Shown piece by piece: positions 1 through 64,000 of a stretch of DNA of 64,000 nucleotides. The notes beneath the pieces were generated by a model, which saw only the letters and a list, made by a program, of their open reading frames with translations, ran no database searches and was not told the origin of the DNA. Origin of the DNA: Chryseobacterium sp. MYb7 (GTDB taxonomy: Bacteria; Bacteroidota; Bacteroidia; Flavobacteriales; Weeksellaceae); contig NZ_PCOU01000005.1 in NCBI RefSeq assembly GCF_002979455.1, forward strand, positions 1 to 64,000, written 5' to 3'. The position numbers were made by a program, and so were the translations under genes. How positions within the stretch are numbered: position 1 is the first letter of the stretch; every line of letters starts with the position of its first letter.

Positions 1-41
1 TTCAAACTGGAAAAAACTGCAAAAGAAAAACGAATAAATAC

Positions 42-74
42 AAAAAAAATCCGCCTCACTGGTTGTGAGACGGA
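42..74 (-). terminator. Terminator of the T9SS metalloprotease gene
   Basis: Imperfect hairpin with stem arms at 50-59 and 65-74 (one internal mismatch) and a 5-nt loop. Read on the minus strand it is followed by a run of eight T (42-49 on the plus strand are A). It lies just after the stop of the minus-strand metalloprotease gene, as expected for an intrinsic terminator. Confidence 0.75.
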
Positions 75-95
75 CTCGTAAATATGGGTTGGTTT

Positions 96-3056
96 TTATT
101 TTTTGATGAATTTCAGGTTGGTAGTGGTACCCTTATCGTCAATTGAAATAATATAAGCTCCTGTAATCAGTTTTGATACAGCAATTTTATTGTCTGTAAT
201 CTGACCATTCATTACAATTTGTCCTGCAGCATTAGTAATCGTATACTGAGCCTTGGATGAAACTTTAAGAACGTTCAGTACATCAGTTGCCGGGTTAGGG
301 AAAATCTGGACTGTATTATTGTCTTTTGTTACATCTTTTGTGCTTAGAGCATCTTGTACAAGGACAGGGTAGTCTTCAGTTTCCCCATATTCAGGGCTGG
401 TACAGGCATCCACAGGCTGAGTGTTGTAAGCCAGCATCACTCTCATAATGATATTTCCTCCGGTATATGCGTCATTAGGAACAGAGAATGTTCCCGAAAC
501 TGGAGTTAATTTATTAGGTACACTCGTATAGATCTTTTCAGAGCTTGAGAATACTCCGTCTTTATTGAAATCGATCCATGCAGTTACTCCTTCATTGTAT
601 TTGGTGCCTGACCATTGTTTCGCTATACTGATGGTGTTGCCTGAAGAACCTTTTTTAAGAGTAATCAGTTTAGTAGCATCGGTGGTGTAATTAGTATAAG
701 CTGATCCGACACTGTTATTCGAAACGGCAGCCATTCCAGTGGGAGTCACCGTAACATTGGATATAAATTCATCCGAAGGATCTGAAGAAACGGCGCATAC
801 ACTAAATGAAAGTGTTGTGAAATTAGTAGATGCGGAATAGGTTCCTGTTGTAGATTCACATACATTGGCTATCTGTACTTCATACTGTGTAGCTTCTTCT
901 AATCCTGTAAAAGAATAAGAATTTGTAGTAACCGGAATAGTGGTCCATGCAGCACTTCCTGTTTTTCTGTATTGTAAAGAATAGGTAGCTCCTTGTAAAC
1001 CAGGCCAGCTTACTGTTGCGGAAGATTTTGTTATCCCTGAAACAGCAACTCCTGTTGGTGCTGCTGAAGAGCAGGCAGAAGCAGCTGAAACAGTTGCATT
1101 TCCAATAGCATAAAATACATTATCAATCGCACTTACTCTGATCTTTACATTGGCACCTGCAGCAAGCGTCGAAAATGAATAAGGTTCTACACCATCATTA
1201 GGCGTTGATGCTGAAATAATGGTCCATGTATTTCCATTATCTGTTGTATAATCTATTTTAACATTTGCTACATTATAAATTGTATTATTTGTATTGGCTA
1301 CGTCCCAGGTAATGGCTCCGGAGGTGTTATTATATACTGTGGAAGAAGTAAGTTTAAATGGTCCGTCATTTCCTACATTTATTTTAACTAAACTGCTCTG
1401 AGTCTGCTGTTGGGCAACATCAGGATTGTTATCTCTTACCGTGACTTTAAAGTTCATTTCCCTGCTTACATTAGATACTGTTTCCCAATCCTGAGCATTG
1501 GTAAGATTTCCATTAAGAACACTGGATAATTTTGGGAAATAACGTGTTGGAGAAGCTGTAGGCATTAATGACCTGAAGTTTGCTCCATTAGTACGATTGG
1601 CATCTACATTATTAAATTTAGTAGTTGCAATATCATATTGTTCCCAGGTATAGGTCATAGGATCATTTTGAGCATCTGCAGCGCTGGCGGTCAGCACAAA
1701 AGCTGTTCCTTTGGGAATTGTTTTCGTAGGAATGGGCTGTATCACTGGTGGAGTATTGGCAACCGGAGTGGTAATCGCACAGTTTTGAGAGTTTACGTAC
1801 TGTTGTATTTGTTCAATATTGAGTACGTGGAAATAAGCATCGGAATTCATTTGAACATTGGCTGCTGTAATTCCGGCATACCCCATAATAGTAGATCCTG
1901 ATCCGGGTTCTATTGGTCGGTCAGTTTGTGGATGAATCACAGACATTGTATGGCGTCCTCCAAACTGATGTCCAAGCTCATGAGCTACATAATCAATATC
2001 AAAAGTATCACCAAAAGGTTGATCATTTACACTTGGAGAAGTGATTCCCGCTCCTTTTGAAGTATCATCATTATTATTGGCAGGGTTTCTACATACGTTT
2101 CCGATGTCACCGGCTGATCCGCCACCGCCTCTATGTCCGAAAAAATGGCCCACATCATAAGTGCCATTCCCTACACCGGCAGTGTTGGTTAAAGTTTGCT
2201 GAACTTGCAGATTCCATGCATCAGGTGCCTCATAAGAACCGTTAGCATTTTGAATAACATCCGAATAGGGATCCGTTGCAGGATCCGTAAAAATCAGTTG
2301 TGGTAAATCCTGTACAATCAAATGAATACCCAAATCCTTTTCATATACACCGTTTACTCTGTTTATAGTGGCATTAATACGGGCTGCTGCTCCCGGAACA
2401 CCTCCTGCTAATTGGGTGTATTCACCATTTACAGAAACTGCTAATCTATAAGTTCTGTATTTTTGATCAGTACTTTTTTTTTGACTTCCTGCTTTTTCCA
2501 AAGCGCTCTTTGAGTTGAGCAGCTTTTTCATTTGTTTTTTTGATTGCTCGGATTCCGTTACTTTACATTCAAACGGACTGCCGTCTGATACTTTGTTGGA
2601 TTTAAAAAAGACTCCAAATACATCTTTTTCTTTGTTGATGGGCTCTATAAATTCATATAGACCTGTTTTGGTATCAAAAAGCATCGATTGGAAATCATTG
2701 GGTGCTGTACTGAATCTAACCTGTTTGCTTGGATTATCCAAACCTACCCCAGAATAAGCACCTAATTGGTATCTCTCAGCCATTGATTTTTCAACAACAG
2801 GCGAGCTGTACACAGAGAATCTTTCAACTCTTCCGTCAGTAGTAGGTAATGAGACTACTATCGGACTGCCTTTTCCGGCTTCCGGAGCGTTCTTTAAAAG
2901 CTCTCTGAGTGAATTAAGATCAAACCTGTAAGCGTAAATAACATTTACTTCTTTCCTGGTTGGAGTAATCTTTTGGGAGATGGGTTCCCAACGCTGTGCA
3001 TGTAAACTCGTTAGTCCAATTGCTAAAGCAAAGACGAAAATAATTTTCTTTTTCAT
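96..3056 (-). CDS. Secreted reprolysin-like metalloprotease with fibronectin III, GEVED and T9SS sorting domains
   Basis: Predicted extracellular zinc protease of about 986 residues. The start chosen is the Met that opens a signal peptide (MKKKIIFVFALAIGL...LHAQ); the frame runs 18 codons further upstream but that extension is not signal-like. The middle carries the metzincin zinc site HELGHQFGGRH followed by a Met-turn-like segment (STIMGYA). After this come a region with Ig-like character, a fibronectin type III domain (starts near SAAPTGVAVSG), a GEVED domain ending in YGETEDYPV, and a C-terminal type A sorting domain (IFPNPATDVLNV...LKFIKK) that directs export through the type IX system. 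Known family: flavobacterial secreted proteases with propeptide. The exact substrate cannot be told. It stands alone, with its own terminator downstream. Confidence 0.9.
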   Translation of the reverse strand: MKKKIIFVFALAIGLTSLHAQRWEPISQKITPTRKEVNVIYAYRFDLNSLRELLKNAPEAGKGSPIVVSLPTTDGRVERFSVYSSPVVEKSMAERYQLGAYSGVGLDNPSKQVRFSTAPNDFQSMLFDTKTGLYEFIEPINKEKDVFGVFFKSNKVSDGSPFECKVTESEQSKKQMKKLLNSKSALEKAGSQKKSTDQKYRTYRLAVSVNGEYTQLAGGVPGAAARINATINRVNGVYEKDLGIHLIVQDLPQLIFTDPATDPYSDVIQNANGSYEAPDAWNLQVQQTLTNTAGVGNGTYDVGHFFGHRGGGGSAGDIGNVCRNPANNNDDTSKGAGITSPSVNDQPFGDTFDIDYVAHELGHQFGGRHTMSVIHPQTDRPIEPGSGSTIMGYAGITAANVQMNSDAYFHVLNIEQIQQYVNSQNCAITTPVANTPPVIQPIPTKTIPKGTAFVLTASAADAQNDPMTYTWEQYDIATTKFNNVDANRTNGANFRSLMPTASPTRYFPKLSSVLNGNLTNAQDWETVSNVSREMNFKVTVRDNNPDVAQQQTQSSLVKINVGNDGPFKLTSSTVYNNTSGAITWDVANTNNTIYNVANVKIDYTTDNGNTWTIISASTPNDGVEPYSFSTLAAGANVKIRVSAIDNVFYAIGNATVSAASACSSAAPTGVAVSGITKSSATVSWPGLQGATYSLQYRKTGSAAWTTIPVTTNSYSFTGLEEATQYEVQIANVCESTTGTYSASTNFTTLSFSVCAVSSDPSDEFISNVTVTPTGMAAVSNNSVGSAYTNYTTDATKLITLKKGSSGNTISIAKQWSGTKYNEGVTAWIDFNKDGVFSSSEKIYTSVPNKLTPVSGTFSVPNDAYTGGNIIMRVMLAYNTQPVDACTSPEYGETEDYPVLVQDALSTKDVTKDNNTVQIFPNPATDVLNVLKVSSKAQYTITNAAGQIVMNGQITDNKIAVSKLITGAYIISIDDKGTTTNLKFIKK

Positions 3057-3262
3057 AAAATTAATATATTGATTTGATTGGTTTTGTGAATTTTGTGTAA
3101 ATCTAATCAATTATATGTGAATAATTAATTAAAAGTATTTATTTATTGATTTTGATTTAGTTTTAAAATTAATAACTTTAATTAGTCTTAATTGTGAAAA
3201 ATTTTTAACCAATTATTCTATTTTAAGAAAAAATAAATTGGTGTAATAGGTGTGATGCAATA

Positions 3263-3302
3263 AAAAAGAGCTGATTTTCACAATGGAAAACCAGCTCTTT
3301 TT
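3263..3302 (-). terminator. Terminator downstream of tatC
   Basis: Hairpin with arms AAAAAGAGCTG and CAGCTCTTTTT around a loop that itself pairs partly. The A and T runs on both sides allow it to work in both directions; the gene that needs it is tatC, whose stop lies 20 nt away on the minus strand. The rest of 3057-3262 is AT-rich sequence with no other feature seen. Confidence 0.75.
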
Positions 3303-3321
3303 ATATCGTTGATTAATTAAA

Positions 3322-4149
3322 TTATTTCTGTACTGCCGGAAGATTTCCGTTACTTTTCTGTGCTTTTTTATAGGTATAACTACACATCATAATACTGAAT
3401 TCATAAAGAACAAGCAATGGTAATGCAGCCATTATCATACTCAAAACGTCGGCGGGAGTAATAATTGCAGCTACTACCATAATCAAAACAATAGCATGAC
3501 GACGGTAGGTCTTCATAAATGTAGGAGTAAGAATTCCTATGCTGGTGAGGAAATAGATAAGGATAGGGAAAAGGAAAATAACTCCCATACCCAAAACAAC
3601 CTGTAAAAATAAGGTGGTATAATCACTTAAGTCATAAAGCGGAACGATAATGTCTGAAATTTTAAAGATAACCCCAAAATTAACCGCAAACGGAAGGATT
3701 AAAAAATAACCACACAATACCCCGGTCATGAAAAGCATCCATACCGCATTGATAATATAAATAGAATTCTTTCTTTCCTTTGGGTGTAAAGCAGGACCAA
3801 TGAAACGCCATAATTCCCATACAATATAAGGAAATGCAGCTACCATTCCTCCAAAAATAGAAACAGCCATCATCACATTGAACTGCTGATACAATCTCTG
3901 TACCCGAACAGGGAACTCTTTTGGAAGATGGATACTATCTTCCCCTAAAATCATTCTTGAAAAATGATTAACAATTCTGAAGGTAGGGAAATCATTTCTG
4001 GTGGGCCCAAAAAAGATATGGTCCATAATCCAGTTGATATTAAAGCCCACTACAAAAGCCGCAATTATGATAGCAATAATCGAACGGATCAGGTGCCCTC
4101 TTAATTCTCCTATATGCCCAAGAAAGGACATGTCTTTACCATCACTCAC
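3322..4149 (-). CDS. tatC: Twin-arginine translocase subunit TatC
   Basis: Polytopic inner-membrane protein of 275 residues that binds twin-arginine signal peptides and forms the core of the Tat export channel. The family signature near the N terminus (FLGHIGELRGHL, equivalent to the HLxELRxR motif) is present, as are about six hydrophobic segments and the conserved FGGMVAAFPYIVWELWRF region. The reading frame opens with GTG at 4149; an in-frame ATG at 4131 (MSFLGHIGEL) is the alternative start and either would leave the domain intact. It is in tandem with kdsD 128 nt upstream. No tatA or tatB lies nearby. Confidence 0.93.
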   Translation of the reverse strand: MSDGKDMSFLGHIGELRGHLIRSIIAIIIAAFVVGFNINWIMDHIFFGPTRNDFPTFRIVNHFSRMILGEDSIHLPKEFPVRVQRLYQQFNVMMAVSIFGGMVAAFPYIVWELWRFIGPALHPKERKNSIYIINAVWMLFMTGVLCGYFLILPFAVNFGVIFKISDIIVPLYDLSDYTTLFLQVVLGMGVIFLFPILIYFLTSIGILTPTFMKTYRRHAIVLIMVVAAIITPADVLSMIMAALPLLVLYEFSIMMCSYTYKKAQKSNGNLPAVQK

Positions 4150-4277
4150 AGAATAATATTTTTACAGCGCAAATTTATAAAAAAAATGACAGAAGTAAGA
4201 GTTTGCAGGGGATTAGTTAAATTTTACTTTTAATCTGCAAATTGTCTTCTTAATCTCCAACCTCTGGATCTCTATCT

Positions 4278-5237
4278 CTAATTAATTCCTTCGTCCAGTA
4301 GTTTATGTAGATCTATGATTCCGAAATACTTTCCGTTTTCTGTTACTACAAGCTGTCCGATATTATTTTCTTTCAGAATTTTCATAGCTTCTTTGGCTAA
4401 TGAATCCTTCTCAATTGTTCTTGGACGGGCAGACATAATATCTTTAGCCGATACTTTACTGATATCTTCTCCTTTCATAAGCATTCTTCTCAAATCACCA
4501 TCTGTGATAACACCAATAATCTGATCTGCATTCGTTACCACTGTAATTCCGTGGCTTGAACCACTGATCGAGATAATCACATCTCTTATGGATGCATCTT
4601 CTTTAACCTGTGGTTTTTGTGAAGAAAGAAACTGCTCCACTTTAGAAGTCAGATTTTTTCCTAAGCTTCCTCCAGGGTGAAATTTGGCGAAATCATTCGC
4701 CTTAAAATCATTCAGTTCCATCAAAGCCACTGCTAAGGCATCTCCCAATGCCATCTGGATAGTAGTAGAGCTGGTGGGAGCCAATTTATTCGGGCACGCT
4801 TCAACGTCTACATGGGTATCTAAAATAACTTCAGAAAACTCAGCCAGTTTACTGGTCTTATTTCCTGTCATTCCTATCAAAGCGGATGAATAATCTTTCA
4901 AATAAGGAACAAGATTGGCAATTTCAGGTGAATTTCCGGAATTGGAAATGCATAAAACAACATCCTGTTTCTGAATCACCCCAAGATCTCCATGAATAGC
5001 TTCTGAAGCATGAAGGAATTGCGAAGGGGTACCCGTTGAGTTTAAGGTCGCCACAATTTTATTTCCTACGTGAGCAGATTTTCCAATTCCTACCACGATG
5101 AGCTTTCCTTTTGCCGAATTAATGATCTCTACTGCCTGTGCAAATTGGTCATCAAGTCTGTTTTTTAATTTTTCGAGTTCAGAAATTTCTATTTCTAAAG
5201 TGCTTTTTGCAATTGATATAATGTTGGTTCTATCCAT
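4278..5237 (-). CDS. kdsD: Arabinose-5-phosphate isomerase (KdsD/KpsF/GutQ family)
   Basis: Converts D-ribulose 5-phosphate to D-arabinose 5-phosphate, the first step towards Kdo for lipopolysaccharide. The 319-residue length is normal for the family. The N-terminal half is a SIS sugar-isomerase domain (GIGKSAHVGNKIVATLNSTG; SNSGNSPEI), the C-terminal third carries two CBS domains, the second starting at DIMSARPRTI. Next to tatC on the same strand, with recQ divergent 158 nt away. The function is a confident family call; whether it serves lipopolysaccharide or capsule cannot be judged from the context. Confidence 0.92.
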   Translation of the reverse strand: MDRTNIISIAKSTLEIEISELEKLKNRLDDQFAQAVEIINSAKGKLIVVGIGKSAHVGNKIVATLNSTGTPSQFLHASEAIHGDLGVIQKQDVVLCISNSGNSPEIANLVPYLKDYSSALIGMTGNKTSKLAEFSEVILDTHVDVEACPNKLAPTSSTTIQMALGDALAVALMELNDFKANDFAKFHPGGSLGKNLTSKVEQFLSSQKPQVKEDASIRDVIISISGSSHGITVVTNADQIIGVITDGDLRRMLMKGEDISKVSAKDIMSARPRTIEKDSLAKEAMKILKENNIGQLVVTENGKYFGIIDLHKLLDEGIN

Positions 5238-5395
5238 TTTATGATAATAAGGTATACAAAAAAGTTCTTAAAAAACGTTATATTTTAAAAAGAATTTTTA
5301 ATATAAATTTTATTTTTTATAAATTCGTTCGCTTTTATTTTAAGCAGAATTTTTATAACTTTGGGTGAGTTGCAAATTTAGCAATAGAAAATTAG

Positions 5396-7600
5396 ATGAG
5401 TGCAAAAAAAGCCAATTTATCAGGCGAATTAAAAAAGTATTTTGGGTTTTCTACTTTTAAGGGCCAGCAGGAACAAATTATAGACAACCTATTGAATGGG
5501 AAAGATATATTTGTTTTAATGCCTACAGGTGGTGGAAAATCATTATGTTATCAGCTTCCGGCACTTATTTCGGAAGGTACGGCAATAGTCGTTTCACCCC
5601 TAATAGCGTTGATGAAAAATCAGGTAGATGCGGTGAACGGTCTTTCATCTGAGGATGGAGTAGCACACGTATTGAATTCATCATTAAACAAAACGCAGAC
5701 CAAACAGGTTTTTGATGATATCAAAAGCGGGAAAACCAAACTTCTGTATGTAGCTCCTGAATCATTAATTAAAGATGATTATCTGGAGTTTTTGAAAGAT
5801 GTGAAAATTTCTTTCTTTGCTATTGATGAGGCGCACTGTATTTCAGAATGGGGACATGATTTCAGACCGGAATACAGGAATCTGAAACAGATTATAGACA
5901 AAATCGCCAGTGTACCGGTGATTGCTTTGACGGCTACTGCTACTCCTAAGGTTCAGGATGATATCCAGAAAACTTTAGGAATGACGAATGCATTGGTATT
6001 CAAAGAAAGTTTTAACCGTCCTAATCTATACTATGAAGTATGTCCTAAAATCAATGTAGATAAGGAAATCGTTAAATTCATCAATCAGCATAAAGGAAAA
6101 TCAGGAATTGTATATTGCCTGAGCCGAAGAAAAGTTGAAGAATTTGCCCAGCTTCTGCAGGTCAACGGAATCAATGCACTTCCTTATCATGCCGGTCTTG
6201 ATCAGAAAGTGAGAGTGGCCAACCAGGATAAATTCCTGATGGAAGAAGTAGATGTGATTGTGGCAACCATTGCCTTCGGGATGGGAATTGATAAACCCGA
6301 TGTACGTTTTGTCATCCATTACGACTTTCCAAAATCACTGGAAAGTTATTATCAGGAAACGGGAAGAGCAGGAAGAGATGGGGGCGAAGGCCATTGTCTT
6401 GCATTCTACGATCCGAAAGATATTGAAAAACTGGAAAAATTCCTGGCACAGAAACCCGTTTCAGAAAGAGAAATCGGACTGCAGCTTTTAAATGAAGTGG
6501 TAGGCTATGCTGAAACTTCAATGAGCAGAAGACAATATATTCTTTATTATTTTGGTGAAAGTTTCGATCCGATAAACGGTGACGGGGCGAAAATGTGTGA
6601 CAATTCTTCTAATCCGCCAAAATTAAAGGATGCTACGGCAGACATGGAAAAGTCGCTGGAACTGATCAGTGATACAGGAGAAAAATTCAAGTCCAAAGAT
6701 CTGATCTCTGTCATTGTAGGAAAAGAAAATGCAGTGACAAAATCTTACAAACTTGAACAAAGCTCTTATTTTGGCTTTGGAAAAGAAGAAAAAGATAATT
6801 ACTGGAAAACAATTCTGAGACAGGCAACCGTTCAGAACTTTTTACAAAAAGATATTGAAACTTACGGTGTTTTAAAGATTACGGAAAAAGGAAGAAATGT
6901 CCTGAATGGTAAATCCAAAGAAGTATTTTTAATTGCTGAAGACAGAGAATTTGATCTTACTCAGGCAAAAGCAGAGAGTGATCAGGTACAGCAGCAGGCT
7001 GGCGGAGGTCTGGATCAGAAGCTTTTTACCTTGCTAAAAGAATTGAGAAAGAAAGTAGCCAAAAAACATGGAATCCCACCTTATACAGTGTTTATGGATC
7101 CAAGTTTGGAGGATATGACAGTTCAATATCCGATCACAGTAGATGAAATTACCAAAATCTATGGAGTAGGCGAAGGAAAAGCCAAAAAATACGGTAAAGA
7201 ATTTGCAGACTACATCAAAACATACGTAGAAGATAATAATATCGAACGTACTCAGGATATGGTATTGAAACAGGTGGCCAATAAATCGAGCCATAAAGTT
7301 TTTATCATCCAGAGCACTGATAAAAAGATTGATCTTGAAGATATCGCAAGAGCTAAAAATCTTTCTATGGATGAACTTCTGAAAGAAATGGAAAGGATTG
7401 TATATCAGGGAACAAAGCTGAATATCGACTACTATATTGAAGATAATTTTGACGAAGACATCGTAGACGGATTTATGGAATTCATGAACGAGTCTGAAAG
7501 CGACAGTATGAAAGTATTGCTGGATGAATTCGGGGATGAACTGTCTGATGAAGAAGTAAGAATGCTGAGGATTAAATTTATCAGTGACGTAGCAAATTAA
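5396..7600 (+). CDS. recQ: ATP-dependent DNA helicase RecQ
   Basis: A 734-residue 3'-5' DNA helicase of recombination and fork repair. Visible in order: Walker [15 protein letters not shown] (about residues 42-55), DEAH box ([17 protein letters not shown]), motif [12 protein letters not shown], motif [12 protein letters not shown], an RQC region, and an HRDC-like C-terminal part starting near [16 protein letters not shown]. Oddity: the place where RecQ proteins usually have a four-cysteine zinc site (after YYFGESF, near residue 400) keeps only one Cys ([12 protein letters not shown]), so the zinc finger appears lost. The long acidic C terminus ([11 protein letters not shown] and beyond) is extra compared with E. 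coli RecQ. The next gene starts 1 nt after the stop. Confidence 0.95.
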
Positions 7601-7601
7601 T

Positions 7602-8153
7602 ATGATTTTAAACAATAACGAAATAATTTTAAAAGAAATTCTTCCAGGGAAGAGTTTCTTTTTTAATATGACAGAAAAGCTGAGAACAGCTTTTTCTATA
7701 TTTTATTTAGCAATTGGAGTATTTTTTATTTTGAGCTTAAGCTCCAGTTTTGGGCTTTTTTCAATAATAGGAATCGGTATTTTTTGTAATGCTTTGTATA
7801 TTACTTTTTTCAGATGGATTTTAAAATATCGGAGACTGAAAAAAAATTATTATGTAATTACAAATCAAAGAATAGCTATTGTTGAAAAGGCAAATGGAAA
7901 GATTTTAAAATACAAAGAATTAAATGAAATAGATCAGGTGAATGCTGAAATGAATTCAAAACATTTTGGCAACATCATCTTTGGAGAGCCAGAAAGTATG
8001 TTTGGTAAAGATGATGAGAATTTCTCTTTTTTTAGAAGAAGAGGAGTCAATTTTGCTGAAGATAAATATGCATTTATAAGCGTGGAAAATATTAACGAAA
8101 TCATCCCTTTATTTAACGATTTGGGCTTGAATGTTAATAAAACTTTTTACTAA
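7602..8153 (+). CDS. Membrane protein with bacterial PH-like domain
   Basis: 183 residues, unnamed. Two hydrophobic segments lie at about residues 29-70 (AFSIFYLAIGVFFILSL and FSIIGIGIFCNALYITFF), followed by a cytoplasmic part with the pattern KKNYYVITNQRIAIVEKANG, typical of bacterial PH (DUF304-like) domains. It starts 1 nt after recQ and is probably co-transcribed with it; a functional link is not implied by the sequence. The downstream glycosyltransferase starts 10 nt later. Could be a small membrane-lipid or stress-related protein; no function is assigned. Confidence 0.75.
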   Translation: MILNNNEIILKEILPGKSFFFNMTEKLRTAFSIFYLAIGVFFILSLSSSFGLFSIIGIGIFCNALYITFFRWILKYRRLKKNYYVITNQRIAIVEKANGKILKYKELNEIDQVNAEMNSKHFGNIIFGEPESMFGKDDENFSFFRRRGVNFAEDKYAFISVENINEIIPLFNDLGLNVNKTFY

Positions 8154-8163
8154 CTTTACACTG

Positions 8164-9246
8164 ATGAAAAAAATATCTGTCATATTTATTCTGCCGGACC
8201 TAGAGACCGGAGGAGCAGAAAGGATTGTTACTACTATAGCGAACCATCTTTCCAGAGATCGGTTTGAGCCCAAGATTTTGCTGTTACGTAAACAAGGCGG
8301 ATACCTGGATTTTCTGAAAAAAGATGTCGAAATCATCGATATCAATACCGAAAGAATAAGACATTCATTACGACCTATTTTAGGAGAAATCTACAGAAGA
8401 AAACCGGATATTGTTTTCTCAGGTTTCGGAGAGGTAAATGCTTATTTATCCCTATTCATAAAACTTTTTCCAAGAACAAAATTCATCGCAAGGGAAACTA
8501 ATGTGGTTACCGAACATGTAACCCGAAAAGAAATTAAATTTTTCTATAATTTTTACAATAACTATCAGAGAATCATTGCCCAAAGTGATGATATGATGAA
8601 AGATCTTGTCGATAATTTTAATATTAAAAAGAAAAAAATTGTCAAGATCAACAACCCTGTAGACTTTGATTTTATTGAAGATAAAATGGCTGTATCTTTA
8701 AAACCTGAATGCTTTAAATACAATTATAAAAATGTAGTGGCTATTGGTAATTTGTCTTCCAGAAAAGGATTTGATAACCTTTTGAAAGTTTTTTCACGAC
8801 TGAAGAACGAAAATATCATTCTTCATATTCTGGGAGACGGGAAAGATAAAGACCTCTTACTTCAGACAAAAGAGCTTTTAGGATTAAAAAAAGTTATCTT
8901 TCATGGTAGACAGGAGAATCCTTATCAATACCTGAAATATGCTGATTTATTCGTGCTTTCTTCAAGATACGAAGGATTTCCCAATGTACTTTTAGAAGCA
9001 GGTGCCTGCGGAACGTATTCTCTGGCGAACAACTGTCCCGGAGGAATCAATGAAATCATCCAGCATAATGTAAACGGTGAAATCGCCAATATTGAAAACT
9101 ATGATGGTTTCGCCCAGCAGATTGTGAAAGTACTGCAGAGCAATTATAACAGAGATGCCATAAAAAACTCTATTAAATCAAGGTTTTCGAAGAATATTAT
9201 TTTGGATAAATATGAAAAGGTTTTACTGGATTTGATACAACCTTGA
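8164..9246 (+). CDS. Glycosyltransferase family 4-like protein
   Basis: Predicted cytoplasmic GT-B glycosyltransferase of 360 residues acting on cell-surface polysaccharide or lipid-linked sugars. The start at MKKISVIFILPDLETGGAERI is chosen because it gives the canonical N-terminal donor loop (GGAE); the open frame extends 11 codons upstream into the previous gene. C-terminal hallmarks are IGNLSSRKGFDNLL, HILGDGKDK, and the donor-site motif SSRYEGFPNVLLEAGACG with its EX7E-like glutamates. Acceptor and donor are unknown. It lies in a short tandem with the PH-like gene upstream and a small protein downstream. Confidence 0.88.
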   Translation: MKKISVIFILPDLETGGAERIVTTIANHLSRDRFEPKILLLRKQGGYLDFLKKDVEIIDINTERIRHSLRPILGEIYRRKPDIVFSGFGEVNAYLSLFIKLFPRTKFIARETNVVTEHVTRKEIKFFYNFYNNYQRIIAQSDDMMKDLVDNFNIKKKKIVKINNPVDFDFIEDKMAVSLKPECFKYNYKNVVAIGNLSSRKGFDNLLKVFSRLKNENIILHILGDGKDKDLLLQTKELLGLKKVIFHGRQENPYQYLKYADLFVLSSRYEGFPNVLLEAGACGTYSLANNCPGGINEIIQHNVNGEIANIENYDGFAQQIVKVLQSNYNRDAIKNSIKSRFSKNIILDKYEKVLLDLIQP

Positions 9247-9324
9247 TGACTCCATTTGCTTTATGGGTTGTTAATTTCTTACTTTTGGAGTTATAAATTT
9301 TATCTGAAAACCAATTTTTCATTC

Positions 9325-9669
9325 ATGAATAAGATCCAAAAATTAGGATGTGCCTGTGAGAAGCCCAATTCAAATTATACAGAATACAGAAGTTCGGCAT
9401 TAGGAACTGATCATACCGACGGGAGATACGGAGAAGTAACGATTCAACAGTGCAAGTTATGCCAGAGAATATGGATTCATTATTTTGTGGAATATGAAAG
9501 CTTTTCCAAATCAGGAAGATGGTACAAAGGAATTGTTTCTAAAAAAGACCGCCCCAATATAACCCCGGAAAATGCAGTGGAATATTTGGAAAGTCTTGAA
9601 TGGTATGTATATGGAGGTTCTTTTTTTGAAAGTACAGGCGAATTCGGACAAGGAAAACTGAATGTATAA
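9325..9669 (+). CDS. Conserved hypothetical small protein with paired cysteines
   Basis: Not recognised. The 114-residue product from the Met at 9325 (MNKIQKLGCACEKPN) has a CxC and a later CxxC (QQCKLCQRIWIHYF), which could bind a metal, and many aromatic residues. The reading frame is open further upstream, but that part (rich in F and Y and overlapping a spacer) does not look like protein-coding sequence, so the internal Met is preferred. It follows the glycosyltransferase by 78 nt on the same strand. No signal peptide is visible, so it is probably cytoplasmic. Confidence 0.6.
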   Translation: MNKIQKLGCACEKPNSNYTEYRSSALGTDHTDGRYGEVTIQQCKLCQRIWIHYFVEYESFSKSGRWYKGIVSKKDRPNITPENAVEYLESLEWYVYGGSFFESTGEFGQGKLNV

Positions 9670-9701
9670 TATGTATGTTGATTTAAATAAATATCAAATT
9701 T

Positions 9702-10088
9702 ATGAAATCATTTATCATTGCTGTTCTGATGCTGAATGCTGTTGGAATGATGGCTCAGCAGAAGGCAATCTCCAGAAAAGAATTGTTAAAAACTGCTCTT
9801 GATCAAAAAGTTAAATCCACAGAAATTCAGGAAATAACAATGGCTGCAGGACAAAGTGCACCAGAACATCTGCATCCATGCCCCGTTTTGGGAATAATCA
9901 ATTCCGGTGAAGCTGTTTTTCAAATAGAAGGACAAGAGAAAGTGGTTCTTCATGAAGGTGATGCTTTTTACGAACCTAAAAATGTAAAAATCCTTCATTT
10001 TGATAATGCATCAGCCGAAAAACCTCTTGTCTTTACTGCAATTTACCTGAAGAAGGGGAATGAGGAAAATATAAAGTTCATAAAATAA
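9702..10088 (+). CDS. Secreted cupin-domain protein
   Basis: 128 residues. An N-terminal signal peptide (MKSFIIAVLMLNAVGMMAQ) precedes one small beta-barrel cupin domain with the metal-binding first motif GQSAPEHLHPCPVLGIINSGE and the second motif LHEGDAFYEPKNVK...HFDNAS. Two His and a Glu are positioned as possible metal ligands. Periplasmic cupins of this kind are of mostly unknown function, some of them dioxygenase- or sensor-like. It stands 32 nt after the small cysteine protein and ends before the lpdA promoter. Confidence 0.8.
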   Translation: MKSFIIAVLMLNAVGMMAQQKAISRKELLKTALDQKVKSTEIQEITMAAGQSAPEHLHPCPVLGIINSGEAVFQIEGQEKVVLHEGDAFYEPKNVKILHFDNASAEKPLVFTAIYLKKGNEENIKFIK

Positions 10089-10145
10089 CATTTTTCATAA
10101 AACTAAAGCATATAATTATCATTTTTAAAATTGATAAAACTCACT

Positions 10146-10175
10146 TTGGTGCTTGGTAATTTATATGTAAATTTG
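10146..10175 (+). promoter_or_regulatory. Bacteroidetes-type promoter of lpdA
   Basis: TTG at 10146-10148 (within TTTG), 19-nt spacer, TAAATTTG at 10168-10175. This matches the Flavobacterium consensus TTG-N17..23-TAnnTTTG and would start a transcript near 10180, giving a leader of about 40 nt before the lpdA ATG. Confidence 0.7.
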
Positions 10176-10218
10176 TGAGAATTAAGATAGATAATAATAA
10201 ACAAATTCATACAATAAC

Positions 10219-11622
10219 ATGAGTCAATTCGATGTTACCGTAATAGGTTCTGGTCCCGGTGGTTATGTTGCTGCTATCCGTGCAGCACAATTAGGTTTCA
10301 AAACAGCAATTATTGAAAAATATTCAACTTTAGGCGGAACTTGTCTTAACGTTGGATGTATTCCGTCAAAAGCGCTTCTTGACAGCTCTGAACATTTCGA
10401 AAATGCAAAACACAATTTTGCAGGTCACGGAATCATCATCAATGAGCCACAAGCAGATATCGCAAGAATGATCGAGCGTAAAAACGAAGTGATCAAACAA
10501 AATACAGACGGAATCAGCTACCTGATGAACAAAAACCAGATTACTGTTTTTGAAGGGGTAGGAAGCTTCGAATCTGCTACTCAGATTAAAGTTACTAAAA
10601 ACGACGGTTCTTCTGAAACCATCGAATCTAAATATACAATCATTGCAACTGGTTCTAAACCATCTGCATTACCTTTCATCTCTTTAGACAAAGAAAGAGT
10701 GATTACCTCTACGGAAGCTTTAAACCTTAAAGAAATCCCTAAGCATTTAGTAGTAATCGGAGGTGGAGTTATCGGTCTTGAATTAGGTTCTGTATACCTA
10801 AGATTAGGCGCTCAGGTAACTGTTGTTGAATTTATGGATAAAATCATTCCTGGAATGGATGGAGCTTTAAGCAAAGAATTGACTAAAGTTCTTAAAAAAC
10901 AAGGAATGAAGTTTATGCTTTCTACTGCGGTTTCTGCTGTTGAAAGAAACGGAGATACTGTAAAGATCACAGCTAAAGATAAAAAAGGAGAAGAAGTAGT
11001 AGTAGAAGGAGATTACTGTTTAGTTTCTGTAGGTAGAAAACCTTATACAGATGGTCTTGGTCTTGAAAAAGCTGGTGTAGAGCTTGACGAAAGAGGAAGA
11101 GTGAAAGTAAACGATCACCTTCAGACTAATGTTGCTAATATCTATGCGATCGGTGACGTTATCAAAGGTGCGATGTTGGCTCACAAAGCTGAAGAAGAAG
11201 GAGTATTTGTTGCTGAAACATTAGCTGGACAAAAACCTCACATCAACTATAACCTTATCCCGGGAGTTGTTTATACATGGCCGGAAGTTGCTGGAGTTGG
11301 TAAAACTGAAGAGCAGTTAAAAGAAGAAGGGGTAGCTTACAAAGTAGGATCTTTCCCAATGAGAGCTTTAGGTAGAAGCCGTGCAAGTGGTGATATCGAT
11401 GGTCTTGTTAAGATTATTGCAGACGAAAAAACAGATGAAGTTTTAGGAATGCATATCATTGGAGCAAGAGCTGCTGACCTTATTGCTGAAGGAGTAATTG
11501 CTATGGAATTCCGCGCAAGTGCTGAAGATATTGCAAGAAGTTCTCATGCTCACCCAACATATGCAGAAGCTATCAAAGAAGCTGCATTAGATGCTACAGC
11601 AAAAAGACCTATTCATATGTAA
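10219..11622 (+). CDS. lpdA: Dihydrolipoyl dehydrogenase
   Basis: The E3 flavoprotein of 2-oxoacid dehydrogenase complexes, reoxidising dihydrolipoamide with NAD+. 467 residues, normal length. FAD-binding GSGPGGYVAAIRAAQLG at the N terminus, redox-active disulfide GGTCLNVGCIPSKALL, NAD-binding GGGVIGLELGSVY, second FAD motif NIYAIGDVIKGAMLAHKAEEEG, and the C-terminal His-Glu pair in HAHPTYAEAIKEA. Codon use is visibly more optimised than in the neighbours (many AAA, GGT, CTT codons), as expected of a highly expressed gene. Monocistronic, with its own promoter and terminator; no E1 or E2 gene is nearby. Confidence 0.97.
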   Translation: MSQFDVTVIGSGPGGYVAAIRAAQLGFKTAIIEKYSTLGGTCLNVGCIPSKALLDSSEHFENAKHNFAGHGIIINEPQADIARMIERKNEVIKQNTDGISYLMNKNQITVFEGVGSFESATQIKVTKNDGSSETIESKYTIIATGSKPSALPFISLDKERVITSTEALNLKEIPKHLVVIGGGVIGLELGSVYLRLGAQVTVVEFMDKIIPGMDGALSKELTKVLKKQGMKFMLSTAVSAVERNGDTVKITAKDKKGEEVVVEGDYCLVSVGRKPYTDGLGLEKAGVELDERGRVKVNDHLQTNVANIYAIGDVIKGAMLAHKAEEEGVFVAETLAGQKPHINYNLIPGVVYTWPEVAGVGKTEEQLKEEGVAYKVGSFPMRALGRSRASGDIDGLVKIIADEKTDEVLGMHIIGARAADLIAEGVIAMEFRASAEDIARSSHAHPTYAEAIKEAALDATAKRPIHM

Positions 11623-11655
11623 TATTTGATTAAAAAAATTAATCATTTAAATATA

Positions 11656-11689
11656 AAAAGGAGAAATCAATTTGGTTTCTCCTTTTTTT
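11656..11689 (+). terminator. Terminator of lpdA
   Basis: Hairpin with arms AAAAGGAGAAA and TTTCTCCTTTT and a short loop, followed by seven T. It lies 34 nt after the lpdA stop. Confidence 0.85.
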
Positions 11690-11726
11690 GGCATAAAAAT
11701 GGAGATGGTTTCTGAAAATTTCATAT

Positions 11727-12599
11727 ATGAAAAAGATTTTTATAAGTTGGATGCTTTTGGCAGGAATCAGCGCATTTGCGCAGGAGGCAGGGAAGGCAGG
11801 AGAATTATTGAAAAATGAAGCTTCAGCCACAGAAATGAAAGCTTCTAAAAGCCCGGATGAAGGAAATAAAAGTTTTGATCAGTCGAGATTAGGAAATACT
11901 ACCATTCCTCAAAGAAATGAAAATGGATTTGGGAATAGAATAAAAAATCCAAACTATCAATGGGACAGAAACTACGGTTATGCAGAAGTTTTTCTGAGAA
12001 TTCCTGAACAGGGCTTTTTTACCGTTGAAGTGGGTGATCAGATGATGGCAAACGGTTCCGGAAAATACAGGTTCTTTGATCTTTCCTCAGGAAGAATGCC
12101 CATTTCAATCTACGAGAATGGTTTTCTGATCTACAGAACAACTTTGAGGCTTCACAATAACAGTAGAATGGTACTTGATTTCTTCACCAATGAAGGTTTG
12201 TATCTTCTGGATTCTTATCCTCTTCAAAATCAGTATGGATTTAATGACTGGAATGATATCTGGAACAACCCTTACGGAAATCAATCCGGAGGCGGATATA
12301 ATAATGGAAATGCAATGGATACTCAATCTTTCCGCCACTTTTTTGATACGATGATGCAAAATGAAAGGTTTGATGATGGGAAAATCACCATGATTAATCA
12401 ACAGATGCGTGTTTCAATGTTTACTGCTGCACAAATAAGAGATTTGGTGAAATCAATTAGCTTTGATAATAATAAGTTGGCATTAGCTAAATCTATATAT
12501 CGTAACTGCGCAGACAAAGAACATTACTTTCTGGTGACTGATGCCTTTGATTTCGAAAGCAGCAAACGTGAACTCATGGAGTATATTTCGAAATTATAA
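11727..12599 (+). CDS. Secreted DUF4476-domain protein
   Basis: 290 residues. A signal peptide (MKKIFISWMLLAGISAFAQ) leads to a low-complexity linker, then a beta-rich region (YGYAEVFLRIPEQGFFTVEVGDQ...), an Asn/Gly-rich linker (GNQSGGGYNNGNAM), and a C-terminal helical DUF4476 domain of about 90 residues (from SFRHFFDTMMQNERFDDGK to the end, with repeated FD and C-DKEHY elements). DUF4476 is widespread in Bacteroidetes envelope proteins and has no known activity. It stands alone between the lpdA terminator and an interspersed repeat. Confidence 0.82.
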   Translation: MKKIFISWMLLAGISAFAQEAGKAGELLKNEASATEMKASKSPDEGNKSFDQSRLGNTTIPQRNENGFGNRIKNPNYQWDRNYGYAEVFLRIPEQGFFTVEVGDQMMANGSGKYRFFDLSSGRMPISIYENGFLIYRTTLRLHNNSRMVLDFFTNEGLYLLDSYPLQNQYGFNDWNDIWNNPYGNQSGGGYNNGNAMDTQSFRHFFDTMMQNERFDDGKITMINQQMRVSMFTAAQIRDLVKSISFDNNKLALAKSIYRNCADKEHYFLVTDAFDFESSKRELMEYISKL

Positions 12600-12648
12600 A
12601 TTATAATAGTTTTGCAATTATTTTAAATTTTGAGGAGTTATATATTCA

Positions 12649-12717
12649 ATAGGAACGGGCTTTAGCCCGTTTATTTTTTTATTATAAATCCACTGGCTTC
12701 AGCCAAAACTGATCTTT
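12649..12717. repeat. Interspersed palindromic repeat, copy A
   Basis: Contains a perfect hairpin (ACGGGCTTTAGCCCGT), a run of T, and then GGCTTCAGCCAAAAC. The same building blocks (CAATAGGA-CGGGCT and GGCTTTAGCCAAAAC) recur in copy B at 20314-20448. It probably belongs to a REP/MITE-like intergenic family and can also act as a terminator for the upstream DUF4476 gene. Confidence 0.65.
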
Positions 12718-12791
12718 TTAAAACTAAATATTTTTTATGGCTTTGCAACTTTTATAAAGTCTTCAAAAGAATTATAATCGTATTGACTAGG

Positions 12792-12819
12792 TTGGCATCT
12801 TCAAATTTCCGTACCTTTG
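12792..12819 (+). promoter_or_regulatory. Promoter of the CvfB-like gene
   Basis: TTG at 12792-12794, 17-nt spacer, TACCTTTG at 12812-12819. The start codon lies 20 nt further on, so the leader would be short. Confidence 0.6.
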
Positions 12820-12838
12820 TCAGCTAATTTTATCATCA

Positions 12839-13663
12839 ATGCAACTCGGAAAAACTCAAACTTTAACAATTTCAGAAAAAATTAATTCAGGATGGATCCT
12901 CGTAGATGAATCCGGTGAGAAAGCTTTTCTGCCTAAAATATTTATGCAGGACGAAAAAGAAATAGGAGAGGAAGTTGATGTTTTTGTCTATCAGGATGAT
13001 GATAAATTAAAAGCAACTACTGAAATTCCCTTGGCTGAAGTAGGAGAGTTTGCAGTAATGAGCTGTGTACAAAGCCTTCCAAGTGGAGCTTTTATGGATT
13101 GGGGAATCATTAAAGATTTATTTATCCCTTACAAACAGCAGAAAACTAAAATTATTGAAGGAAAAAGATATCTGGTCTATATTTATGTGGATGAAGATAT
13201 GGGATTGATTACAGGAACTACAAAGTTTAAGAGAAATCCTCAGTATACTGATCTTCCGTTTCAAAAAGGTGACAAAGTAGATTTGCTCATGATGAACGAA
13301 AGTGAACTGGGCTGGAATGTGATCATCAACAAGCAATATATAGGATTAATCTATGTTTCTGATGTTTTCAAAAAACTATATCCGTTATCAGAAGAAAAAG
13401 GATACATCAAAGCAATCCGTGAGGATGGAAAAATAGATATTTCTTTACAGCCGGAAGGTTTTGAAAATATTGATGAGTTCAAGAAGAAGATTCTGGACAA
13501 ATTGGAAGAAAACTATGGTCTTCTGTATGTATCAGATAAATCTTCTCCTGAAGAGATCAAGGATGAGCTGGGAATGAGCAAGAAGAACTTTAAAAAAGCA
13601 GTCGGAGGACTTTATAAAGATAAGATTATTGATATTTTAGAAGATAAAATAAAATTATTATAA
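12839..13663 (+). CDS. S1-like RNA-binding protein of the CvfB/YitL family
   Basis: 274 residues. Domain order fits CvfB: tandem S1-like OB folds (from LGKTQTLTISEKI; then GEFAVMSCVQSLPSGAFMDWGIIKDLFIPYKQQ; then GYIKAIREDGKIDISLQPEGF) followed by a winged-helix-like C terminus (SSPEEIKDELGMSKKNFKKAVGGLYKDKII). CvfB in staphylococci binds RNA and affects virulence gene expression; in Bacteroidetes the role is unknown. Cytoplasmic, single-gene unit with its own promoter and terminator. Confidence 0.88.
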   Translation: MQLGKTQTLTISEKINSGWILVDESGEKAFLPKIFMQDEKEIGEEVDVFVYQDDDKLKATTEIPLAEVGEFAVMSCVQSLPSGAFMDWGIIKDLFIPYKQQKTKIIEGKRYLVYIYVDEDMGLITGTTKFKRNPQYTDLPFQKGDKVDLLMMNESELGWNVIINKQYIGLIYVSDVFKKLYPLSEEKGYIKAIREDGKIDISLQPEGFENIDEFKKKILDKLEENYGLLYVSDKSSPEEIKDELGMSKKNFKKAVGGLYKDKIIDILEDKIKLL

Positions 13664-13667
13664 AATA

Positions 13668-13700
13668 AAAAACGAGCAGAAATTTCTGCTCGTTTTTTTT
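13668..13700 (+). terminator. Terminator of the CvfB-like gene
   Basis: Almost perfect palindrome AACGAGCAGAAATTTCTGCTCGTT flanked by A and T runs, ending in nine T; 5 nt after the stop codon. Confidence 0.9.
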
Positions 13701-13835
13701 TGTTACTCTCTGTTCTTCTTCGAAGTATCCCACTTAAATCTTATGCCACAAAAACTCTCTAATAACTCTTTTAGAGAAGATAATTCCCTGTTTTAAATAT
13801 TTCCTAGTCTAAATTTCAATTCAAAACATGATGGA

Positions 13836-13930
13836 TGTCATGACAATTATGTTTAATTTTTTTGTTTAACAATTTTGTCAAAAATAAATTTTACTATAAA
13901 TTTGCACAAATTTGTTTAACAAAAATGTCA
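13836..13930 (+). promoter_or_regulatory. Promoter and candidate operators of the efflux operon
   Basis: A promoter is visible as TTG (13875-13877), 19-nt spacer, TAAATTTG (13897-13904). It is bracketed by two near-identical 20-nt direct repeats, 13861-13880 and 13911-13930, exactly 50 bp apart. Each begins with TTTGTTTAACAA, which contains the palindrome TTGTT-T-AACAA, and ends in TGTCA. The second copy overlaps the start codon of the TetR gene (13925). A separate palindrome TGTCATGACA lies at 13836-13845. The arrangement fits autorepression by the adjacent TetR protein (inference). Confidence 0.65.
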
Positions 13931-14518
13931 AATCAAGCAAAAAAAGACCAAACACAGGAATTGATCAAGGAGACAGCGAAAAATTTGTTCTTTGTGAAAG
14001 GAAAATTTGATGCTACTACGCAGGAGATTGCAGATGAAGCTGGAGTGAATAGAACCCTTATTAATTATTATTTCCGTTCAAGAGATAAGCTTATCCAGAT
14101 CATCTTTGATGAAGCGCAAAGAGTAGAACAGGAAAAATCGAACATCATTCAGAATTCTGATCTGCCTTTTAAAGAAAAGATCAGCAAATTCATAGAAAGC
14201 AGCCTTTCTACAAGCCTTCAGTATCCGTATCTGGAAACGTATATCGTATCACAGATCAATAAGGGAACCTGCCATCAAAGAGAAATTGAAGAAAATATCC
14301 TGAACGAAATGTACAAGGATATCGAAAAAGAAATGGAATTGGGAAATATTGAGAAAATGGCACCTGTTCAGTTCATTCTGAATATGGTTTCGCTATTGGT
14401 GTTCCCAAGTGCCATAAGACCTTTATTTATGGAGAATTTATTAATTAATGATGAAGAATATGATCAGATTATTTCCGAACGAAAAGAGATTATTATCAAC
14501 ATGTTGTTCAAAAACTAA
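13925..14518 (+). CDS. TetR/AcrR family transcriptional regulator
   Basis: 197 residues from the ATG at 13925 (MSNQAKKDQTQELIKETA); the frame is open upstream but that stretch is the promoter and operator. The N-terminal helix-turn-helix is typical (AKNLFFVKGKFDATTQEIADEAGVNRTLINYYFRSRDKLIQIIFDE, roughly residues 15-60). The C-terminal ligand domain is helical and unassigned. It is the first gene of an operon with a TolC-type channel, an adaptor and an RND pump, so the likely role is ligand-responsive repression of its own efflux system. Confidence 0.92.
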   Translation: MSNQAKKDQTQELIKETAKNLFFVKGKFDATTQEIADEAGVNRTLINYYFRSRDKLIQIIFDEAQRVEQEKSNIIQNSDLPFKEKISKFIESSLSTSLQYPYLETYIVSQINKGTCHQREIEENILNEMYKDIEKEMELGNIEKMAPVQFILNMVSLLVFPSAIRPLFMENLLINDEEYDQIISERKEIIINMLFKN

Positions 14519-14607
14519 AAAAAACTAAAGTATTTCTACCAATGATTCGTCATTTAGAAATAAATAATGACTGAAAATTAAATAAAAAATAAACGAAGTA
14601 TAAAATT

Positions 14608-15960
14608 ATGAATAGAAAACGTATAACTGCTACAAAGCTAAAAATTGGGATAGCTTCAGCATTTATGATTTTCGGCTCTACATTGATGTCTGCCCAGCAG
14701 CAGGTTTCCCTGCAGGAAGCAATAAAACAGGCACTTCAAAATAAAGCAGAAGCTAAAAAAGCTGCTTTACAGATCAAAAAAGCCGAATATAAGATTGATG
14801 AAGCCAGAGCCGGTGCCCTTCCGCAGATCACTGCTACAGCCGGACTTACATACAATCCAATTATTCAGGAATCTTTGCTGGAATTTGGAGGAGAGAAAAT
14901 CAGAGCTCAGTTTGGACAACCTTGGGGTTCAACAGCTTCTGTACAACTTCAGCAGGCGATTTTTGATCAAAGAGTATTTACAGGACTTAAAGCTGCAAAA
15001 TCAACAAGAGAGTTTTATGTCCTGAATGCTGAATTAACCAATGAACAGATTATTGAAAATGTAGCAACAGCTTATTATCAGGTGTTTGTACAGGAGGAAA
15101 ATCTTAAAACGGTTACTGCCAGCTATGCCAACACTGAAAAAGTAAGAAATGTTATTAAAAGTTTGGTTGATAACGGTTTGGCAAAATCAATCGATTTAGA
15201 CAGAACAAATGTTCAGCTTACAAATATTGGTTCCAATAAACAGACTTTAATCAACTCTGTTGAACTTTCAAAAAATGCTTTGAAGTTTTATATGGGAATC
15301 CCGATTTCTACAGACATCGAACTTGAAGAAAAAGCGATTGAACCAAAACCTGAACTGATTGCGAGCAACGTAAATCTTAATAATCGTACAGAGATTAAAG
15401 TTTTAAATAAAAACAGGGAACTTTTGATGTTCAATAAAAAAGCAACCGAAGCTTATCTTTATCCATCAGTAAATCTTACTGCGAACTACGGATGGGGAGC
15501 AAACGGAGCAAAATTCCCGTTGACAAATGGTCTTAGTAACGGCGTTCTTTGGAGTGATTATTCAGCAATTGGTTTGAATGTAAATATTCCTATTTTCACA
15601 GGAGGTGCTACAAAAGCGAAGATTAATCAGGCAGAAATTGATATTCAGGATATAGATCAGGATATTCAGAAGACTCAGCTGAGCTTAGATCTTGATTATA
15701 AAAATGCAGTCACCAATATGGAAAATGCATTAATCAATATCGAAAGCATGAAAGATAATGTTGGATTGGCAGAAAGAGTTCAGAAAAATACTCAGTCCAA
15801 CTATCAGTATGGGTTAGCAACACTTACAGAAGTTCTGGATTCTGAAAATGCTTTGACACAGGCAAAACAGAACTATTCTAATGCATTGCTGGATTACAAA
15901 CAGGCAGAGATCAAGCTGATAAAAGCTAAGGGTGAACTAAACACACTACAAAACTTATAA
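14608..15960 (+). CDS. TolC-family outer-membrane efflux channel
   Basis: 450 residues with a signal peptide (about 30 residues, ending LMSAQ) and two repeated TolC-type helical-hairpin halves (first from VSLQEAIKQALQNKAEAKKAALQIKKAEYKIDEARA; second from NRTEIKVLNKNRELLMFNKKATEAYLYPSVNL). The end of the second half, YQYGLATLTEVLDSENALTQAKQNYSNALLDYKQAEIKL, is diagnostic. Forms the trimeric outer-membrane duct of a tripartite pump. It precedes the adaptor by 9 nt. Confidence 0.93.
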   Translation: MNRKRITATKLKIGIASAFMIFGSTLMSAQQQVSLQEAIKQALQNKAEAKKAALQIKKAEYKIDEARAGALPQITATAGLTYNPIIQESLLEFGGEKIRAQFGQPWGSTASVQLQQAIFDQRVFTGLKAAKSTREFYVLNAELTNEQIIENVATAYYQVFVQEENLKTVTASYANTEKVRNVIKSLVDNGLAKSIDLDRTNVQLTNIGSNKQTLINSVELSKNALKFYMGIPISTDIELEEKAIEPKPELIASNVNLNNRTEIKVLNKNRELLMFNKKATEAYLYPSVNLTANYGWGANGAKFPLTNGLSNGVLWSDYSAIGLNVNIPIFTGGATKAKINQAEIDIQDIDQDIQKTQLSLDLDYKNAVTNMENALINIESMKDNVGLAERVQKNTQSNYQYGLATLTEVLDSENALTQAKQNYSNALLDYKQAEIKLIKAKGELNTLQNL

Positions 15961-15969
15961 TAAACTAAA

Positions 15970-17031
15970 ATGAAAAAAACTTTAATATATATCATCGTAG
16001 CAGCAGTACTGGTAGGTTTAGCCGCTTACAAGATTGCAGGGAACAAAGAAAAGCAGACGCAGGAAGTAAAAGAAGTTGCCAAACAAGTAGATAAAATCAA
16101 CGTAAATATTGTAACTGTTACAAGAGAAAATATTGATACAGACTACTCAGCCAACGGAACTTTCATTCCTAAGCAGGAAATGAACCAGTCTTCTGAAATT
16201 GCCGGACGTATTGTAAGCGTTTTGGTAAAAGAAGGTTCAAGAGTAAGTGCAGGTCAGGTTTTAGCAACCATCAAGAGAGATGCTATCGAAGTAGATGTTA
16301 CACAGGCTCAGAATAATTTGCAGAATGCTATTATTGATAATCAGCGTTACGAAAATGCCTTCAAAACAGGAGGAGTTACGAAACAGCAGGTTGATAATTC
16401 AAGACTTCAACTGAAAAATGCACAGGCAGCTGTGAAAGCTCAGGGAGTAAGAGTGAATGATACCAGCATCCGTGCAGGAATCAGCGGAACAATCAATAAA
16501 AAGTTGGTAGAACCAGGAACCGTTGTTTCGGTAGGAACTTCTATGTTTGAGATTGTTAATATCAACAGCTTAAAATTATCTGTTTTAGTAGATGAAAGCC
16601 AGATCGGGAAAATCCAGTTAGGTCAGGAAGTTCCGATTAAAGTAAACGTTTTGCCGGAAGACTCTTTTGTAGGTAGAATTACTTTCATTGCTCCTAAAAG
16701 TGATGCTTCTTTGAATTTCCCTGTGGAAATTGAAGTTCAGAACAGAGGAAACCTAAAAGCGGGTATGTATGCAACTGCTAAATTCAGTACAAATAACGGT
16801 GCAGAAACTCAGAATATGCTGACAGTTCCTGCAGAAGCATTTGTAAACGGAGTAAGCTCAGGACAATTATTCGTTGTTCAGAATGGTGTTGCTAAATTGA
16901 TCAAAGTAACCATCGGAAAAGTTTACGGAGATAAAGTTCAGGTTCTAAGTGGATTGAATGGAGGAGAACAGGTAGTAACCAGCGGACAGATCAACCTGGA
17001 TAATGGATCTAAAGTGAATATTATAAAGTAG
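15970..17031 (+). CDS. RND efflux periplasmic adaptor (membrane fusion protein)
   Basis: 353 residues with an N-terminal membrane anchor (KTLIYIIVAAVLVGLAAYKIAG). The two lipoyl half-motifs (QSSEIAGRIVSVLVKEGSRVSAGQVLATI and RVNDTSIRAGISGTINKKLVEPGTVVSVGTSMFEI) flank a very short coiled-coil hairpin (VDVTQAQNNLQ...KNAQAAVKAQGVR), then a beta-barrel and a membrane-proximal domain. Links the RND pump to the TolC channel. The anchor has no lipobox Cys, so it is held by a transmembrane helix or exported as a soluble protein. The pump gene starts 7 nt later. Confidence 0.92.
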   Translation: MKKTLIYIIVAAVLVGLAAYKIAGNKEKQTQEVKEVAKQVDKINVNIVTVTRENIDTDYSANGTFIPKQEMNQSSEIAGRIVSVLVKEGSRVSAGQVLATIKRDAIEVDVTQAQNNLQNAIIDNQRYENAFKTGGVTKQQVDNSRLQLKNAQAAVKAQGVRVNDTSIRAGISGTINKKLVEPGTVVSVGTSMFEIVNINSLKLSVLVDESQIGKIQLGQEVPIKVNVLPEDSFVGRITFIAPKSDASLNFPVEIEVQNRGNLKAGMYATAKFSTNNGAETQNMLTVPAEAFVNGVSSGQLFVVQNGVAKLIKVTIGKVYGDKVQVLSGLNGGEQVVTSGQINLDNGSKVNIIK

Positions 17032-17038
17032 CAGACCC

Positions 17039-20000
17039 ATGAAGTTAGCAGAAATATCCATTAAAAGACCCTCGCTGGTAATTGTATTATTTACAATTCT
17101 GACGTTGGGAGGTATCCTGAGTTATACGCTCATGGGATACGAATTGATTCCGAAGTTTGAAACCAACATGGTAACTATTTCTACGGTATATCCGGGAGCT
17201 TCACCAGCAGAGGTGGAAACATCCGTGACCCGAAAGATTGAAGATGCAGTAGGTTCCCTGGAAAACGTAAAAAAAGTAGAATCTTCTTCATATGAGAGTC
17301 TATCTGTAATCATGGTTCAGCTGAACGATGGTGCCGACGTAGACTACGCTTTGAACGATGCTCAGAGAAAGGTAAATGCTATTCTTGCTGACCTTCCGGA
17401 CGACGTGAAAGCTCCCTCTCTGAACAAGTTCTCTTTAGATGATCTACCGATTATCACGATGAGTATTTCATCTGATAAACTAAACAGTAAGGACCTTTAT
17501 GACTTATTGGATAAAAAGATTGAACCTATTTTCTCTCGTGTAAACGGTGTTGCTCAGGTAGACCTTGTAGGTGGACAGGAGAGAGAAATTCAGGTGAATC
17601 TTGATGAGAAAAAATTGCAGGGGTATGGACTTTCTATTGGAGACGTACAGCAAGCAATCCTTTCATCAAACCTTGATTTCCCTACAGGAAGTTTGAAAAC
17701 GAGAACTACAAAATCTACAATCAGACTTTCAGGAAAATATAAATCTACTGAGGAAATGAACAACCTTGTCGTTTCCAATAAAAATGGAGCTCAGGTACGT
17801 TTATCTGATATTGCAACTGTTTTCGACTCTCAGAAAGATGTGGAAAAGGTAGCGAGATTCAACCAGTTTCCTACCATTTTGATGCAGGTTAAAAAACAAT
17901 CTGATGCAAATGCGGTATCAGTATCGGAAAGTGTTCAGAAAACAATTAAAACTGTAGAAGAAGCCTATAAAGTTCAGGGAGTAAAAGTAAAAATCGTAAA
18001 CGATACTACAGAATTTACCCTTGAATCAGCCAACCACGTTATTTTCGACTTATTCTTAGCGATTATCCTCGTGGCGATTGTGATGTTGTTATTCCTTCAC
18101 AGTATCAGAAACGCTTTCATCGTAATGGTTTCTATCCCGGCTTCATTGGTGGCAGCGTTCATCGGAATGAATTTAATGGGATATACTTTGAACCTGATGA
18201 GCTTACTGGGGCTATCGCTTGTGGTAGGTATCCTGGTAGATGACGCGATTGTTGTACTTGAAAACATTTACCGTCACATGGAGATGGGTAAAAGCAAAAT
18301 CAGAGCAGCGTATGACGGAGCTTCAGAGATCGGATTTACCGTTGCTGCGATTACATTGGTAATTGTAGTGGTATTCTTACCGATTGCGATGAGTTCTGGT
18401 CTTGTAGCAAACATTTTGGCTCAGTTCTGCGTCACGGTAGTTATTGCCACCTTATTATCACTATTGGCTTCATTTACCATCATCCCTTGGTTATCATCAA
18501 GATTCGGTAAACTGGAACATTTAACAGGTAAAAACTGGTTTGAGAAATTCATTCTTTGGTTTGAAGGATTAATTGACAAGTTTACACACTGGATCACAGG
18601 TATCCTTGAATGGTGTCTGAAAACAACCTTAAGAAGAATTTCAACAGTAGTGATCACATTTATTGTTTTAATCAGTTCATTCATGCTGGTAGCATTCGGA
18701 TTCATTGGAGGTGAATTCTTCCCGCCAATTGACCGTGGTCAGTTCTTAGTACAAATGGAATTGTCAAAAGATGCAACCGTTGAAAAGACAAACCAATTAA
18801 CATTAGATGTTGAAAAGTTTTTAAGAAATGATAAAGATGTTGTAGACCTTATTACAACAGTTGGACAGCAATCTACAGGTTTTGGAGGTGCACAGGCAAC
18901 TACTTACCAGTCTGAGGTTCAGGTGAACTTAACGGACAAATCTGAACGTTCTGAAAGTACCAATATTAAAGCTGCAAAAATAAAAAGACAGCTGGAAGAG
19001 AAATTCACAGGAGTTGAGTTTAAAACGGCTCCAATCGGTATCATGGGTGCTGAAAATGCTCCAATTGAAATGGTTGTAACAGGACCTGATAACGAAACAG
19101 CAGTAAAAGAAGCAACCAGAATCTTAGAACTATTGAAAAAAGTTCCTGGAGCGGTAGATGCCGAATTATCAACAGATACAGGTAGCCCGGAAGTTCAGGT
19201 AAGCATTGACAGAGATAAAATGTCTTCTCTAGGCTTAAATCTTTCAAGTGTAGGACAGACAATGCAGACTGCATTCAACGGGAATACAGATGGGAAATTC
19301 AGAGCCGGAGAATATGAATATGATATCAATATCCGTTTCGGAGATGTCAATAGACAATCTATTGATGATGTGAAAAACCTTATGTTTACAAACCCTCAGG
19401 GGCAGCAGGTTCGTCTAAGCCAGTTTGCTGATGTAAAAATGGGTTCAGGGCCAAGTTTGCTTGAACGTAGAGATAAATCTCCTTCGGTAAAAGTAAGAGC
19501 TAAAGCAGTAGGTAGACCGGTAGGGGATGTTGCTAATGAATGGGCAGATCAGTTCATGAAGAGCACCAAAAAACCTGTAGGAGTAGAGTATATCTGGAGT
19601 GGAGATATGGAAAACCAGCAGGAAGGTTTCGGTACGTTAGGAATCGCATTATTAGCGGCTATCGTATTGGTATACCTGGTAATGGTTTCACTATATGACA
19701 GTTTTGTATATCCGTTTGTGGTATTGTTCTCAATTCCGTTAGCGATGATTGGGGTAATGGTAATCCTTGCCTTAACTGCCAACTCACTGAACATCTTCAC
19801 CATGCTAGGGATGATCATGTTGATTGGTTTGGTAGCCAAGAATGCGATCCTTATCGTGGACTTTACGAATGCAAGAAAAGCAGCAGGAGCAAACACTCAC
19901 GATGCATTAGTACAGGCTAACCATGCCCGTCTTCGTCCGATCCTGATGACAACCATTGCGATGATCTTCGGTATGTTACCGATCGCATTGGCAACAGGTG

Positions 20001-20227
20001 CCGGAGCTGAGATGAACAAAGGTCTTGCATGGGTAGTAATCGGTGGTTTGACATCATCACTATTCCTTACATTGATCATTGTTCCGGTAGTATACTCTCT
20101 ATTTGACTCTGTTCTACGAAGAATGGGTAAAGATACTAAAGTAGACTACGAAGCTGAAATGAAAGCAGAATATGTACACAGAGAACTAAATGAGGATGGA
20201 TTTACTCCTAAGCATTTAGATAAATAG
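17039..20227 (+). CDS. RND multidrug efflux permease (AcrB/MexB-like, HAE1 type)
   Basis: Inner-membrane, proton-driven drug exporter of 1062 residues with 12 predicted membrane helices and two large periplasmic loops. The N terminus (MKLAEISIKRPSLVIVLFTILTLGG) and the motif YPGASPAEVETSVTRKIEDAV are characteristic; the proton-relay aspartates appear in helix 4 as GILVDDAIVVLENIYRHME. The second half repeats the fold with GLVAKNAILIVDFTNARK and LRPILMTTIAMIFGMLPIAL. Substrates cannot be predicted. Last gene of the four-gene operon, followed by a strong terminator. Confidence 0.95.
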   Translation: MKLAEISIKRPSLVIVLFTILTLGGILSYTLMGYELIPKFETNMVTISTVYPGASPAEVETSVTRKIEDAVGSLENVKKVESSSYESLSVIMVQLNDGADVDYALNDAQRKVNAILADLPDDVKAPSLNKFSLDDLPIITMSISSDKLNSKDLYDLLDKKIEPIFSRVNGVAQVDLVGGQEREIQVNLDEKKLQGYGLSIGDVQQAILSSNLDFPTGSLKTRTTKSTIRLSGKYKSTEEMNNLVVSNKNGAQVRLSDIATVFDSQKDVEKVARFNQFPTILMQVKKQSDANAVSVSESVQKTIKTVEEAYKVQGVKVKIVNDTTEFTLESANHVIFDLFLAIILVAIVMLLFLHSIRNAFIVMVSIPASLVAAFIGMNLMGYTLNLMSLLGLSLVVGILVDDAIVVLENIYRHMEMGKSKIRAAYDGASEIGFTVAAITLVIVVVFLPIAMSSGLVANILAQFCVTVVIATLLSLLASFTIIPWLSSRFGKLEHLTGKNWFEKFILWFEGLIDKFTHWITGILEWCLKTTLRRISTVVITFIVLISSFMLVAFGFIGGEFFPPIDRGQFLVQMELSKDATVEKTNQLTLDVEKFLRNDKDVVDLITTVGQQSTGFGGAQATTYQSEVQVNLTDKSERSESTNIKAAKIKRQLEEKFTGVEFKTAPIGIMGAENAPIEMVVTGPDNETAVKEATRILELLKKVPGAVDAELSTDTGSPEVQVSIDRDKMSSLGLNLSSVGQTMQTAFNGNTDGKFRAGEYEYDINIRFGDVNRQSIDDVKNLMFTNPQGQQVRLSQFADVKMGSGPSLLERRDKSPSVKVRAKAVGRPVGDVANEWADQFMKSTKKPVGVEYIWSGDMENQQEGFGTLGIALLAAIVLVYLVMVSLYDSFVYPFVVLFSIPLAMIGVMVILALTANSLNIFTMLGMIMLIGLVAKNAILIVDFTNARKAAGANTHDALVQANHARLRPILMTTIAMIFGMLPIALATGAGAEMNKGLAWVVIGGLTSSLFLTLIIVPVVYSLFDSVLRRMGKDTKVDYEAEMKAEYVHRELNEDGFTPKHLDK

Positions 20228-20248
20228 ATTAAACCTTTAATTAACCGA

Positions 20249-20279
20249 AAGCGCCTCAGATTTTCTGAGGCGCTTTTTG
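20249..20279 (+). terminator. Terminator of the efflux operon
   Basis: Perfect 9-bp stem GCGCCTCAG / CTGAGGCGC with a 5-nt loop followed by five T; 21 nt after the pump stop codon. Confidence 0.92.
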
Positions 20280-20313
20280 TTGGCAGATGATATTTAAGAT
20301 TTGGATTATATAA

Positions 20314-20448
20314 GTTTGGGCTAAAGCCTATTTCTATTGATAATTAATTGCGCAATAAGAAAATCAATAGGAGCGGGCTATCATCCTGAGCCTAGTCGAA
20401 GGGAGTCCGCTTAAATCTATAACGCCCATCATCGGCTTTAGCCAAAAC
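20314..20448. repeat. MITE-like repeat, copy B, with a nested second repeat
   Basis: About 135 bp bounded by inverted ends GTTTGGGCTAAAGCC (20314-20328) and GGCTTTAGCCAAAAC (20434-20448). Inside is a second inverted pair TATTGAT / ATCAATA, then GCGGGCT and AGTCCGC, whose loop is replaced by TCATCCTGAGCCTAGTCGAA, a sequence that looks like a separate dispersed palindromic repeat. It shares blocks with copy A at 12649-12717. No open reading frame lies inside, so it would be non-autonomous. Confidence 0.65.
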
Positions 20449-20524
20449 ATACTATTCAGTTTTAGCAACAAAAAAAGCTCACAGTAAAAACTGAAAGCTC
20501 TTCTTATATTATAATAGGAAAAAA

Positions 20525-20971
20525 TTAATCTGCCATAGCCTCTCCGGACTTTCTGTAGATAAAGTTTCCATAGATGTGTCTTCTTGCAAAACGGCTTGGT
20601 GAATCTGAATTAACCATTTTGATATAAGTATTTCTTGGAACTCCCATATACTCATACATATTTCCGTTTAAATGCTGAACCGTTAAAATTGATTTCTCAA
20701 GATAAAAGTCCTGAATATTAGATTTTGTAGTGGTTTCCGTATATTCTTCTTTATATTTTTCCTGAGTTTCAGAATTAATACTTACCAAAAAGTGGTAGGC
20801 TTCAATCACAGACTTGCTTTTTTCTTCTGCTTCCTGCTTTCCTGCTTCATCATTAATGAATTTATCAGGGTGGGTATCTTTCATCACATTTCTGTAAATA
20901 GTCTTTAATTCTTTTAAAGTAACATTTTTATCTACTCCAAGAAGTGTTCTGTGCTCACCAATTTTTTTCAT
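20525..20971 (-). CDS. J-domain protein with C-terminal KTSC domain
   Basis: 148 residues. The N-terminal 70 residues form a DnaJ-like J domain with the diagnostic HPD (MKDTHPDKFINDEAG), which stimulates Hsp70 ATPase. The C-terminal half (SILTVQHLNGNMYEYMGVPRNTYIKMVNSDSPSRFARRHIYGNFIYRK) matches the KTSC domain, thought to bind nucleic acid or to be linked to lysyl-tRNA synthetase-like proteins. No zinc-finger or substrate domain of classical DnaJ is present. Single-gene unit, minus strand. Confidence 0.82.
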   Translation of the reverse strand: MKKIGEHRTLLGVDKNVTLKELKTIYRNVMKDTHPDKFINDEAGKQEAEEKSKSVIEAYHFLVSINSETQEKYKEEYTETTTKSNIQDFYLEKSILTVQHLNGNMYEYMGVPRNTYIKMVNSDSPSRFARRHIYGNFIYRKSGEAMAD

Positions 20972-21112
20972 ATCTCTAATCCTTATTTTCGGGGTGCAAA
21001 ATTAAGGATTTTAATCTAATAAACCTTAACTTATTCATTATTAATTTGTTTTAATTTTCAATAGCTCTGAAAGTAAAAGGAATAGGGGATTGAAAATTTC
21101 AAATATCATGCT

Positions 21113-21439
21113 TTATTCTCCGTGAAAATATTCATAGGCATAACCTTCTAAATCTCCATCTGTTGATATTAAATTATTCTTTTCATCATAAATTTTAAAA
21201 GATTCTTGTATGTTGCCAATACTTGCAGAGCCATCTAAACCTAACAGGATTGTGTAAAAAGTATCAGTAAGAAGACTTGAAACTATCTCTTTTAATTTTT
21301 CAGTTTGAATTTCGTCCAAATTTAATTCTTCAATTTTTATTGAAGTCATACTTCTATATTCCATTTCATTATTGAAACTGGAATGAAGAATATTTTGTTT
21401 TTCTAAATAAAAGCTTTTTACAAATTCTTCTGGAGACAT
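21113..21439 (-). CDS. Hypothetical protein
   Basis: Not recognised. 108 residues, soluble, no signal peptide. The centre contains a helix-rich acidic stretch (KIEELNLDEIQTEKLKEIVSSLLTDTFYTILLGLDGSASIG) and the rest is mixed. Small proteins of this look in Bacteroidetes are often immunity-like or orphan. It sits between the J-domain gene and the broken protease, with spacers of about 100-140 nt on both sides, so it is probably transcribed alone. Confidence 0.6.
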   Translation of the reverse strand: MSPEEFVKSFYLEKQNILHSSFNNEMEYRSMTSIKIEELNLDEIQTEKLKEIVSSLLTDTFYTILLGLDGSASIGNIQESFKIYDEKNNLISTDGDLEGYAYEYFHGE

Positions 21440-21541
21440 TTTATGTAAGTTTGTTAAAGTTAGAATAAAAGTATAAAATTTAATCTTTATATCAATTCTA
21501 ACCCCAATAGTACTGAAAAATGTCCCAATTAGATCTAACAG

Positions 21542-22437
21542 CTAATTAAACTCCGAGTACAAATTTTTATTCAGTTTAAAATAAATAAACCCATTTTTAA
21601 AATCAATCACAGTATTAAATCTTTTTAAGAACTGATTACCAAAAAATCCCGCCATTTTTTCTGTAGAATCAATTCCTTCTGTGGAGCCGGAAAGAGTAAT
21701 CGGGAGGTTATAAAGATATTTCTGAGCGAATTTGACAGCCGGACAGAGAACAACAGGCATTTCATATACAGAACCATCAGAGCCTTGCGCTGTAGCTTTG
21801 CCAATTGTTTTCATACCTTTTACCAACGTATTCTTTTTTGCAAAAGGAGAAGCTATAGTGAGTACATCATCCGCTCCGCTGTCGAGTCCAAAGAATCCCG
21901 AATATTCCTTACCATCCACTATCATACAGCTTTCTACTGCCGGATAGTTGTCAATCATGTGAAGTTTTATTTTCTCATATCCTGCCAAATCAATAGACTG
22001 GTCGCTTTCTTCATAAACCGTATTTCTTTTTTATGATAATTAATTTCAATAGTTTTTCCCTTCATAAGATCCGTTCCGAAAACCCCGTCAAAATGGGCAG
22101 ATTCATAAGGAATAAGAGTAAACTGTATCTCTTTTTTCTGAATATCTCCAAACTGTATAGTATTGTGGTTACTGTAATCAACAGTATTCGTCCCGTTTGA
22201 GCCTCTGTTTTGAGACTTGCCACCAATTTGCAGCGGTACTTTTTTCTTTGAATTAATATTAATGACAGAGCCATCCGCACCAGTATCAAACAGAAATTTA
22301 ATACTGTCCGTTTCATTGACTTTACAATGCACATAAATCGAATTATTTTCCAGAGAAAATGGTAGGATAGTGGGGGCTTTCTGAGCTGATACTGCTATGT
22401 AAAATAACAATACCAGGAAAGTAACAACGTGTTTCAT
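21542..22437 (-). pseudogene. Two-lobed retropepsin-like aspartic protease, frameshifted
   Basis: The first 156-codon frame (22437-21967) has a signal peptide (MKHVVTFLVLLFYIAVSAQ) and one retropepsin lobe with the active-site triad FDTGADGSV. A second frame (21988-21542) holds the other lobe with GLDSGADDVL. They are joined by a single-base shift near 22013-22017: restoring one T in CGGTTTATGAAG gives continuous RFYEESDQSIDLAGYEKIKLH. The intact protein would have been a secreted bilobed aspartic protease of about 298 residues. Whether the shift is real, programmed or a sequencing slip cannot be told from the sequence alone. Confidence 0.8.
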
Positions 22438-22553
22438 GGAATAGTTTTAGAAGTACGAAAATAGAGGTAAAGAGCAGTTTCGCAAAGAAATAACTGGTCA
22501 TTAACCCTCCTTTAACCGTTCCTTAACCGTTCTCTGTAAAACTTTGCCAATAA

Positions 22554-22582
22554 AAAAACAGCACCCAATCTGAGTACTGCTA
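22554..22582 (-). terminator. Terminator for the hypothetical gene at 22.6-23.4 kb
   Basis: On the minus strand an 8-bp stem CAGTACTC / GGGTGCTG with two G-U pairs is followed by seven T. It lies about 42 nt after that gene's stop. Confidence 0.65.
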
Positions 22583-22623
22583 ATATATTTTCAACTGCTT
22601 TAATCTTTTAATTTTTAAATGAA

Positions 22624-23388
22624 CTAAGGTTCATCACAAGTTCTCTTCAACTTAGTGAAAATTTTATCAAAGTCCTTGTAAGAAGTTCCTTCGTCATCAC
22701 GTTTCTGTCTAAAACTGCTGTTGGCACAGTTGTGAAAACCAAGACCAATCAAATCTATCAGAGCATAGTCTTCTTTCTGCGGATCATTCATTTTAGCATC
22801 AAATCTTGCCATTACACCTTTCGGATCAGCATTGTTCTTGCTTTTAAGCTCTGTATAATTTTTCCATGCAGCAAACATCTTTTCTCTGTCGGGAGACGAT
22901 ACTGCATCAATCTGTTCTCTGCAGGTATTGTAATATTTACTGTTTTTAAGCGTGGTAGGGTCAGAATAAGCGATAATTTCTTCTTTATTCAGCTGGTATT
23001 CATTTTCAAAAGAATCAATAGTCTCTTCCTGTAGCTTTTTCCATCTTGGAAGATCAATTATTTTAAGGCTGTACAATTCCTTTTTCTTTTCTTCATACTG
23101 CTTTTCAAGTTCCTGTAAATAGGCTTCTCTGTTTTGGCGGATTTCTTCAAGCTGGGAAAGTTTAAAAACAGGTCGGGTATCAAATACAACCCCATTGAAC
23201 TGATACAAAAGTTTGTTTACCCCGTCTATTTCTTCTTTCTTATATTTAGCCGGATCAAAATACCCTTTATTGTCACAATTAAAAGTCTGATAACTATAAG
23301 GGGTCAGATTGTTTGCTTTTGCAGGAGTTTTTTGCCCCCAAATACTAATGGATAGGGCCAAAGCAAGCCCGATCATCATTTTTTTCAT
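22624..23388 (-). CDS. Secreted hypothetical protein with coiled coil
   Basis: Not recognised. About 254 residues starting with a signal peptide (MKKMMIGLALALSISIWGQ); a Met two codons upstream is an equally possible start. The middle (SQLEEIRQNREAYLQELEKQYEEKKKELYSLK) is predicted coiled coil. Four cysteines (FNCDN, NTCRE, NCANS, RTCDEP) could form disulfides in the periplasm. No catalytic motif is visible. It is alone on the minus strand with its own terminator. Confidence 0.7.
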   Translation of the reverse strand: MKKMMIGLALALSISIWGQKTPAKANNLTPYSYQTFNCDNKGYFDPAKYKKEEIDGVNKLLYQFNGVVFDTRPVFKLSQLEEIRQNREAYLQELEKQYEEKKKELYSLKIIDLPRWKKLQEETIDSFENEYQLNKEEIIAYSDPTTLKNSKYYNTCREQIDAVSSPDREKMFAAWKNYTELKSKNNADPKGVMARFDAKMNDPQKEDYALIDLIGLGFHNCANSSFRQKRDDEGTSYKDFDKIFTKLKRTCDEP

Positions 23389-23801
23389 GTACATAAATTG
23401 TTGAAGGAATCCGAATTTTCTGAATTTCAGTGCAAAATTAAGGCTTTAAATTCAAAATATAAAGGATTAAATAGATTTTCTCAATTGATTTTGCAGATTT
23501 TATATGAATTTTGTACTGTCGGGTTTTATTTGATTTTAAATTTTATGTTTAATTTTCTTGAAAATCCTTTTGTAGTAGGGGATACAAAGAATATGAATGA
23601 AAATTTTGAAAGAGGATGTTGTTGATAATTTACATAGCTTTAGACAAACTTCTATGTGTATTTTATTTCAATAACAATGATATTAGAATAAAATTCAAGA
23701 ATTTGTTTAGGAAACAGGACTATTGATATCCCCTTTTCTTAATGTTGATGATTGTTTTTTAAAATTTAAAATAATAGATTTACATAAATTAACACGAAGC
23801 C
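23389..23801. other. Intergenic region without recognisable gene
   Basis: AT-rich sequence. Short open stretches exist (for example 23398-23625 on the plus strand) but they are rich in F, L and Y in the way random AT-rich DNA is, and nothing supports coding. The right end should hold the promoter of the small membrane gene at 23802. Confidence 0.5.
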
Positions 23802-24002
23802 ATGATATATTACCTTTTCTTTCTTTTTATCATTGTCCTTTTTGGCGGAATTGCTTATCTGATAATGCGTTTTTTCGGTAAATGGACACGGAATAATAAA
23901 TATGAAGTTGTTTTTAATACTTTAATATTTATCGGATCATTTTTTCTGGTTTCATTTCTCAGTCTTTTAATCTTCTTTTCCACTGTTGATTTTTCCCGTT
24001 AA
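23802..24002 (+). CDS. Small two-helix membrane protein
   Basis: 66 residues, almost entirely two transmembrane helices (YYLFFLFIIVLFGGIAYLIMRFF and VVFNTLIFIGSFFLVSFLSLLIFF) separated by a basic and polar loop (GKWTRNNKYE), which is the pattern of a real small membrane protein and not of noise. Its last 36 nt overlap the 3' end of the convergent DUF2306 gene. No family is recognised. Confidence 0.5.
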   Translation: MIYYLFFLFIIVLFGGIAYLIMRFFGKWTRNNKYEVVFNTLIFIGSFFLVSFLSLLIFFSTVDFSR

Positions 24003-24629
24003 AAAAGAATCTTTTTTGAGAATTAAATAAGCAATGAAAAGATTGATAAAAAGAGCAGCCCAGACATTCAAGCCATAAAAAAGTTCGTAATCATGACGTT
24101 CTTCGTTATAGAACATATTCTTTACGATTCTGAAAGTAATTGCTGTGGTAGTCACCGCGTAGCTTAGAATCATATACATCCTATGCCTGGCAATATTTCC
24201 TTTTTTGATAGAAAGCACAGCAGCAAAAGTAAAATAAGCCCAGAAGACATCCTGTACCAGAAATCCCATAATTCCGATAAGTCCTCCATTTGAAAAAATC
24301 CCAAGTACAAAGCATGCCGGAACATTAATAATAAGAATGTTGTAAACATATATTTTGCCAATAATTTGATGAAGACCCCTGTTTTCCGTTAAAAAACGAT
24401 TTGAAAACTGGGTAAGACCGGCCAGAAGACATAACGTTATGGAAAAGATATGAATGTAAAAAAAAGCCATCCAATACGGATTGTTTACAACCTGCTGCTT
24501 AAAAGCCAGAAACCCGATATGCTTATTAAAAGAAGTATACTGGGAAATCGTTTTCAGCATCAGAATACTGAAAAGAAGAACTAAAAATAAAGCGGTGGCT
24601 TTAATGATTTTTATTCCCAAATACTTCAT
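23967..24629 (-). CDS. DUF2306-family membrane protein
   Basis: 220 residues with six or seven predicted membrane helices. The conserved pattern of the family is visible: a helix ending GLTQFSNRFLTENRGLHQIIGKIYVY and later NIARHRMYMILSYAVTTTAITFRI, with the histidines of RGLHQIIGK and ARHRMYM as possible cofactor ligands. DUF2306 proteins have no settled function. It follows a small hypothetical gene by 15 nt on the same strand and overlaps the convergent small membrane gene. Confidence 0.82.
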   Translation of the reverse strand: MKYLGIKIIKATALFLVLLFSILMLKTISQYTSFNKHIGFLAFKQQVVNNPYWMAFFYIHIFSITLCLLAGLTQFSNRFLTENRGLHQIIGKIYVYNILIINVPACFVLGIFSNGGLIGIMGFLVQDVFWAYFTFAAVLSIKKGNIARHRMYMILSYAVTTTAITFRIVKNMFYNEERHDYELFYGLNVWAALFINLFIAYLILKKDSFLTGKINSGKED

Positions 24630-24644
24630 GAATTATTGCAACTC

Positions 24645-25019
24645 TTATAAAGCTTCGCTGCTGTTAATATGAATAATTTCAGGATTTTGACCATCCGAAT
24701 CTCTCTTAGACCTACCATAAAGTCCTATTTCAAGATCATTTGGAGATTCATTGTCCAATTCCGAAGGATGTACATACGTATACATACCATATCCATGTCC
24801 GGAAACCAGCCATCCGTCAGTAAGGTTTAAATGAATTACACTGAAATCGCCGGCAGGACCTCCCGCAGAAACCGGCTCAAATTCTTTCATTAGTTTTATT
24901 GCTTCCTCTTTTACATCTTCGATAGTACTGATATCATCAAAAATAATATAAGTGCCGTTTTCAAAAAGAACCCAATCCTGAAATTTGGGATTAATGGCAA
25001 GCTTCACATGTTCAATCAT
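24645..25019 (-). CDS. Hypothetical protein
   Basis: Not recognised. 124 residues, acidic and soluble. It contains SAGGPAGDFSVIHLNLTDGWLVSGHGYGMYTYVHPSEL, which has the look of a compact single-domain fold conserved in this group. It ends 15 nt before the DUF2306 gene and may be co-transcribed with it. Confidence 0.65.
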   Translation of the reverse strand: MIEHVKLAINPKFQDWVLFENGTYIIFDDISTIEDVKEEAIKLMKEFEPVSAGGPAGDFSVIHLNLTDGWLVSGHGYGMYTYVHPSELDNESPNDLEIGLYGRSKRDSDGQNPEIIHINSSEAL

Positions 25020-25122
25020 CTGTTAATAGTTTAAATTAAAGTTTTTAAGTTAGTAGTTTTATTTAAATATGTAGTTTTTATAGATGATTTATCATTTATC
25101 AATCATCATTTATGCTCTATTT

Positions 25123-25704
25123 TTACATAATTCCTTTAATCCTCAAATGCTGTAGCAGCATGATTGTTTTTGCATCTTTGATTTCCCCTGTATCAATCAT
25201 TTTCAGACTTTCTTCAAAAGGGAGTTCCAGAACTTCTATATTTTCTCCTTCTTCTTCTAATCCGCCTCCATCATTAATTTTCATCTCACTGGAATATTCT
25301 GCAATGAAGAAATAAAGAATTTCCGTTACAGATCCAGGAGACATATAAGCTTCAAATACTTTTTGAACGCTGGAAATTTTATATCCGGTTTCTTCTTCTG
25401 TTTCCCTTTTAATACAGTCTTCTGGATTGTCATTATCCAAAAGTCCGGCGCAGGCTTCAATAAGCATACCTGTAGGATTTCCATTGATATAAGTAGGTAA
25501 GCGGAATTGTCTGGTGAGAATAACAGTGTTAGACGTTTTGTTGTAAAGAAGAATGACAGCTCCGTTGCCACGGTCGTAGGCTTCCCTGCTTTGGGTTTCT
25601 GTAGTTCCGTTCTTTTTTAAAACAGAATAAGTGACTTTGTTTAAAGTATACCAGTTGTCTGAAAGGATTTCTGTGTTTAATAAGGTTATGTCAGGGTTTT
25701 TCAT
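25123..25704 (-). CDS. NUDIX hydrolase, GDP-mannose pyrophosphatase-like
   Basis: 193 residues. The NUDIX box GX5EX7REUXEEXGU is complete as [25 protein letters not shown] (written here as its core REtEEETGY with the preceding GLLDNDNPE), so the enzyme should hydrolyse a nucleoside diphosphate linked to another group, with Mg2+. The N-terminal [11 protein letters not shown] and the segment [20 protein letters not shown] resemble NudK, which cleaves GDP-mannose. Substrate is a family inference. Downstream of the epimerase by 46 nt, minus strand. Confidence 0.88.
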
Positions 25705-25750
25705 TAGAATATTTTCTGTATTATTATATATGTCAATTATATTTTTGAAT

Positions 25751-26656
25751 TTAATGCTTTAATAAATCATTTAATGCTTTTTCCAGATCCGGAAATTTAA
25801 AATGGAAACCTGCATCCTGAAGTTTTTTTGAAGAAGCTCTGGAGCCTTCCAGAATAGCAGTCGCCAGTTCTCCGAATATCAGTTTCAGAACAAATCCAGG
25901 AACATTAGGCATGAATAAAGGTTTTTGAAGGACCTGTGCAATCTTTTTTGTCAGTTCTTTATTGGTGGCATGTTGTGGTGATACAGCATTATAAGCCCCT
26001 TCCATTGTTGGGGTTTTTAATGAAAATTCATAAATAGAACAGATATCATCAAGGTGAACCCATGGCATATACTGTTTGCCAGTTCCCAGAGAAGACCCGA
26101 TATAGTATTGAATAGGAGGAATCATTTTCTTTAAAGCTCCGTCTTTTTCAGAAAGAACCACGGCAGTTCGTATTTTGACAACTCTTTCTGCCAGGTCCTG
26201 CTCTTTGAAATCGTCAGCAGCTCTTTCCCATAAAACTACGACTTCACTCAAGAAATCATTACCAGGCGGATCTGTTTCAGTATAAATCTTTTCTGTAGTT
26301 TCTGTGCCATAAAAATTAATTCCTGAAGCTGAAATAAAAGACTTCAGCTTAATTTTGTTTTTTCTTAAAGTTGTTCGTAATAACTCGGCAGAATCTACAC
26401 GGCTGGAAATAAGCTCTCTTTTTCTTTCGGGTGTCCAACGTTTTTCTGAAATATTGGCACCTGCAAGATGAATGATGTGGGAAATATTGTCAAAGGCAGT
26501 TTCATCAATACTTCCTTTTTTAATATCCCATTCATATTCGTGATTATGTACTTTTTTTCGGGTCAGAAACCTGAGTTCGTATTCATTGCCTATCTTTTTT
26601 GCCAGCTCTTTGGCAATCATACCGCTGGCACCGGTAATCAGAACAACTTCTTTCAT
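25751..26656 (-). CDS. TIGR01777-family NAD-dependent epimerase (SDR)
   Basis: 301 residues. Rossmann glycine motif [16 protein letters not shown] at the N terminus, the [25 protein letters not shown] signature of the TIGR01777 family, and a C-terminal DUF1731-like segment ([45 protein letters not shown]). The usual YxxxK catalytic pair of classical epimerases is absent, as is normal for this family (compare SulA-like YfcH). Substrate unknown. Between the zinc-ribbon and NUDIX genes in a likely operon. Confidence 0.87.
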
Positions 26657-26681
26657 AATAATAGATTTGTGGTGTGTGGGG

Positions 26682-27026
26682 TTATGCCTGATTTTTTACA
26701 ATCAGTATATAATCATCTTCCAGAAGTTTATAGCCGTAATCATAAATAAATTTATATTCAGAACCATTTTTATAAACTTTCAGATTGGTAAAATAATCGA
26801 AATCAAAACCTAAGCCATCCAGTCTGGATTTTGGGACTTTTGTTTTACCATCAGTATTTATTTCCATTAAGATGCGATAGTTTTTGCGGAGTTTATTGTT
26901 TACATTCCGCATCAGATTGTTTGAATCCTTATTCTGCTTATTGTTAAAGGCGTTCCGGCAGGCATCGTTGCAGAATTTTTTATCTGTCCTTCCGATGATT
27001 TTTTCGCCACATTCCAGGCAATTCAT
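26682..27026 (-). CDS. Small zinc-ribbon protein
   Basis: 114 residues. The N terminus has CLECGEKIIGRTDKKFCNDACR, a four-cysteine zinc ribbon, followed by a basic Asn-rich helix (AFNNKQNKDSNNLMRNVNNKLRKNYRIL) and a beta-rich C-terminal part ending in YKLLEDDYILIVK. Comparable Bacteroidetes proteins are annotated only by the zinc ribbon. Could bind nucleic acid; not shown. It starts 5 nt after the HPP gene and ends 25 nt before the epimerase, consistent with one operon. Confidence 0.7.
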   Translation of the reverse strand: MNCLECGEKIIGRTDKKFCNDACRNAFNNKQNKDSNNLMRNVNNKLRKNYRILMEINTDGKTKVPKSRLDGLGFDFDYFTNLKVYKNGSEYKFIYDYGYKLLEDDYILIVKNQA

Positions 27027-27031
27027 GATTT

Positions 27032-27625
27032 TTATTTTAAGTGATGAGTGTGTCTTTTCTTCAACAGTTTTTTAAACATACTGTGAGTAGGATAACTCCT
27101 GTTGGGAGTAATATTATTAAAAAATAGAGCTACAATCAGAAGAATAATGCATCCTGAAAGAACAGGAGAGAGAACGTACCAATACCCCAATTCCGGAATT
27201 TTTCCTGTAGAGCTTACTGCAATCAGGGCTGTAGCTCCGCCTGGTGGATGCAAAGTTTTTGTATACTGCATCAGTACAATTGAAAATGCCACTGCCAAAG
27301 GAGCCGAAAGCCAGATAATATCGGGGACAAACTGATAAACAGTAACCCCTACCAAAGCCGAGAGAACATGTCCACCGATAAGATTTCTGGGTTGTGCCAG
27401 AGGGCTCTGTATTGCTCCATAAATAAGAACACTCGATGCCCCAAAAGAACCAATCAGGAAAATATTCTCAGTTTCTGTGAGTGAGTGAGATTGGATAAAT
27501 GCAATAATCCCGATTCCAAAAAAAGCTCCCAAAAATGACCAGAAATGCTCCTTATAATCTACAAGTGTTTCTTTATAAATTACATATTTTGAAACCCTGA
27601 ATGTTCTTTTGATTGTCTTCTTCAT
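27032..27625 (-). CDS. HPP-family membrane protein
   Basis: 197 residues with four to five hydrophobic helices. The name-giving motif is visible as LHPPGGATALIAV, together with FGASSVLIYGAIQSPLAQPRNLIGGHVLSALVG. HPP proteins are integral membrane proteins, in some cases linked to nitrite transport in chloroplasts and cyanobacteria; the substrate here is unknown. Its start codon directly abuts the stop codon of the arginase-family gene (positions 27625 and 27626), so the two are translationally linked. Confidence 0.85.
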   Translation of the reverse strand: MKKTIKRTFRVSKYVIYKETLVDYKEHFWSFLGAFFGIGIIAFIQSHSLTETENIFLIGSFGASSVLIYGAIQSPLAQPRNLIGGHVLSALVGVTVYQFVPDIIWLSAPLAVAFSIVLMQYTKTLHPPGGATALIAVSSTGKIPELGYWYVLSPVLSGCIILLIVALFFNNITPNRSYPTHSMFKKLLKKRHTHHLK

Positions 27626-28531
27626 TTACTCTTCTTTTTTTTTTATAATTAGAATTAATTGGTCTACAAATGGACGGGTATAAGTTCCGTTTTCATCATA
27701 ATCAGGATCTAAAATAGTAATCTCTATTCCAAAACACAATGGATTCTCAAATAAAGGTTCCAGCATTTCCCTGAGATCGTCATAGTCAATTCCGTCTTCC
27801 ATTCTGCTGTCTACGGCAGGCATAATCTCATCTTTCAGAATATCTACATCAAAATGAATGAAAAATCCGTCCAAACTTTTATCATCCACCATTCTCAGAA
27901 AGTCATCAGCTGTTTTTCTGAAACCATTTTCTCTGAGGCGGTAAAGGTCAAAATAATGAATATCGGAATTGATGATTTGAGCAATATATTCTTTGTCACC
28001 TGTTTCCGCATTTCCACAGCAAAAAATATTTTCTTCAGACAGGTAAGGCTTTAAACCATTAATATCAGTTAATTTTTCATGTCCTGTTCCAGTAATGATG
28101 GAGAGATCCATTCCTGCTGTACCACCGGTTTCAGAAAGTTCTGGTGGAATAAAATCTGTATGGCCATCCAGATAAAAAAGTCCGAAATTGCCCAATTTTT
28201 TCAGAGCAATTGCATTTCCTATGAGAATGCTGCAGTCACCTCCGAGAATAATATTGAATGCCCCTTTTTCGTAATTGTGAAGGATATAATCAGCCTGTTT
28301 TTTAGCATATTCAATAATCTGGTTGGCATTTCTGACGTTTGATTCCTTGTCAAAATCCATAGAATATACCGGAGCGTCTAGCCTGAAAACGTTTTTAGGA
28401 TCAATTCTGCTATGAAAATCAAATTTTCTGAGCCAATCCGGAAGTTTTCGAACCCCGGGTTCTGTCTCATGTACTTTCTTTGTAAGCCCCAAATTGAGAG
28501 GAAACTCAAATATATTGATGCTCCTTTTCAT
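27626..28531 (-). CDS. Arginase/agmatinase/formiminoglutamase-family hydrolase
   Basis: 301 residues of the ureohydrolase fold. Mn-binding segments appear in order: GGDCS (residues 98-102), DGHTDF (122-127) and FDVDIL (228-231). The first ligand, a His in arginases and agmatinases, is Cys100 here, the other ligands D122, H124, D126, D228 and D230 are kept. Substrate is uncertain: arginine or agmatine hydrolysis are the main options. An arginine link would be relevant to the cyanophycin genes 11 kb away, but that is speculation. First gene of the minus-strand run 28531-25123. Confidence 0.8.
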   Translation of the reverse strand: MKRSINIFEFPLNLGLTKKVHETEPGVRKLPDWLRKFDFHSRIDPKNVFRLDAPVYSMDFDKESNVRNANQIIEYAKKQADYILHNYEKGAFNIILGGDCSILIGNAIALKKLGNFGLFYLDGHTDFIPPELSETGGTAGMDLSIITGTGHEKLTDINGLKPYLSEENIFCCGNAETGDKEYIAQIINSDIHYFDLYRLRENGFRKTADDFLRMVDDKSLDGFFIHFDVDILKDEIMPAVDSRMEDGIDYDDLREMLEPLFENPLCFGIEITILDPDYDENGTYTRPFVDQLILIIKKKEE

Positions 28532-28875
28532 AGATGAATTTTCACAAAGATACGGAATTATCCGTTTGTAAATGGATAGCTTTACACCTGGATTTTATTC
28601 CTGTGATATTTTATAAAAAAGGATAGAGTTTGTTCAATAATATAAAATTTTTGAGTATTTCAGACTGTATTTTATTTACTGTTATTTCTTTTGAAACAAG
28701 CAGTATTTATCAATATTCCGAAAATATATTTCACTTATAAATCTTAATTTTTGATCATAACCCACTTGCTTTCATGTAAATAAAATTAATTTTTATTTCA
28801 CATAATTGTGTTTTTTTATAAATTTGATAATAATAATTCTTCTGTTATTATTAAACATCATCAAAAGCTATTACT
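28532..28875. other. Divergent intergenic region
   Basis: 344 bp of AT-rich sequence between the arginase-family gene (minus) and the O-methyltransferase gene (plus). A TAAATTTG (28819-28826) could be the -7 element for the methyltransferase, but no TTG stands at the right distance upstream. No hairpin or gene was found. Confidence 0.5.
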
Positions 28876-29901
28876 ATGAAAAAACAACCCGTGAAACCGG
28901 AATTTACTTTCAAAATGTTTGAAGTATTAAGCCGGATGTGGCTTGTAGGCTGTGTAAAAACGGCTGCGGAACTTAATATTGCTGATCAATTGGCATACGG
29001 ACCCAAAACAATTTCAGCATTGGCAGCAGAGACACACTCCAACGAAAAAGAATTATACAGAATAATGAGAGCTTTGAGTAGTGAAGGTATTTTTGAAGAA
29101 CTTGAGAATAGAACATTTGCTTTAAATGATTTCGGAGCTGCCTTACAAACCAGTGTTCCCGGAACCGTAAAAGATTTTGTCATAGCCAATGTAGGAGAAC
29201 ATTTTCCAGGTTTTGCAGATCTTATTTATTCTGTGCAGAAAGGCAAAGTTCCATTTGACCACGTACATGGGATGAATCTTTGGGAATATTACAAAAAACA
29301 TCCGGAATTAGGAGCCAACTTCGGGAGGGGAATGACGGGATTATCCGGAATGTCTTTGCAAGGAATTGCTGCAAACTATGATTTTACTCCTTATAAAACC
29401 ATAGTGGATGTAGGCGGAGGTAATGGTGCTATGATGTACACCATGCTGAATTCATCCCCGGAAAGTTCCGGAATTATCTTTGATGAAGCCCATGTTACAG
29501 AAAAAACACTTCAGCTCATTCCGGAAAATTTAAAAGATCGTTGTAAAGTAGCCACAGGAAGTTTCTTCGAAAAAGTGCCTGAAGGAGCAGATCTGTATAC
29601 CATGAAATGGATTATCCATGACTGGAATGATGATGAGTGTGTACACATTTTGAAAAACTGCTATAACGCAATGTCAAAAGGAGCAAAGCTATTGATCATG
29701 GATGCTGTAATTCCTGATGAAAGCAGAAATAAACCTCATATTTCCAAGTTGTTTGATATTGTAATGATGGCCTGCATTACGGGAAGAGAAAGAACATTAA
29801 ATGAATTTAAAGAACTTCTGGATAGAGCCGGACTGAGGTTTAACAGAGTTGTTCATATCGGGACAGAGGTTCAAAGTATTGTAGAATGTGAAAAAGTATA
29901 A
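28876..29901 (+). CDS. SAM-dependent O-methyltransferase, acetylserotonin-type
   Basis: 341 residues. An N-terminal dimerisation and winged-helix region (CVKTAAELNIADQLAYGPKTISALAAETHSNEKELYRIMRALSSEGIFEE) is followed by a class I methyltransferase fold with SAM motif I VDVGGGNGAMMYTM (about residues 178-191) and the catalytic-base region MKWIIHDWNDDECVHILKNCYNAM. This two-domain type methylates small hydroxylated metabolites in secondary metabolism. Substrate unknown. It is a single-gene unit followed by a terminator, with divergent neighbours. Confidence 0.88.
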   Translation: MKKQPVKPEFTFKMFEVLSRMWLVGCVKTAAELNIADQLAYGPKTISALAAETHSNEKELYRIMRALSSEGIFEELENRTFALNDFGAALQTSVPGTVKDFVIANVGEHFPGFADLIYSVQKGKVPFDHVHGMNLWEYYKKHPELGANFGRGMTGLSGMSLQGIAANYDFTPYKTIVDVGGGNGAMMYTMLNSSPESSGIIFDEAHVTEKTLQLIPENLKDRCKVATGSFFEKVPEGADLYTMKWIIHDWNDDECVHILKNCYNAMSKGAKLLIMDAVIPDESRNKPHISKLFDIVMMACITGRERTLNEFKELLDRAGLRFNRVVHIGTEVQSIVECEKV

Positions 29902-29979
29902 ATTCCAATTTTAAATTACATGATTAAGTGAAAGGTATTCAATAATTGTATTGAGTGCCTTTTTAATGGTTTATAACCT

Positions 29980-30008
29980 AAAAAAGCGCTCCATTGCGGA
30001 ACGCTTTT
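29980..30008. terminator. Bidirectional terminator
   Basis: Hairpin AAAAGCGCTCC / GGAACGCTTTT with a 5-nt loop, between the convergent methyltransferase and XRE genes; A and T runs on both sides allow both directions. Confidence 0.8.
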
Positions 30009-30049
30009 ATATTTTATTGTAACATACTTCGGTGTGGAAGTATCTCAGC

Positions 30050-30421
30050 TTATTTTTTCAGCCTGTTGATTTCTTCTTTTAACAAACCAATATATTCCTG
30101 CATTGTTTTTATAATTTCTATGCTTAATTCGTTACTGATATTTGTTGTAGCAATATTATTACCTACATTGACTCCTGTATTGTCAGTAAAAACCGGATTC
30201 TCGATGATGAATTTTGCTTCTTCCTCTTCATAAATTTCCTCCACAGGAACCTCTAGAAATTTAGCAAGCTTTTGCCATTCTGTCTGTGTTATAGATACCC
30301 CGCCACTTTCTTTTCTGCTATAATTGGAGACGTCAGTGGGGATTACATCAGCCAATTCTTGCTGGGTATATCCTTTCGTTTTTCTTACTGTACGTAGTTT
30401 TTCTTTTTGCATATCAGACAT
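30050..30421 (-). CDS. XRE-family helix-turn-helix regulator
   Basis: 123 residues from the Met at 30421 (MSDMQKEKLRTVRKTKGYTQQELADVIPTDVSNYSRKE); the frame continues upstream but begins with unlikely low-complexity residues. The N-terminal 60 residues form a Cro/C1-type HTH, the C-terminal 40 a helix that could multimerise (IIKTMQEYIGLLKEEINRLKK). Such short regulators often control adjacent divergent genes; here the divergent neighbour is the short SSB gene, with a tandem 10-bp repeat between them. Confidence 0.82.
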   Translation of the reverse strand: MSDMQKEKLRTVRKTKGYTQQELADVIPTDVSNYSRKESGGVSITQTEWQKLAKFLEVPVEEIYEEEEAKFIIENPVFTDNTGVNVGNNIATTNISNELSIEIIKTMQEYIGLLKEEINRLKK

Positions 30422-30761
30422 TTTTACAAATTTGCAAAAAAAAATTAAATTAAATAGAAAAAAATCCCTTGTGATAGATCTATTTTTCAATGTTTTTAAG
30501 AGTGAAAAATATTTTGATATTAGGCTTTTTTTTGTTTAGTTCTTTAATTTTAAGATAAGAATTATCAGCTTTTAATTCTTACAAATAGTGTTTTTTGTTG
30601 TATTCTCTTTATTTCATTATCCGACAACAAACGATTACAAACGATTTTAAATAGTTTATAACCGACTGTGATTGGGTAACATCGCAACCTTTGCAACAGA
30701 GATTTGAGAAAAACAGTGAACGTCTCTTATCTGAATTATTAATCTTTAAAATCTAAAAGTT
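30422..30761. promoter_or_regulatory. Divergent regulatory region with a tandem 10-bp repeat
   Basis: AT-rich spacer between the XRE gene and ssb. It contains an exact tandem duplication ACAAACGATT at 30627-30636 and 30637-30646, one DNA helical turn apart, the kind of layout used as a binding site for two protein copies on the same face. It is a candidate XRE operator; no promoter element of the TAnnTTTG type was securely placed. Confidence 0.4.
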
Positions 30762-31094
30762 ATGTCACTAAGAAACAAAGTAACATTAATTGGTTACACA
30801 GGTAAAGAAGTTGAAATGGTAAATTTCGATAATGGAAATGTAAAAGCAAGCGTATCTTTGGCTACAAGCGATCATTATACGAATGCCAAAGGAGAAAAAG
30901 TAGAAGAAACGCAATGGCACAATCTTATTGCTTTCGGGAAAACAGCAGAAATTTTTGAAAAATATGTTCCCAAAGGAAAAGAAATTGCTATCGAAGGAAA
31001 GCTTACGTACAGATCTTATGATGATAAGGATGGGGTAAAGCGGTACATCACGGAAATTCGAGTTGATGAAATCCTGTTGTTAGGAGGAAAATAA
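30762..31094 (+). CDS. ssb: Single-stranded DNA-binding protein (short form)
   Basis: 110 residues. OB-fold signature MSLRNKVTLIGYTGKEVEMVNFDNGNVKASVSLATSDHY, then QWHNLIAFGKTAEIFEKYVPKGKEIAIEGKLTYRSYDDKDGVKRYITEIRVDEILLL. The usual glycine-rich linker and acidic C-terminal tail that recruits partner proteins are missing; this shortness marks it as an accessory SSB and not the housekeeping one. The following gene overlaps its stop codon (31094), so the two are coupled. Confidence 0.88.
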   Translation: MSLRNKVTLIGYTGKEVEMVNFDNGNVKASVSLATSDHYTNAKGEKVEETQWHNLIAFGKTAEIFEKYVPKGKEIAIEGKLTYRSYDDKDGVKRYITEIRVDEILLLGGK

Positions 31095-31564
31095 TGGTAA
31101 AAACACAAATGATGAAAGTAAAAATTTTTAAAATTAGGCTTCCTGAGGAATTTCTCTACAAAGACCAGAAAATGCTGGATGATTTTCTGGAAGACAATGA
31201 GATTATAAAAGCAGAAACAGCTTTTGTGAGTGAAGAAAAATATTGGTCAGTAATATTGTATTTTGAAGATTTAAAACTGTCAAAAAATACAGTAAAAGAA
31301 CCAAAGGCAGCTAAATATTCGGCAGAAAATGATCTTTTGAACACAGATGAAGAAAAGATTCTGGATGCATTGAAGCTATGGAGATCAGAAAAAGCTCGGG
31401 AACACAATCTTCCCACTTATTTCATAGCCAGTAATAAGGAATTGATTTCTGTAGTTAAATATAAACCTGCTAAGAAAGAAGAGCTTCTTGAGATCAAAGG
31501 ATTCGGAAAGCATAAAATTGAAAATTATGGTGAAGAGATCCTTGAGATTCTTGAAAGTATATAA
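31094..31564 (+). CDS. HRDC-domain protein coupled to the short SSB
   Basis: 156 residues. The first part is a mixed region (PEEFLYKDQKMLDDFLEDNEIIKAETAFVSEEKYWSVILYF); the last about 70 residues (EEKILDALKLWRSEKAREHNLPTYFIASNKELISVVKYKPAKKEELLEIKGFGKHKIENYGEEILEIL) are an HRDC domain, an accessory fold that binds DNA in RecQ helicases and RNase D. There is no helicase domain. Its ATG overlaps the ssb stop codon, pointing to joint translation and a DNA-repair context. A diverged copy of its last 58 codons lies at 33136-33330. Confidence 0.8.
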   Translation: MVKTQMMKVKIFKIRLPEEFLYKDQKMLDDFLEDNEIIKAETAFVSEEKYWSVILYFEDLKLSKNTVKEPKAAKYSAENDLLNTDEEKILDALKLWRSEKAREHNLPTYFIASNKELISVVKYKPAKKEELLEIKGFGKHKIENYGEEILEILESI

Positions 31565-31588
31565 TCTTTTGGGAATATTGAAAAATAC

Positions 31589-31627
31589 TCTAATTATACA
31601 GGGCAAAGAGTGCCCTGTATAATTAGA
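31589..31627 (-). terminator. Perfect 17-bp hairpin between HRDC gene and the surface-protein gene
   Basis: Arms TCTAATTATACAGGGCA and TGCCCTGTATAATTAGA with a 5-nt loop. A run of five T follows on the minus strand. It could end the minus-strand surface-protein gene 180 nt upstream. The length and perfection are unusual for a plain terminator. Confidence 0.6.
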
Positions 31628-31805
31628 ATTAAAAAAATTAAATAAATATATATGTTCTTAATATTCTGTATTTATTTACAAGTGACAAAAATATAAACTG
31701 TCTATTGTTCTATAAAAAAATGAAAATTTGTTTTTTAAATATTTTAATCGTTTAAAGATTATTGGGAACAGCAGAAAGTTAAAAATATTTTTTTGGTAAT
31801 AATTA

Positions 31806-32621
31806 TTATGGCTGAGTGTAGTTAATAACTACAGAATTAACCATTGTTCTGTCATAGTTAATACTTTCAACATTCAGAGTATTAACAGTAGGATCGATAA
31901 ATCTTGTTAAAAATATAATTTTTTGCCCCGCTGTTAAATTAAGAGTTCCTGATGAAAATAAGGTAAAAGGAGTAGAAGCATCTGCTGTCACGTAAGGTTG
32001 TGATAGAAATGCAAAAGAGGAATTCCCCGCATAAACAAAGGCACCGGTATAAGGCTTTGATACACCTACTCTTGGAGTACCTGTCATAGCACCTTTTGCT
32101 ACAAAATTGATATTAAATGTGTAAAATCCACTTTTTAATATTGTTAATTCACCAGTAGAAGCATTATAGCTCGCATAACTCGAAGTTTGTCTTATATCAT
32201 CATATTTAATGGTTCTTATACTAGAACCTAAATCAGCACCTAAGTAAGTGGTATCATTTCCGGAACTTTTAAACCCTATGATATTTGCCACCGTTGAAAC
32301 TCCAGGAATAGGAGTGTTTTCATCTAATAATTTTTGCCATTGCCCAGATGCTGTACTAAATTTATAAATATTATCAGCAGTTACATTATTGGGAGAAATT
32401 CCTGCATTGGAGGTGTTATAAACTAATAAGGCATTAGCAGGATTTGGAATTGTTGTAAGATCTGTTTTTCCGGTGAGCGCTACTCTGGGGATAAGAAGAC
32501 CTTTGTTAGTGGACTTAATGTCTAATGCGGAAGAAGAATCAGGAGCAGATGTATTAATTCCCACTTGGGAAAATGCTAAAGCAGATACCAATAGAATTGG
32601 TAAAAAAAAGATTTTTTTCAT
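31806..32621 (-). CDS. Secreted C1q/TNF-like jelly-roll protein
   Basis: 271 residues starting at the signal peptide MKKIFFLPILLVSALAFSQ; the frame continues upstream over non-signal-like codons. Next comes a linker with the phrase VGINTSAPDSSSALDIKSTNKGLLIPRVALTG that is common in flavobacterial surface proteins, and a C-terminal beta-rich domain of about 130 residues that looks like a C1q/TNF jelly roll (GFYTFNINFVAKG...NVESINYDRTMVNSVVI). Export by T9SS is not indicated because no sorting tail is present. A truncated second copy of its 5' end lies just upstream at 32720-32805. Confidence 0.78.
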   Translation of the reverse strand: MKKIFFLPILLVSALAFSQVGINTSAPDSSSALDIKSTNKGLLIPRVALTGKTDLTTIPNPANALLVYNTSNAGISPNNVTADNIYKFSTASGQWQKLLDENTPIPGVSTVANIIGFKSSGNDTTYLGADLGSSIRTIKYDDIRQTSSYASYNASTGELTILKSGFYTFNINFVAKGAMTGTPRVGVSKPYTGAFVYAGNSSFAFLSQPYVTADASTPFTLFSSGTLNLTAGQKIIFLTRFIDPTVNTLNVESINYDRTMVNSVVINYTQP

Positions 32622-32719
32622 TTTAATGTGTTTTTTAAGTTTTATATGGAGTTGTCGTAATTGTTTGTAAAACAAACTTTAAGAAAAATAAATTGTTATA
32701 AAAGGATCAGCAATAAATT

Positions 32720-32805
32720 GTATTAATTCCTACTTAGGAAAATACTAATGCAGATACCAATAGAATTGGTAAAAAAAAGATTTTTTTCATTTTAATGTGT
32801 TTTTT
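32720..32805 (-). pseudogene. Relic of a second surface-protein gene (5' end)
   Basis: 86 bp very similar to 32551-32636, which is the 5' end and leader of the C1q-like gene. The relic encodes MKKIFFLPILLVSALVFS and then TAA where the intact gene has a Gln codon, so it is cut off right at the signal-peptide end. Nothing else of the second gene remains downstream. Confidence 0.8.
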
Positions 32806-33135
32806 CGATCTTAATTTTGAACTGCAATAGTAGCTATAATAATGATACTTAGGTGAAAAAAAGATACTACTTAGGTGTTATTTGATTGTATTTTGGTATT
32901 ACTTAGATATTACATAGGTATTACACGATTTATTAATTGTTTGTATTTCAGTTGATTAAAATGTGTTTATCCAAATCCGATATTTTATTACTGATTTTTA
33001 GTTTTTCCACAAATATTTATCTATTAACTTAAATCTTAATAAAGGCATATTCTTATCTTAAGTTATAAGAAAGAATATAAAATTTTGAAAACAATAAATT
33101 GATCCACAGTTGTATTTTAATAAGAATCAAAATGT

Positions 33136-33330
33136 GCATTGAAACTCTTGTAGATCAGAAAAAGCTCTGGAACACAATCTTCTCTCTTATTTCATCACAA
33201 GTAACAAAGAATTGATTTCTGTAGCTAAATATAAACCTGCTAAGAAAGAAGAATTGCTCGAGATCAAAGGATTTGGAAAGCATAAAATTGAAAATTATGG
33301 TGAAGAGATCCTTGAGATTTGAAAGTATTT
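33136..33330 (+). pseudogene. Diverged fragment of the HRDC gene
   Basis: About 195 bp aligned without large gaps to 31367-31561, the end of the HRDC gene, with roughly nine of ten bases conserved. After an early stop codon the frame stays open for 58 codons (RSEKALEHNLLSYFITSNKE...KIENYGEEILEI) and then ends at TGA. Most differences are silent or conservative, so the copy evolved as a coding sequence before it was truncated. No start codon is available. Confidence 0.75.
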
Positions 33331-33420
33331 GATTTTTGAAATAATTGATAACCCAACAACAAAGCTGGAGAAGATTGTTTCTTCATCTTTTTATACTGTG
33401 TAAAATTCCTTTCAATTCCG

Positions 33421-33428
33421 TACTTTTG
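33421..33428 (+). promoter_or_regulatory. -7 element of the hisS promoter
   Basis: TACTTTTG, matching TAnnTTTG, 25 nt before the hisS start codon. No clear TTG stands 17-23 nt upstream, so only half the promoter is recognisable. Confidence 0.5.
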
Positions 33429-33453
33429 CATTTATCAAAATGATATACAACAA

Positions 33454-34806
33454 ATGAAGCCAAGTTTAGCAAAAGGGACGAGAGATTTTACGGCACAGGA
33501 AGTTTCCAGAAGAAAATATATTATCAATATTTTACAGAATAATTTTGAATTATTCGGGTTTCAGCCATTGGAAACACCAAGTTTTGAAAATCTTTCTACG
33601 TTGACAGGAAAATACGGAGAAGAAGGTGACAGACTGATCTTTAAGATTTTAAATTCAGGTGATTATACTTCAGAGGTTAATCAGGAAGACTGGGATCATA
33701 AAAACCATCAGAAATTGACTTCTCAAATTTCAGAGAAAGCTCTTCGCTATGACCTTACCGTACCTTTTGCAAGATTTGTAGCCATGAATCATGGAAAATT
33801 AACATTTCCTTTCAAACGCTCCCAGATTCAACCGGTATGGAGAGCAGACAGACCCCAGAAGGGAAGATATAGAGAGTTTTATCAGTGTGATGCAGATGTG
33901 GTAGGAAGTGAGAGTTTGCTACAGGAAGTGGAGCTGGTTCAATTGTATCTGAAGTCTTTTGCAGATCTGAAAGTTCCGGTAACGATTCATATGAACAACA
34001 GAAAGATTCTTTCCGGATTGGCAGAATACGCAGGAATCACAGAGAAACTGATTGATTTCACAGTAGCATTGGATAAGCTGGATAAGATTGGAAAAGATGG
34101 AGTTGTAAAAGAATTGCTGGAAAGAGAAATTTCTCAGGAATCTATTGATAAGCTGGATTTCTTATTTACTCAGTCAGACGATGCACTGGAAAATCTTCTT
34201 CAGCTGAAAGAAAAATTTGCAGGAAACGAAATTGGCCTGAAAGGAGTAGAAGAACTGGAATATGTTCTTACACAATCTTTGAACCTTGGTGTGGATATGC
34301 AAAATCTTGTATTCAATATTACTTTAGCAAGAGGTCTGGATTATTATACAGGAGCCATCTTCGAAGTGAAGGCAGATGAGGTTGCTATGGGATCCATTGG
34401 AGGAGGAGGTAGATATGATAACCTGACGGAAGTTTTTGGAGTGAAAAATATTCCGGGAATAGGAATTTCATTCGGATTAGACAGAATCTATCTTGTTATG
34501 GAAGAATTGAATCTTTTCCCTGAAGAAGCTTCTTCTAAGATAGAATATCTGTTTGCTAATTCTGGAGGTGAAGAAACAACAGAAGCTTTGAAACTGATTA
34601 TGCAGCTGAGAGCAAAAGGAATTTCAGCAGAATTATATCCTGAAAATGCAAAAATTAATAAGCAGTTTACTTACGCAGAAAAGAAAGGAATAAAAAATGT
34701 AGTTTTCCTGGGTGAAGAAGAACTTAAAAATAATACGGTTACTTTTAAAGATATTGAAGCAGGAGAAAAGAAAACTGTTTCTTTAGAAGAGTTTTTAGGG
34801 CGATAG
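33454..34806 (+). CDS. hisS: Histidine-tRNA ligase
   Basis: Class II aminoacyl-tRNA synthetase of 450 residues that charges tRNA-His. Motif 1 region ([16 protein letters not shown]...[12 protein letters not shown]), motif 2 ([28 protein letters not shown]), the histidine-specific [14 protein letters not shown] and motif 3 ([13 protein letters not shown]), and the C-terminal anticodon-binding domain ([33 protein letters not shown]). Length normal for the bacterial enzyme of Bacteroidetes. Single-gene unit closed by a terminator. Confidence 0.96.
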
Positions 34807-34828
34807 TAGTATACACATATTAAAAAAT

Positions 34829-34863
34829 AAATCAACCACAAAAGCAATTTTTGTGGTTGATTT
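34829..34863 (+). terminator. Terminator of hisS
   Basis: 15-bp hairpin AAATCAACCACAAAA / TTTTGTGGTTGATTT with a 5-nt loop; 23 nt after the hisS stop. Confidence 0.85.
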
Positions 34864-34997
34864 GTTTGATGGATGCTAAGATTTGAATATTTTTGATCTC
34901 TACAATCGGTTCAGAATTTGTAATTTGGAGTCGATGTTATAAAAGCAGGGTAAAATGTTGCCTTGTATTCATAAAAACTTTTAAACATAAAAACCAG

Positions 34998-35861
34998 ATG
35001 AATACCAGATGTGCATTGTGCGGTACACCGCTGACGGCTACAGATATGTCCGTAGGTAAAAATAAATTGGCTGACGGTGGCTATTTATGTGCAGGATGTT
35101 TTACTAAAGCCATTCATATTAATAGAGACCTCATCAATAATCTTGATCAGTTTTATTTTGCAGAAATTACAGGAATGATGCTGAAAAGTAAAATTGATGC
35201 CAGCCGGAATCCTGGAGGAACTCAGTTTTCAGGAAAAAGTCAGTACGAATATGATGCACCCACCAGACTGGATGAAATAAAAGATCAGATTGTTGCACTT
35301 AATGCAAGACTGAGCGTTTTGGCGAATGAAGAAGTAAATGAGTTGGCGAATTTACTGGATAAAGACGAAAGACTTTTGGCCATCGCAGAAGGAATAGATC
35401 TCCAAAGTAACAGAGAAGGAATTATATTTTCAACCCAGAGAAGAATTGTATTTATTGATAAAAAATTTCTAGGTGGTGTTGTAAAAAACGAATTCCTTAC
35501 TCACGACATCTCTTCCATTGAACATATTGAAAACCTTTTGTACTCTATATTGAAACTCAATACTTATAGAGGTTCGGCACAGTTCAAGGTACATAATAAA
35601 AATGATGGAAAAGCATTTTCCAATGTTCAAAATAGAAGCAGATCCTATAATGAAAACGAATTCACACAAAATTCAAGTCCATTCCAGGCATTTGCTCAAA
35701 CGATTCCTGATTTGGTAGAGGAAAATGTATATTCTACTGATAAAGCTGATTCCGCTGCTATTTTTGAACAGTTGGAAAAATTAGGAAGGTTGAGAGAAAG
35801 CGGAATTTTGACAGATCAAGAGTTTGCAGAACAAAAGAAAAAGCTGCTAGATAAATTATAA
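34998..35861 (+). CDS. Zinc-ribbon, PH-like and SHOCT-domain protein (paralog 1)
   Basis: 287 residues from the Met at 34998 (MNTRCALCGTPLTATDM); upstream codons are not protein-like. Order of parts: a four-cysteine zinc ribbon of the DUF4428 look (CALCG...LCAGC), a linker, a bacterial PH-like domain (ERLLAIAEGIDLQSNREGIIFSTQRRIVFIDKKFLGGVVKNEFLTHDISSIE), and a C-terminal SHOCT segment (IFEQLEKLGRLRESGILTDQEFAEQKKKLL). Function unknown; PH-SHOCT proteins are thought to act near membranes or in oligomers. First member of a three-gene family, followed after 10 nt by paralog 2. Confidence 0.8.
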   Translation: MNTRCALCGTPLTATDMSVGKNKLADGGYLCAGCFTKAIHINRDLINNLDQFYFAEITGMMLKSKIDASRNPGGTQFSGKSQYEYDAPTRLDEIKDQIVALNARLSVLANEEVNELANLLDKDERLLAIAEGIDLQSNREGIIFSTQRRIVFIDKKFLGGVVKNEFLTHDISSIEHIENLLYSILKLNTYRGSAQFKVHNKNDGKAFSNVQNRSRSYNENEFTQNSSPFQAFAQTIPDLVEENVYSTDKADSAAIFEQLEKLGRLRESGILTDQEFAEQKKKLLDKL

Positions 35862-35871
35862 AAGAAAAGAA

Positions 35872-36720
35872 ATGAGCAATAATTGTGCATTATGCAATAC
35901 AGAACTAACGTCCATGGATACACTTTTGGGAGCGAATAAGCTCTCAGACGGCAATGTTTTATGCAATAAATGTTTAAATAAAGTAAGCGATATCAACGAA
36001 GAATTGCTGTACAATCTTAATAAATTCAGTATTAATGATATTAATAAAATGCTGAATGAAGAAAAAAATGAAGCCGTTCAGGCAATGATGGATGCAGAAC
36101 AGAATCTTCCTGTAACAATAGATTCCGGCTCCCCCCAGATATCAAAAGAAGTTTATAAGAGAAGACATCAGAAAATAAAGAGTGAGTTGGAAATGTTGAA
36201 TGCCAATCTTTCCGTCTTTACCAAAGGAGAAATAAAAGAACTTCCTTATCTGATATCGGAAGAAGAACAAATCATCGCCATTACAGATGCTCAGTTTGTC
36301 AATACTTTGGCTGCAGGAATATTAGTGGCAACACCTGCAAGATTAATTTCTGTATCAAAAGCAATGTTTGGAGAAGCAAAAATCAATGATTATCCGAACG
36401 AAACCATCAAGGCTGTAAGCTTTGTGTCACATTCAAAGTCTCCAATTATTAAATTGCACCTTGATGAAAGAGTAGTAGAGTTTGAATGTTTCATGGATAA
36501 AGAAGATGCAGAGAAGTTTTACGATAAGATAAAAGGAATATATAATAATTCTCAGAAGAATTCTCCAAAAAAAATAGGTTCGGCAAACACAAATATTTCG
36601 GTTTCCTCAGAAGAAATTTTTAATCAACTGGAAAAGCTAGGGAAACTAAGAGAAAACGGAATCTTGACGGATGCCGAATTTGCAGAACAGAAAAAGAAAC
36701 TCCTGCAGCAATTGCAATAA
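35872..36720 (+). CDS. Zinc-ribbon, PH-like and SHOCT-domain protein (paralog 2)
   Basis: 282 residues with the same architecture as the gene before it: zinc ribbon at the N terminus (CALCNTELTSMD...LCNKC), PH-like middle (EEQIIAITDAQFVNTLAAGILVATPARLISVSKAMFGEAKINDYPNETIKAVSFV) and SHOCT tail (IFNQLEKLGKLRENGILTDAEFAEQKKKLL). The SHOCT tails of the two paralogs are much more alike than the middles. It is followed 18 nt later by a GNAT gene. Function unknown. Confidence 0.8.
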   Translation: MSNNCALCNTELTSMDTLLGANKLSDGNVLCNKCLNKVSDINEELLYNLNKFSINDINKMLNEEKNEAVQAMMDAEQNLPVTIDSGSPQISKEVYKRRHQKIKSELEMLNANLSVFTKGEIKELPYLISEEEQIIAITDAQFVNTLAAGILVATPARLISVSKAMFGEAKINDYPNETIKAVSFVSHSKSPIIKLHLDERVVEFECFMDKEDAEKFYDKIKGIYNNSQKNSPKKIGSANTNISVSSEEIFNQLEKLGKLRENGILTDAEFAEQKKKLLQQLQ

Positions 36721-36738
36721 AATTTTTAATACCGAATC

Positions 36739-37386
36739 ATGAAGGATAAAGTATCAGTAGAAATCGTAGAAAAATGGCTTAAAGGATGGTGCTTATCAAG
36801 AGAAGTATCTTTTCCTGTTCCTTATAAGTCCGGATTTCATGTGATGGTAGGAGATGAAAAGCAAAAAGAACGCTTTGTATTTCCTGAACTTAATGATGAT
36901 TTGTTCCAGCTTGCCCATTCAATTGATGACCCCTGGATTTACCTTAAAGTATCCACTTCTCCGGATGAATTCATCAATAAAATTCCTGAACGATGGAAAC
37001 TGCAGCCACAGGGATATATGATGACCTGTTTTTATCCTATGAATTTTCCGGAAATCAGTCTTGCAAAAGGATATCATTTAGAATTTTCTGAGTATAATAC
37101 TACTTTTGTAGTGAGGATTGTAGCAGAGAATGGTGAGCAGGCTTCTATAGGCCGTGTTTCTCTTATAGATGATATAGCAGTGTATGACAGGATTATCACC
37201 GAAAAGAATCATCAAAGGAAAGGACTCGCTACTTTTTTATTGAAAGAACTGGAAAAAATTGCCTTGTCCAAAGGAGTTACAAATAATCTTTTAGTGGCTA
37301 CAGAAGAGGGAAAACTATTGTACGAAACCTTAGGTTGGAAAATGTATTGCCTGCATACTTCTATTGTAATCCCTTCAGAAGAATGA
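36739..37386 (+). CDS. GNAT-family N-acetyltransferase
   Basis: 215 residues. The C-terminal 110 residues fit the GNAT fold with the acetyl-CoA pyrophosphate loop QRKGLATFLLKELEKIALSKG (from NHQRKGLA) and the closing YETLGWKMYCLHTSIV. The N-terminal half (PYKSGFHVMVGDEKQKERFVFPE and beyond) is family-specific. The acceptor is unknown. Its position inside the PH/SHOCT gene run, with 18-nt spacing, suggests it belongs to the same unit. Confidence 0.82.
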   Translation: MKDKVSVEIVEKWLKGWCLSREVSFPVPYKSGFHVMVGDEKQKERFVFPELNDDLFQLAHSIDDPWIYLKVSTSPDEFINKIPERWKLQPQGYMMTCFYPMNFPEISLAKGYHLEFSEYNTTFVVRIVAENGEQASIGRVSLIDDIAVYDRIITEKNHQRKGLATFLLKELEKIALSKGVTNNLLVATEEGKLLYETLGWKMYCLHTSIVIPSEE

Positions 37387-37451
37387 TGTTTTTTATCGAA
37401 TTAAATTTTTAATCTTAAATAAAAACTAATTTTAAACCATAAAATAACACT

Positions 37452-37988
37452 ATGAGTGAAAGATCAAGACTTGACGAAATAAGAGATGAACTGAAAAAGC
37501 TGGATATAAGCCCTACCATATTTGCCAGAAAAGAGATTCACGAATTGCCGAACATTCTTTCACCAGACGAAAGAATTGTTTATCTGGTAGAAGGCAGAAA
37601 CAAATTAAACAACCACCATATTATTTTAGTAGCCACAGAAAGAAGACTGATTTTTGTAGATAAAGAGTTCATGTACGGATTGAAAGTAGAAGATTTCTCC
37701 TACAGCAAAATAAGCTCCATACAATATGAAACAGAATTCTTATTGGCTTCCATAGATATTCAGGTTACAGATGACGTTGTAGAGATTGATGGAGTAGGAA
37801 AGTATCATGCTGAACTGTTTTGTGAAAAAGTAAGAGAGTTCATGTCACTTCCGGAACAGCATTTTCAGAGTAAATCTGAGCCAAGTATTTTAGATCAGCT
37901 GGAGCAGTTGGGAAGATTAAAAGAAGCTGGAGTTTTAAGTGAAGAAGAATTCCTTGGGCAAAAGAAAAAATTAATGGAGAAGTTATGA
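37452..37988 (+). CDS. PH-like and SHOCT-domain protein (paralog 3)
   Basis: 178 residues. Like paralogs 1 and 2 but without the zinc ribbon: PH-like domain (DERIVYLVEGRNKLNNHHIILVATERRLIFVDKEFMYGLKVEDFSYSKISSIQYE) and SHOCT tail (ILDQLEQLGRLKEAGVLSEEEFLGQKKKLMEKL). The next gene's ATG overlaps its TGA stop (ATGA at 37985-37988), so translation is coupled. Confidence 0.82.
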   Translation: MSERSRLDEIRDELKKLDISPTIFARKEIHELPNILSPDERIVYLVEGRNKLNNHHIILVATERRLIFVDKEFMYGLKVEDFSYSKISSIQYETEFLLASIDIQVTDDVVEIDGVGKYHAELFCEKVREFMSLPEQHFQSKSEPSILDQLEQLGRLKEAGVLSEEEFLGQKKKLMEKL

Positions 37989-38722
37989 TAAAAGAAGTGA
38001 TTTTTAGAGCGATAAACTGGAGATGGTATTTTACCTCTTTTATTGCATTGTTTATTGGAATTATCTGTTGGTTACTGATCCTTATTTTACCAATTAGCAG
38101 TTTTGTATGGAATTTTTTCTCTGCTATCCCTTTTTTGGTGATTGTTGTAAGTTTTATTCTAGGAATTTCCAGAATGTTCAAAAAAGATGAATTTAAAAAT
38201 GGAATCTATCAGTGTATTTTAAGTTTTTGCATGTTTTTTATTATTGGAGGTTTCTTTGCTTTTTGCCCGCCTAAAAGCCCTTATAAACCTTATAATAATG
38301 ATATCAAGAATCCAAAGAATGCAGCATTCTCAATGCCTTTAAAGCTGTTCTCAGATAATAAAGAATTGGTTGAGGTTACCCAACCAGATATCCTTATTTA
38401 CGATTATTTGCAGCCAGGTTCTTATAAATATGATGTTTTCCTGAATAAGATAGAAAAAGGTAAAGTCTACTTAAAAGTCTATGATTTTAATAGCAACAGA
38501 ATTCTTTCTGAAAAAGAAATCAAAAAACAATCGATGAGAGAAGTCTTTAATCCTGGCGACGAGCTGAGAGAGTTTTCAAGTGATGATAAAGACTTTACAG
38601 TGAAAGAAGGGGATTGGGGAGATTATTACGGGAGCAAAATTGAGGTTTGGTTTCAACCAGCGGATTTCAGCCAGCCGGAAAGGAAATTAATAACAAAAAA
38701 CTATATCATTCAGGGTAACTAG
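37985..38722 (+). CDS. Membrane protein coupled to the PH/SHOCT gene
   Basis: Not recognised. 245 residues. Three hydrophobic segments at the N-terminal half (WYFTSFIALFIGIICWLLILILPI, FFSAIPFLVIVVSFILGIS, CILSFCMFFIIGGFFAFCP) are followed by a soluble, probably extracytoplasmic, beta-rich C-terminal part (YDYLQPGSYKYDVFLNKIEKGKVYLKVYDFN). The 4-nt overlap with the preceding gene indicates a shared operon and perhaps a complex with the PH/SHOCT protein. Confidence 0.7.
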   Translation: MIKEVIFRAINWRWYFTSFIALFIGIICWLLILILPISSFVWNFFSAIPFLVIVVSFILGISRMFKKDEFKNGIYQCILSFCMFFIIGGFFAFCPPKSPYKPYNNDIKNPKNAAFSMPLKLFSDNKELVEVTQPDILIYDYLQPGSYKYDVFLNKIEKGKVYLKVYDFNSNRILSEKEIKKQSMREVFNPGDELREFSSDDKDFTVKEGDWGDYYGSKIEVWFQPADFSQPERKLITKNYIIQGN

Positions 38723-38742
38723 CATAATTTAAAACTTACACC

Positions 38743-39534
38743 ATGGAAAATTATTTAGAAATTAATCAAAAATCGTGGAATGCCAAAGTAGAACCCCATC
38801 TGAAATCAGATTTCTACTTTGTAGATGAATTTTTAAAAGGAAGGACATCTCTGAACTCCATAGAGCTGGAACTTCTTGGAGACATAAAAGGGAAAACCAT
38901 TCTGCATCTGCAATGTCATTTCGGGCAGGATTCTATTTCTCTGTCAAGAATGGGTGCTCAAGTTACCGGAATAGATCTTTCCGACAAAGCTATTGATACA
39001 GCCAGAGAACTTGCACAGAAATGTGGTACGGATACAGAATTCATCTGTTCAGATGTATATGATCTACCGAATGTTCTGGATCAGAAATTTGATATCGTTT
39101 ATACAAGTTATGGTACTATTGGATGGCTTCCTGATCTTGAAAAATGGGCTGGGGTTATTGATCATTTCTTAAAACCGGGAGGACAATTCATTATGGTAGA
39201 ATTTCACCCTGTTGTTTGGATGTTTGATGATGACTTTACAAAAGTGGCTTACAACTATTTCAACGAAAAACCAATTGTAGAAACGTACGAAGGAACATAT
39301 GCAGATCAGTCTGCGCCTATTGTACAGGAATATGTAATGTGGAATCACTCTGTATCAGAAGTTCTTGATAATTTGATTAAAAAAGATTTACAACTGAATA
39401 CTTTCCGGGAATTTGACTGGTCACCCTATCCTTGCTTCAGACATGTAGAAGAATTTGAAACAGGAAAATGGAGAATTCCACAGTTTGGAAATAAGGTACC
39501 TCTTGTATATGCATTAGCAGCACAGAAAAAGTAA
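38743..39534 (+). CDS. Class I SAM-dependent methyltransferase
   Basis: 263 residues, soluble. SAM motif I is LHLQCHFGQDSISLSRMGAQVTGIDLS (about residues 52-78), with the following acidic motif FICSDVYDLPNVLDQKFDIVYTSYGTIGWL. No accessory domain. Substrate unknown; related proteins are annotated only as methyltransferases. It comes 20 nt after the membrane protein and ends in a terminator. Confidence 0.85.
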   Translation: MENYLEINQKSWNAKVEPHLKSDFYFVDEFLKGRTSLNSIELELLGDIKGKTILHLQCHFGQDSISLSRMGAQVTGIDLSDKAIDTARELAQKCGTDTEFICSDVYDLPNVLDQKFDIVYTSYGTIGWLPDLEKWAGVIDHFLKPGGQFIMVEFHPVVWMFDDDFTKVAYNYFNEKPIVETYEGTYADQSAPIVQEYVMWNHSVSEVLDNLIKKDLQLNTFREFDWSPYPCFRHVEEFETGKWRIPQFGNKVPLVYALAAQKK

Positions 39535-39571
39535 ATGAATTGATCAATATCTGAATGATTTAAATTAAAAC

Positions 39572-39606
39572 AAAAAGTCATCGTAGTGCTATTACGATGA
39601 CTTTTT
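39572..39606. terminator. Terminator between the methyltransferase and the YtxH-like gene
   Basis: 14-bp stem AAAAAGTCATCGTA / TACGATGACTTTTT with a 7-nt loop; it can serve both convergent genes. Confidence 0.85.
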
Positions 39607-39642
39607 CCTATATATGAATGTTAAAAAAACTGCTCTTGTTAA

Positions 39643-39879
39643 TTAGCTTAGAGAATCTTCAGCCTTTGTTTTTGCTTCGTCCACTTTAGTCTGAACCTGG
39701 GAAGCAACATCATTGGCTTTACTTTTAAGGTCATTTCCCCATTTGTTAAGATTGTCTTTTGCTGTATTGATTTTATCTTTTACTGCTTGTTGATCTTCAG
39801 GGCTTGAGTTCTTATATTTCCAATAAGCTAATGCACCTAAACCTAATAAAGCTAATAGTCCTTTTGCTTTGTTTCCCAT
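39643..39879 (-). CDS. YtxH-like small protein
   Basis: 78 residues. One short hydrophobic segment (GLLALLGLGALAYWKY) near the N terminus, then a long amphipathic, Lys- and Asp-rich helical stretch (AVKDKINTAKDNLNKWGNDLKSKANDVASQVQTKVDEAKTKAED) with heptad-like spacing. This is the layout of YtxH-type envelope or stress proteins of unknown activity. Single-gene unit on the minus strand. Confidence 0.72.
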   Translation of the reverse strand: MGNKAKGLLALLGLGALAYWKYKNSSPEDQQAVKDKINTAKDNLNKWGNDLKSKANDVASQVQTKVDEAKTKAEDSLS

Positions 39880-39978
39880 GATTTCTATTTTTTTATGTAT
39901 TAATATTAAAATTTGTTGTTATGAATAATGTAAAATACGTGCCAAAAAAATAAATGGACTTATAAAAAAATGTTAAAT

Positions 39979-40821
39979 TTAAGAAAAGACTTGGAAATTT
40001 TTACCGTCAAAACTGGCGAAAACCATAGTAGGATAGGAATCCTGATGATAAACATTCCCTTCTTTGTCAATAGCAATGGCACCTGCGAACCCATCAATGG
40101 TTTTAAGTTCATCAAATGTTTTGCTGAAAGCCTGCTGAAGGCTCATTCCGTCTGTAACTCTTGTTACAATTTTTGTGGCAGTAGCATTGCTCACAATATC
40201 TTCTCCCACACCGGTACAGCTTACTGCACAGAATGCATTGGCATAATTTCCGGCCACCGTGGCAGAATCTGAAATTCTTCCGGGAATTTCAAAACCTTTT
40301 CCTCCCGTAGAAGTTGCAACAGCCAGTTTTCCTTCATGATCTATAGCAACACAGCCTACTGTTCCCTTGCCTCCGTTAGCAAGTTTAGTCTCATATTCTT
40401 TTCTTCTCTGAGGAATTTCCGTAGAAAAATTTTCAAAACCATGCTCTGCAGCATAGATTTTTGCACCATTTCCTCCTAAAACTCTATCATCCTCATTGAT
40501 CAGATCTTTGGCAACAAAAATAGGATTCTTTACATCTTGAATATTGATCACACCGCTTAGCTTCTGAGTGTCTCCGTTCATAATTGCAGCGCTCATGCGA
40601 ATAATGCCGTCACTTTGAATCTGAGACCCGATTCCTGCATTGTATAATGGATCGTTTTCCAGTAATGAAACGGCATATGCAACGGTATCAAAAGCGGAAT
40701 GTGTTTTAAGATAATCAAAAGCTTTTTGGGCAATTTCTTTTAAAGAGTCCTGTTTAGCTGTTTTTACTTCATGGCTTTGGTCGCTTTCTGAGAAAAAACC
40801 GCCGTGGATAATGATTTTCAT
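39979..40821 (-). CDS. iaaA: Isoaspartyl peptidase/L-asparaginase (Ntn hydrolase)
   Basis: 280 residues, cytoplasmic. Plant-type asparaginase family: the proenzyme cleaves itself before a Thr to give the N-terminal nucleophile; the cleavage site is visible as GGKGTVGCVAID with Thr154, and the substrate loop as GRISDSATVAGNYANAF. It hydrolyses beta-aspartyl dipeptides. Since cyanophycinase releases beta-Asp-Arg, this enzyme supplies the second step of cyanophycin breakdown. It lies 211 nt downstream of cphB on the same strand, which makes the functional link strong. Confidence 0.88.
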   Translation of the reverse strand: MKIIIHGGFFSESDQSHEVKTAKQDSLKEIAQKAFDYLKTHSAFDTVAYAVSLLENDPLYNAGIGSQIQSDGIIRMSAAIMNGDTQKLSGVINIQDVKNPIFVAKDLINEDDRVLGGNGAKIYAAEHGFENFSTEIPQRRKEYETKLANGGKGTVGCVAIDHEGKLAVATSTGGKGFEIPGRISDSATVAGNYANAFCAVSCTGVGEDIVSNATATKIVTRVTDGMSLQQAFSKTFDELKTIDGFAGAIAIDKEGNVYHQDSYPTMVFASFDGKNFQVFS

Positions 40822-40945
40822 AGTAGATATGGGTTTCTTGTTCCCGAGTTATGTATTTATCATAGTCAATAATAATCCGGGTTATTAATAGGAAGAAAAG
40901 ATAAGAATTTTATTAATATTCTGTATTAATGTGAGTTTTGTGTTC

Positions 40946-41023
40946 CGGGATTTCGAGTTTGCTATATTTTTTGGAAAACAAATCTCGATGTTATCTATAA
41001 GACCCCCGAATCTCGAAATCCCG
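40946..41023. repeat. Inverted repeat element between cphB and iaaA
   Basis: Perfect 12-bp inverted arms CGGGATTTCGAG (40946-40957) and CTCGAAATCCCG (41012-41023) enclose 54 bp of AT-rich DNA. It lies 10 nt after the cphB stop and could act as a hairpin or be a small mobile (MITE-like) insertion. Confidence 0.6.
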
Positions 41024-41032
41024 CACCCTTCA

Positions 41033-41923
41033 CTACTTATCCTGCGGTATCGGATTAAACTGAGAATTCTCAATAGTTAATACCTTCGTTGTAAGATCAT
41101 AATGATCATTCATAGACATTACGTGTACCGTTAAATTATCAATAGAAATAGGCTCTCCAAGATTAATATTCGTAAGATTGGTATCTTTAATAAATCTTCC
41201 GTCTACTAATATAACAAGACCTGAACCTACAGCTGTCATCACATCATTATGAATGAAAAGTCCTGTATCTTCTCCCAGTCCGATTCCCAGGGTTCTCGGA
41301 TTGTTCACTACCGCCTGGAAAAGACGCCCGATTCTTCCCCGTTGTACGAAGTGGGTATCAATAATAACATTATCAATTAAACCTAATCCCTGAGTGGTTT
41401 TGATTTCTCCTTTTAAAAGAGCTTCAGAACTGCTTCCCTGGTAGATCATATTTTCAGAAGCGGCAGCAGCACCTGCGGAGGTACCGGAATAAATAAAATC
41501 CTGTTCCTGATATTTTAATAAAATCGTATCGTGGAATCTTGTACCCCCAAGAATAGAGGTCAGTCTCAGTTGATCCCCTCCAGTGAACATCATGACATCA
41601 GCAGCATTTGCTCTTGCTACCATCGCATCAGAATTAGCTTCTTCACGGTTGTGGATGTCCAGAACATTTACATTTTTAGCACCAAGAAATTCAAATGCTT
41701 TTTTATATTCAGAGCCTACAATCTGGGGGATTTGAGAGGCGGTTGTTACAATTTCAATGACAGAATTTTCCTTAAGTTTTGATTCATTAATGATCTTTCG
41801 TAAGATCCCACGCTCAAAAAAATTAAGATTCTTTTCGATATTTTGATCATAATCGGTTTCAGCAAAACTTCCTTTGTTTACAGCTCCTCCAATAACTATT
41901 AATTTTCCAACAGGTTTCGTCAT
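41033..41923 (-). CDS. cphB: Cyanophycinase
   Basis: 296 residues, S51-type serine peptidase that cuts cyanophycin to beta-Asp-Arg dipeptides. The nucleophile motif GTSAGAAAASE (Ser149), the conserved FTGGDQLRLTSILGGTR and the DTHFVQRGRIGRL segment are all present. No signal peptide is visible, so it should act inside the cell. The divergent neighbour is cyanophycin synthetase (198 nt between start codons), so the two genes share a regulatory region. Confidence 0.95.
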   Translation of the reverse strand: MTKPVGKLIVIGGAVNKGSFAETDYDQNIEKNLNFFERGILRKIINESKLKENSVIEIVTTASQIPQIVGSEYKKAFEFLGAKNVNVLDIHNREEANSDAMVARANAADVMMFTGGDQLRLTSILGGTRFHDTILLKYQEQDFIYSGTSAGAAAASENMIYQGSSSEALLKGEIKTTQGLGLIDNVIIDTHFVQRGRIGRLFQAVVNNPRTLGIGLGEDTGLFIHNDVMTAVGSGLVILVDGRFIKDTNLTNINLGEPISIDNLTVHVMSMNDHYDLTTKVLTIENSQFNPIPQDK

Positions 41924-42069
41924 GGTACAAAATTAAAAAATAATTAACATTCTTTGGCGAATTTCGTGCCATCTTTAGTTGATTTTTAATGTTTTAGGAA
42001 TGTTAATTAAAATTAATATTTTTTTAATAAATCTTTAATTGTGGTATGGTTTCATTTAGGGTTTTGCAT

Positions 42070-42077
42070 TATCTTTG
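42070..42077 (+). promoter_or_regulatory. -7 element of the cphA promoter
   Basis: TATCTTTG matches TAnnTTTG; 45 nt before the cphA start. A TTG at 42039-42041 is 28 nt upstream, longer than the usual spacer, so the promoter call is tentative. Confidence 0.4.
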
Positions 42078-42121
42078 GCTATGAAAGGAGTTATTATTAA
42101 ATGTTAAAATGCCAATAGACT

Positions 42122-44752
42122 ATGAAAATCGAAAAGATTCAGGCACTTAGAGGTCCTAACATCTGGAGCATCAGAAGAAAGAAGCTGATACAGATGAGGT
42201 TAGACTTAGAAGAATTGGAGGATTATCCTACCAATAAAATAGAAGGTTTCCGCGAGAGGATTGAAAAATTAATTCCTTCATTAATTACCCACCGATGCTC
42301 AGAAGGAGTAGAAGGAGGCTTTTTCCATAGAGTGGAAACAGGAACCTGGATGGGACACGTCATTGAGCATATTGCCTTGGAAATACAAACCTTGGCAGGA
42401 ATGGATGTGGGGTTCGGAAGAACCCGCGAAACAAAGACTCCAGGAGTGTATAATGTGGTATTTAATTATATCGAAAAAAATGCAGGGATCTATGCAGCAG
42501 AAGAATCTGTAAAAATTGCAGAAGCTCTGATAGAAGCGAAAGATTATGATCTGAATGCATGTATTCACCGCTTAAAGGAAATCAGAGAACGTGTACGTTT
42601 GGGACCGTCAACCGGAAGTATTGTAGAAGAAGCAGCTTCCAGAAGAATCCCTTGGATCAGATTGGGGACAAATTCTCTGGTACAGCTGGGGTATGGAGTG
42701 AATCAACAAAGGTTTCAGGCTACTATTACAGGAAAAACAAGTTCTATTGCTGTAGATATTGCCTGTAATAAAGAATTGACCAAAAGAATGCTTCACGATG
42801 CAGCTATTCCTGTACCGATAGGAGATCTGGTTATAGATGAAGAAGGATTAAATGCGGTGATCAGAAAAATAGGCTATCCTATTGTTCTAAAACCTCTGGA
42901 TGGAAATCACGGAAAAGGCTCTTCCATTAATGTAAATGAATGGGAGGCTGCTAAAATAGGTCTGGAACACGCTCAAAAGTATTCAAGAAAAGTAATTGTT
43001 GAGAAATATATTACAGGGTATGATTTCCGTATACTGGTTATCAATAATAAAATGGTGGCAGCAGCAAGAAGAGTTCCTGCCCATGTTGTAGGTGATGGCG
43101 AACTGAACCTTCAGCAGCTTATTGAAAAGGAAAACAAAGATCCAAGAAGAGGTTATGGTCATGAAAATGTCCTTACCGAAATTGAGGTAGATAAAGATAC
43201 TCTGGAACTTCTTGATAAACTTCAGTATACCCTGGAAACAGTTCCTCAAAAAGGAGAAATTGTTTATCTGAAGTCAACGGCTAATCTTTCAACCGGAGGA
43301 ACGTCTATTGATGTAACAGATATGGTACATCCGGAAAATATCACAATGGCCGAAAGGATTTCCAAAATCATTGGATTGGATGTCTGTGGTATTGACGTGA
43401 TGGCGGAGAATCTTACTCAACCTTTAAAAGAAAGCGGCGGAGCTATTATTGAAGTCAATGCAGCACCAGGATTCAGAATGCACCTTGCTCCAAGTGAAGG
43501 GTTACCAAGAAACGTTGCTGCTCCAGTAGTGGACATGCTTTATCCGCAGGGTAAGCCTTTTACAATTCCGATTATTGCGGTAACGGGAACCAATGGAAAA
43601 ACAACCACGACGAGACTTATCTCACATATTGTAAAAAGTAACGGCTATAGAGTTGGATTCACCACTTCGGACGGAATTTATATTCAAAATACAATGTTGT
43701 CTAAAGGAGATACTACAGGACCGCTTTCAGCAGAGTTTATCCTGAAAGATCCTACAGTGGAATTTGCAGTTCTGGAAACAGCCAGAGGAGGAATTTTACG
43801 TTCCGGACTTGGCTTTTCACAATGTGATATCGGAGTTTTGACCAATATTGAGGAGGATCATTTGGGAATGAATGATATTCACAACTTAAAAGATCTTACC
43901 AAAGTAAAAAGGGTAGTTCTGGATAGTGTAAAGAAAAGCGGTTGGAGTGTGTTGAATGCAGACAGCGAATATTCTATGAGGATTGTCAATGATCTCGATT
44001 CTAATGTAGCGATCTTCAGTATGGATGAAAATAACCCTCATATCGTAAAGTTTGCGAAAGAAGGAAAAATCACATGCGTTTATGAAGAAGGTTTTGTGAC
44101 GATTAAAAAAGGAGATTGGAAAATCAGAATAGGAAAAGCCAAAGATTTCCCGATCACAATGGAAGGAAAGGCCAGATTTATGATTGAAAACGTATTGGCG
44201 GCAAGTTTGGCGAGTTACCTTTACGGATTCGGGATTGAAGATATTTCCAATTCTTTGAGAACCTTTATTCCAAGTGCTCAGCTTACGCCGGGAAGACTGA
44301 ATGTTTTTAAATTCAAAAACTTTAAAGTTCTGATCGATTTTGCTCATAATCCTTCAGGCTATGAAGCGATTGAAGATTATCTTAAAAATGTAGAGTCCAC
44401 GAAGAAAATTGGTATTATTTCTGGTGTTGGAGACCGAAGAGATGGTGATATCAGAGAATGTGGAAAGATTGCAGGAAGAATGTTTGATCATATCATTATC
44501 CGAAACGAAAAACATCTTCGAGGAAGAACTGAGGAGGAGATCAATGGATTGATTATCGAAGGAATGCAGTCTGCAGGAAAAGATGTAAGCTACGAGATTA
44601 TTCCTAAAGAAATAGAAGCCTTGAAACACGCTATGGGAATGGCAGAAGAAGGAACATTTATCACAGCTTTGAGTGATGTTATCTCCAATGCTATTGATCT
44701 GGTACAGGAATATCAGGCAAGAGAATTATTGGAAGACGATAAAAACGTATAA
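42122..44752 (+). CDS. cphA: Cyanophycin synthetase
   Basis: 876 residues, the usual length. ATP-dependent ligase that builds multi-L-arginyl-poly-L-aspartate, a nitrogen and carbon reserve. N-terminal N domain (MKIEKIQALRGPNIWSIRRKK...), ATP-grasp domain (GKGSSINVNEWEAA, and VEKYITGYDFRILVINNKMVAAARRVPA, then IEVNAAPGFRMH), and C-terminal Mur-ligase domain with the P-loop GTNGKTTTTRLISHI near residue 488 and LETARGGILRSGLGFSQCDIGVLTNIEEDH. Both active sites look intact. Flanked by cphB and iaaA for degradation, so the window encodes a whole cyanophycin cycle. Confidence 0.97.
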   Translation: MKIEKIQALRGPNIWSIRRKKLIQMRLDLEELEDYPTNKIEGFRERIEKLIPSLITHRCSEGVEGGFFHRVETGTWMGHVIEHIALEIQTLAGMDVGFGRTRETKTPGVYNVVFNYIEKNAGIYAAEESVKIAEALIEAKDYDLNACIHRLKEIRERVRLGPSTGSIVEEAASRRIPWIRLGTNSLVQLGYGVNQQRFQATITGKTSSIAVDIACNKELTKRMLHDAAIPVPIGDLVIDEEGLNAVIRKIGYPIVLKPLDGNHGKGSSINVNEWEAAKIGLEHAQKYSRKVIVEKYITGYDFRILVINNKMVAAARRVPAHVVGDGELNLQQLIEKENKDPRRGYGHENVLTEIEVDKDTLELLDKLQYTLETVPQKGEIVYLKSTANLSTGGTSIDVTDMVHPENITMAERISKIIGLDVCGIDVMAENLTQPLKESGGAIIEVNAAPGFRMHLAPSEGLPRNVAAPVVDMLYPQGKPFTIPIIAVTGTNGKTTTTRLISHIVKSNGYRVGFTTSDGIYIQNTMLSKGDTTGPLSAEFILKDPTVEFAVLETARGGILRSGLGFSQCDIGVLTNIEEDHLGMNDIHNLKDLTKVKRVVLDSVKKSGWSVLNADSEYSMRIVNDLDSNVAIFSMDENNPHIVKFAKEGKITCVYEEGFVTIKKGDWKIRIGKAKDFPITMEGKARFMIENVLAASLASYLYGFGIEDISNSLRTFIPSAQLTPGRLNVFKFKNFKVLIDFAHNPSGYEAIEDYLKNVESTKKIGIISGVGDRRDGDIRECGKIAGRMFDHIIIRNEKHLRGRTEEEINGLIIEGMQSAGKDVSYEIIPKEIEALKHAMGMAEEGTFITALSDVISNAIDLVQEYQARELLEDDKNV

Positions 44753-44774
44753 ATAAATCTTTATCAACTTATTA

Positions 44775-44818
44775 AAATTGCAATACGAAATGAATAAAAA
44801 CGTATTGCAATTTTTTTA
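44775..44818 (+). terminator. Terminator of cphA
   Basis: 13-bp hairpin AAATTGCAATACG / CGTATTGCAATTT with a 13-nt loop and seven T; 22 nt after the cphA stop. Confidence 0.85.
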
Positions 44819-44925
44819 TACCCATAGCACTGCTGTTGATTTGCAAATACATTGTAAATACTTTTAACTTTTTTTTAAAAGTGAAAAAAATAAAAAATTA
44901 TTAACTTGCAGTACGATCGGTTTTT

Positions 44926-46344
44926 ATGAAAAAGGCACTATTTATTTTCTTTCTTTATTTTTCTGTACAGTCTTATTCTCAAAACTATATTCCGGCAAAG
45001 CTGGATAGTATAACGAGTGTCTATAAGAATAAAGGAGAATATGAAAAGGTTTTCCAATACAATATAGCTGCACTTCAGTATTATAAAGAACATGATAACC
45101 CCGAGGGAGAGGCTTTGGCTAATATTAATATTGCTAATGCCCTTTCTACCTTTGATGAGCACCAGAAAAGCCTGCATTATCTGGATGAAGCTAAAAAGCA
45201 ACTTAAATTAATCAATAATAATGGACTGAATGCCAGATTGTGTAATGAAATTGCAAGAAATTATGCTTTTTTAGGGCTTTATAATCAGGCTAATATTCAA
45301 CTCAATAAATCGATAGAATATCTTAAGCATGCCCCTGATACAAAAGAGAACAGAAATTCTTTATTTTTTGTGTATATCTGGAAGTGGTCCAATTTTGAGG
45401 ATTTAAAACTCCCGGATTCTATTAACGCAATGCGGAAAAAAGGACTAAAAGATTTTCCCAATGAGCCTAAAATTTATGTAAGAATTGCAGAGCAGTTTTT
45501 ATCTAAAAAACAACATCTTGATTCCGTAGAATATTACCTGAATAAGGCATCTGTACTGGCTGTAGAAAATAACAGTTCTCTTCACGCCTACGGAGCTATT
45601 GCAACAAGACGTGGAAACCTTTATACTCTGAAAAAAGATTATCCAAAGGCGCTTGAATATTATCAGGAATCTTTACCCATCTATCTGAAAATAAATCGTG
45701 GTGCAGATATTATAGATACTTATAAAAAGATCTATCAAACTTATCTGGCTTTACATGATCTTCCAAAAGCGAATGAATATCTGGCAAAATATACTGAACT
45801 CAACGACAGCATTCAGTCTGGAGAAAGAAAAGCGGTTGCTTCTGTTGTGAACAATCTTGCTGTTGAACAGGAAAAAGAGCGAAATAATCTCTATCTAATT
45901 ATTGCTGCTATTGCTGGTATTGCAGTAGTATCTCTTGTTGCAGTAGTTATGATCCGGAGACGTAATAAAGGAAGAGATAAGTTACTTGAAGAACAGAAGA
46001 AAATAATTAATGAAAAAATAGTAGAAACAGATCAACTGAAAAAGAAAATAGATACCTCTATTAATGATTTGGCTAAAATGGCCACATCCAATAACCCATT
46101 TTTCATAAGTAAGTTTAAAGAAGTATATCCGGAATTTTATGAAAAGCTAACTTCACAATATCCCGAACTTACCAGTCATGATATAAAATTTATCGCTTAT
46201 GTAAGGCTTAATCTTACCAATAAGGAAATCGGACAATGTGGAAATGTAACAGTAAGGGCTGTTGAAACCAAAAAATACAGACTTAAGAAGAAACTAGAAT
46301 TACCAACTGATATGGACTTAGGAACCTGGGTTTCAGAATTATAA
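44926..46344 (+). CDS. TPR protein with transmembrane helix and C-terminal HTH
   Basis: 472 residues. A signal peptide (MKKALFIFFLYFSVQSYSQ) precedes about 270 residues of tetratricopeptide-type repeats (AALQYYKEHDNPEGEALANINIANAL..., then ALEYYQESLPIYLKINRGADIIDTYKKIYQTY), one transmembrane helix (LYLIIAAIAGIAVVSLVAVVMI, about residue 325), a coiled linker, and a cytoplasmic LuxR-like helix-turn-helix (SHDIKFIAYVRLNLTNKEIGQCGNVTVRAVETKKYRLKKKL). This architecture is common in Bacteroidetes membrane-bound regulators. It follows cphA on the same strand after a terminator, so it may regulate something local; the target is unknown. Confidence 0.85.
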   Translation: MKKALFIFFLYFSVQSYSQNYIPAKLDSITSVYKNKGEYEKVFQYNIAALQYYKEHDNPEGEALANINIANALSTFDEHQKSLHYLDEAKKQLKLINNNGLNARLCNEIARNYAFLGLYNQANIQLNKSIEYLKHAPDTKENRNSLFFVYIWKWSNFEDLKLPDSINAMRKKGLKDFPNEPKIYVRIAEQFLSKKQHLDSVEYYLNKASVLAVENNSSLHAYGAIATRRGNLYTLKKDYPKALEYYQESLPIYLKINRGADIIDTYKKIYQTYLALHDLPKANEYLAKYTELNDSIQSGERKAVASVVNNLAVEQEKERNNLYLIIAAIAGIAVVSLVAVVMIRRRNKGRDKLLEEQKKIINEKIVETDQLKKKIDTSINDLAKMATSNNPFFISKFKEVYPEFYEKLTSQYPELTSHDIKFIAYVRLNLTNKEIGQCGNVTVRAVETKKYRLKKKLELPTDMDLGTWVSEL

Positions 46345-46351
46345 TTAAAAT

Positions 46352-46384
46352 AAAAATGCCTCAGGTATTTCTGAGACATTTTAT
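46352..46384. terminator. Terminator between the TPR-HTH and beta-lactamase-like genes
   Basis: 12-bp hairpin AAAATGCCTCAG / CTGAGACATTTT with one mismatch and a 6-nt loop; between convergent genes. Confidence 0.8.
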
Positions 46385-46393
46385 TGTGATTGA

Positions 46394-47563
46394 TTATAAT
46401 TTTTCAGACTTTTCTATATAGGATAAGAGTTTATAAGCAATGTCAATCCTTTCAGCATTAGGATAATTTTTATTGGCAAGAATTACGATACCAATTTTTT
46501 TCGAAGGAACATACATTACATACGCTCCAAAACCATTGGTAGCTCCTGTTTTATTGATCAGTACATCGAGTTTCGGTTTTTGATGAGGAAGGATTTCCTT
46601 TACAGGATTAGGTTTAAAGGCCATATCCGCTGAATTTCCTTTTTGAAGCTTTTCCAGTGTTACAGGGTAATTATATTGTTCCCAAATAAGATCCTGTGTC
46701 ATTTCTGAGGTGTTAAAATAGCCGGTATGGGTATTCATTATTGCGGCAGATAATTTACTGTCAATGCTTCCAATTCCCATATTAGCATCCACAAAAGTAA
46801 TCATATCCTGTGTGCATGATTTCACTCCATAAGCTTCATCAGCCAAAACTTCAGGGTTTAAACGTATAGGTTCATTATTTTTATTGTAACCGAACGCATA
46901 TTGACTCATATTTTCAGCTGGTACTGTGTAAAATGTATTATTTAATCCCATTTTAGCAAAAACATTTTCAGTCATAGCTTTGGAAAAAGGCTGTTTAAAT
47001 GATTTTCCGGCGATAATCCCTAACAGACCGATGCTTGGATTCGTGTACATCCTTTGAGTACCTGCCGGATAATCAGGCTTCCATGTATTATAATAATTGA
47101 TGAGTTGTTCATTATTGGTCACCTCCTCAGGTAACTGGAGCGTAAATCCACCTGCGGTATGTGTTCCAAGATTATATAGCTTTATTTGGTCAAAAGCGGT
47201 GTTTTTAATTTCGGGCATATATTTGCTCACTGGGTCAGATAGGTTAAGTGTTCCGTTCACATGTGATAAACTGGCTAAAGTAGCCGTGAATGTTTTGCTT
47301 ACAGAGCCCAGCTCAAATAACGTTTTATTGGTAACTTCTATCTGGTCTGCTTTTGAAGCCAGTCCATAATTGAAAAAAGTATGTTTTCCGTCTATCGTTA
47401 TGGCAATACTCAACCCTGGAATTTCATTTTTCTCCATGACAGGTTTCACCAGAGCATCCAAATAATTATTAAGATCTGACGCCTCCTCTTTCTTGGGATT
47501 ATTACAGCTTGATAAAAAAGATAAACATAATACCGCAACAGATATGTTTTTTAAACTTCGCAT
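46394..47563 (-). CDS. Class C beta-lactamase-like serine hydrolase lipoprotein
   Basis: 389 residues. Lipobox LSSC at residues 17-20 predicts a lipoprotein. All three class C motifs are present: SVSK at 87-90 (Ser87 nucleophile), YTN at 173-175, and KTG at 337-339, with the family features LFELGSVSKTFTA and GFGAYVMYVP. It could be a true AmpC-type beta-lactamase or a related D-Ala carboxypeptidase or esterase; substrate is not told by the motifs. No AmpR-type regulator is adjacent. Confidence 0.82.
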   Translation of the reverse strand: MRSLKNISVAVLCLSFLSSCNNPKKEEASDLNNYLDALVKPVMEKNEIPGLSIAITIDGKHTFFNYGLASKADQIEVTNKTLFELGSVSKTFTATLASLSHVNGTLNLSDPVSKYMPEIKNTAFDQIKLYNLGTHTAGGFTLQLPEEVTNNEQLINYYNTWKPDYPAGTQRMYTNPSIGLLGIIAGKSFKQPFSKAMTENVFAKMGLNNTFYTVPAENMSQYAFGYNKNNEPIRLNPEVLADEAYGVKSCTQDMITFVDANMGIGSIDSKLSAAIMNTHTGYFNTSEMTQDLIWEQYNYPVTLEKLQKGNSADMAFKPNPVKEILPHQKPKLDVLINKTGATNGFGAYVMYVPSKKIGIVILANKNYPNAERIDIAYKLLSYIEKSEKL

Positions 47564-47740
47564 AATTTTAAGATTTTATAATTGAATTTTTTACTTGTGT
47601 ATACAGTGAGAAATTTCCTAAAGAATTTTAAGCGAAAGTAAAATAAATTTGCAGTATTATCTCTACTACAATTGCACTACAGTTATCTATTTAATTGAAT
47701 ATTAGTATTTTGTAATTTTTTTGAAGAGCGTTTGAAATAG

Positions 47741-47821
47741 CAGGGAACTGTTAGAAAAGAATTAGCTGAAAGAATTTTATCCTTAGAAAAAGGTGATGGT
47801 GAAGGGGTATATGCTAAATAA
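47741..47821 (+). pseudogene. Possible C-terminal remnant of a plus-strand gene
   Basis: After a TAG at 47738-47740 an open stretch encodes QGTVRKELAERILSLEKGD and a few more residues to TAA at 47819-47821, and a strong plus-strand terminator follows at once. There is no start codon. The helical, protein-like composition and the terminator in the right orientation suggest the end of a decayed gene. The family is not recognised. Confidence 0.35.
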
Positions 47822-47860
47822 GTTTCGGCTGAACCTTTGGTTCAGCCGAAACCTGTTTTT
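47822..47860 (+). terminator. Strong plus-strand terminator
   Basis: Perfect 14-bp stem GTTTCGGCTGAACC / GGTTCAGCCGAAAC with a 3-nt loop, followed by six T on the plus strand. There is no T run on the minus strand, although the neighbouring intact genes on both sides are minus-strand genes. Confidence 0.8.
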
Positions 47861-47913
47861 TCAAAAATTAAAAGATATACTATTATTTACAGTAATTGTA
47901 TCAGGTTTTACTC

Positions 47914-48372
47914 TTATAAGCTTTCCCAGGTTTTCTTAATTTTCTGCATTTTCACAAGATAAAAATACAAAGGAATTAATTCAAGCCTTATTGTAAAGCT
48001 AATATTGGAAAAAGTAAAAGGAATAATGGCCATCATGATTAAACAAATACCAATACCTATGATTGCATCAATTATTGCGGCCTGTACAGCCCATTTTTGT
48101 TCAAACCAAAGTCCATAGGCAACAATACCTTTATATAAAAAAAGGAAAGATATCAAAAGACCTATCATTGAGTAGGGATGGTTTGCTTTTATTCCATATA
48201 AGGATAAACTAATATGAGTTAAAAAAGAACCTGCCATCAACAAAATAGCAGCTATTGCTCCTCCAATTAAAAAGAACCATAAGAAAATTTTAATCCACGT
48301 GGGTAATAGATTTCTTCTTCGGGTTAAAGTAGTGTTTTCAAATTCTGCAAAAGGTGTTGACCTTTCTTCCAT
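47914..48372 (-). CDS. Small membrane protein at the end of the ligase cluster
   Basis: 152 residues from the Met at 48372 (MEERSTPFAEFENTTLTRRRN); the open frame extends upstream into the next gene but the internal Met gives a clean start. Four hydrophobic helices (FLWFFLIGGAIAAILLMAGSFL, YSMIGLLISFLFLYKGIVAYGL, AAIIDAIIGIGICLIMMAIIPF, and a shorter final one). Not recognised. It starts 22 nt after the glutathionylspermidine-synthase-like gene and so is likely co-transcribed; it may be a transporter-like or anchoring partner. Confidence 0.65.
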   Translation of the reverse strand: MEERSTPFAEFENTTLTRRRNLLPTWIKIFLWFFLIGGAIAAILLMAGSFLTHISLSLYGIKANHPYSMIGLLISFLFLYKGIVAYGLWFEQKWAVQAAIIDAIIGIGICLIMMAIIPFTFSNISFTIRLELIPLYFYLVKMQKIKKTWESL

Positions 48373-48394
48373 GTATATTAGTTTTATAAATTGT

Positions 48395-49573
48395 TTATCC
48401 AAAAAAAGCATTCGAGCTTCCGATCCAAATGGCATCTTTTTTATTAAAATCCACATTTACCATAGCGGCCTTGGTCATTCTTCCCAGATTTTCCAATAGG
48501 ATAGGACGTTCGTCATTTTCCCGCCAAATATACAATAAACGAATTTCTGCTTTTGAGAATTCTCCGTTGATATCTTCAAAGATAGGTTCATAAGTTACCT
48601 TTCTCTGCAGAATATAGTTTTCTTTATCCTGAATGGCATCTGTAATTTCCTTTGTTGGATTCAAATTAACTCCACTTCCTGCAAACGAAAATAAGGGTTT
48701 CAATACAAAATCGTCAAGGTTTTCATTTTCCGGAAACTCATGCAGGAAATAGCTTTTCGGAACAAATTGATGATTTAATAAAGGTAAAAGGAACTTTGAT
48801 ATTTTAAAGAACCAGTTCGGATGGGTAATCCACTTGACATCAACTTCCTCACGGAAATTAAATTCTGTAACAAGATCCGGAATATTGTCCAGCTCATCAA
48901 ATATAATACGGTTGTAGATTCTTTTGATTTCTGTCAGCTTCCCATTGTTTTCATAATAGAGTTTCTTGCCTTCCTTTTTCACTTTGGTAAGACAAACTGT
49001 TTTTATTCCTAATAATTTCTCTGTTAAAGCAAAATCAATAGCTGTTTTTTGTTTTTCCGGGAATATTTCAAGCAGAATCACATTTTCAGGGTTTTCATCA
49101 CCTACAATTAGCTCCTTCAAATAGTTTTTAAAGGTTTCATGAGGCATAGGATTTTTGATTTCTGAAAGAAAAGGATACACTTCACAGAATGTTTCTTCAT
49201 ATACTTTCTGAAAAGCATACAAAGAAGGGAATGCCTGAAGCTCTATCAGCTGAGGTTCTATTTCTCCGTTTTCGCTTTTGCAGACTCCAAAATCTATGGT
49301 GAAAAAATGAGGCTGATCGGTATCATTGGGAACTCTACAGTTATCAGGGATCGCCTTTTGAAGTAATTCTTCCGGCATGGCCTTAATCTGGCTGATAATA
49401 CTTTCGCTGGCATCTATGAGCTTACTTTCAAATTCTTTAGTAAGAAAAATAGGACTTTCTGAAACTCTGAAAGTGGGAGCTATACCTCCTTTTTGCAGCA
49501 ATATATCTTTTAATTGATCGTATTTTTCATACGAAAACTCCTGATTGTACTGTTTTCTGTATTTTGGAATCAT
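48395..49573 (-). CDS. Glutathionylspermidine-synthase-like ATP-grasp protein
   Basis: 392 residues. The overall layout fits a circularly permuted ATP-grasp of the glutathionylspermidine synthase C-terminal type: an early acidic segment HFFTIDFGVCKSENGEIEPQLIELQAFPSLYAFQ, a middle with KRIYNRIIFDEL, and a late ATP-binding part LDDFVLKPLFSFAGSGVNLNPTKEIT with KAEIRLLYIW. It should form an amide bond using ATP; substrates are unknown. A terminator and an inverted-repeat element separate it from the upstream amidotransferase gene, so it starts a separate transcript with the membrane protein behind it. Less certain than the other ligases of the cluster. Confidence 0.7.
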   Translation of the reverse strand: MIPKYRKQYNQEFSYEKYDQLKDILLQKGGIAPTFRVSESPIFLTKEFESKLIDASESIISQIKAMPEELLQKAIPDNCRVPNDTDQPHFFTIDFGVCKSENGEIEPQLIELQAFPSLYAFQKVYEETFCEVYPFLSEIKNPMPHETFKNYLKELIVGDENPENVILLEIFPEKQKTAIDFALTEKLLGIKTVCLTKVKKEGKKLYYENNGKLTEIKRIYNRIIFDELDNIPDLVTEFNFREEVDVKWITHPNWFFKISKFLLPLLNHQFVPKSYFLHEFPENENLDDFVLKPLFSFAGSGVNLNPTKEITDAIQDKENYILQRKVTYEPIFEDINGEFSKAEIRLLYIWRENDERPILLENLGRMTKAAMVNVDFNKKDAIWIGSSNAFFG

Positions 49574-49593
49574 ATTTTTTTTCTTTTGTGATG

Positions 49594-49623
49594 TTAAAAA
49601 AATCGAGCATTTCTGCCCGATTT
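49594..49623 (-). terminator. Terminator inside the ligase cluster
   Basis: On the minus strand a 10-bp stem AAATCGGGCA / TGCTCGATTT (one G-U pair) with a GAAA tetraloop and seven T. It ends the transcript from the upstream genes 200 nt after the amidotransferase stop and just before the glutathionylspermidine-synthase-like gene. Confidence 0.75.
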
Positions 49624-49629
49624 GATTTT

Positions 49630-49804
49630 ACCACAAAAGGCACAAAAGTTTTAGAATATAAAAGTTTAAAATGCACTTTTTATAGTTATGTTTATTTGAT
49701 ATGAAAATTCTTAGATTTTCAAAAAAAGCTTAAGTGTTCTTTTCAGCAGCTTTTATGATTCTTATTGGGCTCTTTTTCGAAATCGCTTTTGTGGCTTTTG
49801 TGGT
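49630..49804. repeat. Inverted-repeat element in the ligase cluster
   Basis: 19-bp inverted arms at 49630-49648 (ACCACAAAAGGCACAAAAG) and 49786-49804 with one mismatch enclose a 175-bp element without an open reading frame. It has the form of a small MITE. It occupies the spacer between the amidotransferase and glutathionylspermidine-synthase-like genes. Confidence 0.65.
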
Positions 49805-49822
49805 TTATAATAAGTTGAACTT

Positions 49823-50656
49823 TTAAACCAAAGATTCAGCTTCTTTCAAAATGTTTTTTTTTGCAAACTGAAGAAATCTCGGAAGAATTTGATTTCTGGT
49901 TAGAATAATTTTGTCTTCATCATCTATTCTGTCCATCGTTTCAAGATATTTTTCCATTCCGAAGTTTTCAATCATGGCTTCTCTGTTTTTTTCATCTTTC
50001 AGATTTTCAATCAGAGATTCAGGGTTGGCTTCAGGATGAAACTGTGTTCCGAATATCTCTTCCGAAAAACGAACCGCCATTATTGCTCTTTCCAGATTAA
50101 TGTGAGGACGGAATTTTTCAATCGCCATAATCGTCATTCCAAGTTCTTCAAAACGTTCGTGATCGGGCTCAATAAACTGATAGGCTCTGGAATCTACTGC
50201 ATAAAAAGGATCCTGAAGATTTTTGAATAAAAACTCTTCTCTGCCTTCATCAGTTTTATGAACAGGCATTACTCCGAAAGAATAAGACTTTCTTTTGCAG
50301 ATATTTCCCAGGTTCCAGTGGATACTTGCCAATTGGAATGAATGGCAAATCAGGAAAAGGTATTTTTTATCTTCACTGTATTTATTATGCTCAAAAACGG
50401 AATCTAAAAAATGGGCAAATCTGTCTTCCCAGGCAAGACCTTCACGATGCGGGTTCCCCGGACCTCCTGAAGAAATGAAAATATCAAAATCTCCTATCTC
50501 CGGCATTTCATCCTTAAATCTCACATCAAATGTCTTGATTATCACATTTTCTTCAGAGTTCTGCTGAAAAGCTTCGGAAATCTCTTTAATGTTTCTAAAA
50601 CCTTGATTCACATGGTTGTTATTCATGTCCAGCAGAGCAATTCGAATATCTTTCAT
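49823..50656 (-). CDS. Class I glutamine amidotransferase-like protein
   Basis: 277 residues. The catalytic triad of GATase1 is present: Cys104 in FLICHSFQLA, His207 and Glu209 in FGTQFHPEA, plus the oxyanion region SSGGPGNP. No synthase domain is fused, so it either supplies ammonia to a partner ligase or hydrolyses a gamma-glutamyl bond, as PuuD-like enzymes do. Its neighbour 33 nt upstream is the GCS2 ligase, which forms gamma-glutamyl bonds. That pair makes the hydrolase reading attractive, but it is inference. Confidence 0.85.
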   Translation of the reverse strand: MKDIRIALLDMNNNHVNQGFRNIKEISEAFQQNSEENVIIKTFDVRFKDEMPEIGDFDIFISSGGPGNPHREGLAWEDRFAHFLDSVFEHNKYSEDKKYLFLICHSFQLASIHWNLGNICKRKSYSFGVMPVHKTDEGREEFLFKNLQDPFYAVDSRAYQFIEPDHERFEELGMTIMAIEKFRPHINLERAIMAVRFSEEIFGTQFHPEANPESLIENLKDEKNREAMIENFGMEKYLETMDRIDDEDKIILTRNQILPRFLQFAKKNILKEAESLV

Positions 50657-50689
50657 TACATCATATTTTTTGCAAAGTTACCAAAAATA

Positions 50690-51811
50690 TTATGAAGCGG
50701 TTTCACCATGTGTTATGCCATACTCCGTTTCAGAGATCATATAATCAACGACTTTCGTCAGATCACCTGTTTCCTTAAAAATCTGAAGCTGTCTGTCTGC
50801 GCCGGTTCCGTTTTCCAGAATCTTCCAGGCATATTCCACTTCGTGACGGCATCCTAAATCGTCTACCACATCATCAATAAACTCTAAAAGTTCTTTTAAT
50901 AAATGAGGATAAGGTACAGATTCTTCTTTCCCGAAATCTATCAGATGGGCTTCGATACCGCTTTTGGAGGCACGCCATTTGTTTTCGTTCAACAACAGTC
51001 TTCTGTAGCTTCTGAAACTTAAATTCTGCTGGTGAAGTTTATAGATTTTGGCAACAAGACTTTGCATAATGGCAGCAAGACATACCGTTTCATCAATTCT
51101 CAAAGGCATATCACAGATTCTGAATTCAATCGTAGGGTAGAATGGGTGAACACGCAGATCCCACCAGATTTTCTTTGCATTATCGATGGTTCCTGTTTTT
51201 ACCAGAAGATCTACATAGCTGTCAAATTCTGCCAGTGAGTTAAAATAACTCGGAATACCAGTTCTTGGGAATTTAACAAAAATTTCCTGTCTGTACGATT
51301 TAAAACCGGTATACCTTCCAATCCAGAATGGTGAATTGGTAGAAAGGGCATATACGTGAGGAAGAAAATAACGCATTACATTCTGAATTCTCACACCTTC
51401 TTCACGATTAGGAATTCCAATGTGAACATGTAATCCGAAAATAAGGTTTTCACGGGCAACATCTCCCATATCATCCACAATCTTGATGTATCTTTCTCCC
51501 TGAGTGATACTGTTGTCTGACCAGTGTGAAAACGGGTGAGTACCTCCTCCGGAAACACGAAGTCCCTGCTCATGAGCAATATTAATGAGGTGACGTCTTA
51601 AATTTGTTAATTCTGCTCTGGCTTCCTGAATATTCTGGCAGATGCCCGTTTCCATTTCAATCATGGATTCGTGCATTTCGTGCTTTAAATTTTCACTTAA
51701 AACAGCTTTGCCACCTTCAATGATTTTCGAAACGTGAGAAACAAGATCTCTGCTCTCAACATCAATGATTTGATATTCTTCTTCAATTCCAATAGTAAAC
51801 TGATGATGCAT
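50690..51811 (-). CDS. GCS2-family carboxylate-amine ligase (YbdK-like)
   Basis: 373 residues of the glutamate-cysteine ligase family 2 (COG2170). Visible family features: IGIEEEYQIIDVESRDLV at the start, HESMIEMETGICQNIQEAR, VSGGGTHPFSHW, NLIFGLHVHIGIPN, WWDLRVHPFYPTIEFRICDMP. It should join glutamate, or another carboxylate, to an amine with ATP. E. coli YbdK has weak gamma-glutamylcysteine activity; the natural substrate in Bacteroidetes is unknown. Sits 32 nt from the ATP-grasp gene upstream and 33 nt from the amidotransferase downstream, clearly one operon. Confidence 0.93.
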   Translation of the reverse strand: MHHQFTIGIEEEYQIIDVESRDLVSHVSKIIEGGKAVLSENLKHEMHESMIEMETGICQNIQEARAELTNLRRHLINIAHEQGLRVSGGGTHPFSHWSDNSITQGERYIKIVDDMGDVARENLIFGLHVHIGIPNREEGVRIQNVMRYFLPHVYALSTNSPFWIGRYTGFKSYRQEIFVKFPRTGIPSYFNSLAEFDSYVDLLVKTGTIDNAKKIWWDLRVHPFYPTIEFRICDMPLRIDETVCLAAIMQSLVAKIYKLHQQNLSFRSYRRLLLNENKWRASKSGIEAHLIDFGKEESVPYPHLLKELLEFIDDVVDDLGCRHEVEYAWKILENGTGADRQLQIFKETGDLTKVVDYMISETEYGITHGETAS

Positions 51812-51843
51812 TTATTTTTGTGTTTTTTAATTTTTTTTCAATG

Positions 51844-52797
51844 TTATTTTATGGAATCTTTCACAAAGGTTCCCCAGGCAATATTAGGTTTCCCCGGAAC
51901 ATATTCCTTAGCTTTTTCTATAGCCAGTTTTGCTGCGTGTTCTATGATCCATGCGAAATTTTCTTCTCCTACAGAATTTCTGTCGGCATCCGGAGCCGGG
52001 TTGCAGAAGTCAATGGCATAAGGAATTCCATCTCTTACCGCAAATTCTACTGTGTTGAAATCATATCCCAACGCTTCATTCATTTTAATCGTATAATCAT
52101 GAATGGTTTTTAGTAATTTTTCAAGTTCTTCACCTTGAGTCTGATGAGTAGTTGCATATCTCAAATGAGGCGCATTTCTCGGTTCATAAGGCATGATGTG
52201 AACGTATTTTCTGCCTAGACAGTAAACCCTGTAATAGTCATCAAAAACAATTTCTTCCTGTACCATCATTACGAGTTGTTCTGTTTCGCCTAGTTTGTTC
52301 CAAAGATCATCCGGATTTTCTACTCTGTAAACACTTTTCCAGCCACCACCATCGTGAGGTTTCATATAAGCTGGAAATCCAACATAATTGAAGATATATT
52401 CCCAGTCGTGGGGAAATTTCAGGTTTCTGAATGATGTTTCCGAAGTATTGTCCGGCCTTTCGTGTGAAGGAAGCAGAACAGTCTTGGGAAGCGGAATTCC
52501 CAGTTTAGACATCAGGGCATTGTTGAAAAATTTCTCGTCAGCACTCCACCAAAACGGATTGTTGATCACATAAGTTCCGTTAAGTGCTGCATTTTTCAGG
52601 TAAGCTCTGTAAAAGGGAACGTCTTGTGAAATTCTGTCGATGATCACTGCATATCCATAATCTGCACCCTGTTCCAGCTTGTCTATATTAACGGGTTCAG
52701 CTACGATTTCTCCACCTCCAAGCTCATTTACTTTGTCTATAAATGCCCAGGGAAACGTGTCTTCCATACCGAAAAGAATTCCTACTTTTTTTGTCAT
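51844..52797 (-). CDS. ATP-grasp ligase 1 of the cluster
   Basis: 317 residues from the Met at 52797 (MTKKVGILFGMEDTFPWAF); the frame is open further upstream but that part does not look like protein. ATP-grasp features: GFPAYMKPHDGGGWKSVYRVENPDDLW (ATP-binding loop), VMMVQEEIVFDDYYRVYCLGRKYVHIMPYEP, and the metal-binding end DFNTVEFAVRDGIPYAIDFCNPAPDADR. Forms an acyl phosphate and then an amide bond; substrates unknown. RimK- or D-Ala-ligase-like in fold. It starts 56 nt after the esterase gene and is followed by GCS2. Confidence 0.85.
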   Translation of the reverse strand: MTKKVGILFGMEDTFPWAFIDKVNELGGGEIVAEPVNIDKLEQGADYGYAVIIDRISQDVPFYRAYLKNAALNGTYVINNPFWWSADEKFFNNALMSKLGIPLPKTVLLPSHERPDNTSETSFRNLKFPHDWEYIFNYVGFPAYMKPHDGGGWKSVYRVENPDDLWNKLGETEQLVMMVQEEIVFDDYYRVYCLGRKYVHIMPYEPRNAPHLRYATTHQTQGEELEKLLKTIHDYTIKMNEALGYDFNTVEFAVRDGIPYAIDFCNPAPDADRNSVGEENFAWIIEHAAKLAIEKAKEYVPGKPNIAWGTFVKDSIK

Positions 52798-52853
52798 AAT
52801 TTTTGTTTTTAAGATGGATGTATATTTTTTTCTATTTGTCTTTTTTATTGTTT

Positions 52854-53567
52854 TTACGAGAAGAATGTTCCTATAAAGGTAGGGAAGACCATTCTCCACA
52901 ACGGCCAGTCGTGGCCGATCCATTTTCTTTCGTCATACCAGAAGTCAATGCCTTTTATCCTTAATATTTCAGCCATTTCCACATTTTTTTCTTTGCAGAT
53001 GTCCTGATCAGAAGTACTTAATACAATGTGCATATGTTTGTACTTCCAAGCTTCATCATTTCTTACAAATTCTCTTGGACAGTTGAAGTAGACCATTTCA
53101 TCAGAATAGCCATCCATGAAGTTTCTTATGCTGAAAGCTCCGGAAAGGCAAAACAGATGGGAAACCACATCCGGAAATCTGAAGGCGAAATTGGCAGCAT
53201 GATACCCTCCAAAACTTGCTCCGGCTACCGCTACACGATGAGTCTTGTGAAGCTTCTGGATATAAGGTACGAATTCCTTGATCAGAAACTGTACATACCG
53301 TTCGTAGTTTCTTATTCTTTGCTGAGGAGAAATTTTATCATCATAAAAACTCCAGCTGTCGATGGTCTGTACATTGTAAAGTTTTACTTTTCCCTGTTCT
53401 ACAAACCAATTGATGCTTCCGTTGAGATGAAAATCATGGTTTTGGGTGTATTGTCCCTGAGAGGTTGGAAACATAATGATAGGATGACCATAATGTCCGG
53501 TCACTTCTACCTTGAGACTTGTTCCCAATATGTTTGAATAATAATCTGTATGTTCTATATGAGGCAT
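52854..53567 (-). CDS. Esterase-family alpha/beta hydrolase
   Basis: 237 residues. The nucleophile elbow GASFGG (Ser118) and a C-terminal His in WIGHDWPLWRM complete the likely catalytic pair; the opening HIEHTDYYSNILGTSLKVEVTGHYGHPIIMFPT matches a bacterial esterase family often found beside ATP-grasp genes. No signal peptide is seen, so it should act in the cytoplasm, perhaps to cut or transfer an ester or amide in the product made by the cluster. Spacing to neighbours is 33-56 nt. Confidence 0.82.
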   Translation of the reverse strand: MPHIEHTDYYSNILGTSLKVEVTGHYGHPIIMFPTSQGQYTQNHDFHLNGSINWFVEQGKVKLYNVQTIDSWSFYDDKISPQQRIRNYERYVQFLIKEFVPYIQKLHKTHRVAVAGASFGGYHAANFAFRFPDVVSHLFCLSGAFSIRNFMDGYSDEMVYFNCPREFVRNDEAWKYKHMHIVLSTSDQDICKEKNVEMAEILRIKGIDFWYDERKWIGHDWPLWRMVFPTFIGTFFS

Positions 53568-53600
53568 TTTTTTGTGTTTAATTTTACTATTGCATTGATA

Positions 53601-53759
53601 TTAATTTGATAAATTCAATTCCTTCAGACTGATCAATGAATTGATACTATGTTTTGCCATTTTCCAAAACTTATTGTTCTCTAAATTATGTTTTAAAGTA
53701 GATTTTCTTGGCAGATTGTATATTATGAATTCAATAACATTTTGAATATCAGGCTTCAT
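53601..53759 (-). CDS. Small 52-residue protein coupled to ATP-grasp ligase 2
   Basis: A short reading frame, ATG at 53759 and TAA at 53601-53603, starting only 3 nt after the stop of ATP-grasp ligase 2. It begins MKPDIQNVIEFIIYNLPRKS and ends ISLKELNLSN; it is basic (seven Lys, one Arg) and has no signal peptide, Cys or Gly-rich tail. The tight coupling and lack of other function for the spacer support a real gene. It might be a structural partner or a substrate peptide for the ligase, but nothing in the sequence proves either. Confidence 0.5.
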   Translation of the reverse strand: MKPDIQNVIEFIIYNLPRKSTLKHNLENNKFWKMAKHSINSLISLKELNLSN

Positions 53760-53762
53760 GAT

Positions 53763-54977
53763 TTAGGAGCTGAGCTTACTGCTTTTAGGAGGCAGAATGT
53801 TTAGCATGTTTGCGTGAATCATTTCTGCAGCAGAATCCAATCTATCCTGTACAATGGAAGCATCGCTGGATTTGTAAACAATCCCGACGTGATAATCTAT
53901 TGGAAGGAATTTTACAACTTCTTCACATTCAAAGCTGCTGTAGTTTGGTTCTTTATCTTTAATAAGTGCTACAATCAACCCGGAATAGTATCCTGTAGGA
54001 GGTGAAACACTATAATCATTACCTCTCAAAAGGGCATCTTCAATCTTAGCCCATTCTCGCCAGATATTAATACCGCTTGAAGCTTCTACCAAATCAGGAA
54101 TATGAGCACCGCCAACCCTTGAAGAAGTTTCCAGGAAATACCATTTTCCGTCTTCTTTTCCACGGATAAATTCGGTATGGGTAGCGCCATTAATCAGTCC
54201 AAAATTGGAAAGTACGCTGGCATTGATTTCTTCTAATGCCTTAAATTCTTCAGAATATCTCCCTAAAGTTTTGGATCTGAATACTCCGCCTTCATGGGAA
54301 ACCTGCATAGGAGGAGCAAGGTATTTCGAAGCGGAAGTGAATATAATCTTTTTATTAAAAGTAAGGCTGTCTACATGGTAAACGTCACCGGGCTTAAAGC
54401 TTTCCAGTAAAAAAAGATGACGTTCTTCACCCAATGTTTCTAATGCCTCAGAAAGCTGTTCTTTGGATGTGATTTTTTTGATTCCTGATGCGGAAGCTTC
54501 GGAGCGGGGCTTTAGCACCCATGGTGAAGGAACTCGGTCTGTAAATTCATTCACTTCATCATCATTGAATACCGCTGTAAATTCAGGAACACTGATTCCT
54601 GAATCTTTTGCTTTTTGGCGCATAGCCAGTTTATCTCTGAAATATCGGTGTGTAGTCTGTCCCATCCCCGGAATACGGAATGTTTCTCTGATTAACGCTG
54701 CTTTTTCAACGTCATAATCATCCAAAGCCACTACAGCATCCACTTTTCTGGTTTTCATCAGGTGGGAAAATCCCTGAATCAGATGCTCCAGATTCCATAC
54801 AGATGGCTTAAGTTCAGGCATATAAAAGGTTTCTTCAATGGCATGCCAGGGCCAATCCTTTTCTTTGAGGTTTTCCGAAGTTACGAGGATGATTTTATTG
54901 CCGAGTTTCTTCATTTCGTCCATAAAATCGTAGCCTTTGTAATAGCACGAAATACACACAATCGTTTTCTTCTCCAT
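53763..54977 (-). CDS. ATP-grasp ligase 2 of the cluster (carboxylate-amine or L-amino-acid ligase type)
   Basis: 404 residues. Central ATP-grasp domain with the ATP-binding loop WVLKPRSEASASGIKKITSKE and the metal site WYFLETSSRVGGAHIPDLVEASSGINIWREW. The N-terminal Rossmann-like part (MEKKTIVCISCYYKGYDF, then VDAVVALDDYDVEKAALIRE) resembles bacterial dipeptide ligases such as BacD-type L-amino-acid ligases, and the C-terminal tail (YYSGLIVALIKDKEPNY) is also of that type. Substrates are unknown. Followed 3 nt later by a 52-codon gene; an inverted repeat lies upstream. Confidence 0.85.
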   Translation of the reverse strand: MEKKTIVCISCYYKGYDFMDEMKKLGNKIILVTSENLKEKDWPWHAIEETFYMPELKPSVWNLEHLIQGFSHLMKTRKVDAVVALDDYDVEKAALIRETFRIPGMGQTTHRYFRDKLAMRQKAKDSGISVPEFTAVFNDDEVNEFTDRVPSPWVLKPRSEASASGIKKITSKEQLSEALETLGEERHLFLLESFKPGDVYHVDSLTFNKKIIFTSASKYLAPPMQVSHEGGVFRSKTLGRYSEEFKALEEINASVLSNFGLINGATHTEFIRGKEDGKWYFLETSSRVGGAHIPDLVEASSGINIWREWAKIEDALLRGNDYSVSPPTGYYSGLIVALIKDKEPNYSSFECEEVVKFLPIDYHVGIVYKSSDASIVQDRLDSAAEMIHANMLNILPPKSSKLSS

Positions 54978-54994
54978 ATAATGTTTTTTAAGAT

Positions 54995-55082
54995 TTAGTG
55001 AATTTTCAAAAATAAAAGCATTTATTTATTATTTTATTAATAGTAAAAAATACAATATTGTGCGTTTTTGAAAATCCACTAA
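54995..55082. repeat. Inverted repeat in the ligase cluster
   Basis: 18-bp arms at 54995-55012 (TTAGTGAATTTTCAAAAA) and 55065-55082 match as an inverted repeat with one mismatch, enclosing 52 bp of AT-rich DNA. It stands between the aminopeptidase and ATP-grasp ligase 2 genes and could be a small insertion or a transcript hairpin. Confidence 0.55.
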
Positions 55083-55118
55083 TCAAGTATACAGAGTTTT
55101 TTTGTAAAAAACTAATTT

Positions 55119-56534
55119 TTAGTGATAATTTTCAATTAAATTCACGAGCAGTTGAACCCCATAACCTGTTGCTGCTTTTTCCCTGGCATAGCCTACATTT
55201 CCGAAGGCTACTCCGGCAATATCCAAATGTGCCCATTTAGGGTGGCTTTCAATGAATTGCTCTAAGAATTTTGCGGCAATAATACAGTCTCCAATTGGTT
55301 TTAAAGAGATGTTTTTAATATCCGCTACATCAGATTGAATATCGTCTTTCCAGACATCCCATAAAGGAAGATTCCAAACTCTCTGGTTAGTTAGATCTCC
55401 GGTTTTGATCAGATTATTTTTCAATTCTTCATTATTGGAGAACATAGCGGCGCAGGTGTCTCCAAACATTCTTACTGAACTTCCCGTTAAGGTAGCCAGA
55501 TCGATCAGGAAGTCTGTTTTGTAGTTTTTAGAAAGATAAGACAGTCCGTCTGCAAGAATCAATCGGCCTTCTGCATCAGTATCAAGTACTTCAATGGTTT
55601 TTCCGTTGTAGGCTGTAATCACATCACTCGGAAGCAGGGCTTTCTCTGAAACAGCATTGTCTGTAATAGGAAGTACAGCAATAATATTCACCGGAAGCTG
55701 CATTTCAGCGGCATAAATTAGAGCTCCTATAACAGTTGTAGCACCTCCCATATCAGATTTCATATAGTGAAGGTTGGCAGAACTTTTAATAGATATTCCT
55801 CCCGTATCAAACAAGACGCATTTTCCTACCAGTCCGAAAGTTTTGGCATTTTTAACCGTAGTTTTATATTCTAAAATAGTGAAAGCGGCATCATAAGCAC
55901 TTCCTTGATTAACGGCTAAATAAGCTCCCAATCCAAGTTCCTCACATTTCTTTCTATTAAAAACAGTATATTTTAATTCATGCTTTTTAGCCAGATTTTT
56001 TAGATAGGCACTGAAAATATCCGGTTTTTTAAGATTAGCAGGTTTGTTAAGCCATTCCTGGCAAGCAGTTTGTCCGTTAATCAGAGCTTCTGTTTTCTGG
56101 CTGATATGGTCTAATTTTTTCTGGCTTAAATTTTCAAAATGCAATTCAAATTTTACATTCCAGAAAGCATGTTTTTTATCAAAAGGATAGTTGTAAGTTC
56201 CTGCCAGAAGTCCTGTTACAAATTCCTCGAATTGTTTTTCATTCAGGAAGTCTGCAAGGGCTAATGTAGGCACTGCCTGCAGTTTTTCTTTCTGTGTCTG
56301 TGAAAATTTAGCAGCCACCTGCTGGATTTCGAAATTTTGTAACGTAGATTTTCCTAGTCCAATGAAATAGGTAATTCCTTCTTCATGGGCATTTACAAAG
56401 ACCTCATATTTCTTTCCTGTAAAGAAAGTGGAAATGTTTTTATTGAAATTTTTACTGGTTTTTGTCCATTCTTCCTCGGTGAATAGATGGAAAACCTGCG
56501 TATAATTTTTGTTTTTTTTATTGATTAGTTTCAT
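55119..56534 (-). CDS. M17 leucyl aminopeptidase family protein
   Basis: 471 residues. The C-terminal catalytic domain holds the two-metal centre of the family: Lys250 and Asp261 (GGISIKSS, MKSDMGGA), and DTDAEGR at 318-324, where the usual motif is NTDAEGR. The N-terminal domain is divergent, as in most members. It releases N-terminal amino acids from short peptides, with Mn or Zn, in the cytoplasm. In this operon it may trim or recycle the ligase product. 72 nt after the esterase gene; 141 nt before the ATP-grasp gene. Confidence 0.9.
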   Translation of the reverse strand: MKLINKKNKNYTQVFHLFTEEEWTKTSKNFNKNISTFFTGKKYEVFVNAHEEGITYFIGLGKSTLQNFEIQQVAAKFSQTQKEKLQAVPTLALADFLNEKQFEEFVTGLLAGTYNYPFDKKHAFWNVKFELHFENLSQKKLDHISQKTEALINGQTACQEWLNKPANLKKPDIFSAYLKNLAKKHELKYTVFNRKKCEELGLGAYLAVNQGSAYDAAFTILEYKTTVKNAKTFGLVGKCVLFDTGGISIKSSANLHYMKSDMGGATTVIGALIYAAEMQLPVNIIAVLPITDNAVSEKALLPSDVITAYNGKTIEVLDTDAEGRLILADGLSYLSKNYKTDFLIDLATLTGSSVRMFGDTCAAMFSNNEELKNNLIKTGDLTNQRVWNLPLWDVWKDDIQSDVADIKNISLKPIGDCIIAAKFLEQFIESHPKWAHLDIAGVAFGNVGYAREKAATGYGVQLLVNLIENYH

Positions 56535-56606
56535 AAATAGATGTTATAGTTTTCTAAGGTCACAAATCATTGCTGTTTGAAAATTTTCTTCAGCAATTTC
56601 ATGCCT

Positions 56607-57728
56607 CTAGTTTTTAGTACTTTGTTGTTGTGGTTTTACTTCTACAGGGTTTTCGGTATTGTCATAGAACAGCCATTCAATAGCTCTTGGGAACTCCTGA
56701 GACCAGTAAAATTCATTATGGGTACCTTCAGGATTGATATTGGTTTTAAATTCAAAATCAAAAAGCTTTTTCTCTTCCCATCTTTTCAGGTATTCTTCAA
56801 AAATGTGAATTCTTTTGACCATTTTAGACCCTTCCTGAGCTCCTCCATAAAGATAAATTTTTGTTTTATAGGGAACCCTGAAATTCATCATCGGGAAGTT
56901 ATTATTCGGTTCTACCCAAAGAGAAGGAGAGAAGATTAATAGCTTGGAATAGACCTCCGGATAAAGAAATCCACTGTATATACTGATCAGTGCACCTAAT
57001 GAACTACCTCCGATTCCGGTATTGTCGCGGTCTTTTTTTGTTCTGTAATTTTCGTCTACAAAAGGTTTTAATGTATCTGCAATAAACCGGATGTATTTTT
57101 TTCCTTCAGAGCCATTGGCCACATGATCATTATCAAAAATATATTCTTTAATTCTTTCTTCGCTTCCATGTTCTATGGCAATGATGATCAGATCACCACG
57201 ACCGTACTCTGCAAGGATAGAGAGTTTCTTATCAATCTCCCAGTTTCCGAATCCGCTTCCTTCATTGAACAGATTTTGTGCGTCCTGCAGGTATAATACG
57301 GGGTAGCTTTTGTCGGTGGTATGATAATCATAAGGAAGGACTGCCCAAACCTTTCGGTATCGGTCAAGCTGTGGAATATAAAATTTTTCGGAAATAACTT
57401 CTGCAATAGGATAGTATTCTTCTTTGAATGGTCCCCAGTTTAATCTCCATTTTTGCACAGAGTCGGAAGTTTTGCCCGCTGATTTTTTTATTTTCCGGTT
57501 GGGGGTTATGTTTCCATACTGGTCCAGTTCCACATTCTCCCAGCCTCCTTTTGTGAATTTGTATTCAATTTCATCAGCAAGCAGCTGGTCTTCAATTTCT
57601 ATAAAATAATTGGAAGGATCTGTCTGTTTGAGCTGGAAATTGTAATCTTTGGGATTCCAGCTGTTGAAATTTCCGGTGATAAATACCGGCCTGTCGTCTT
57701 TTTCTTCTGTATAAAGTTCAAACCTCAT
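56607..57728 (-). CDS. Esterase (Fes/EsterD-like) with N-terminal CBM48/20-like domain
   Basis: 373 residues. The first 85 residues resemble a starch-binding domain (RPVFITGNFNSWNPKDYNFQL...IEYKFTKGGWENVELDQYGNITPNR). The rest is an esterase of the enterochelin-esterase type: SYPVLYLQDAQNLFNE, nucleophile elbow GGSSLGAL (Ser243), and a C-terminal His in EGTHNEFYWSQEFPRAIEWL. No signal peptide. Glycan-binding domain plus esterase next to the glycogen genes suggests a link to polysaccharide, but it could equally serve the ligase cluster, of which it is the first gene on the minus strand. Confidence 0.82.
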   Translation of the reverse strand: MRFELYTEEKDDRPVFITGNFNSWNPKDYNFQLKQTDPSNYFIEIEDQLLADEIEYKFTKGGWENVELDQYGNITPNRKIKKSAGKTSDSVQKWRLNWGPFKEEYYPIAEVISEKFYIPQLDRYRKVWAVLPYDYHTTDKSYPVLYLQDAQNLFNEGSGFGNWEIDKKLSILAEYGRGDLIIIAIEHGSEERIKEYIFDNDHVANGSEGKKYIRFIADTLKPFVDENYRTKKDRDNTGIGGSSLGALISIYSGFLYPEVYSKLLIFSPSLWVEPNNNFPMMNFRVPYKTKIYLYGGAQEGSKMVKRIHIFEEYLKRWEEKKLFDFEFKTNINPEGTHNEFYWSQEFPRAIEWLFYDNTENPVEVKPQQQSTKN

Positions 57729-57928
57729 CGTATGTGTTTAATAAAATAATGATGCTAAATTTATAAAAAAAGATTGTTTTGAAATCATAAAAATGTGAGG
57801 TAAAAAATGATATATTTGATAGAAAGACAAAACACGAAATGTTATTGATAATTATTTGATGGATAATTAACCGCTATTGTCAGTATTTTTCGTAGTTTCA
57901 AAGAAATTATAAATATAAACTGATCTTG

Positions 57929-59875
57929 ATGAATTCTGTTAAAACCTACACGCTTTTCACCGATCATGATGTGTATCTTTTCAAAGAAGGTAGACATTAT
58001 AAGCTGTACGGTAAATTTGGAGCACATTCTGTGGAAAAAGATAGTGTAAAGGGAATCTATTTTTCAGTTTGGGCACCCAATGCAAAAAAAGTTTCTGTAA
58101 TCGGAAATTTTAATAACTGGAATCATAAAGATCATATTTTATTTCCAAGATGGGATGAATCCGGTATTTGGGAAGGCTTTATCGAAGGATTAACCTGGGG
58201 GACATTATATAAATATGCTATTGAAACACCCAGAGGCGAAATTCTGGAAAAAAGCGATCCCTATGCATTAAGTTGGGAGCAGAATATTCAGGCGGCTTCT
58301 CTGGTTTCTACTACATGGTATGAGTGGGATGATCAGGAATGGATGGACAGCCGCTGGGAAAAAAACAGACTGAATGCTCCAATATCAGTCTATGAACTGC
58401 ATCTGGGGTCTTGGGTAAGAGAGGGTGACCAACCCCAACGTTTTTTAAATTACAGAGATATTGCCAAAAAACTGGTTCCTTATATAAAGGATATGGGATT
58501 TACCCATGTGGAATTTATGCCGGTGATGGAATATCCTTACGAGCCAAGCTGGGGATATCAGATTACAGGTTTTTATGCAGCAACATCACGCTTTGGTTCA
58601 CCACAGGATTTGATGTTTCTTATTGATGAACTTCATAGAAACGAAATTGGTGTCATTCTGGACTGGGTTCCATCCCATTTTCCAGGAGATGCTAATGGTC
58701 TTCATCGTTTTGACGGATCATATCTGTATGAACATGAAGATCCGAGAAAAGGATTTCATCCGGACTGGAAATCATATATTTTCAATTACGGAAGAAATGA
58801 AGTCAAATCTTTCCTGATTTCAAATGCCATGTTCTGGCTGGACCGTTATCATGCAGATGGATTGCGTGTTGATGCCGTAACTTCAATGCTTCATCTGGAT
58901 TATTCCAGAAATGAAGGTGAATGGGAACCTAATATATATGGAACGAATGTAAACCTGGAAGCAAAAGCCTTTCTTCAGGAGTTTAATACAGCTGTTTACA
59001 AGGAATTTGGTGATAATATTATGACCATAGCAGAAGAAAGTTCAGATTTTCCTATGCTTACAAAACCTGTTCATGACGGCGGTGTAGGTTTTGGAATGAA
59101 ATGGATGATGGGCTGGATGCATGATACACTGGATTATTTCAAAGAAGATTTTCCTAACCGTAAATTCCATCATCATAAACTGACCTTTGCTTCCATGTAT
59201 ATGTATAATGAAAATTATATGATGCCTTTATCGCATGATGAAGTCGTACACGGAAAGGCAAGCATGATCTATAAAATGAAAGGCGATGAATGGCAGAAAT
59301 TTGCCAACCTGCGGGCTCTATATGTATATATGTATACCCATCCCGGAGCCAAGCTTCTTTTTATGGGGGATGAATTCGGGCAGACCAGTGAATGGAATTT
59401 TACCAGAAGTCTTGACTGGCATTTGCTGGAATATCCCGTTCATAAAGGAATGCAGGAGATGGTGAAAGAACTGAATCATCTGTATAAATCGGAAACGGCC
59501 CTTTATGAAAATCAGTTTGATAAACATGGTTTTGAGTGGGTGGAAGCCGATGATCTCGAAAATTCGGTGTATATCTACCTGAGAAAAGGAAAAAGAAAAG
59601 ATGATGTAATGATGGTTGCTTTAAATCTGGCACCCAAAGTACTGGATTATAAGATAGGAATTCCTGCAGGGACACATTGGCAAGTTGTTTTAAGTTCCGA
59701 TGATGAAAAATACAGCGGAAGCGGAGTAGAACCTGAAATCCTGGACGAAAAATATGAAGAATGGAGAGGATATCCAAAAACAATGACCTTGAAGCTTCCA
59801 CCATTGGCGGGAATTATTTTAAGACAGAAGAAAGATAAAAAGTATAAATTACACAGAATTAAACACAAGAGATAA
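57929..59875 (+). CDS. glgB: 1,4-alpha-glucan branching enzyme
   Basis: 648 residues (GH13). ATG at 57929 is preferred to the TTG just before it. N-terminal CBM48 (YFSVWAPNAKKVSVIGNFNNWNHKDH), the catalytic barrel with the nucleophile region DGLRVDAVTSML, acid/base TIAEESSDFPMLT and PLSHDEVVHGKASM, and a C-terminal beta domain (ENSVYIYLRKGKRKDDVMMVALNLAPK). Makes alpha-1,6 branches in glycogen. First gene of the operon glgB-glgA-lipoprotein-glgC, with a 3-nt gap to glgA. Confidence 0.96.
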   Translation: MNSVKTYTLFTDHDVYLFKEGRHYKLYGKFGAHSVEKDSVKGIYFSVWAPNAKKVSVIGNFNNWNHKDHILFPRWDESGIWEGFIEGLTWGTLYKYAIETPRGEILEKSDPYALSWEQNIQAASLVSTTWYEWDDQEWMDSRWEKNRLNAPISVYELHLGSWVREGDQPQRFLNYRDIAKKLVPYIKDMGFTHVEFMPVMEYPYEPSWGYQITGFYAATSRFGSPQDLMFLIDELHRNEIGVILDWVPSHFPGDANGLHRFDGSYLYEHEDPRKGFHPDWKSYIFNYGRNEVKSFLISNAMFWLDRYHADGLRVDAVTSMLHLDYSRNEGEWEPNIYGTNVNLEAKAFLQEFNTAVYKEFGDNIMTIAEESSDFPMLTKPVHDGGVGFGMKWMMGWMHDTLDYFKEDFPNRKFHHHKLTFASMYMYNENYMMPLSHDEVVHGKASMIYKMKGDEWQKFANLRALYVYMYTHPGAKLLFMGDEFGQTSEWNFTRSLDWHLLEYPVHKGMQEMVKELNHLYKSETALYENQFDKHGFEWVEADDLENSVYIYLRKGKRKDDVMMVALNLAPKVLDYKIGIPAGTHWQVVLSSDDEKYSGSGVEPEILDEKYEEWRGYPKTMTLKLPPLAGIILRQKKDKKYKLHRIKHKR

Positions 59876-59878
59876 AGA

Positions 59879-61285
59879 ATGGTTATTTATCATTTAAGTA
59901 CAGAATGTTATCCTGTAGCAAAAGTAGGAGGTCTGGCAGATGTAGTGGGAGCACTTCCGAAATATCAGAATAAAATAAATGGAATAGATGCTAAGGTAGT
60001 AATGCCATGGTATAATAAAACCTTTGTTTATGATCATGAATTTGAATTGGTTTTTGATGGGTTTATTCATCAGGGAACCAATATGCTGCAGGTTCAGGTA
60101 TTAAAAGAAAAAACAAATGTGTTGGGATTTGAACTGTATATGGTGAAAATTCCCGGATTATTAGATCGAGAGAATCCTTATGGATATCAGGATGAAAGCT
60201 TTCAGTTTCTGGCCTTTCAGCATGGGGTGCTGCATTGGCTGTGCGCTATGGAAATTCGGCCTGATGTACTGCATTGCCATGATTATCATACCGGTCTGGT
60301 TCCTTTTATGGTAGAAAACTGTTCGGAATTCGGATTCTTAAAAGGAGTGAAAACAATAGGTACCATCCATAACGGAGAATACCAGGGAATGATGAGCTGG
60401 AATATGGCGAATTATATGCCTTCTTTTAATGCTTATCAATGGGGACTGATGGATTGGAACGGATTCATGAATCCTCTGGCAAGTATGATCAAATGTGCCG
60501 ATGCTTTTACTACCGTTTCCGAAGGATATCTTGAAGAACTTTTTGTTAGCTTCCGCGGACTGGAAAGCCTGGTTCGTCAGGAATTCGGGAAAGCCTATGG
60601 AATTATCAACGGTATTGATACCGAAGTCTGGAACCCTGAAACCGATCCGATGCTGGATTTTAATTTTAACAGTAAAAATGCAGTAGCTCAAAAGAAGAAA
60701 AACAAAGAAAAACTCTGCAAGGAGTATGGTTTGAAACCCGAACTTCCTTTATTTGCCTTTATTGGAAGGTTCGCGACGGAAAAAGGAGCTGATCTATTAC
60801 CGGATGTAGTATGGAGGAGCATTAAGCAAAGCTACGGAGCTTTAAATATCATGATTCTCGGCTCAGGAAATACCTATATTGAAAATAAATTAAAAGAATA
60901 CGACTATACGTACACCAATTTTGCTTTAGATTTGGGATACAAAGAACATCTTTCCCATAAAATATACGCTTCAGCTGATTTTCTTCTGATGCCTTCCAGG
61001 GTAGAGCCTTGCGGACTGAATCAAATGTATTCCATGAGATATGGAACCGTCCCTGTGGTAAGATATACAGGAGGTCTTAGAGATACCGTAGAAGATATTT
61101 CAACCGGTGGAGCAGGGCTTAATTTTACGTATCCTGGTGTAGATGATGTTGTGCATGCGATGAACAGGGCAATGGCAATTTATAATCAAAAAGGAGTCAT
61201 GGAGGAACTTATCCATGCCAACATGAATTTTGATTTTGCATGGGAGAAATCTGCAGAAAAATACATAGCTTTATATAATAGCTAA
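59879..61285 (+). CDS. glgA: Glycogen synthase (ADP-glucose type)
   Basis: 468 residues, GT5 family. N-terminal KVGGLADVVGALPKYQ is the ADP-glucose-binding signature; the C-terminal GT-B part has SADFLLMPSRVEPCGLNQMYSMRYGTVPVVRYTGGLRDTV. Adds glucose from ADP-glucose to the growing alpha-1,4 chain. Normal length. It sits 3 nt after glgB and 2 nt before the small lipoprotein gene, so translation may be coupled. Confidence 0.96.
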   Translation: MVIYHLSTECYPVAKVGGLADVVGALPKYQNKINGIDAKVVMPWYNKTFVYDHEFELVFDGFIHQGTNMLQVQVLKEKTNVLGFELYMVKIPGLLDRENPYGYQDESFQFLAFQHGVLHWLCAMEIRPDVLHCHDYHTGLVPFMVENCSEFGFLKGVKTIGTIHNGEYQGMMSWNMANYMPSFNAYQWGLMDWNGFMNPLASMIKCADAFTTVSEGYLEELFVSFRGLESLVRQEFGKAYGIINGIDTEVWNPETDPMLDFNFNSKNAVAQKKKNKEKLCKEYGLKPELPLFAFIGRFATEKGADLLPDVVWRSIKQSYGALNIMILGSGNTYIENKLKEYDYTYTNFALDLGYKEHLSHKIYASADFLLMPSRVEPCGLNQMYSMRYGTVPVVRYTGGLRDTVEDISTGGAGLNFTYPGVDDVVHAMNRAMAIYNQKGVMEELIHANMNFDFAWEKSAEKYIALYNS

Positions 61286-61287
61286 AT

Positions 61288-61824
61288 ATGAGAAAGCTTT
61301 TTTCATTTCTATTAATAATAATTATAGTCTCTTCCTGTAAAAAAGAAGATGACGGACTCCGTAATGGTTATTTCTGGCTATACGGGGCTGGTCTTAAAGA
61401 TAGATATGGGGAAGAAGCTGCCAATGGTATTTCTGAAAAATGGAAAATAAAAACAGTACATGCCGGCGGATGCGTTATTGATGGTGAATTGGAAAAAAAG
61501 ATAAACAGGGCGAATAAAAAAACACTGGCCGCCATTACAAAGAGATATGGTAAGGGCTGGGAAGCAAAATATCATAAGGATATAGAAAATTTTGCCATGA
61601 AAAGCGCAGATGTAATGGATGTGCTGATTGTAAATAAAATGTTCAGAAATAAATTGAGGGACCACAATATTCCTATTGATGATGTGGATAAACAGGTTAA
61701 AGAACTTAATGATCAGGGAGAATACGAGGTGGCCATAGTCAATTCAAATCTGAAATATGAGAATAAAGAATGCTTTAAAGTAGCAGTAAACACTAAGAAC
61801 CGAACCGTAAACTTAATAAATTAA
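61288..61824 (+). CDS. Small lipoprotein inserted in the glycogen operon
   Basis: 178 residues, not recognised. The N terminus (MRKLFSFLLIIIIVSSCKK) is a clear lipoprotein signal with SSC lipobox, so the product is exported and lipid-anchored. The rest is hydrophilic with two Cys (GGCVIDG, NKECFKV) and two helical stretches (EKKINRANKKTLAAITKRYGKGWEAK; DDVDKQVKELNDQGEYEVA). Its place between glgA and glgC, 2 and 17 nt from them, makes co-expression certain but gives no function. Confidence 0.75.
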   Translation: MRKLFSFLLIIIIVSSCKKEDDGLRNGYFWLYGAGLKDRYGEEAANGISEKWKIKTVHAGGCVIDGELEKKINRANKKTLAAITKRYGKGWEAKYHKDIENFAMKSADVMDVLIVNKMFRNKLRDHNIPIDDVDKQVKELNDQGEYEVAIVNSNLKYENKECFKVAVNTKNRTVNLIN

Positions 61825-61841
61825 AAAAACGCAGGATATTT

Positions 61842-63110
61842 ATGAATCGAAATGTAATCTCCATTGTTTTAGGAGGAGGCAGAGGGACAAGACTATTCCC
61901 ATTAACGTATTCCAGATCAAAACCAGCTGTTCCTATTGCAGGAAAATACAGACTGGTAGATATTCCTATTTCAAACTGCCTGAATTCAGGACTGAATAAA
62001 ATTCTGGTTTTAACCCAGTTTAATTCCGCTTCTCTTAATTCGCATATTAAGAATTCTTATCATTTTGATATCTTCAGCAAAGGCTTTGTTGATATTCTGG
62101 CAGCCGAGCAGAACGTAGAAAATGACAGCTGGTATCAGGGTACCGCAGATGCTGTACGTCAAACGATGAAGCACCTTGAAAAGTATGATTATGACTACAT
62201 CCTGATTCTTTCAGGAGATCAGTTGTATCAGATGGATTTTAGGGAAATGCTGGATTTTCATATTGAAAACGGAGGAGATCTTACCATTGCTACCATTCCG
62301 GTGAATGCAAAAGATGCCACTGGTTTTGGAATCTTAAAATCTGACGATGAAGGAAATATCACTTCTTTCTATGAAAAGCCGGATTATGATTTGCTGGAAG
62401 GCATGAAATCTGAAGTTTCAGAAGCCAATAAACATACAGGAAAAGAATTTCTGGCTTCCATGGGAATCTATATTTTCACCAAGAATATCCTTAAAAAGAT
62501 GTTTGAAGAAGGAGCCGGCGATGATTTTGGAAAAGATATCATCCCAAGTTCTATTGGGAAATACAAGACCCTGAGCTATCAGTATGAAGGATATTGGACG
62601 GATATTGGGACTATAGAATCTTTCTACGAAGCCAATCTTGATCTTTGTCTGGATCTTCCACAATTTAATCTTTTCTCTTCTTCACCTATCTACACCAGAG
62701 CAAGGATGCTTCCGCCATCAAAAATTAACGGTTCATACGTAAGTAAAGCTGTTTTTGGAGATGGATGCATCATCATGGCAGATAAAATTGAAAATTCCGT
62801 GATTGGAAACAGAACAAGAATAGATAAAGGAAGTACCATCGTGAATTCTTACGTAATGGGAGCCGACTTCTATCAAAATACAACAGAAATTGTCCTTAAT
62901 GACAGAGGCGGCCGTCCTAATATGGGAATCGGTAAATACTGTTATATAGAAAAAGCAATTCTTGATAAAAACTGTTACATAGGTGATAATGTAAAGATCA
63001 TCGGAGGAAAACATATTCCTGATGGTGATTATGGAACTTATTCAGTTCAGGATGGGATTGTGGTTGTGAAAAAAGGAGCTGTAATTGCTCCGGGAACACA
63101 TATCGGATGA
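61842..63110 (+). CDS. glgC: Glucose-1-phosphate adenylyltransferase
   Basis: 422 residues. Makes ADP-glucose, the donor for GlgA. Nucleotide-binding GGGRGTRLFPLTYSRSKPAVPIAGKYRLVDIPISNCLNSG, activator and substrate segments WYQGTADAVRQT and FYEKPDYD, WTDIGTIESFYEANLDL, and the C-terminal left-handed beta helix (IENSVIGNRTRIDKGSTIVNSYVMGAD). Length and motifs are normal. Last gene of the glycogen operon; no glgX or glgP follows. Confidence 0.96.
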   Translation: MNRNVISIVLGGGRGTRLFPLTYSRSKPAVPIAGKYRLVDIPISNCLNSGLNKILVLTQFNSASLNSHIKNSYHFDIFSKGFVDILAAEQNVENDSWYQGTADAVRQTMKHLEKYDYDYILILSGDQLYQMDFREMLDFHIENGGDLTIATIPVNAKDATGFGILKSDDEGNITSFYEKPDYDLLEGMKSEVSEANKHTGKEFLASMGIYIFTKNILKKMFEEGAGDDFGKDIIPSSIGKYKTLSYQYEGYWTDIGTIESFYEANLDLCLDLPQFNLFSSSPIYTRARMLPPSKINGSYVSKAVFGDGCIIMADKIENSVIGNRTRIDKGSTIVNSYVMGADFYQNTTEIVLNDRGGRPNMGIGKYCYIEKAILDKNCYIGDNVKIIGGKHIPDGDYGTYSVQDGIVVVKKGAVIAPGTHIG

Positions 63111-63299
63111 AGAGGAAGAAGCAAGAGCAAAGCCAGAAAATAATCAAAGATATTACCTCGATTGAATCTAGTTTTATTCAATCCTTTTGAATGTTTTTAT
63201 CGCAAGACAGCACGTGATTATCTTTCAAATGGAAACCTCCAGGTTCCCTCACCCCGCTTCCCGCCTTTAACTAGGTTAATTATTGTTAAACATACAATC

Positions 63300-63331
63300 A
63301 GAGTGATCAGCATATTGTTCACTCTTTTTAT
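63300..63331 (+). terminator. Likely terminator after glgC
   Basis: 7-bp hairpin AGAGTGA / TCACTCT with a long loop followed by five T. It is 190 nt after the glgC stop. An earlier weak hairpin (GATTGAA / TTCAATC at 63162-63185) has no T run. Nothing else is seen between 63111 and 63299. Confidence 0.5.
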
Positions 63332-63345
63332 TTGTATTATTTTTG
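63315..63345 (+). promoter_or_regulatory. Promoter of the SRPBCC-like gene, possibly leaderless
   Basis: TTG at 63315-63317, 20-nt spacer, TATTTTTG at 63338-63345. Transcription would start near 63350, which is exactly the first base of the gene's ATG. Confidence 0.5.
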
Positions 63346-63349
63346 TGCG

Positions 63350-64000
63350 ATGCGTATTTTTAAGATATTAACTTTTATCGTTGTTTTGTTGGGAGGAGCT
63401 TATGCTGCTTCCATGTATTATTTTGTGGACGAAAGTAAAAACTTCACTATTGAAAAAGAGATTGATTATCCGGTAGATAAGGTTTTTTCACAGTTTAATA
63501 ATCTTCAGAATTTCACAAGATGGAATAATTTTTTTACCAGTTCACAGTCTATCGATATTGATTATTATACACCTTATGAAGGGCAGGGAAGTGCCATTAG
63601 CTATGTAGATCCTAAAAATGATACCGATGGAGAAATGTTCATCAGGTATGAGAACCTTAATAAGACCCTGAAATACCAGCTTTTTGAGGATGAAAACGAA
63701 AATCCAACTTTGGTTGATGTCAAGTTTAAACCTGTTTCTGCAGAAAAAACAAAAATCATCTGGTACGTACATACCCCGAAATTATCTGTCTGGAAAAGAG
63801 TAGGGAACTTCTGGACGGAAGACCGTTTTGCCGAAAACATCAACAAAAGTATGGCAAATCTTAAAAACTCTTTAGGAAATAAAGTAGAAAAGGATAACCA
63901 GATGGCCGCCATTAAATACGACAGTCTGATGGTGGAAAATGAAGAAGACAAACTGTTGTTGGGGATCAATGTAAGTACATCGAACAAGAAAGATGCGCTT
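63350..64000 (+). CDS. Membrane-anchored SRPBCC-like protein (cut by the window end)
   Basis: 217 codons visible, no stop reached. One N-terminal membrane helix (ILTFIVVLLGGAYAASMYYF) is followed by a START/SRPBCC-like fold (FTIEKEIDYPVDKVFSQFNNLQNFTRWNNFF...). SRPBCC domains bind hydrophobic ligands or act as activators; proteins of this shape in Bacteroidetes are sometimes fused to GyrI-like domains, but the C-terminal part is outside the window. The start fits the promoter directly upstream; no other Met would keep the membrane helix. Confidence 0.75.
   Translation, partial: MRIFKILTFIVVLLGGAYAASMYYFVDESKNFTIEKEIDYPVDKVFSQFNNLQNFTRWNNFFTSSQSIDIDYYTPYEGQGSAISYVDPKNDTDGEMFIRYENLNKTLKYQLFEDENENPTLVDVKFKPVSAEKTKIIWYVHTPKLSVWKRVGNFWTEDRFAENINKSMANLKNSLGNKVEKDNQMAAIKYDSLMVENEEDKLLLGINVSTSNKKDAL

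Follow-up and report, generated by a model that had tools for sequence, protein, structure and literature searches.

A conserved Bacteroidota gene cluster predicted to make and recycle a small amide- or peptide-type metabolite

The route from glutathione to glutathionylspermidine and trypanothione combines two ligases, one of the GCS type and one of the GspS/glutathione-synthetase fold, with an ATP-grasp step and a hydrolase, and in this combination it resembles the locus described here. L-amino acid ligases, such as 4wd3 and BL00235 (3vot), are stand-alone dipeptide makers. Amidoligase neighbourhoods in which ATP-grasp, COG2170 and amidotransferase genes are mixed were reportedly described by Iyer et al. 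in 2009 (doi 10.1039/b917682a). That survey is referenced in the accessible part of PMC4431377. The Escherichia coli proteins YgiC and YjfC are peptide-spermidine ligases, an activity that is mentioned in excerpts of PMC12568646, referenced in excerpts of PMC10948618 and also given in the RefSeq product name, and according to the available portion of PMC12506659 YgiC lacks glutathionylspermidine synthase activity. A RimK-type ligase within a polysaccharide locus, which may be another gene than the ligase RG of our cluster, appears in PMC11036162. Among the titles and abstract openings listed in our literature searches, none concerned the cluster itself; the 2009 survey, which lies outside this comparison, may predict it.

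Gene calls and family searches in the window, i.e., the whole 64,000-nt stretch of a Chryseobacterium contig analyzed here, yielded nine co-directional genes between positions 47914 and 57728. They are given with one intervening element:

EST2, 56607..57728, minus strand: esterase with an N-terminal extension, 373 aa (Pfam Esterase, E 1.6e-22)
M17, 55119..56534, minus strand: leucyl-aminopeptidase-type peptidase, 471 aa (Pfam Peptidase_M17, E 1e-104)
GRASP4, 53763..54977, minus strand: ATP-grasp ligase of the L-amino-acid-ligase type by its nearest solved chains, 404 aa
EST1, 52854..53567, minus strand: esterase-type alpha/beta hydrolase, first core gene, 237 aa (Pfam Esterase, E 1.4e-9)
RG, 51844..52797, minus strand: RimK/Ddl-type ATP-grasp ligase, 317 aa (TIGR00768, E 2e-8, under cut-off)
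GCS2, 50690..51811, minus strand: YbdK-family carboxylate-amine ligase, 373 aa (NCBIfam NF010039)
GAT, 49823..50656, minus strand: class-I glutamine-amidotransferase-fold protein, 277 aa (Pfam GATase, E 1.8e-9)
Inverted-repeat element, 49631..49803, strand not given: between GAT and GSPS
GSPS, 48395..49573, minus strand: glutathionylspermidine-synthase/eukaryotic-glutathione-synthetase-like ligase, 392 aa (Foldseek)
Small membrane protein, 47914..48372, minus strand: weak DUF2165 match (Pfam E 0.0015, under cut-off)

A preliminary description of this DNA had counted ten minus-strand genes in 9.8 kb, mostly separated by 3-70 nt. The shared minus-strand orientation held, the number of genes came to nine, and the gaps proved wider (72, 141, 195, 56, 32, 33, 249 and 22 nt, more than 70 nt in four of the eight). 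Every enzyme family it had named was present, namely the GCS2 ligase, two classical ATP-grasp proteins, the class-I amidotransferase, the M17 aminopeptidase and two esterase-type alpha/beta hydrolases, together with the glutathionylspermidine-synthase-like ligase and the small membrane protein.

RG had no Pfam match at E ≤ 0.01, and its NCBIfam matches were all under cut-off. Its start was set at 52797 and not at 52923, because the latter would overlap the esterase gene. The structure model of RG (pLDDT 87) led Foldseek to Ddl, LysX/ArgX, RimK and PsnB, all 50 matches listed being ATP-grasp proteins, and the residues K146, E251, D263 and N266 were kept in 13, 14, 12 and 11 of 14 aligned members, respectively; we take these to be the catalytic lysine and acidic positions of ATP-grasp enzymes. 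On the under-cut-off NCBIfam matches, weak profile matches and the model, RG is classified as an ATP-grasp ligase. The resemblance of the model to RimK, LysX/ArgX and the graspetide ligase PsnB would also suit a RimK-like ligase that tags a protein or ribosomal target with peptides or glutamate, the other enzymes supporting it. We consider this quite improbable, as the one open reading frame shorter than 60 aa that was examined (53601-53759, 52 aa) is not conserved in full length: it had a full-length match only in its own genome, and nine other matches were partial (eight of 23-28 residues and one of 45). As a precursor peptide it was rejected for the same reason. GCS2 scored 535 bits against NF010039 (cut-off 371) and 303 bits against TIGR02050 (cut-off 176) in NCBIfam, and its nearest solved chains were YbdK (1r8g, E 2.8e-65) and, next, a plant glutamate-cysteine ligase (E 6e-7); by these matches it is assigned to the YbdK/GCS2 carboxylate-amine ligase family.

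GSPS reached 17.5 bits against Pfam GSP_synth (E 0.0025), under the gathering score of 29.3. Its model (pLDDT 88) matched glutathione synthetases, GspS, YjfC and trypanothione synthetase (Foldseek: 3n6x, 8fbz, 1m0w, 2io7, 7uk6 for YjfC, and 2vpm), and the 22 PDB chains reaching E ≤ 0.001 were without exception glutathione-synthetase-like, GspS/TryS, YjfC or Cp1B entries. Thus, what had been called a permuted ATP-grasp-like protein has a glutathione-synthetase/GspS-type fold in the model, although the Pfam family was not attained at its curated cut-off. TM scores relative to the query ranged from 0.48 to 0.64; therefore, the domain angles differ from those of the matched chains. A profile comparison of GSPS with E. 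coli YgiC and Gss gave a weak match (E 0.0019, probability 14%). In this weak alignment D94 and E111, both invariant, correspond to D318 and E330 of Gss, whereas at the position of N332 a glutamine occurs in 12 of 12 aligned members and at that of R316 we found T, A, Q or V. The four Gss residues are presumably functional in the GspS/YgiC family, and because two of the positions differ, the substrates of GSPS may differ from those of GspS.

These assignments define how the cluster departs from the systems introduced above. The fold match of GSPS to YjfC (7uk6, E 1.1e-9) and the weak profile match bring it near YgiC and YjfC; ygiC, however, adjoins tolC and ygiB, not GCS2, RG or GAT. In contrast to the glutathionylspermidine/trypanothione route, GSPS forms a separate family, GCS2 belongs to the YbdK branch, the hydrolase of the cluster has a GATase fold, and no CHAP amidase match was found among the window proteins. 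The canonical glutathione pathway was rejected, as the window genome gave no match to GshB (PF02955) at E ≤ 1e-15; among 30 hand-picked genomes with RG, five had such a match, one of them strong. The bacillithiol pathway was likewise set aside: bshA occurred in 37 of 41 genomes with and 38 of 39 without RG (the 40 + 40 genome set introduced below, plus G000 and minus G369), the cluster families are different ones, and bshA of the window genome sits away from the cluster.

Of 80 named Bacteroidota loci, a best-match set tilted to near relatives (L064, L075 and L082 counted in), 69 kept the core order EST1>RG>GCS2>GAT>GSPS with all five genes on the same strand. Nine of the remaining 11 are stretches of less than 9 kb, and two are Runella loci with neither GAT nor GSPS nearby. 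Among 41 loci chosen by hand out of 46 for spread, just eight had the full order. Genera with the gene set include Chryseobacterium, Elizabethkingia, Dyadobacter, Runella, Maribacter and Polaribacter. In a sample of 395 Bacteroidota genomes, RG was found in 134 (E < 1e-20; 136 before G265 and G144, with E 7e-4 and 8e-4, were excluded) and GSPS in 114, 110 of which also carried RG. RG thus co-occurred with GSPS in 110 genomes vs 38.7 expected and with GCS2 in 114 vs 43.8 expected, and all three ligases were found together in 105, counts that come from phylogenetically non-independent genomes. Of the 134 genomes with RG, 24 lacked GSPS and 20 lacked GCS2; among those without RG, 15 carried GCS2 and four GSPS. 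Within family label f3, GSPS occurred in 6/6 genomes with RG vs 1 of the 19 listed without. For three other genes we used 40 genomes with and 40 without RG, hand-thinned from a random draw of 100 each: EST1 family members were present in 38/40 vs 3/40, GAT in 26/40 vs 0/40 and GRASP4 in 24/40 vs 0/40.

The conserved co-occurrence and synteny on which the preliminary description had made its proposal depend were therefore found, and its claim that the enzymes belong to one pathway is strongly supported by gene order and by the joint presence of the genes also in genomes in which they lie apart. Against a single pathway counts that its members are not obligatory, GAT being missing from 14/40 and GRASP4 from 16/40 genomes with RG. 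Every family is a known one and linkage has been lost in many genomes, as would fit neighbouring housekeeping enzymes, each with a separate known substrate. That reading is very improbable, since co-occurrence holds without visible linkage; in 47 of the 110 genomes with RG and GSPS the two are separated by over 12 kb or found on separate contigs, where contig breaks may mask linkage. With a probability of roughly 60%, we regard the cluster as one representative of a pathway conserved in Bacteroidota, in which a small metabolite is built by successive ATP-dependent amide bonds and then dismantled.

EST2, M17 and GRASP4 constitute a second module, distinct from the five-gene core. Weeksellaceae and certain further lineages have this trio next to the core, and others have it at a different place in the genome. 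M17, which carries the motif DTDAEGRL, is also next to GRASP4 in L057, L160, L155 and L158 and, away from the core, in L241; EST2 accompanies both also in L057, L160 and L241. All three solved chains matching GRASP4 at E ≤ 1e-8 are L-amino acid ligases (profile matches to 4wd3, E 2.5e-23, and to BL00235, 3vot, E 3e-11), so that it is assigned to this type by its nearest solved relatives, with the corresponding activity predicted. Unlike the stand-alone enzymes, its gene is tied to M17 and the core.

On the hydrolytic side, the putative triad of EST1 (S118-D189-H219) was complete in 13 of 14 aligned members, the locus L070 having G and N at two of the positions, and the triad C104-H207-E209 of GAT was invariant in 13 of 13. 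The invariant GAT triad would also suit a system in which GAT feeds ammonia to GSPS, or to the permuted ATP-grasp protein c18, which would then amidate a short peptide at its terminal carboxylate; osmolytes of the N-acetylglutaminylglutamine-amide type are an example of such a product. Seven loci in which GAT and GSPS remain adjacent with RG or GCS2 elsewhere or absent (L193, L194, L197-L201) speak for such glutamine-dependent amidation. It is nevertheless fairly unlikely: GSPS is present in 12 of 14 RG-carrying genomes without GAT, and in L235 and L236, which show a distant co-directional form RG>c18>GAT>esterase>GRASP4, GAT adjoins c18 and GSPS is lacking. Furthermore, an M29-type peptidase occupies the position of GAT in L071, which is consistent with a hydrolytic role of GAT.

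In the proposed build-and-dismantle pathway, GCS2 would link a first amino acid or amine to a carboxylate, on the side chain or elsewhere, of an amino acid that is probably glutamate, and RG, plus GRASP4 where present, would contribute the next unit, an amino acid or a dipeptide. GSPS might then attach a final amine to the chain, in analogy with the conversion of glutathione to glutathionylspermidine. GAT, with its Cys-His-Glu triad, and the M17 peptidase would form the hydrolytic arm that frees the building blocks, and the esterases may act on an acyl or ester intermediate. The product would be a small gamma-glutamyl or peptide-type conjugate, perhaps with an amine end. Gene content, families, retained catalytic positions, gene order and co-occurrence are observed; a common molecule for all the enzymes, the sequence of steps, the cytoplasmic site and the identity of the gamma-glutamyl and amine parts are what we infer. 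The label gamma-glutamyl is taken solely from membership in the YbdK/GCS2 family, and the substrate is predicted. As the five core proteins gave no transporter or carrier-domain match in Pfam, and given their ligase families, synthesis of a small amide or peptide in the cytoplasm appears plausible.

In L177 GSPS and a sodium:solute symporter form a single in-frame fusion; the two are adjacent in L232 and represented by partial frames in L228 and L229. The nearest solved relatives of the symporter are choline transporters, which hints at a small amine or zwitterion; its best NCBIfam equivalogs, under cut-off, are pantothenate and proline symporters, and it adjoins GSPS in just four of nine examined loci of its family label f43. 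The fusion would also suit Puu-type scavenging of amines or xenobiotics, in which an imported amine is gamma-glutamylated by GCS2, processed and deglutamylated by GAT, whose fold we take to be that of PuuD. Amidohydrolase genes upstream of GSPS in four loci (L181, L183, L185 and L202) and between GCS2 and GAT in two (L066 and L068) point in the same direction. Yet no amine oxidase or aldehyde dehydrogenase was found among the nine window proteins, and four ligases exceed the needs of a catabolic route, which makes scavenging unlikely.

Several neighbouring features fall outside the conserved system. The small membrane protein, which had been counted as part of the cluster, has counterparts in just three of the other loci compared (L022, L095 and L104) and a partial one in L105; its gene most likely starts at 48372 (152 aa, as in L022). 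The inverted-repeat element, with 18-base termini on opposite strands, is outside the pathway as well. It makes up most of the 249-nt gap between GAT and GSPS, a gap of 33-111 nt in six relatives, and the region 49590-49822 had a folding z-score of -4.5. No Rfam match at gathering score, such as a riboswitch, was obtained for 46000-59000. Bacteroidota-type promoters follow the consensus TTG N17-23 TAnnTTTG. With this consensus, the minus strand between 46300 and 58200 gave no site, against an expectation of 0.5 from shuffled sequence; therefore, transcription units were not delimited. A mobile origin was rejected, with no plasmid match for RG and GSPS and no PHROG match for six proteins.

The genes cphA, cphB and an isoaspartyl-peptidase-like gene adjoin the cluster, which could suggest a cyanophycin-related system. 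cphA lies within reach in 11 of the 80 loci, L166 and L064 likewise have homologues of cphB and iaaA close to the core, and GSPS was found with cphA in 21 genomes vs 14.4 expected (p 0.04, uncorrected). For RG, however, the association was 22 observed vs 17.0 expected (p 0.11), and cphA lies ~66 kb (G385) and ~0.88 Mb (G441) away from it. cphA is not a conserved part; we rejected this link and consider it extremely improbable.

Homospermidine is the major polyamine of Flavobacteriaceae according to the accessible part of PMC3072086. A tentative and rather doubtful extension of the build-and-dismantle pathway is that about one quarter of Bacteroidota species, a share taken from the joint presence of the three ligases, make, alongside bacillithiol, an unrecognised glutathionylspermidine-like compound, gamma-glutamyl-X-Y-(homospermidine or another amine). 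GCS2, RG, GRASP4 and GSPS would build it, GAT and M17 would recycle it, and it could represent a new class of cofactor or storage compound. With four ligases and four hydrolase-fold proteins open to deletion and assay, the question of the product is directly testable. The joint retention of amide-forming and amide-cutting genes in many members of the phylum suggests that these bacteria make and recycle an as yet unrecognised small molecule, and one such metabolite is predicted for much of the Bacteroidota sample (RG in 134/395 and the three ligases in 105/395 genomes).

The cluster in the 5.15 Mb genome of Chryseobacterium sp. MYb7 comprises nine genes, whose families were assigned with Pfam and NCBIfam; it lies in the window together with a cyanophycin island and a repeat element:

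Features of the window
39979-44752: cyanophycin island, with an isoaspartyl-peptidase-like gene, cphB and the cyanophycin synthetase gene cphA (1259 bits; NCBIfam cut-off 850)
47914-57728, minus strand: in gene order, second esterase (EST2), M17 aminopeptidase, L-amino-acid-ligase-type ATP-grasp protein (GRASP4), first esterase (EST1), RimK/Ddl-type ATP-grasp ligase (RG), YbdK-type ligase (GCS2), class-I amidotransferase fold (GAT), glutathionylspermidine-synthase-like ligase (GSPS), small membrane protein
49631-49803: inverted-repeat, MITE-like element inside the 249-nt GAT-GSPS gap, its 18-base ends on opposite strands

From EST2 onwards, the intergenic gaps measure 72, 141, 195, 56, 32, 33, 249 and 22 nt. 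The GAT-GSPS gap is only 33-111 nt long in six relatives, and the element that occupies it in the window is predicted to fold strongly (z -4.5). Elsewhere in this genome, contig C12 carries a second pair of its 18-base ends (233999-234156), C14 and C15 carry single ends and C23 a partial one; the full-length element, used as a query, hit only its ends at other sites.

The order EST1-RG-GCS2-GAT-GSPS is widely conserved, and we regard this core as one functional system with a probability of about 95%. Within the genus, 34 of 36 genomes (window genome included) have RG, as do 1 of 23 genomes from the rest of the order and 134 of 395 evenly sampled Bacteroidota genomes (E < 1e-20); among the matches listed, the named loci closest to the window belong to Chryseobacterium (RG identity 98%). 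In the best 80 loci in named genomes, taken from at least 590 confirmed relatives and all from Bacteroidota judging by record title, EST1 (77), GCS2 (77), GAT (73) and GSPS (72) share locus and strand with RG, and 69 show the complete five-gene order. The 11 others consist of nine stretches shorter than 9 kb and two Runella loci, alongside which we mention genome G245, with its GAT-GSPS pair on another contig (L198). Among 41 wider loci, hand-picked for spread and including the most divergent, EST1 accompanies RG in 21, GCS2 and GAT in 19 each and GSPS in 16, with the complete order in eight.

The genes also occur together irrespective of linkage. Of the 395 genomes, 110 have both RG and GSPS (38.7 expected), 114 have RG and GCS2 (43.8 expected), 109 have GSPS and GCS2 (37.2 expected), and 105 have all three. 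RG occurs without GSPS in 24 genomes and GSPS without RG in four; the corresponding numbers for RG and GCS2 are 20 and 15. In 63 genomes out of these 110, no more than 12 kb separates RG from GSPS and the two always share a strand; the remaining 47 keep both genes more than 12 kb apart or on separate contigs. A comparison of 40 genomes with and 40 without RG yielded GRASP4 in 24 vs 0, GAT in 26 vs 0 and EST1 in 38 vs 3; within one family (f3), GSPS was present in 6/6 genomes with RG vs 1/19 listed genomes without. The preliminary description had proposed one pathway from these genes; checked for a lack of conserved co-occurrence in relatives, this proposal stands, given the gene order and the joint presence of RG and GSPS.

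As a co-occurrence control we used the neighbouring cphA. In the 395 genomes it coincided with RG in 22 (17.0 expected, p 0.11) and with GSPS in 21 (14.4 expected, p 0.04, uncorrected), these p-values, like all those for co-occurrence, being inflated by kinship among genomes. cphA lies within reach of the core in 11 of the best 80 loci, namely Chryseobacterium records and Halpernia L118. L166 (Hymenobacter) and L064 have homologues of cphB and iaaA near the opposite flank of the core; in the genome of the latter (G441), cphA is 0.88 Mb away.

GRASP4, M17 and EST2 constitute one module. Weeksellaceae-type loci have it upstream of EST1; L057 and L160 have it in convergent orientation to the core, and in L241 it is found apart from the core. 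GRASP4 follows GSPS in L155 and L158, with M17 on the opposite strand, and no M17 adjoins GRASP4 at other unlinked loci (e.g., L237-L239). Because L235 and L236 carry, on one strand and in this order, RG, a permuted ATP-grasp protein (c18, scoring under the Pfam cut-off), GAT, an esterase (c6) and GRASP4, GRASP4 is part of the system far from the window's lineage as well. L193, L194, L200 and L201 keep GCS2-GAT-GSPS as a unit separate from RG, L201 belonging to a genome (G209) with no RG match; L197-L199 keep the GAT-GSPS pair in this way, and other scattered genomes have GSPS with neither GAT nor GCS2 beside it. An amidohydrolase gene lies upstream of GSPS (L181, L183, L185, L202) or between GCS2 and GAT (L066, L068), and an M29-type peptidase takes the position of GAT in L071. 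A sodium:solute symporter is joined to GSPS in a single 867-aa open frame in L177, and the two are adjoining genes in L232; partial frames of the same kind in L228 and L229 may represent fusions that sequence errors have disrupted. These four are among nine loci examined of one family (f43) and are therefore counted as one event. Six RG homologues (L055, L057, L124, L130, L152, L159) carry C-terminal tails of 60-160 residues, 58-79% Lys/Ala/Pro/Thr, a feature absent from the window RG, and the RG frames of G141, G168 and G419 have one internal stop each (decay or sequence error).

By structural model, RG resembles D-Ala-D-Ala ligase, LysX/ArgX, RimK and graspetide ligases, and GSPS resembles eukaryotic glutathione synthetase, GspS, YjfC and trypanothione synthetase. 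GCS2 belongs to the YbdK family, scoring over the curated cut-off, with more distant kinship to plant glutamate-cysteine ligase, and GRASP4 comes closest to L-amino acid ligases. Presumed catalytic positions are kept in the alignments except in three divergent RG sequences and the L070 esterase; in Gss, we take R316, D318, E330 and N332 to have functional roles. The window genome encodes the bacillithiol gene bshA and yielded no GshB match at E <= 1e-15. bshA is missing in 5 of 80 genomes, four of which have RG (G164, G215, G291, G326), numbers too small for interpretation.

A title cited in PMC12568646 describes YgiC and YjfC as peptide-spermidine ligases, the RefSeq product name does so for YgiC, and a passage of PMC3072086 gives homospermidine as the major polyamine of Flavobacteriaceae. 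That the product ends in a polyamine or similar amine seems to us rather unlikely. We did not meet this pathway in the literature searched, which did not extend to the 2009 survey; non-ribosomal amidoligase pathways as a kind of system are already known. The product is probably a small amide-bonded metabolite that would be both made and hydrolysed in the cytoplasm.
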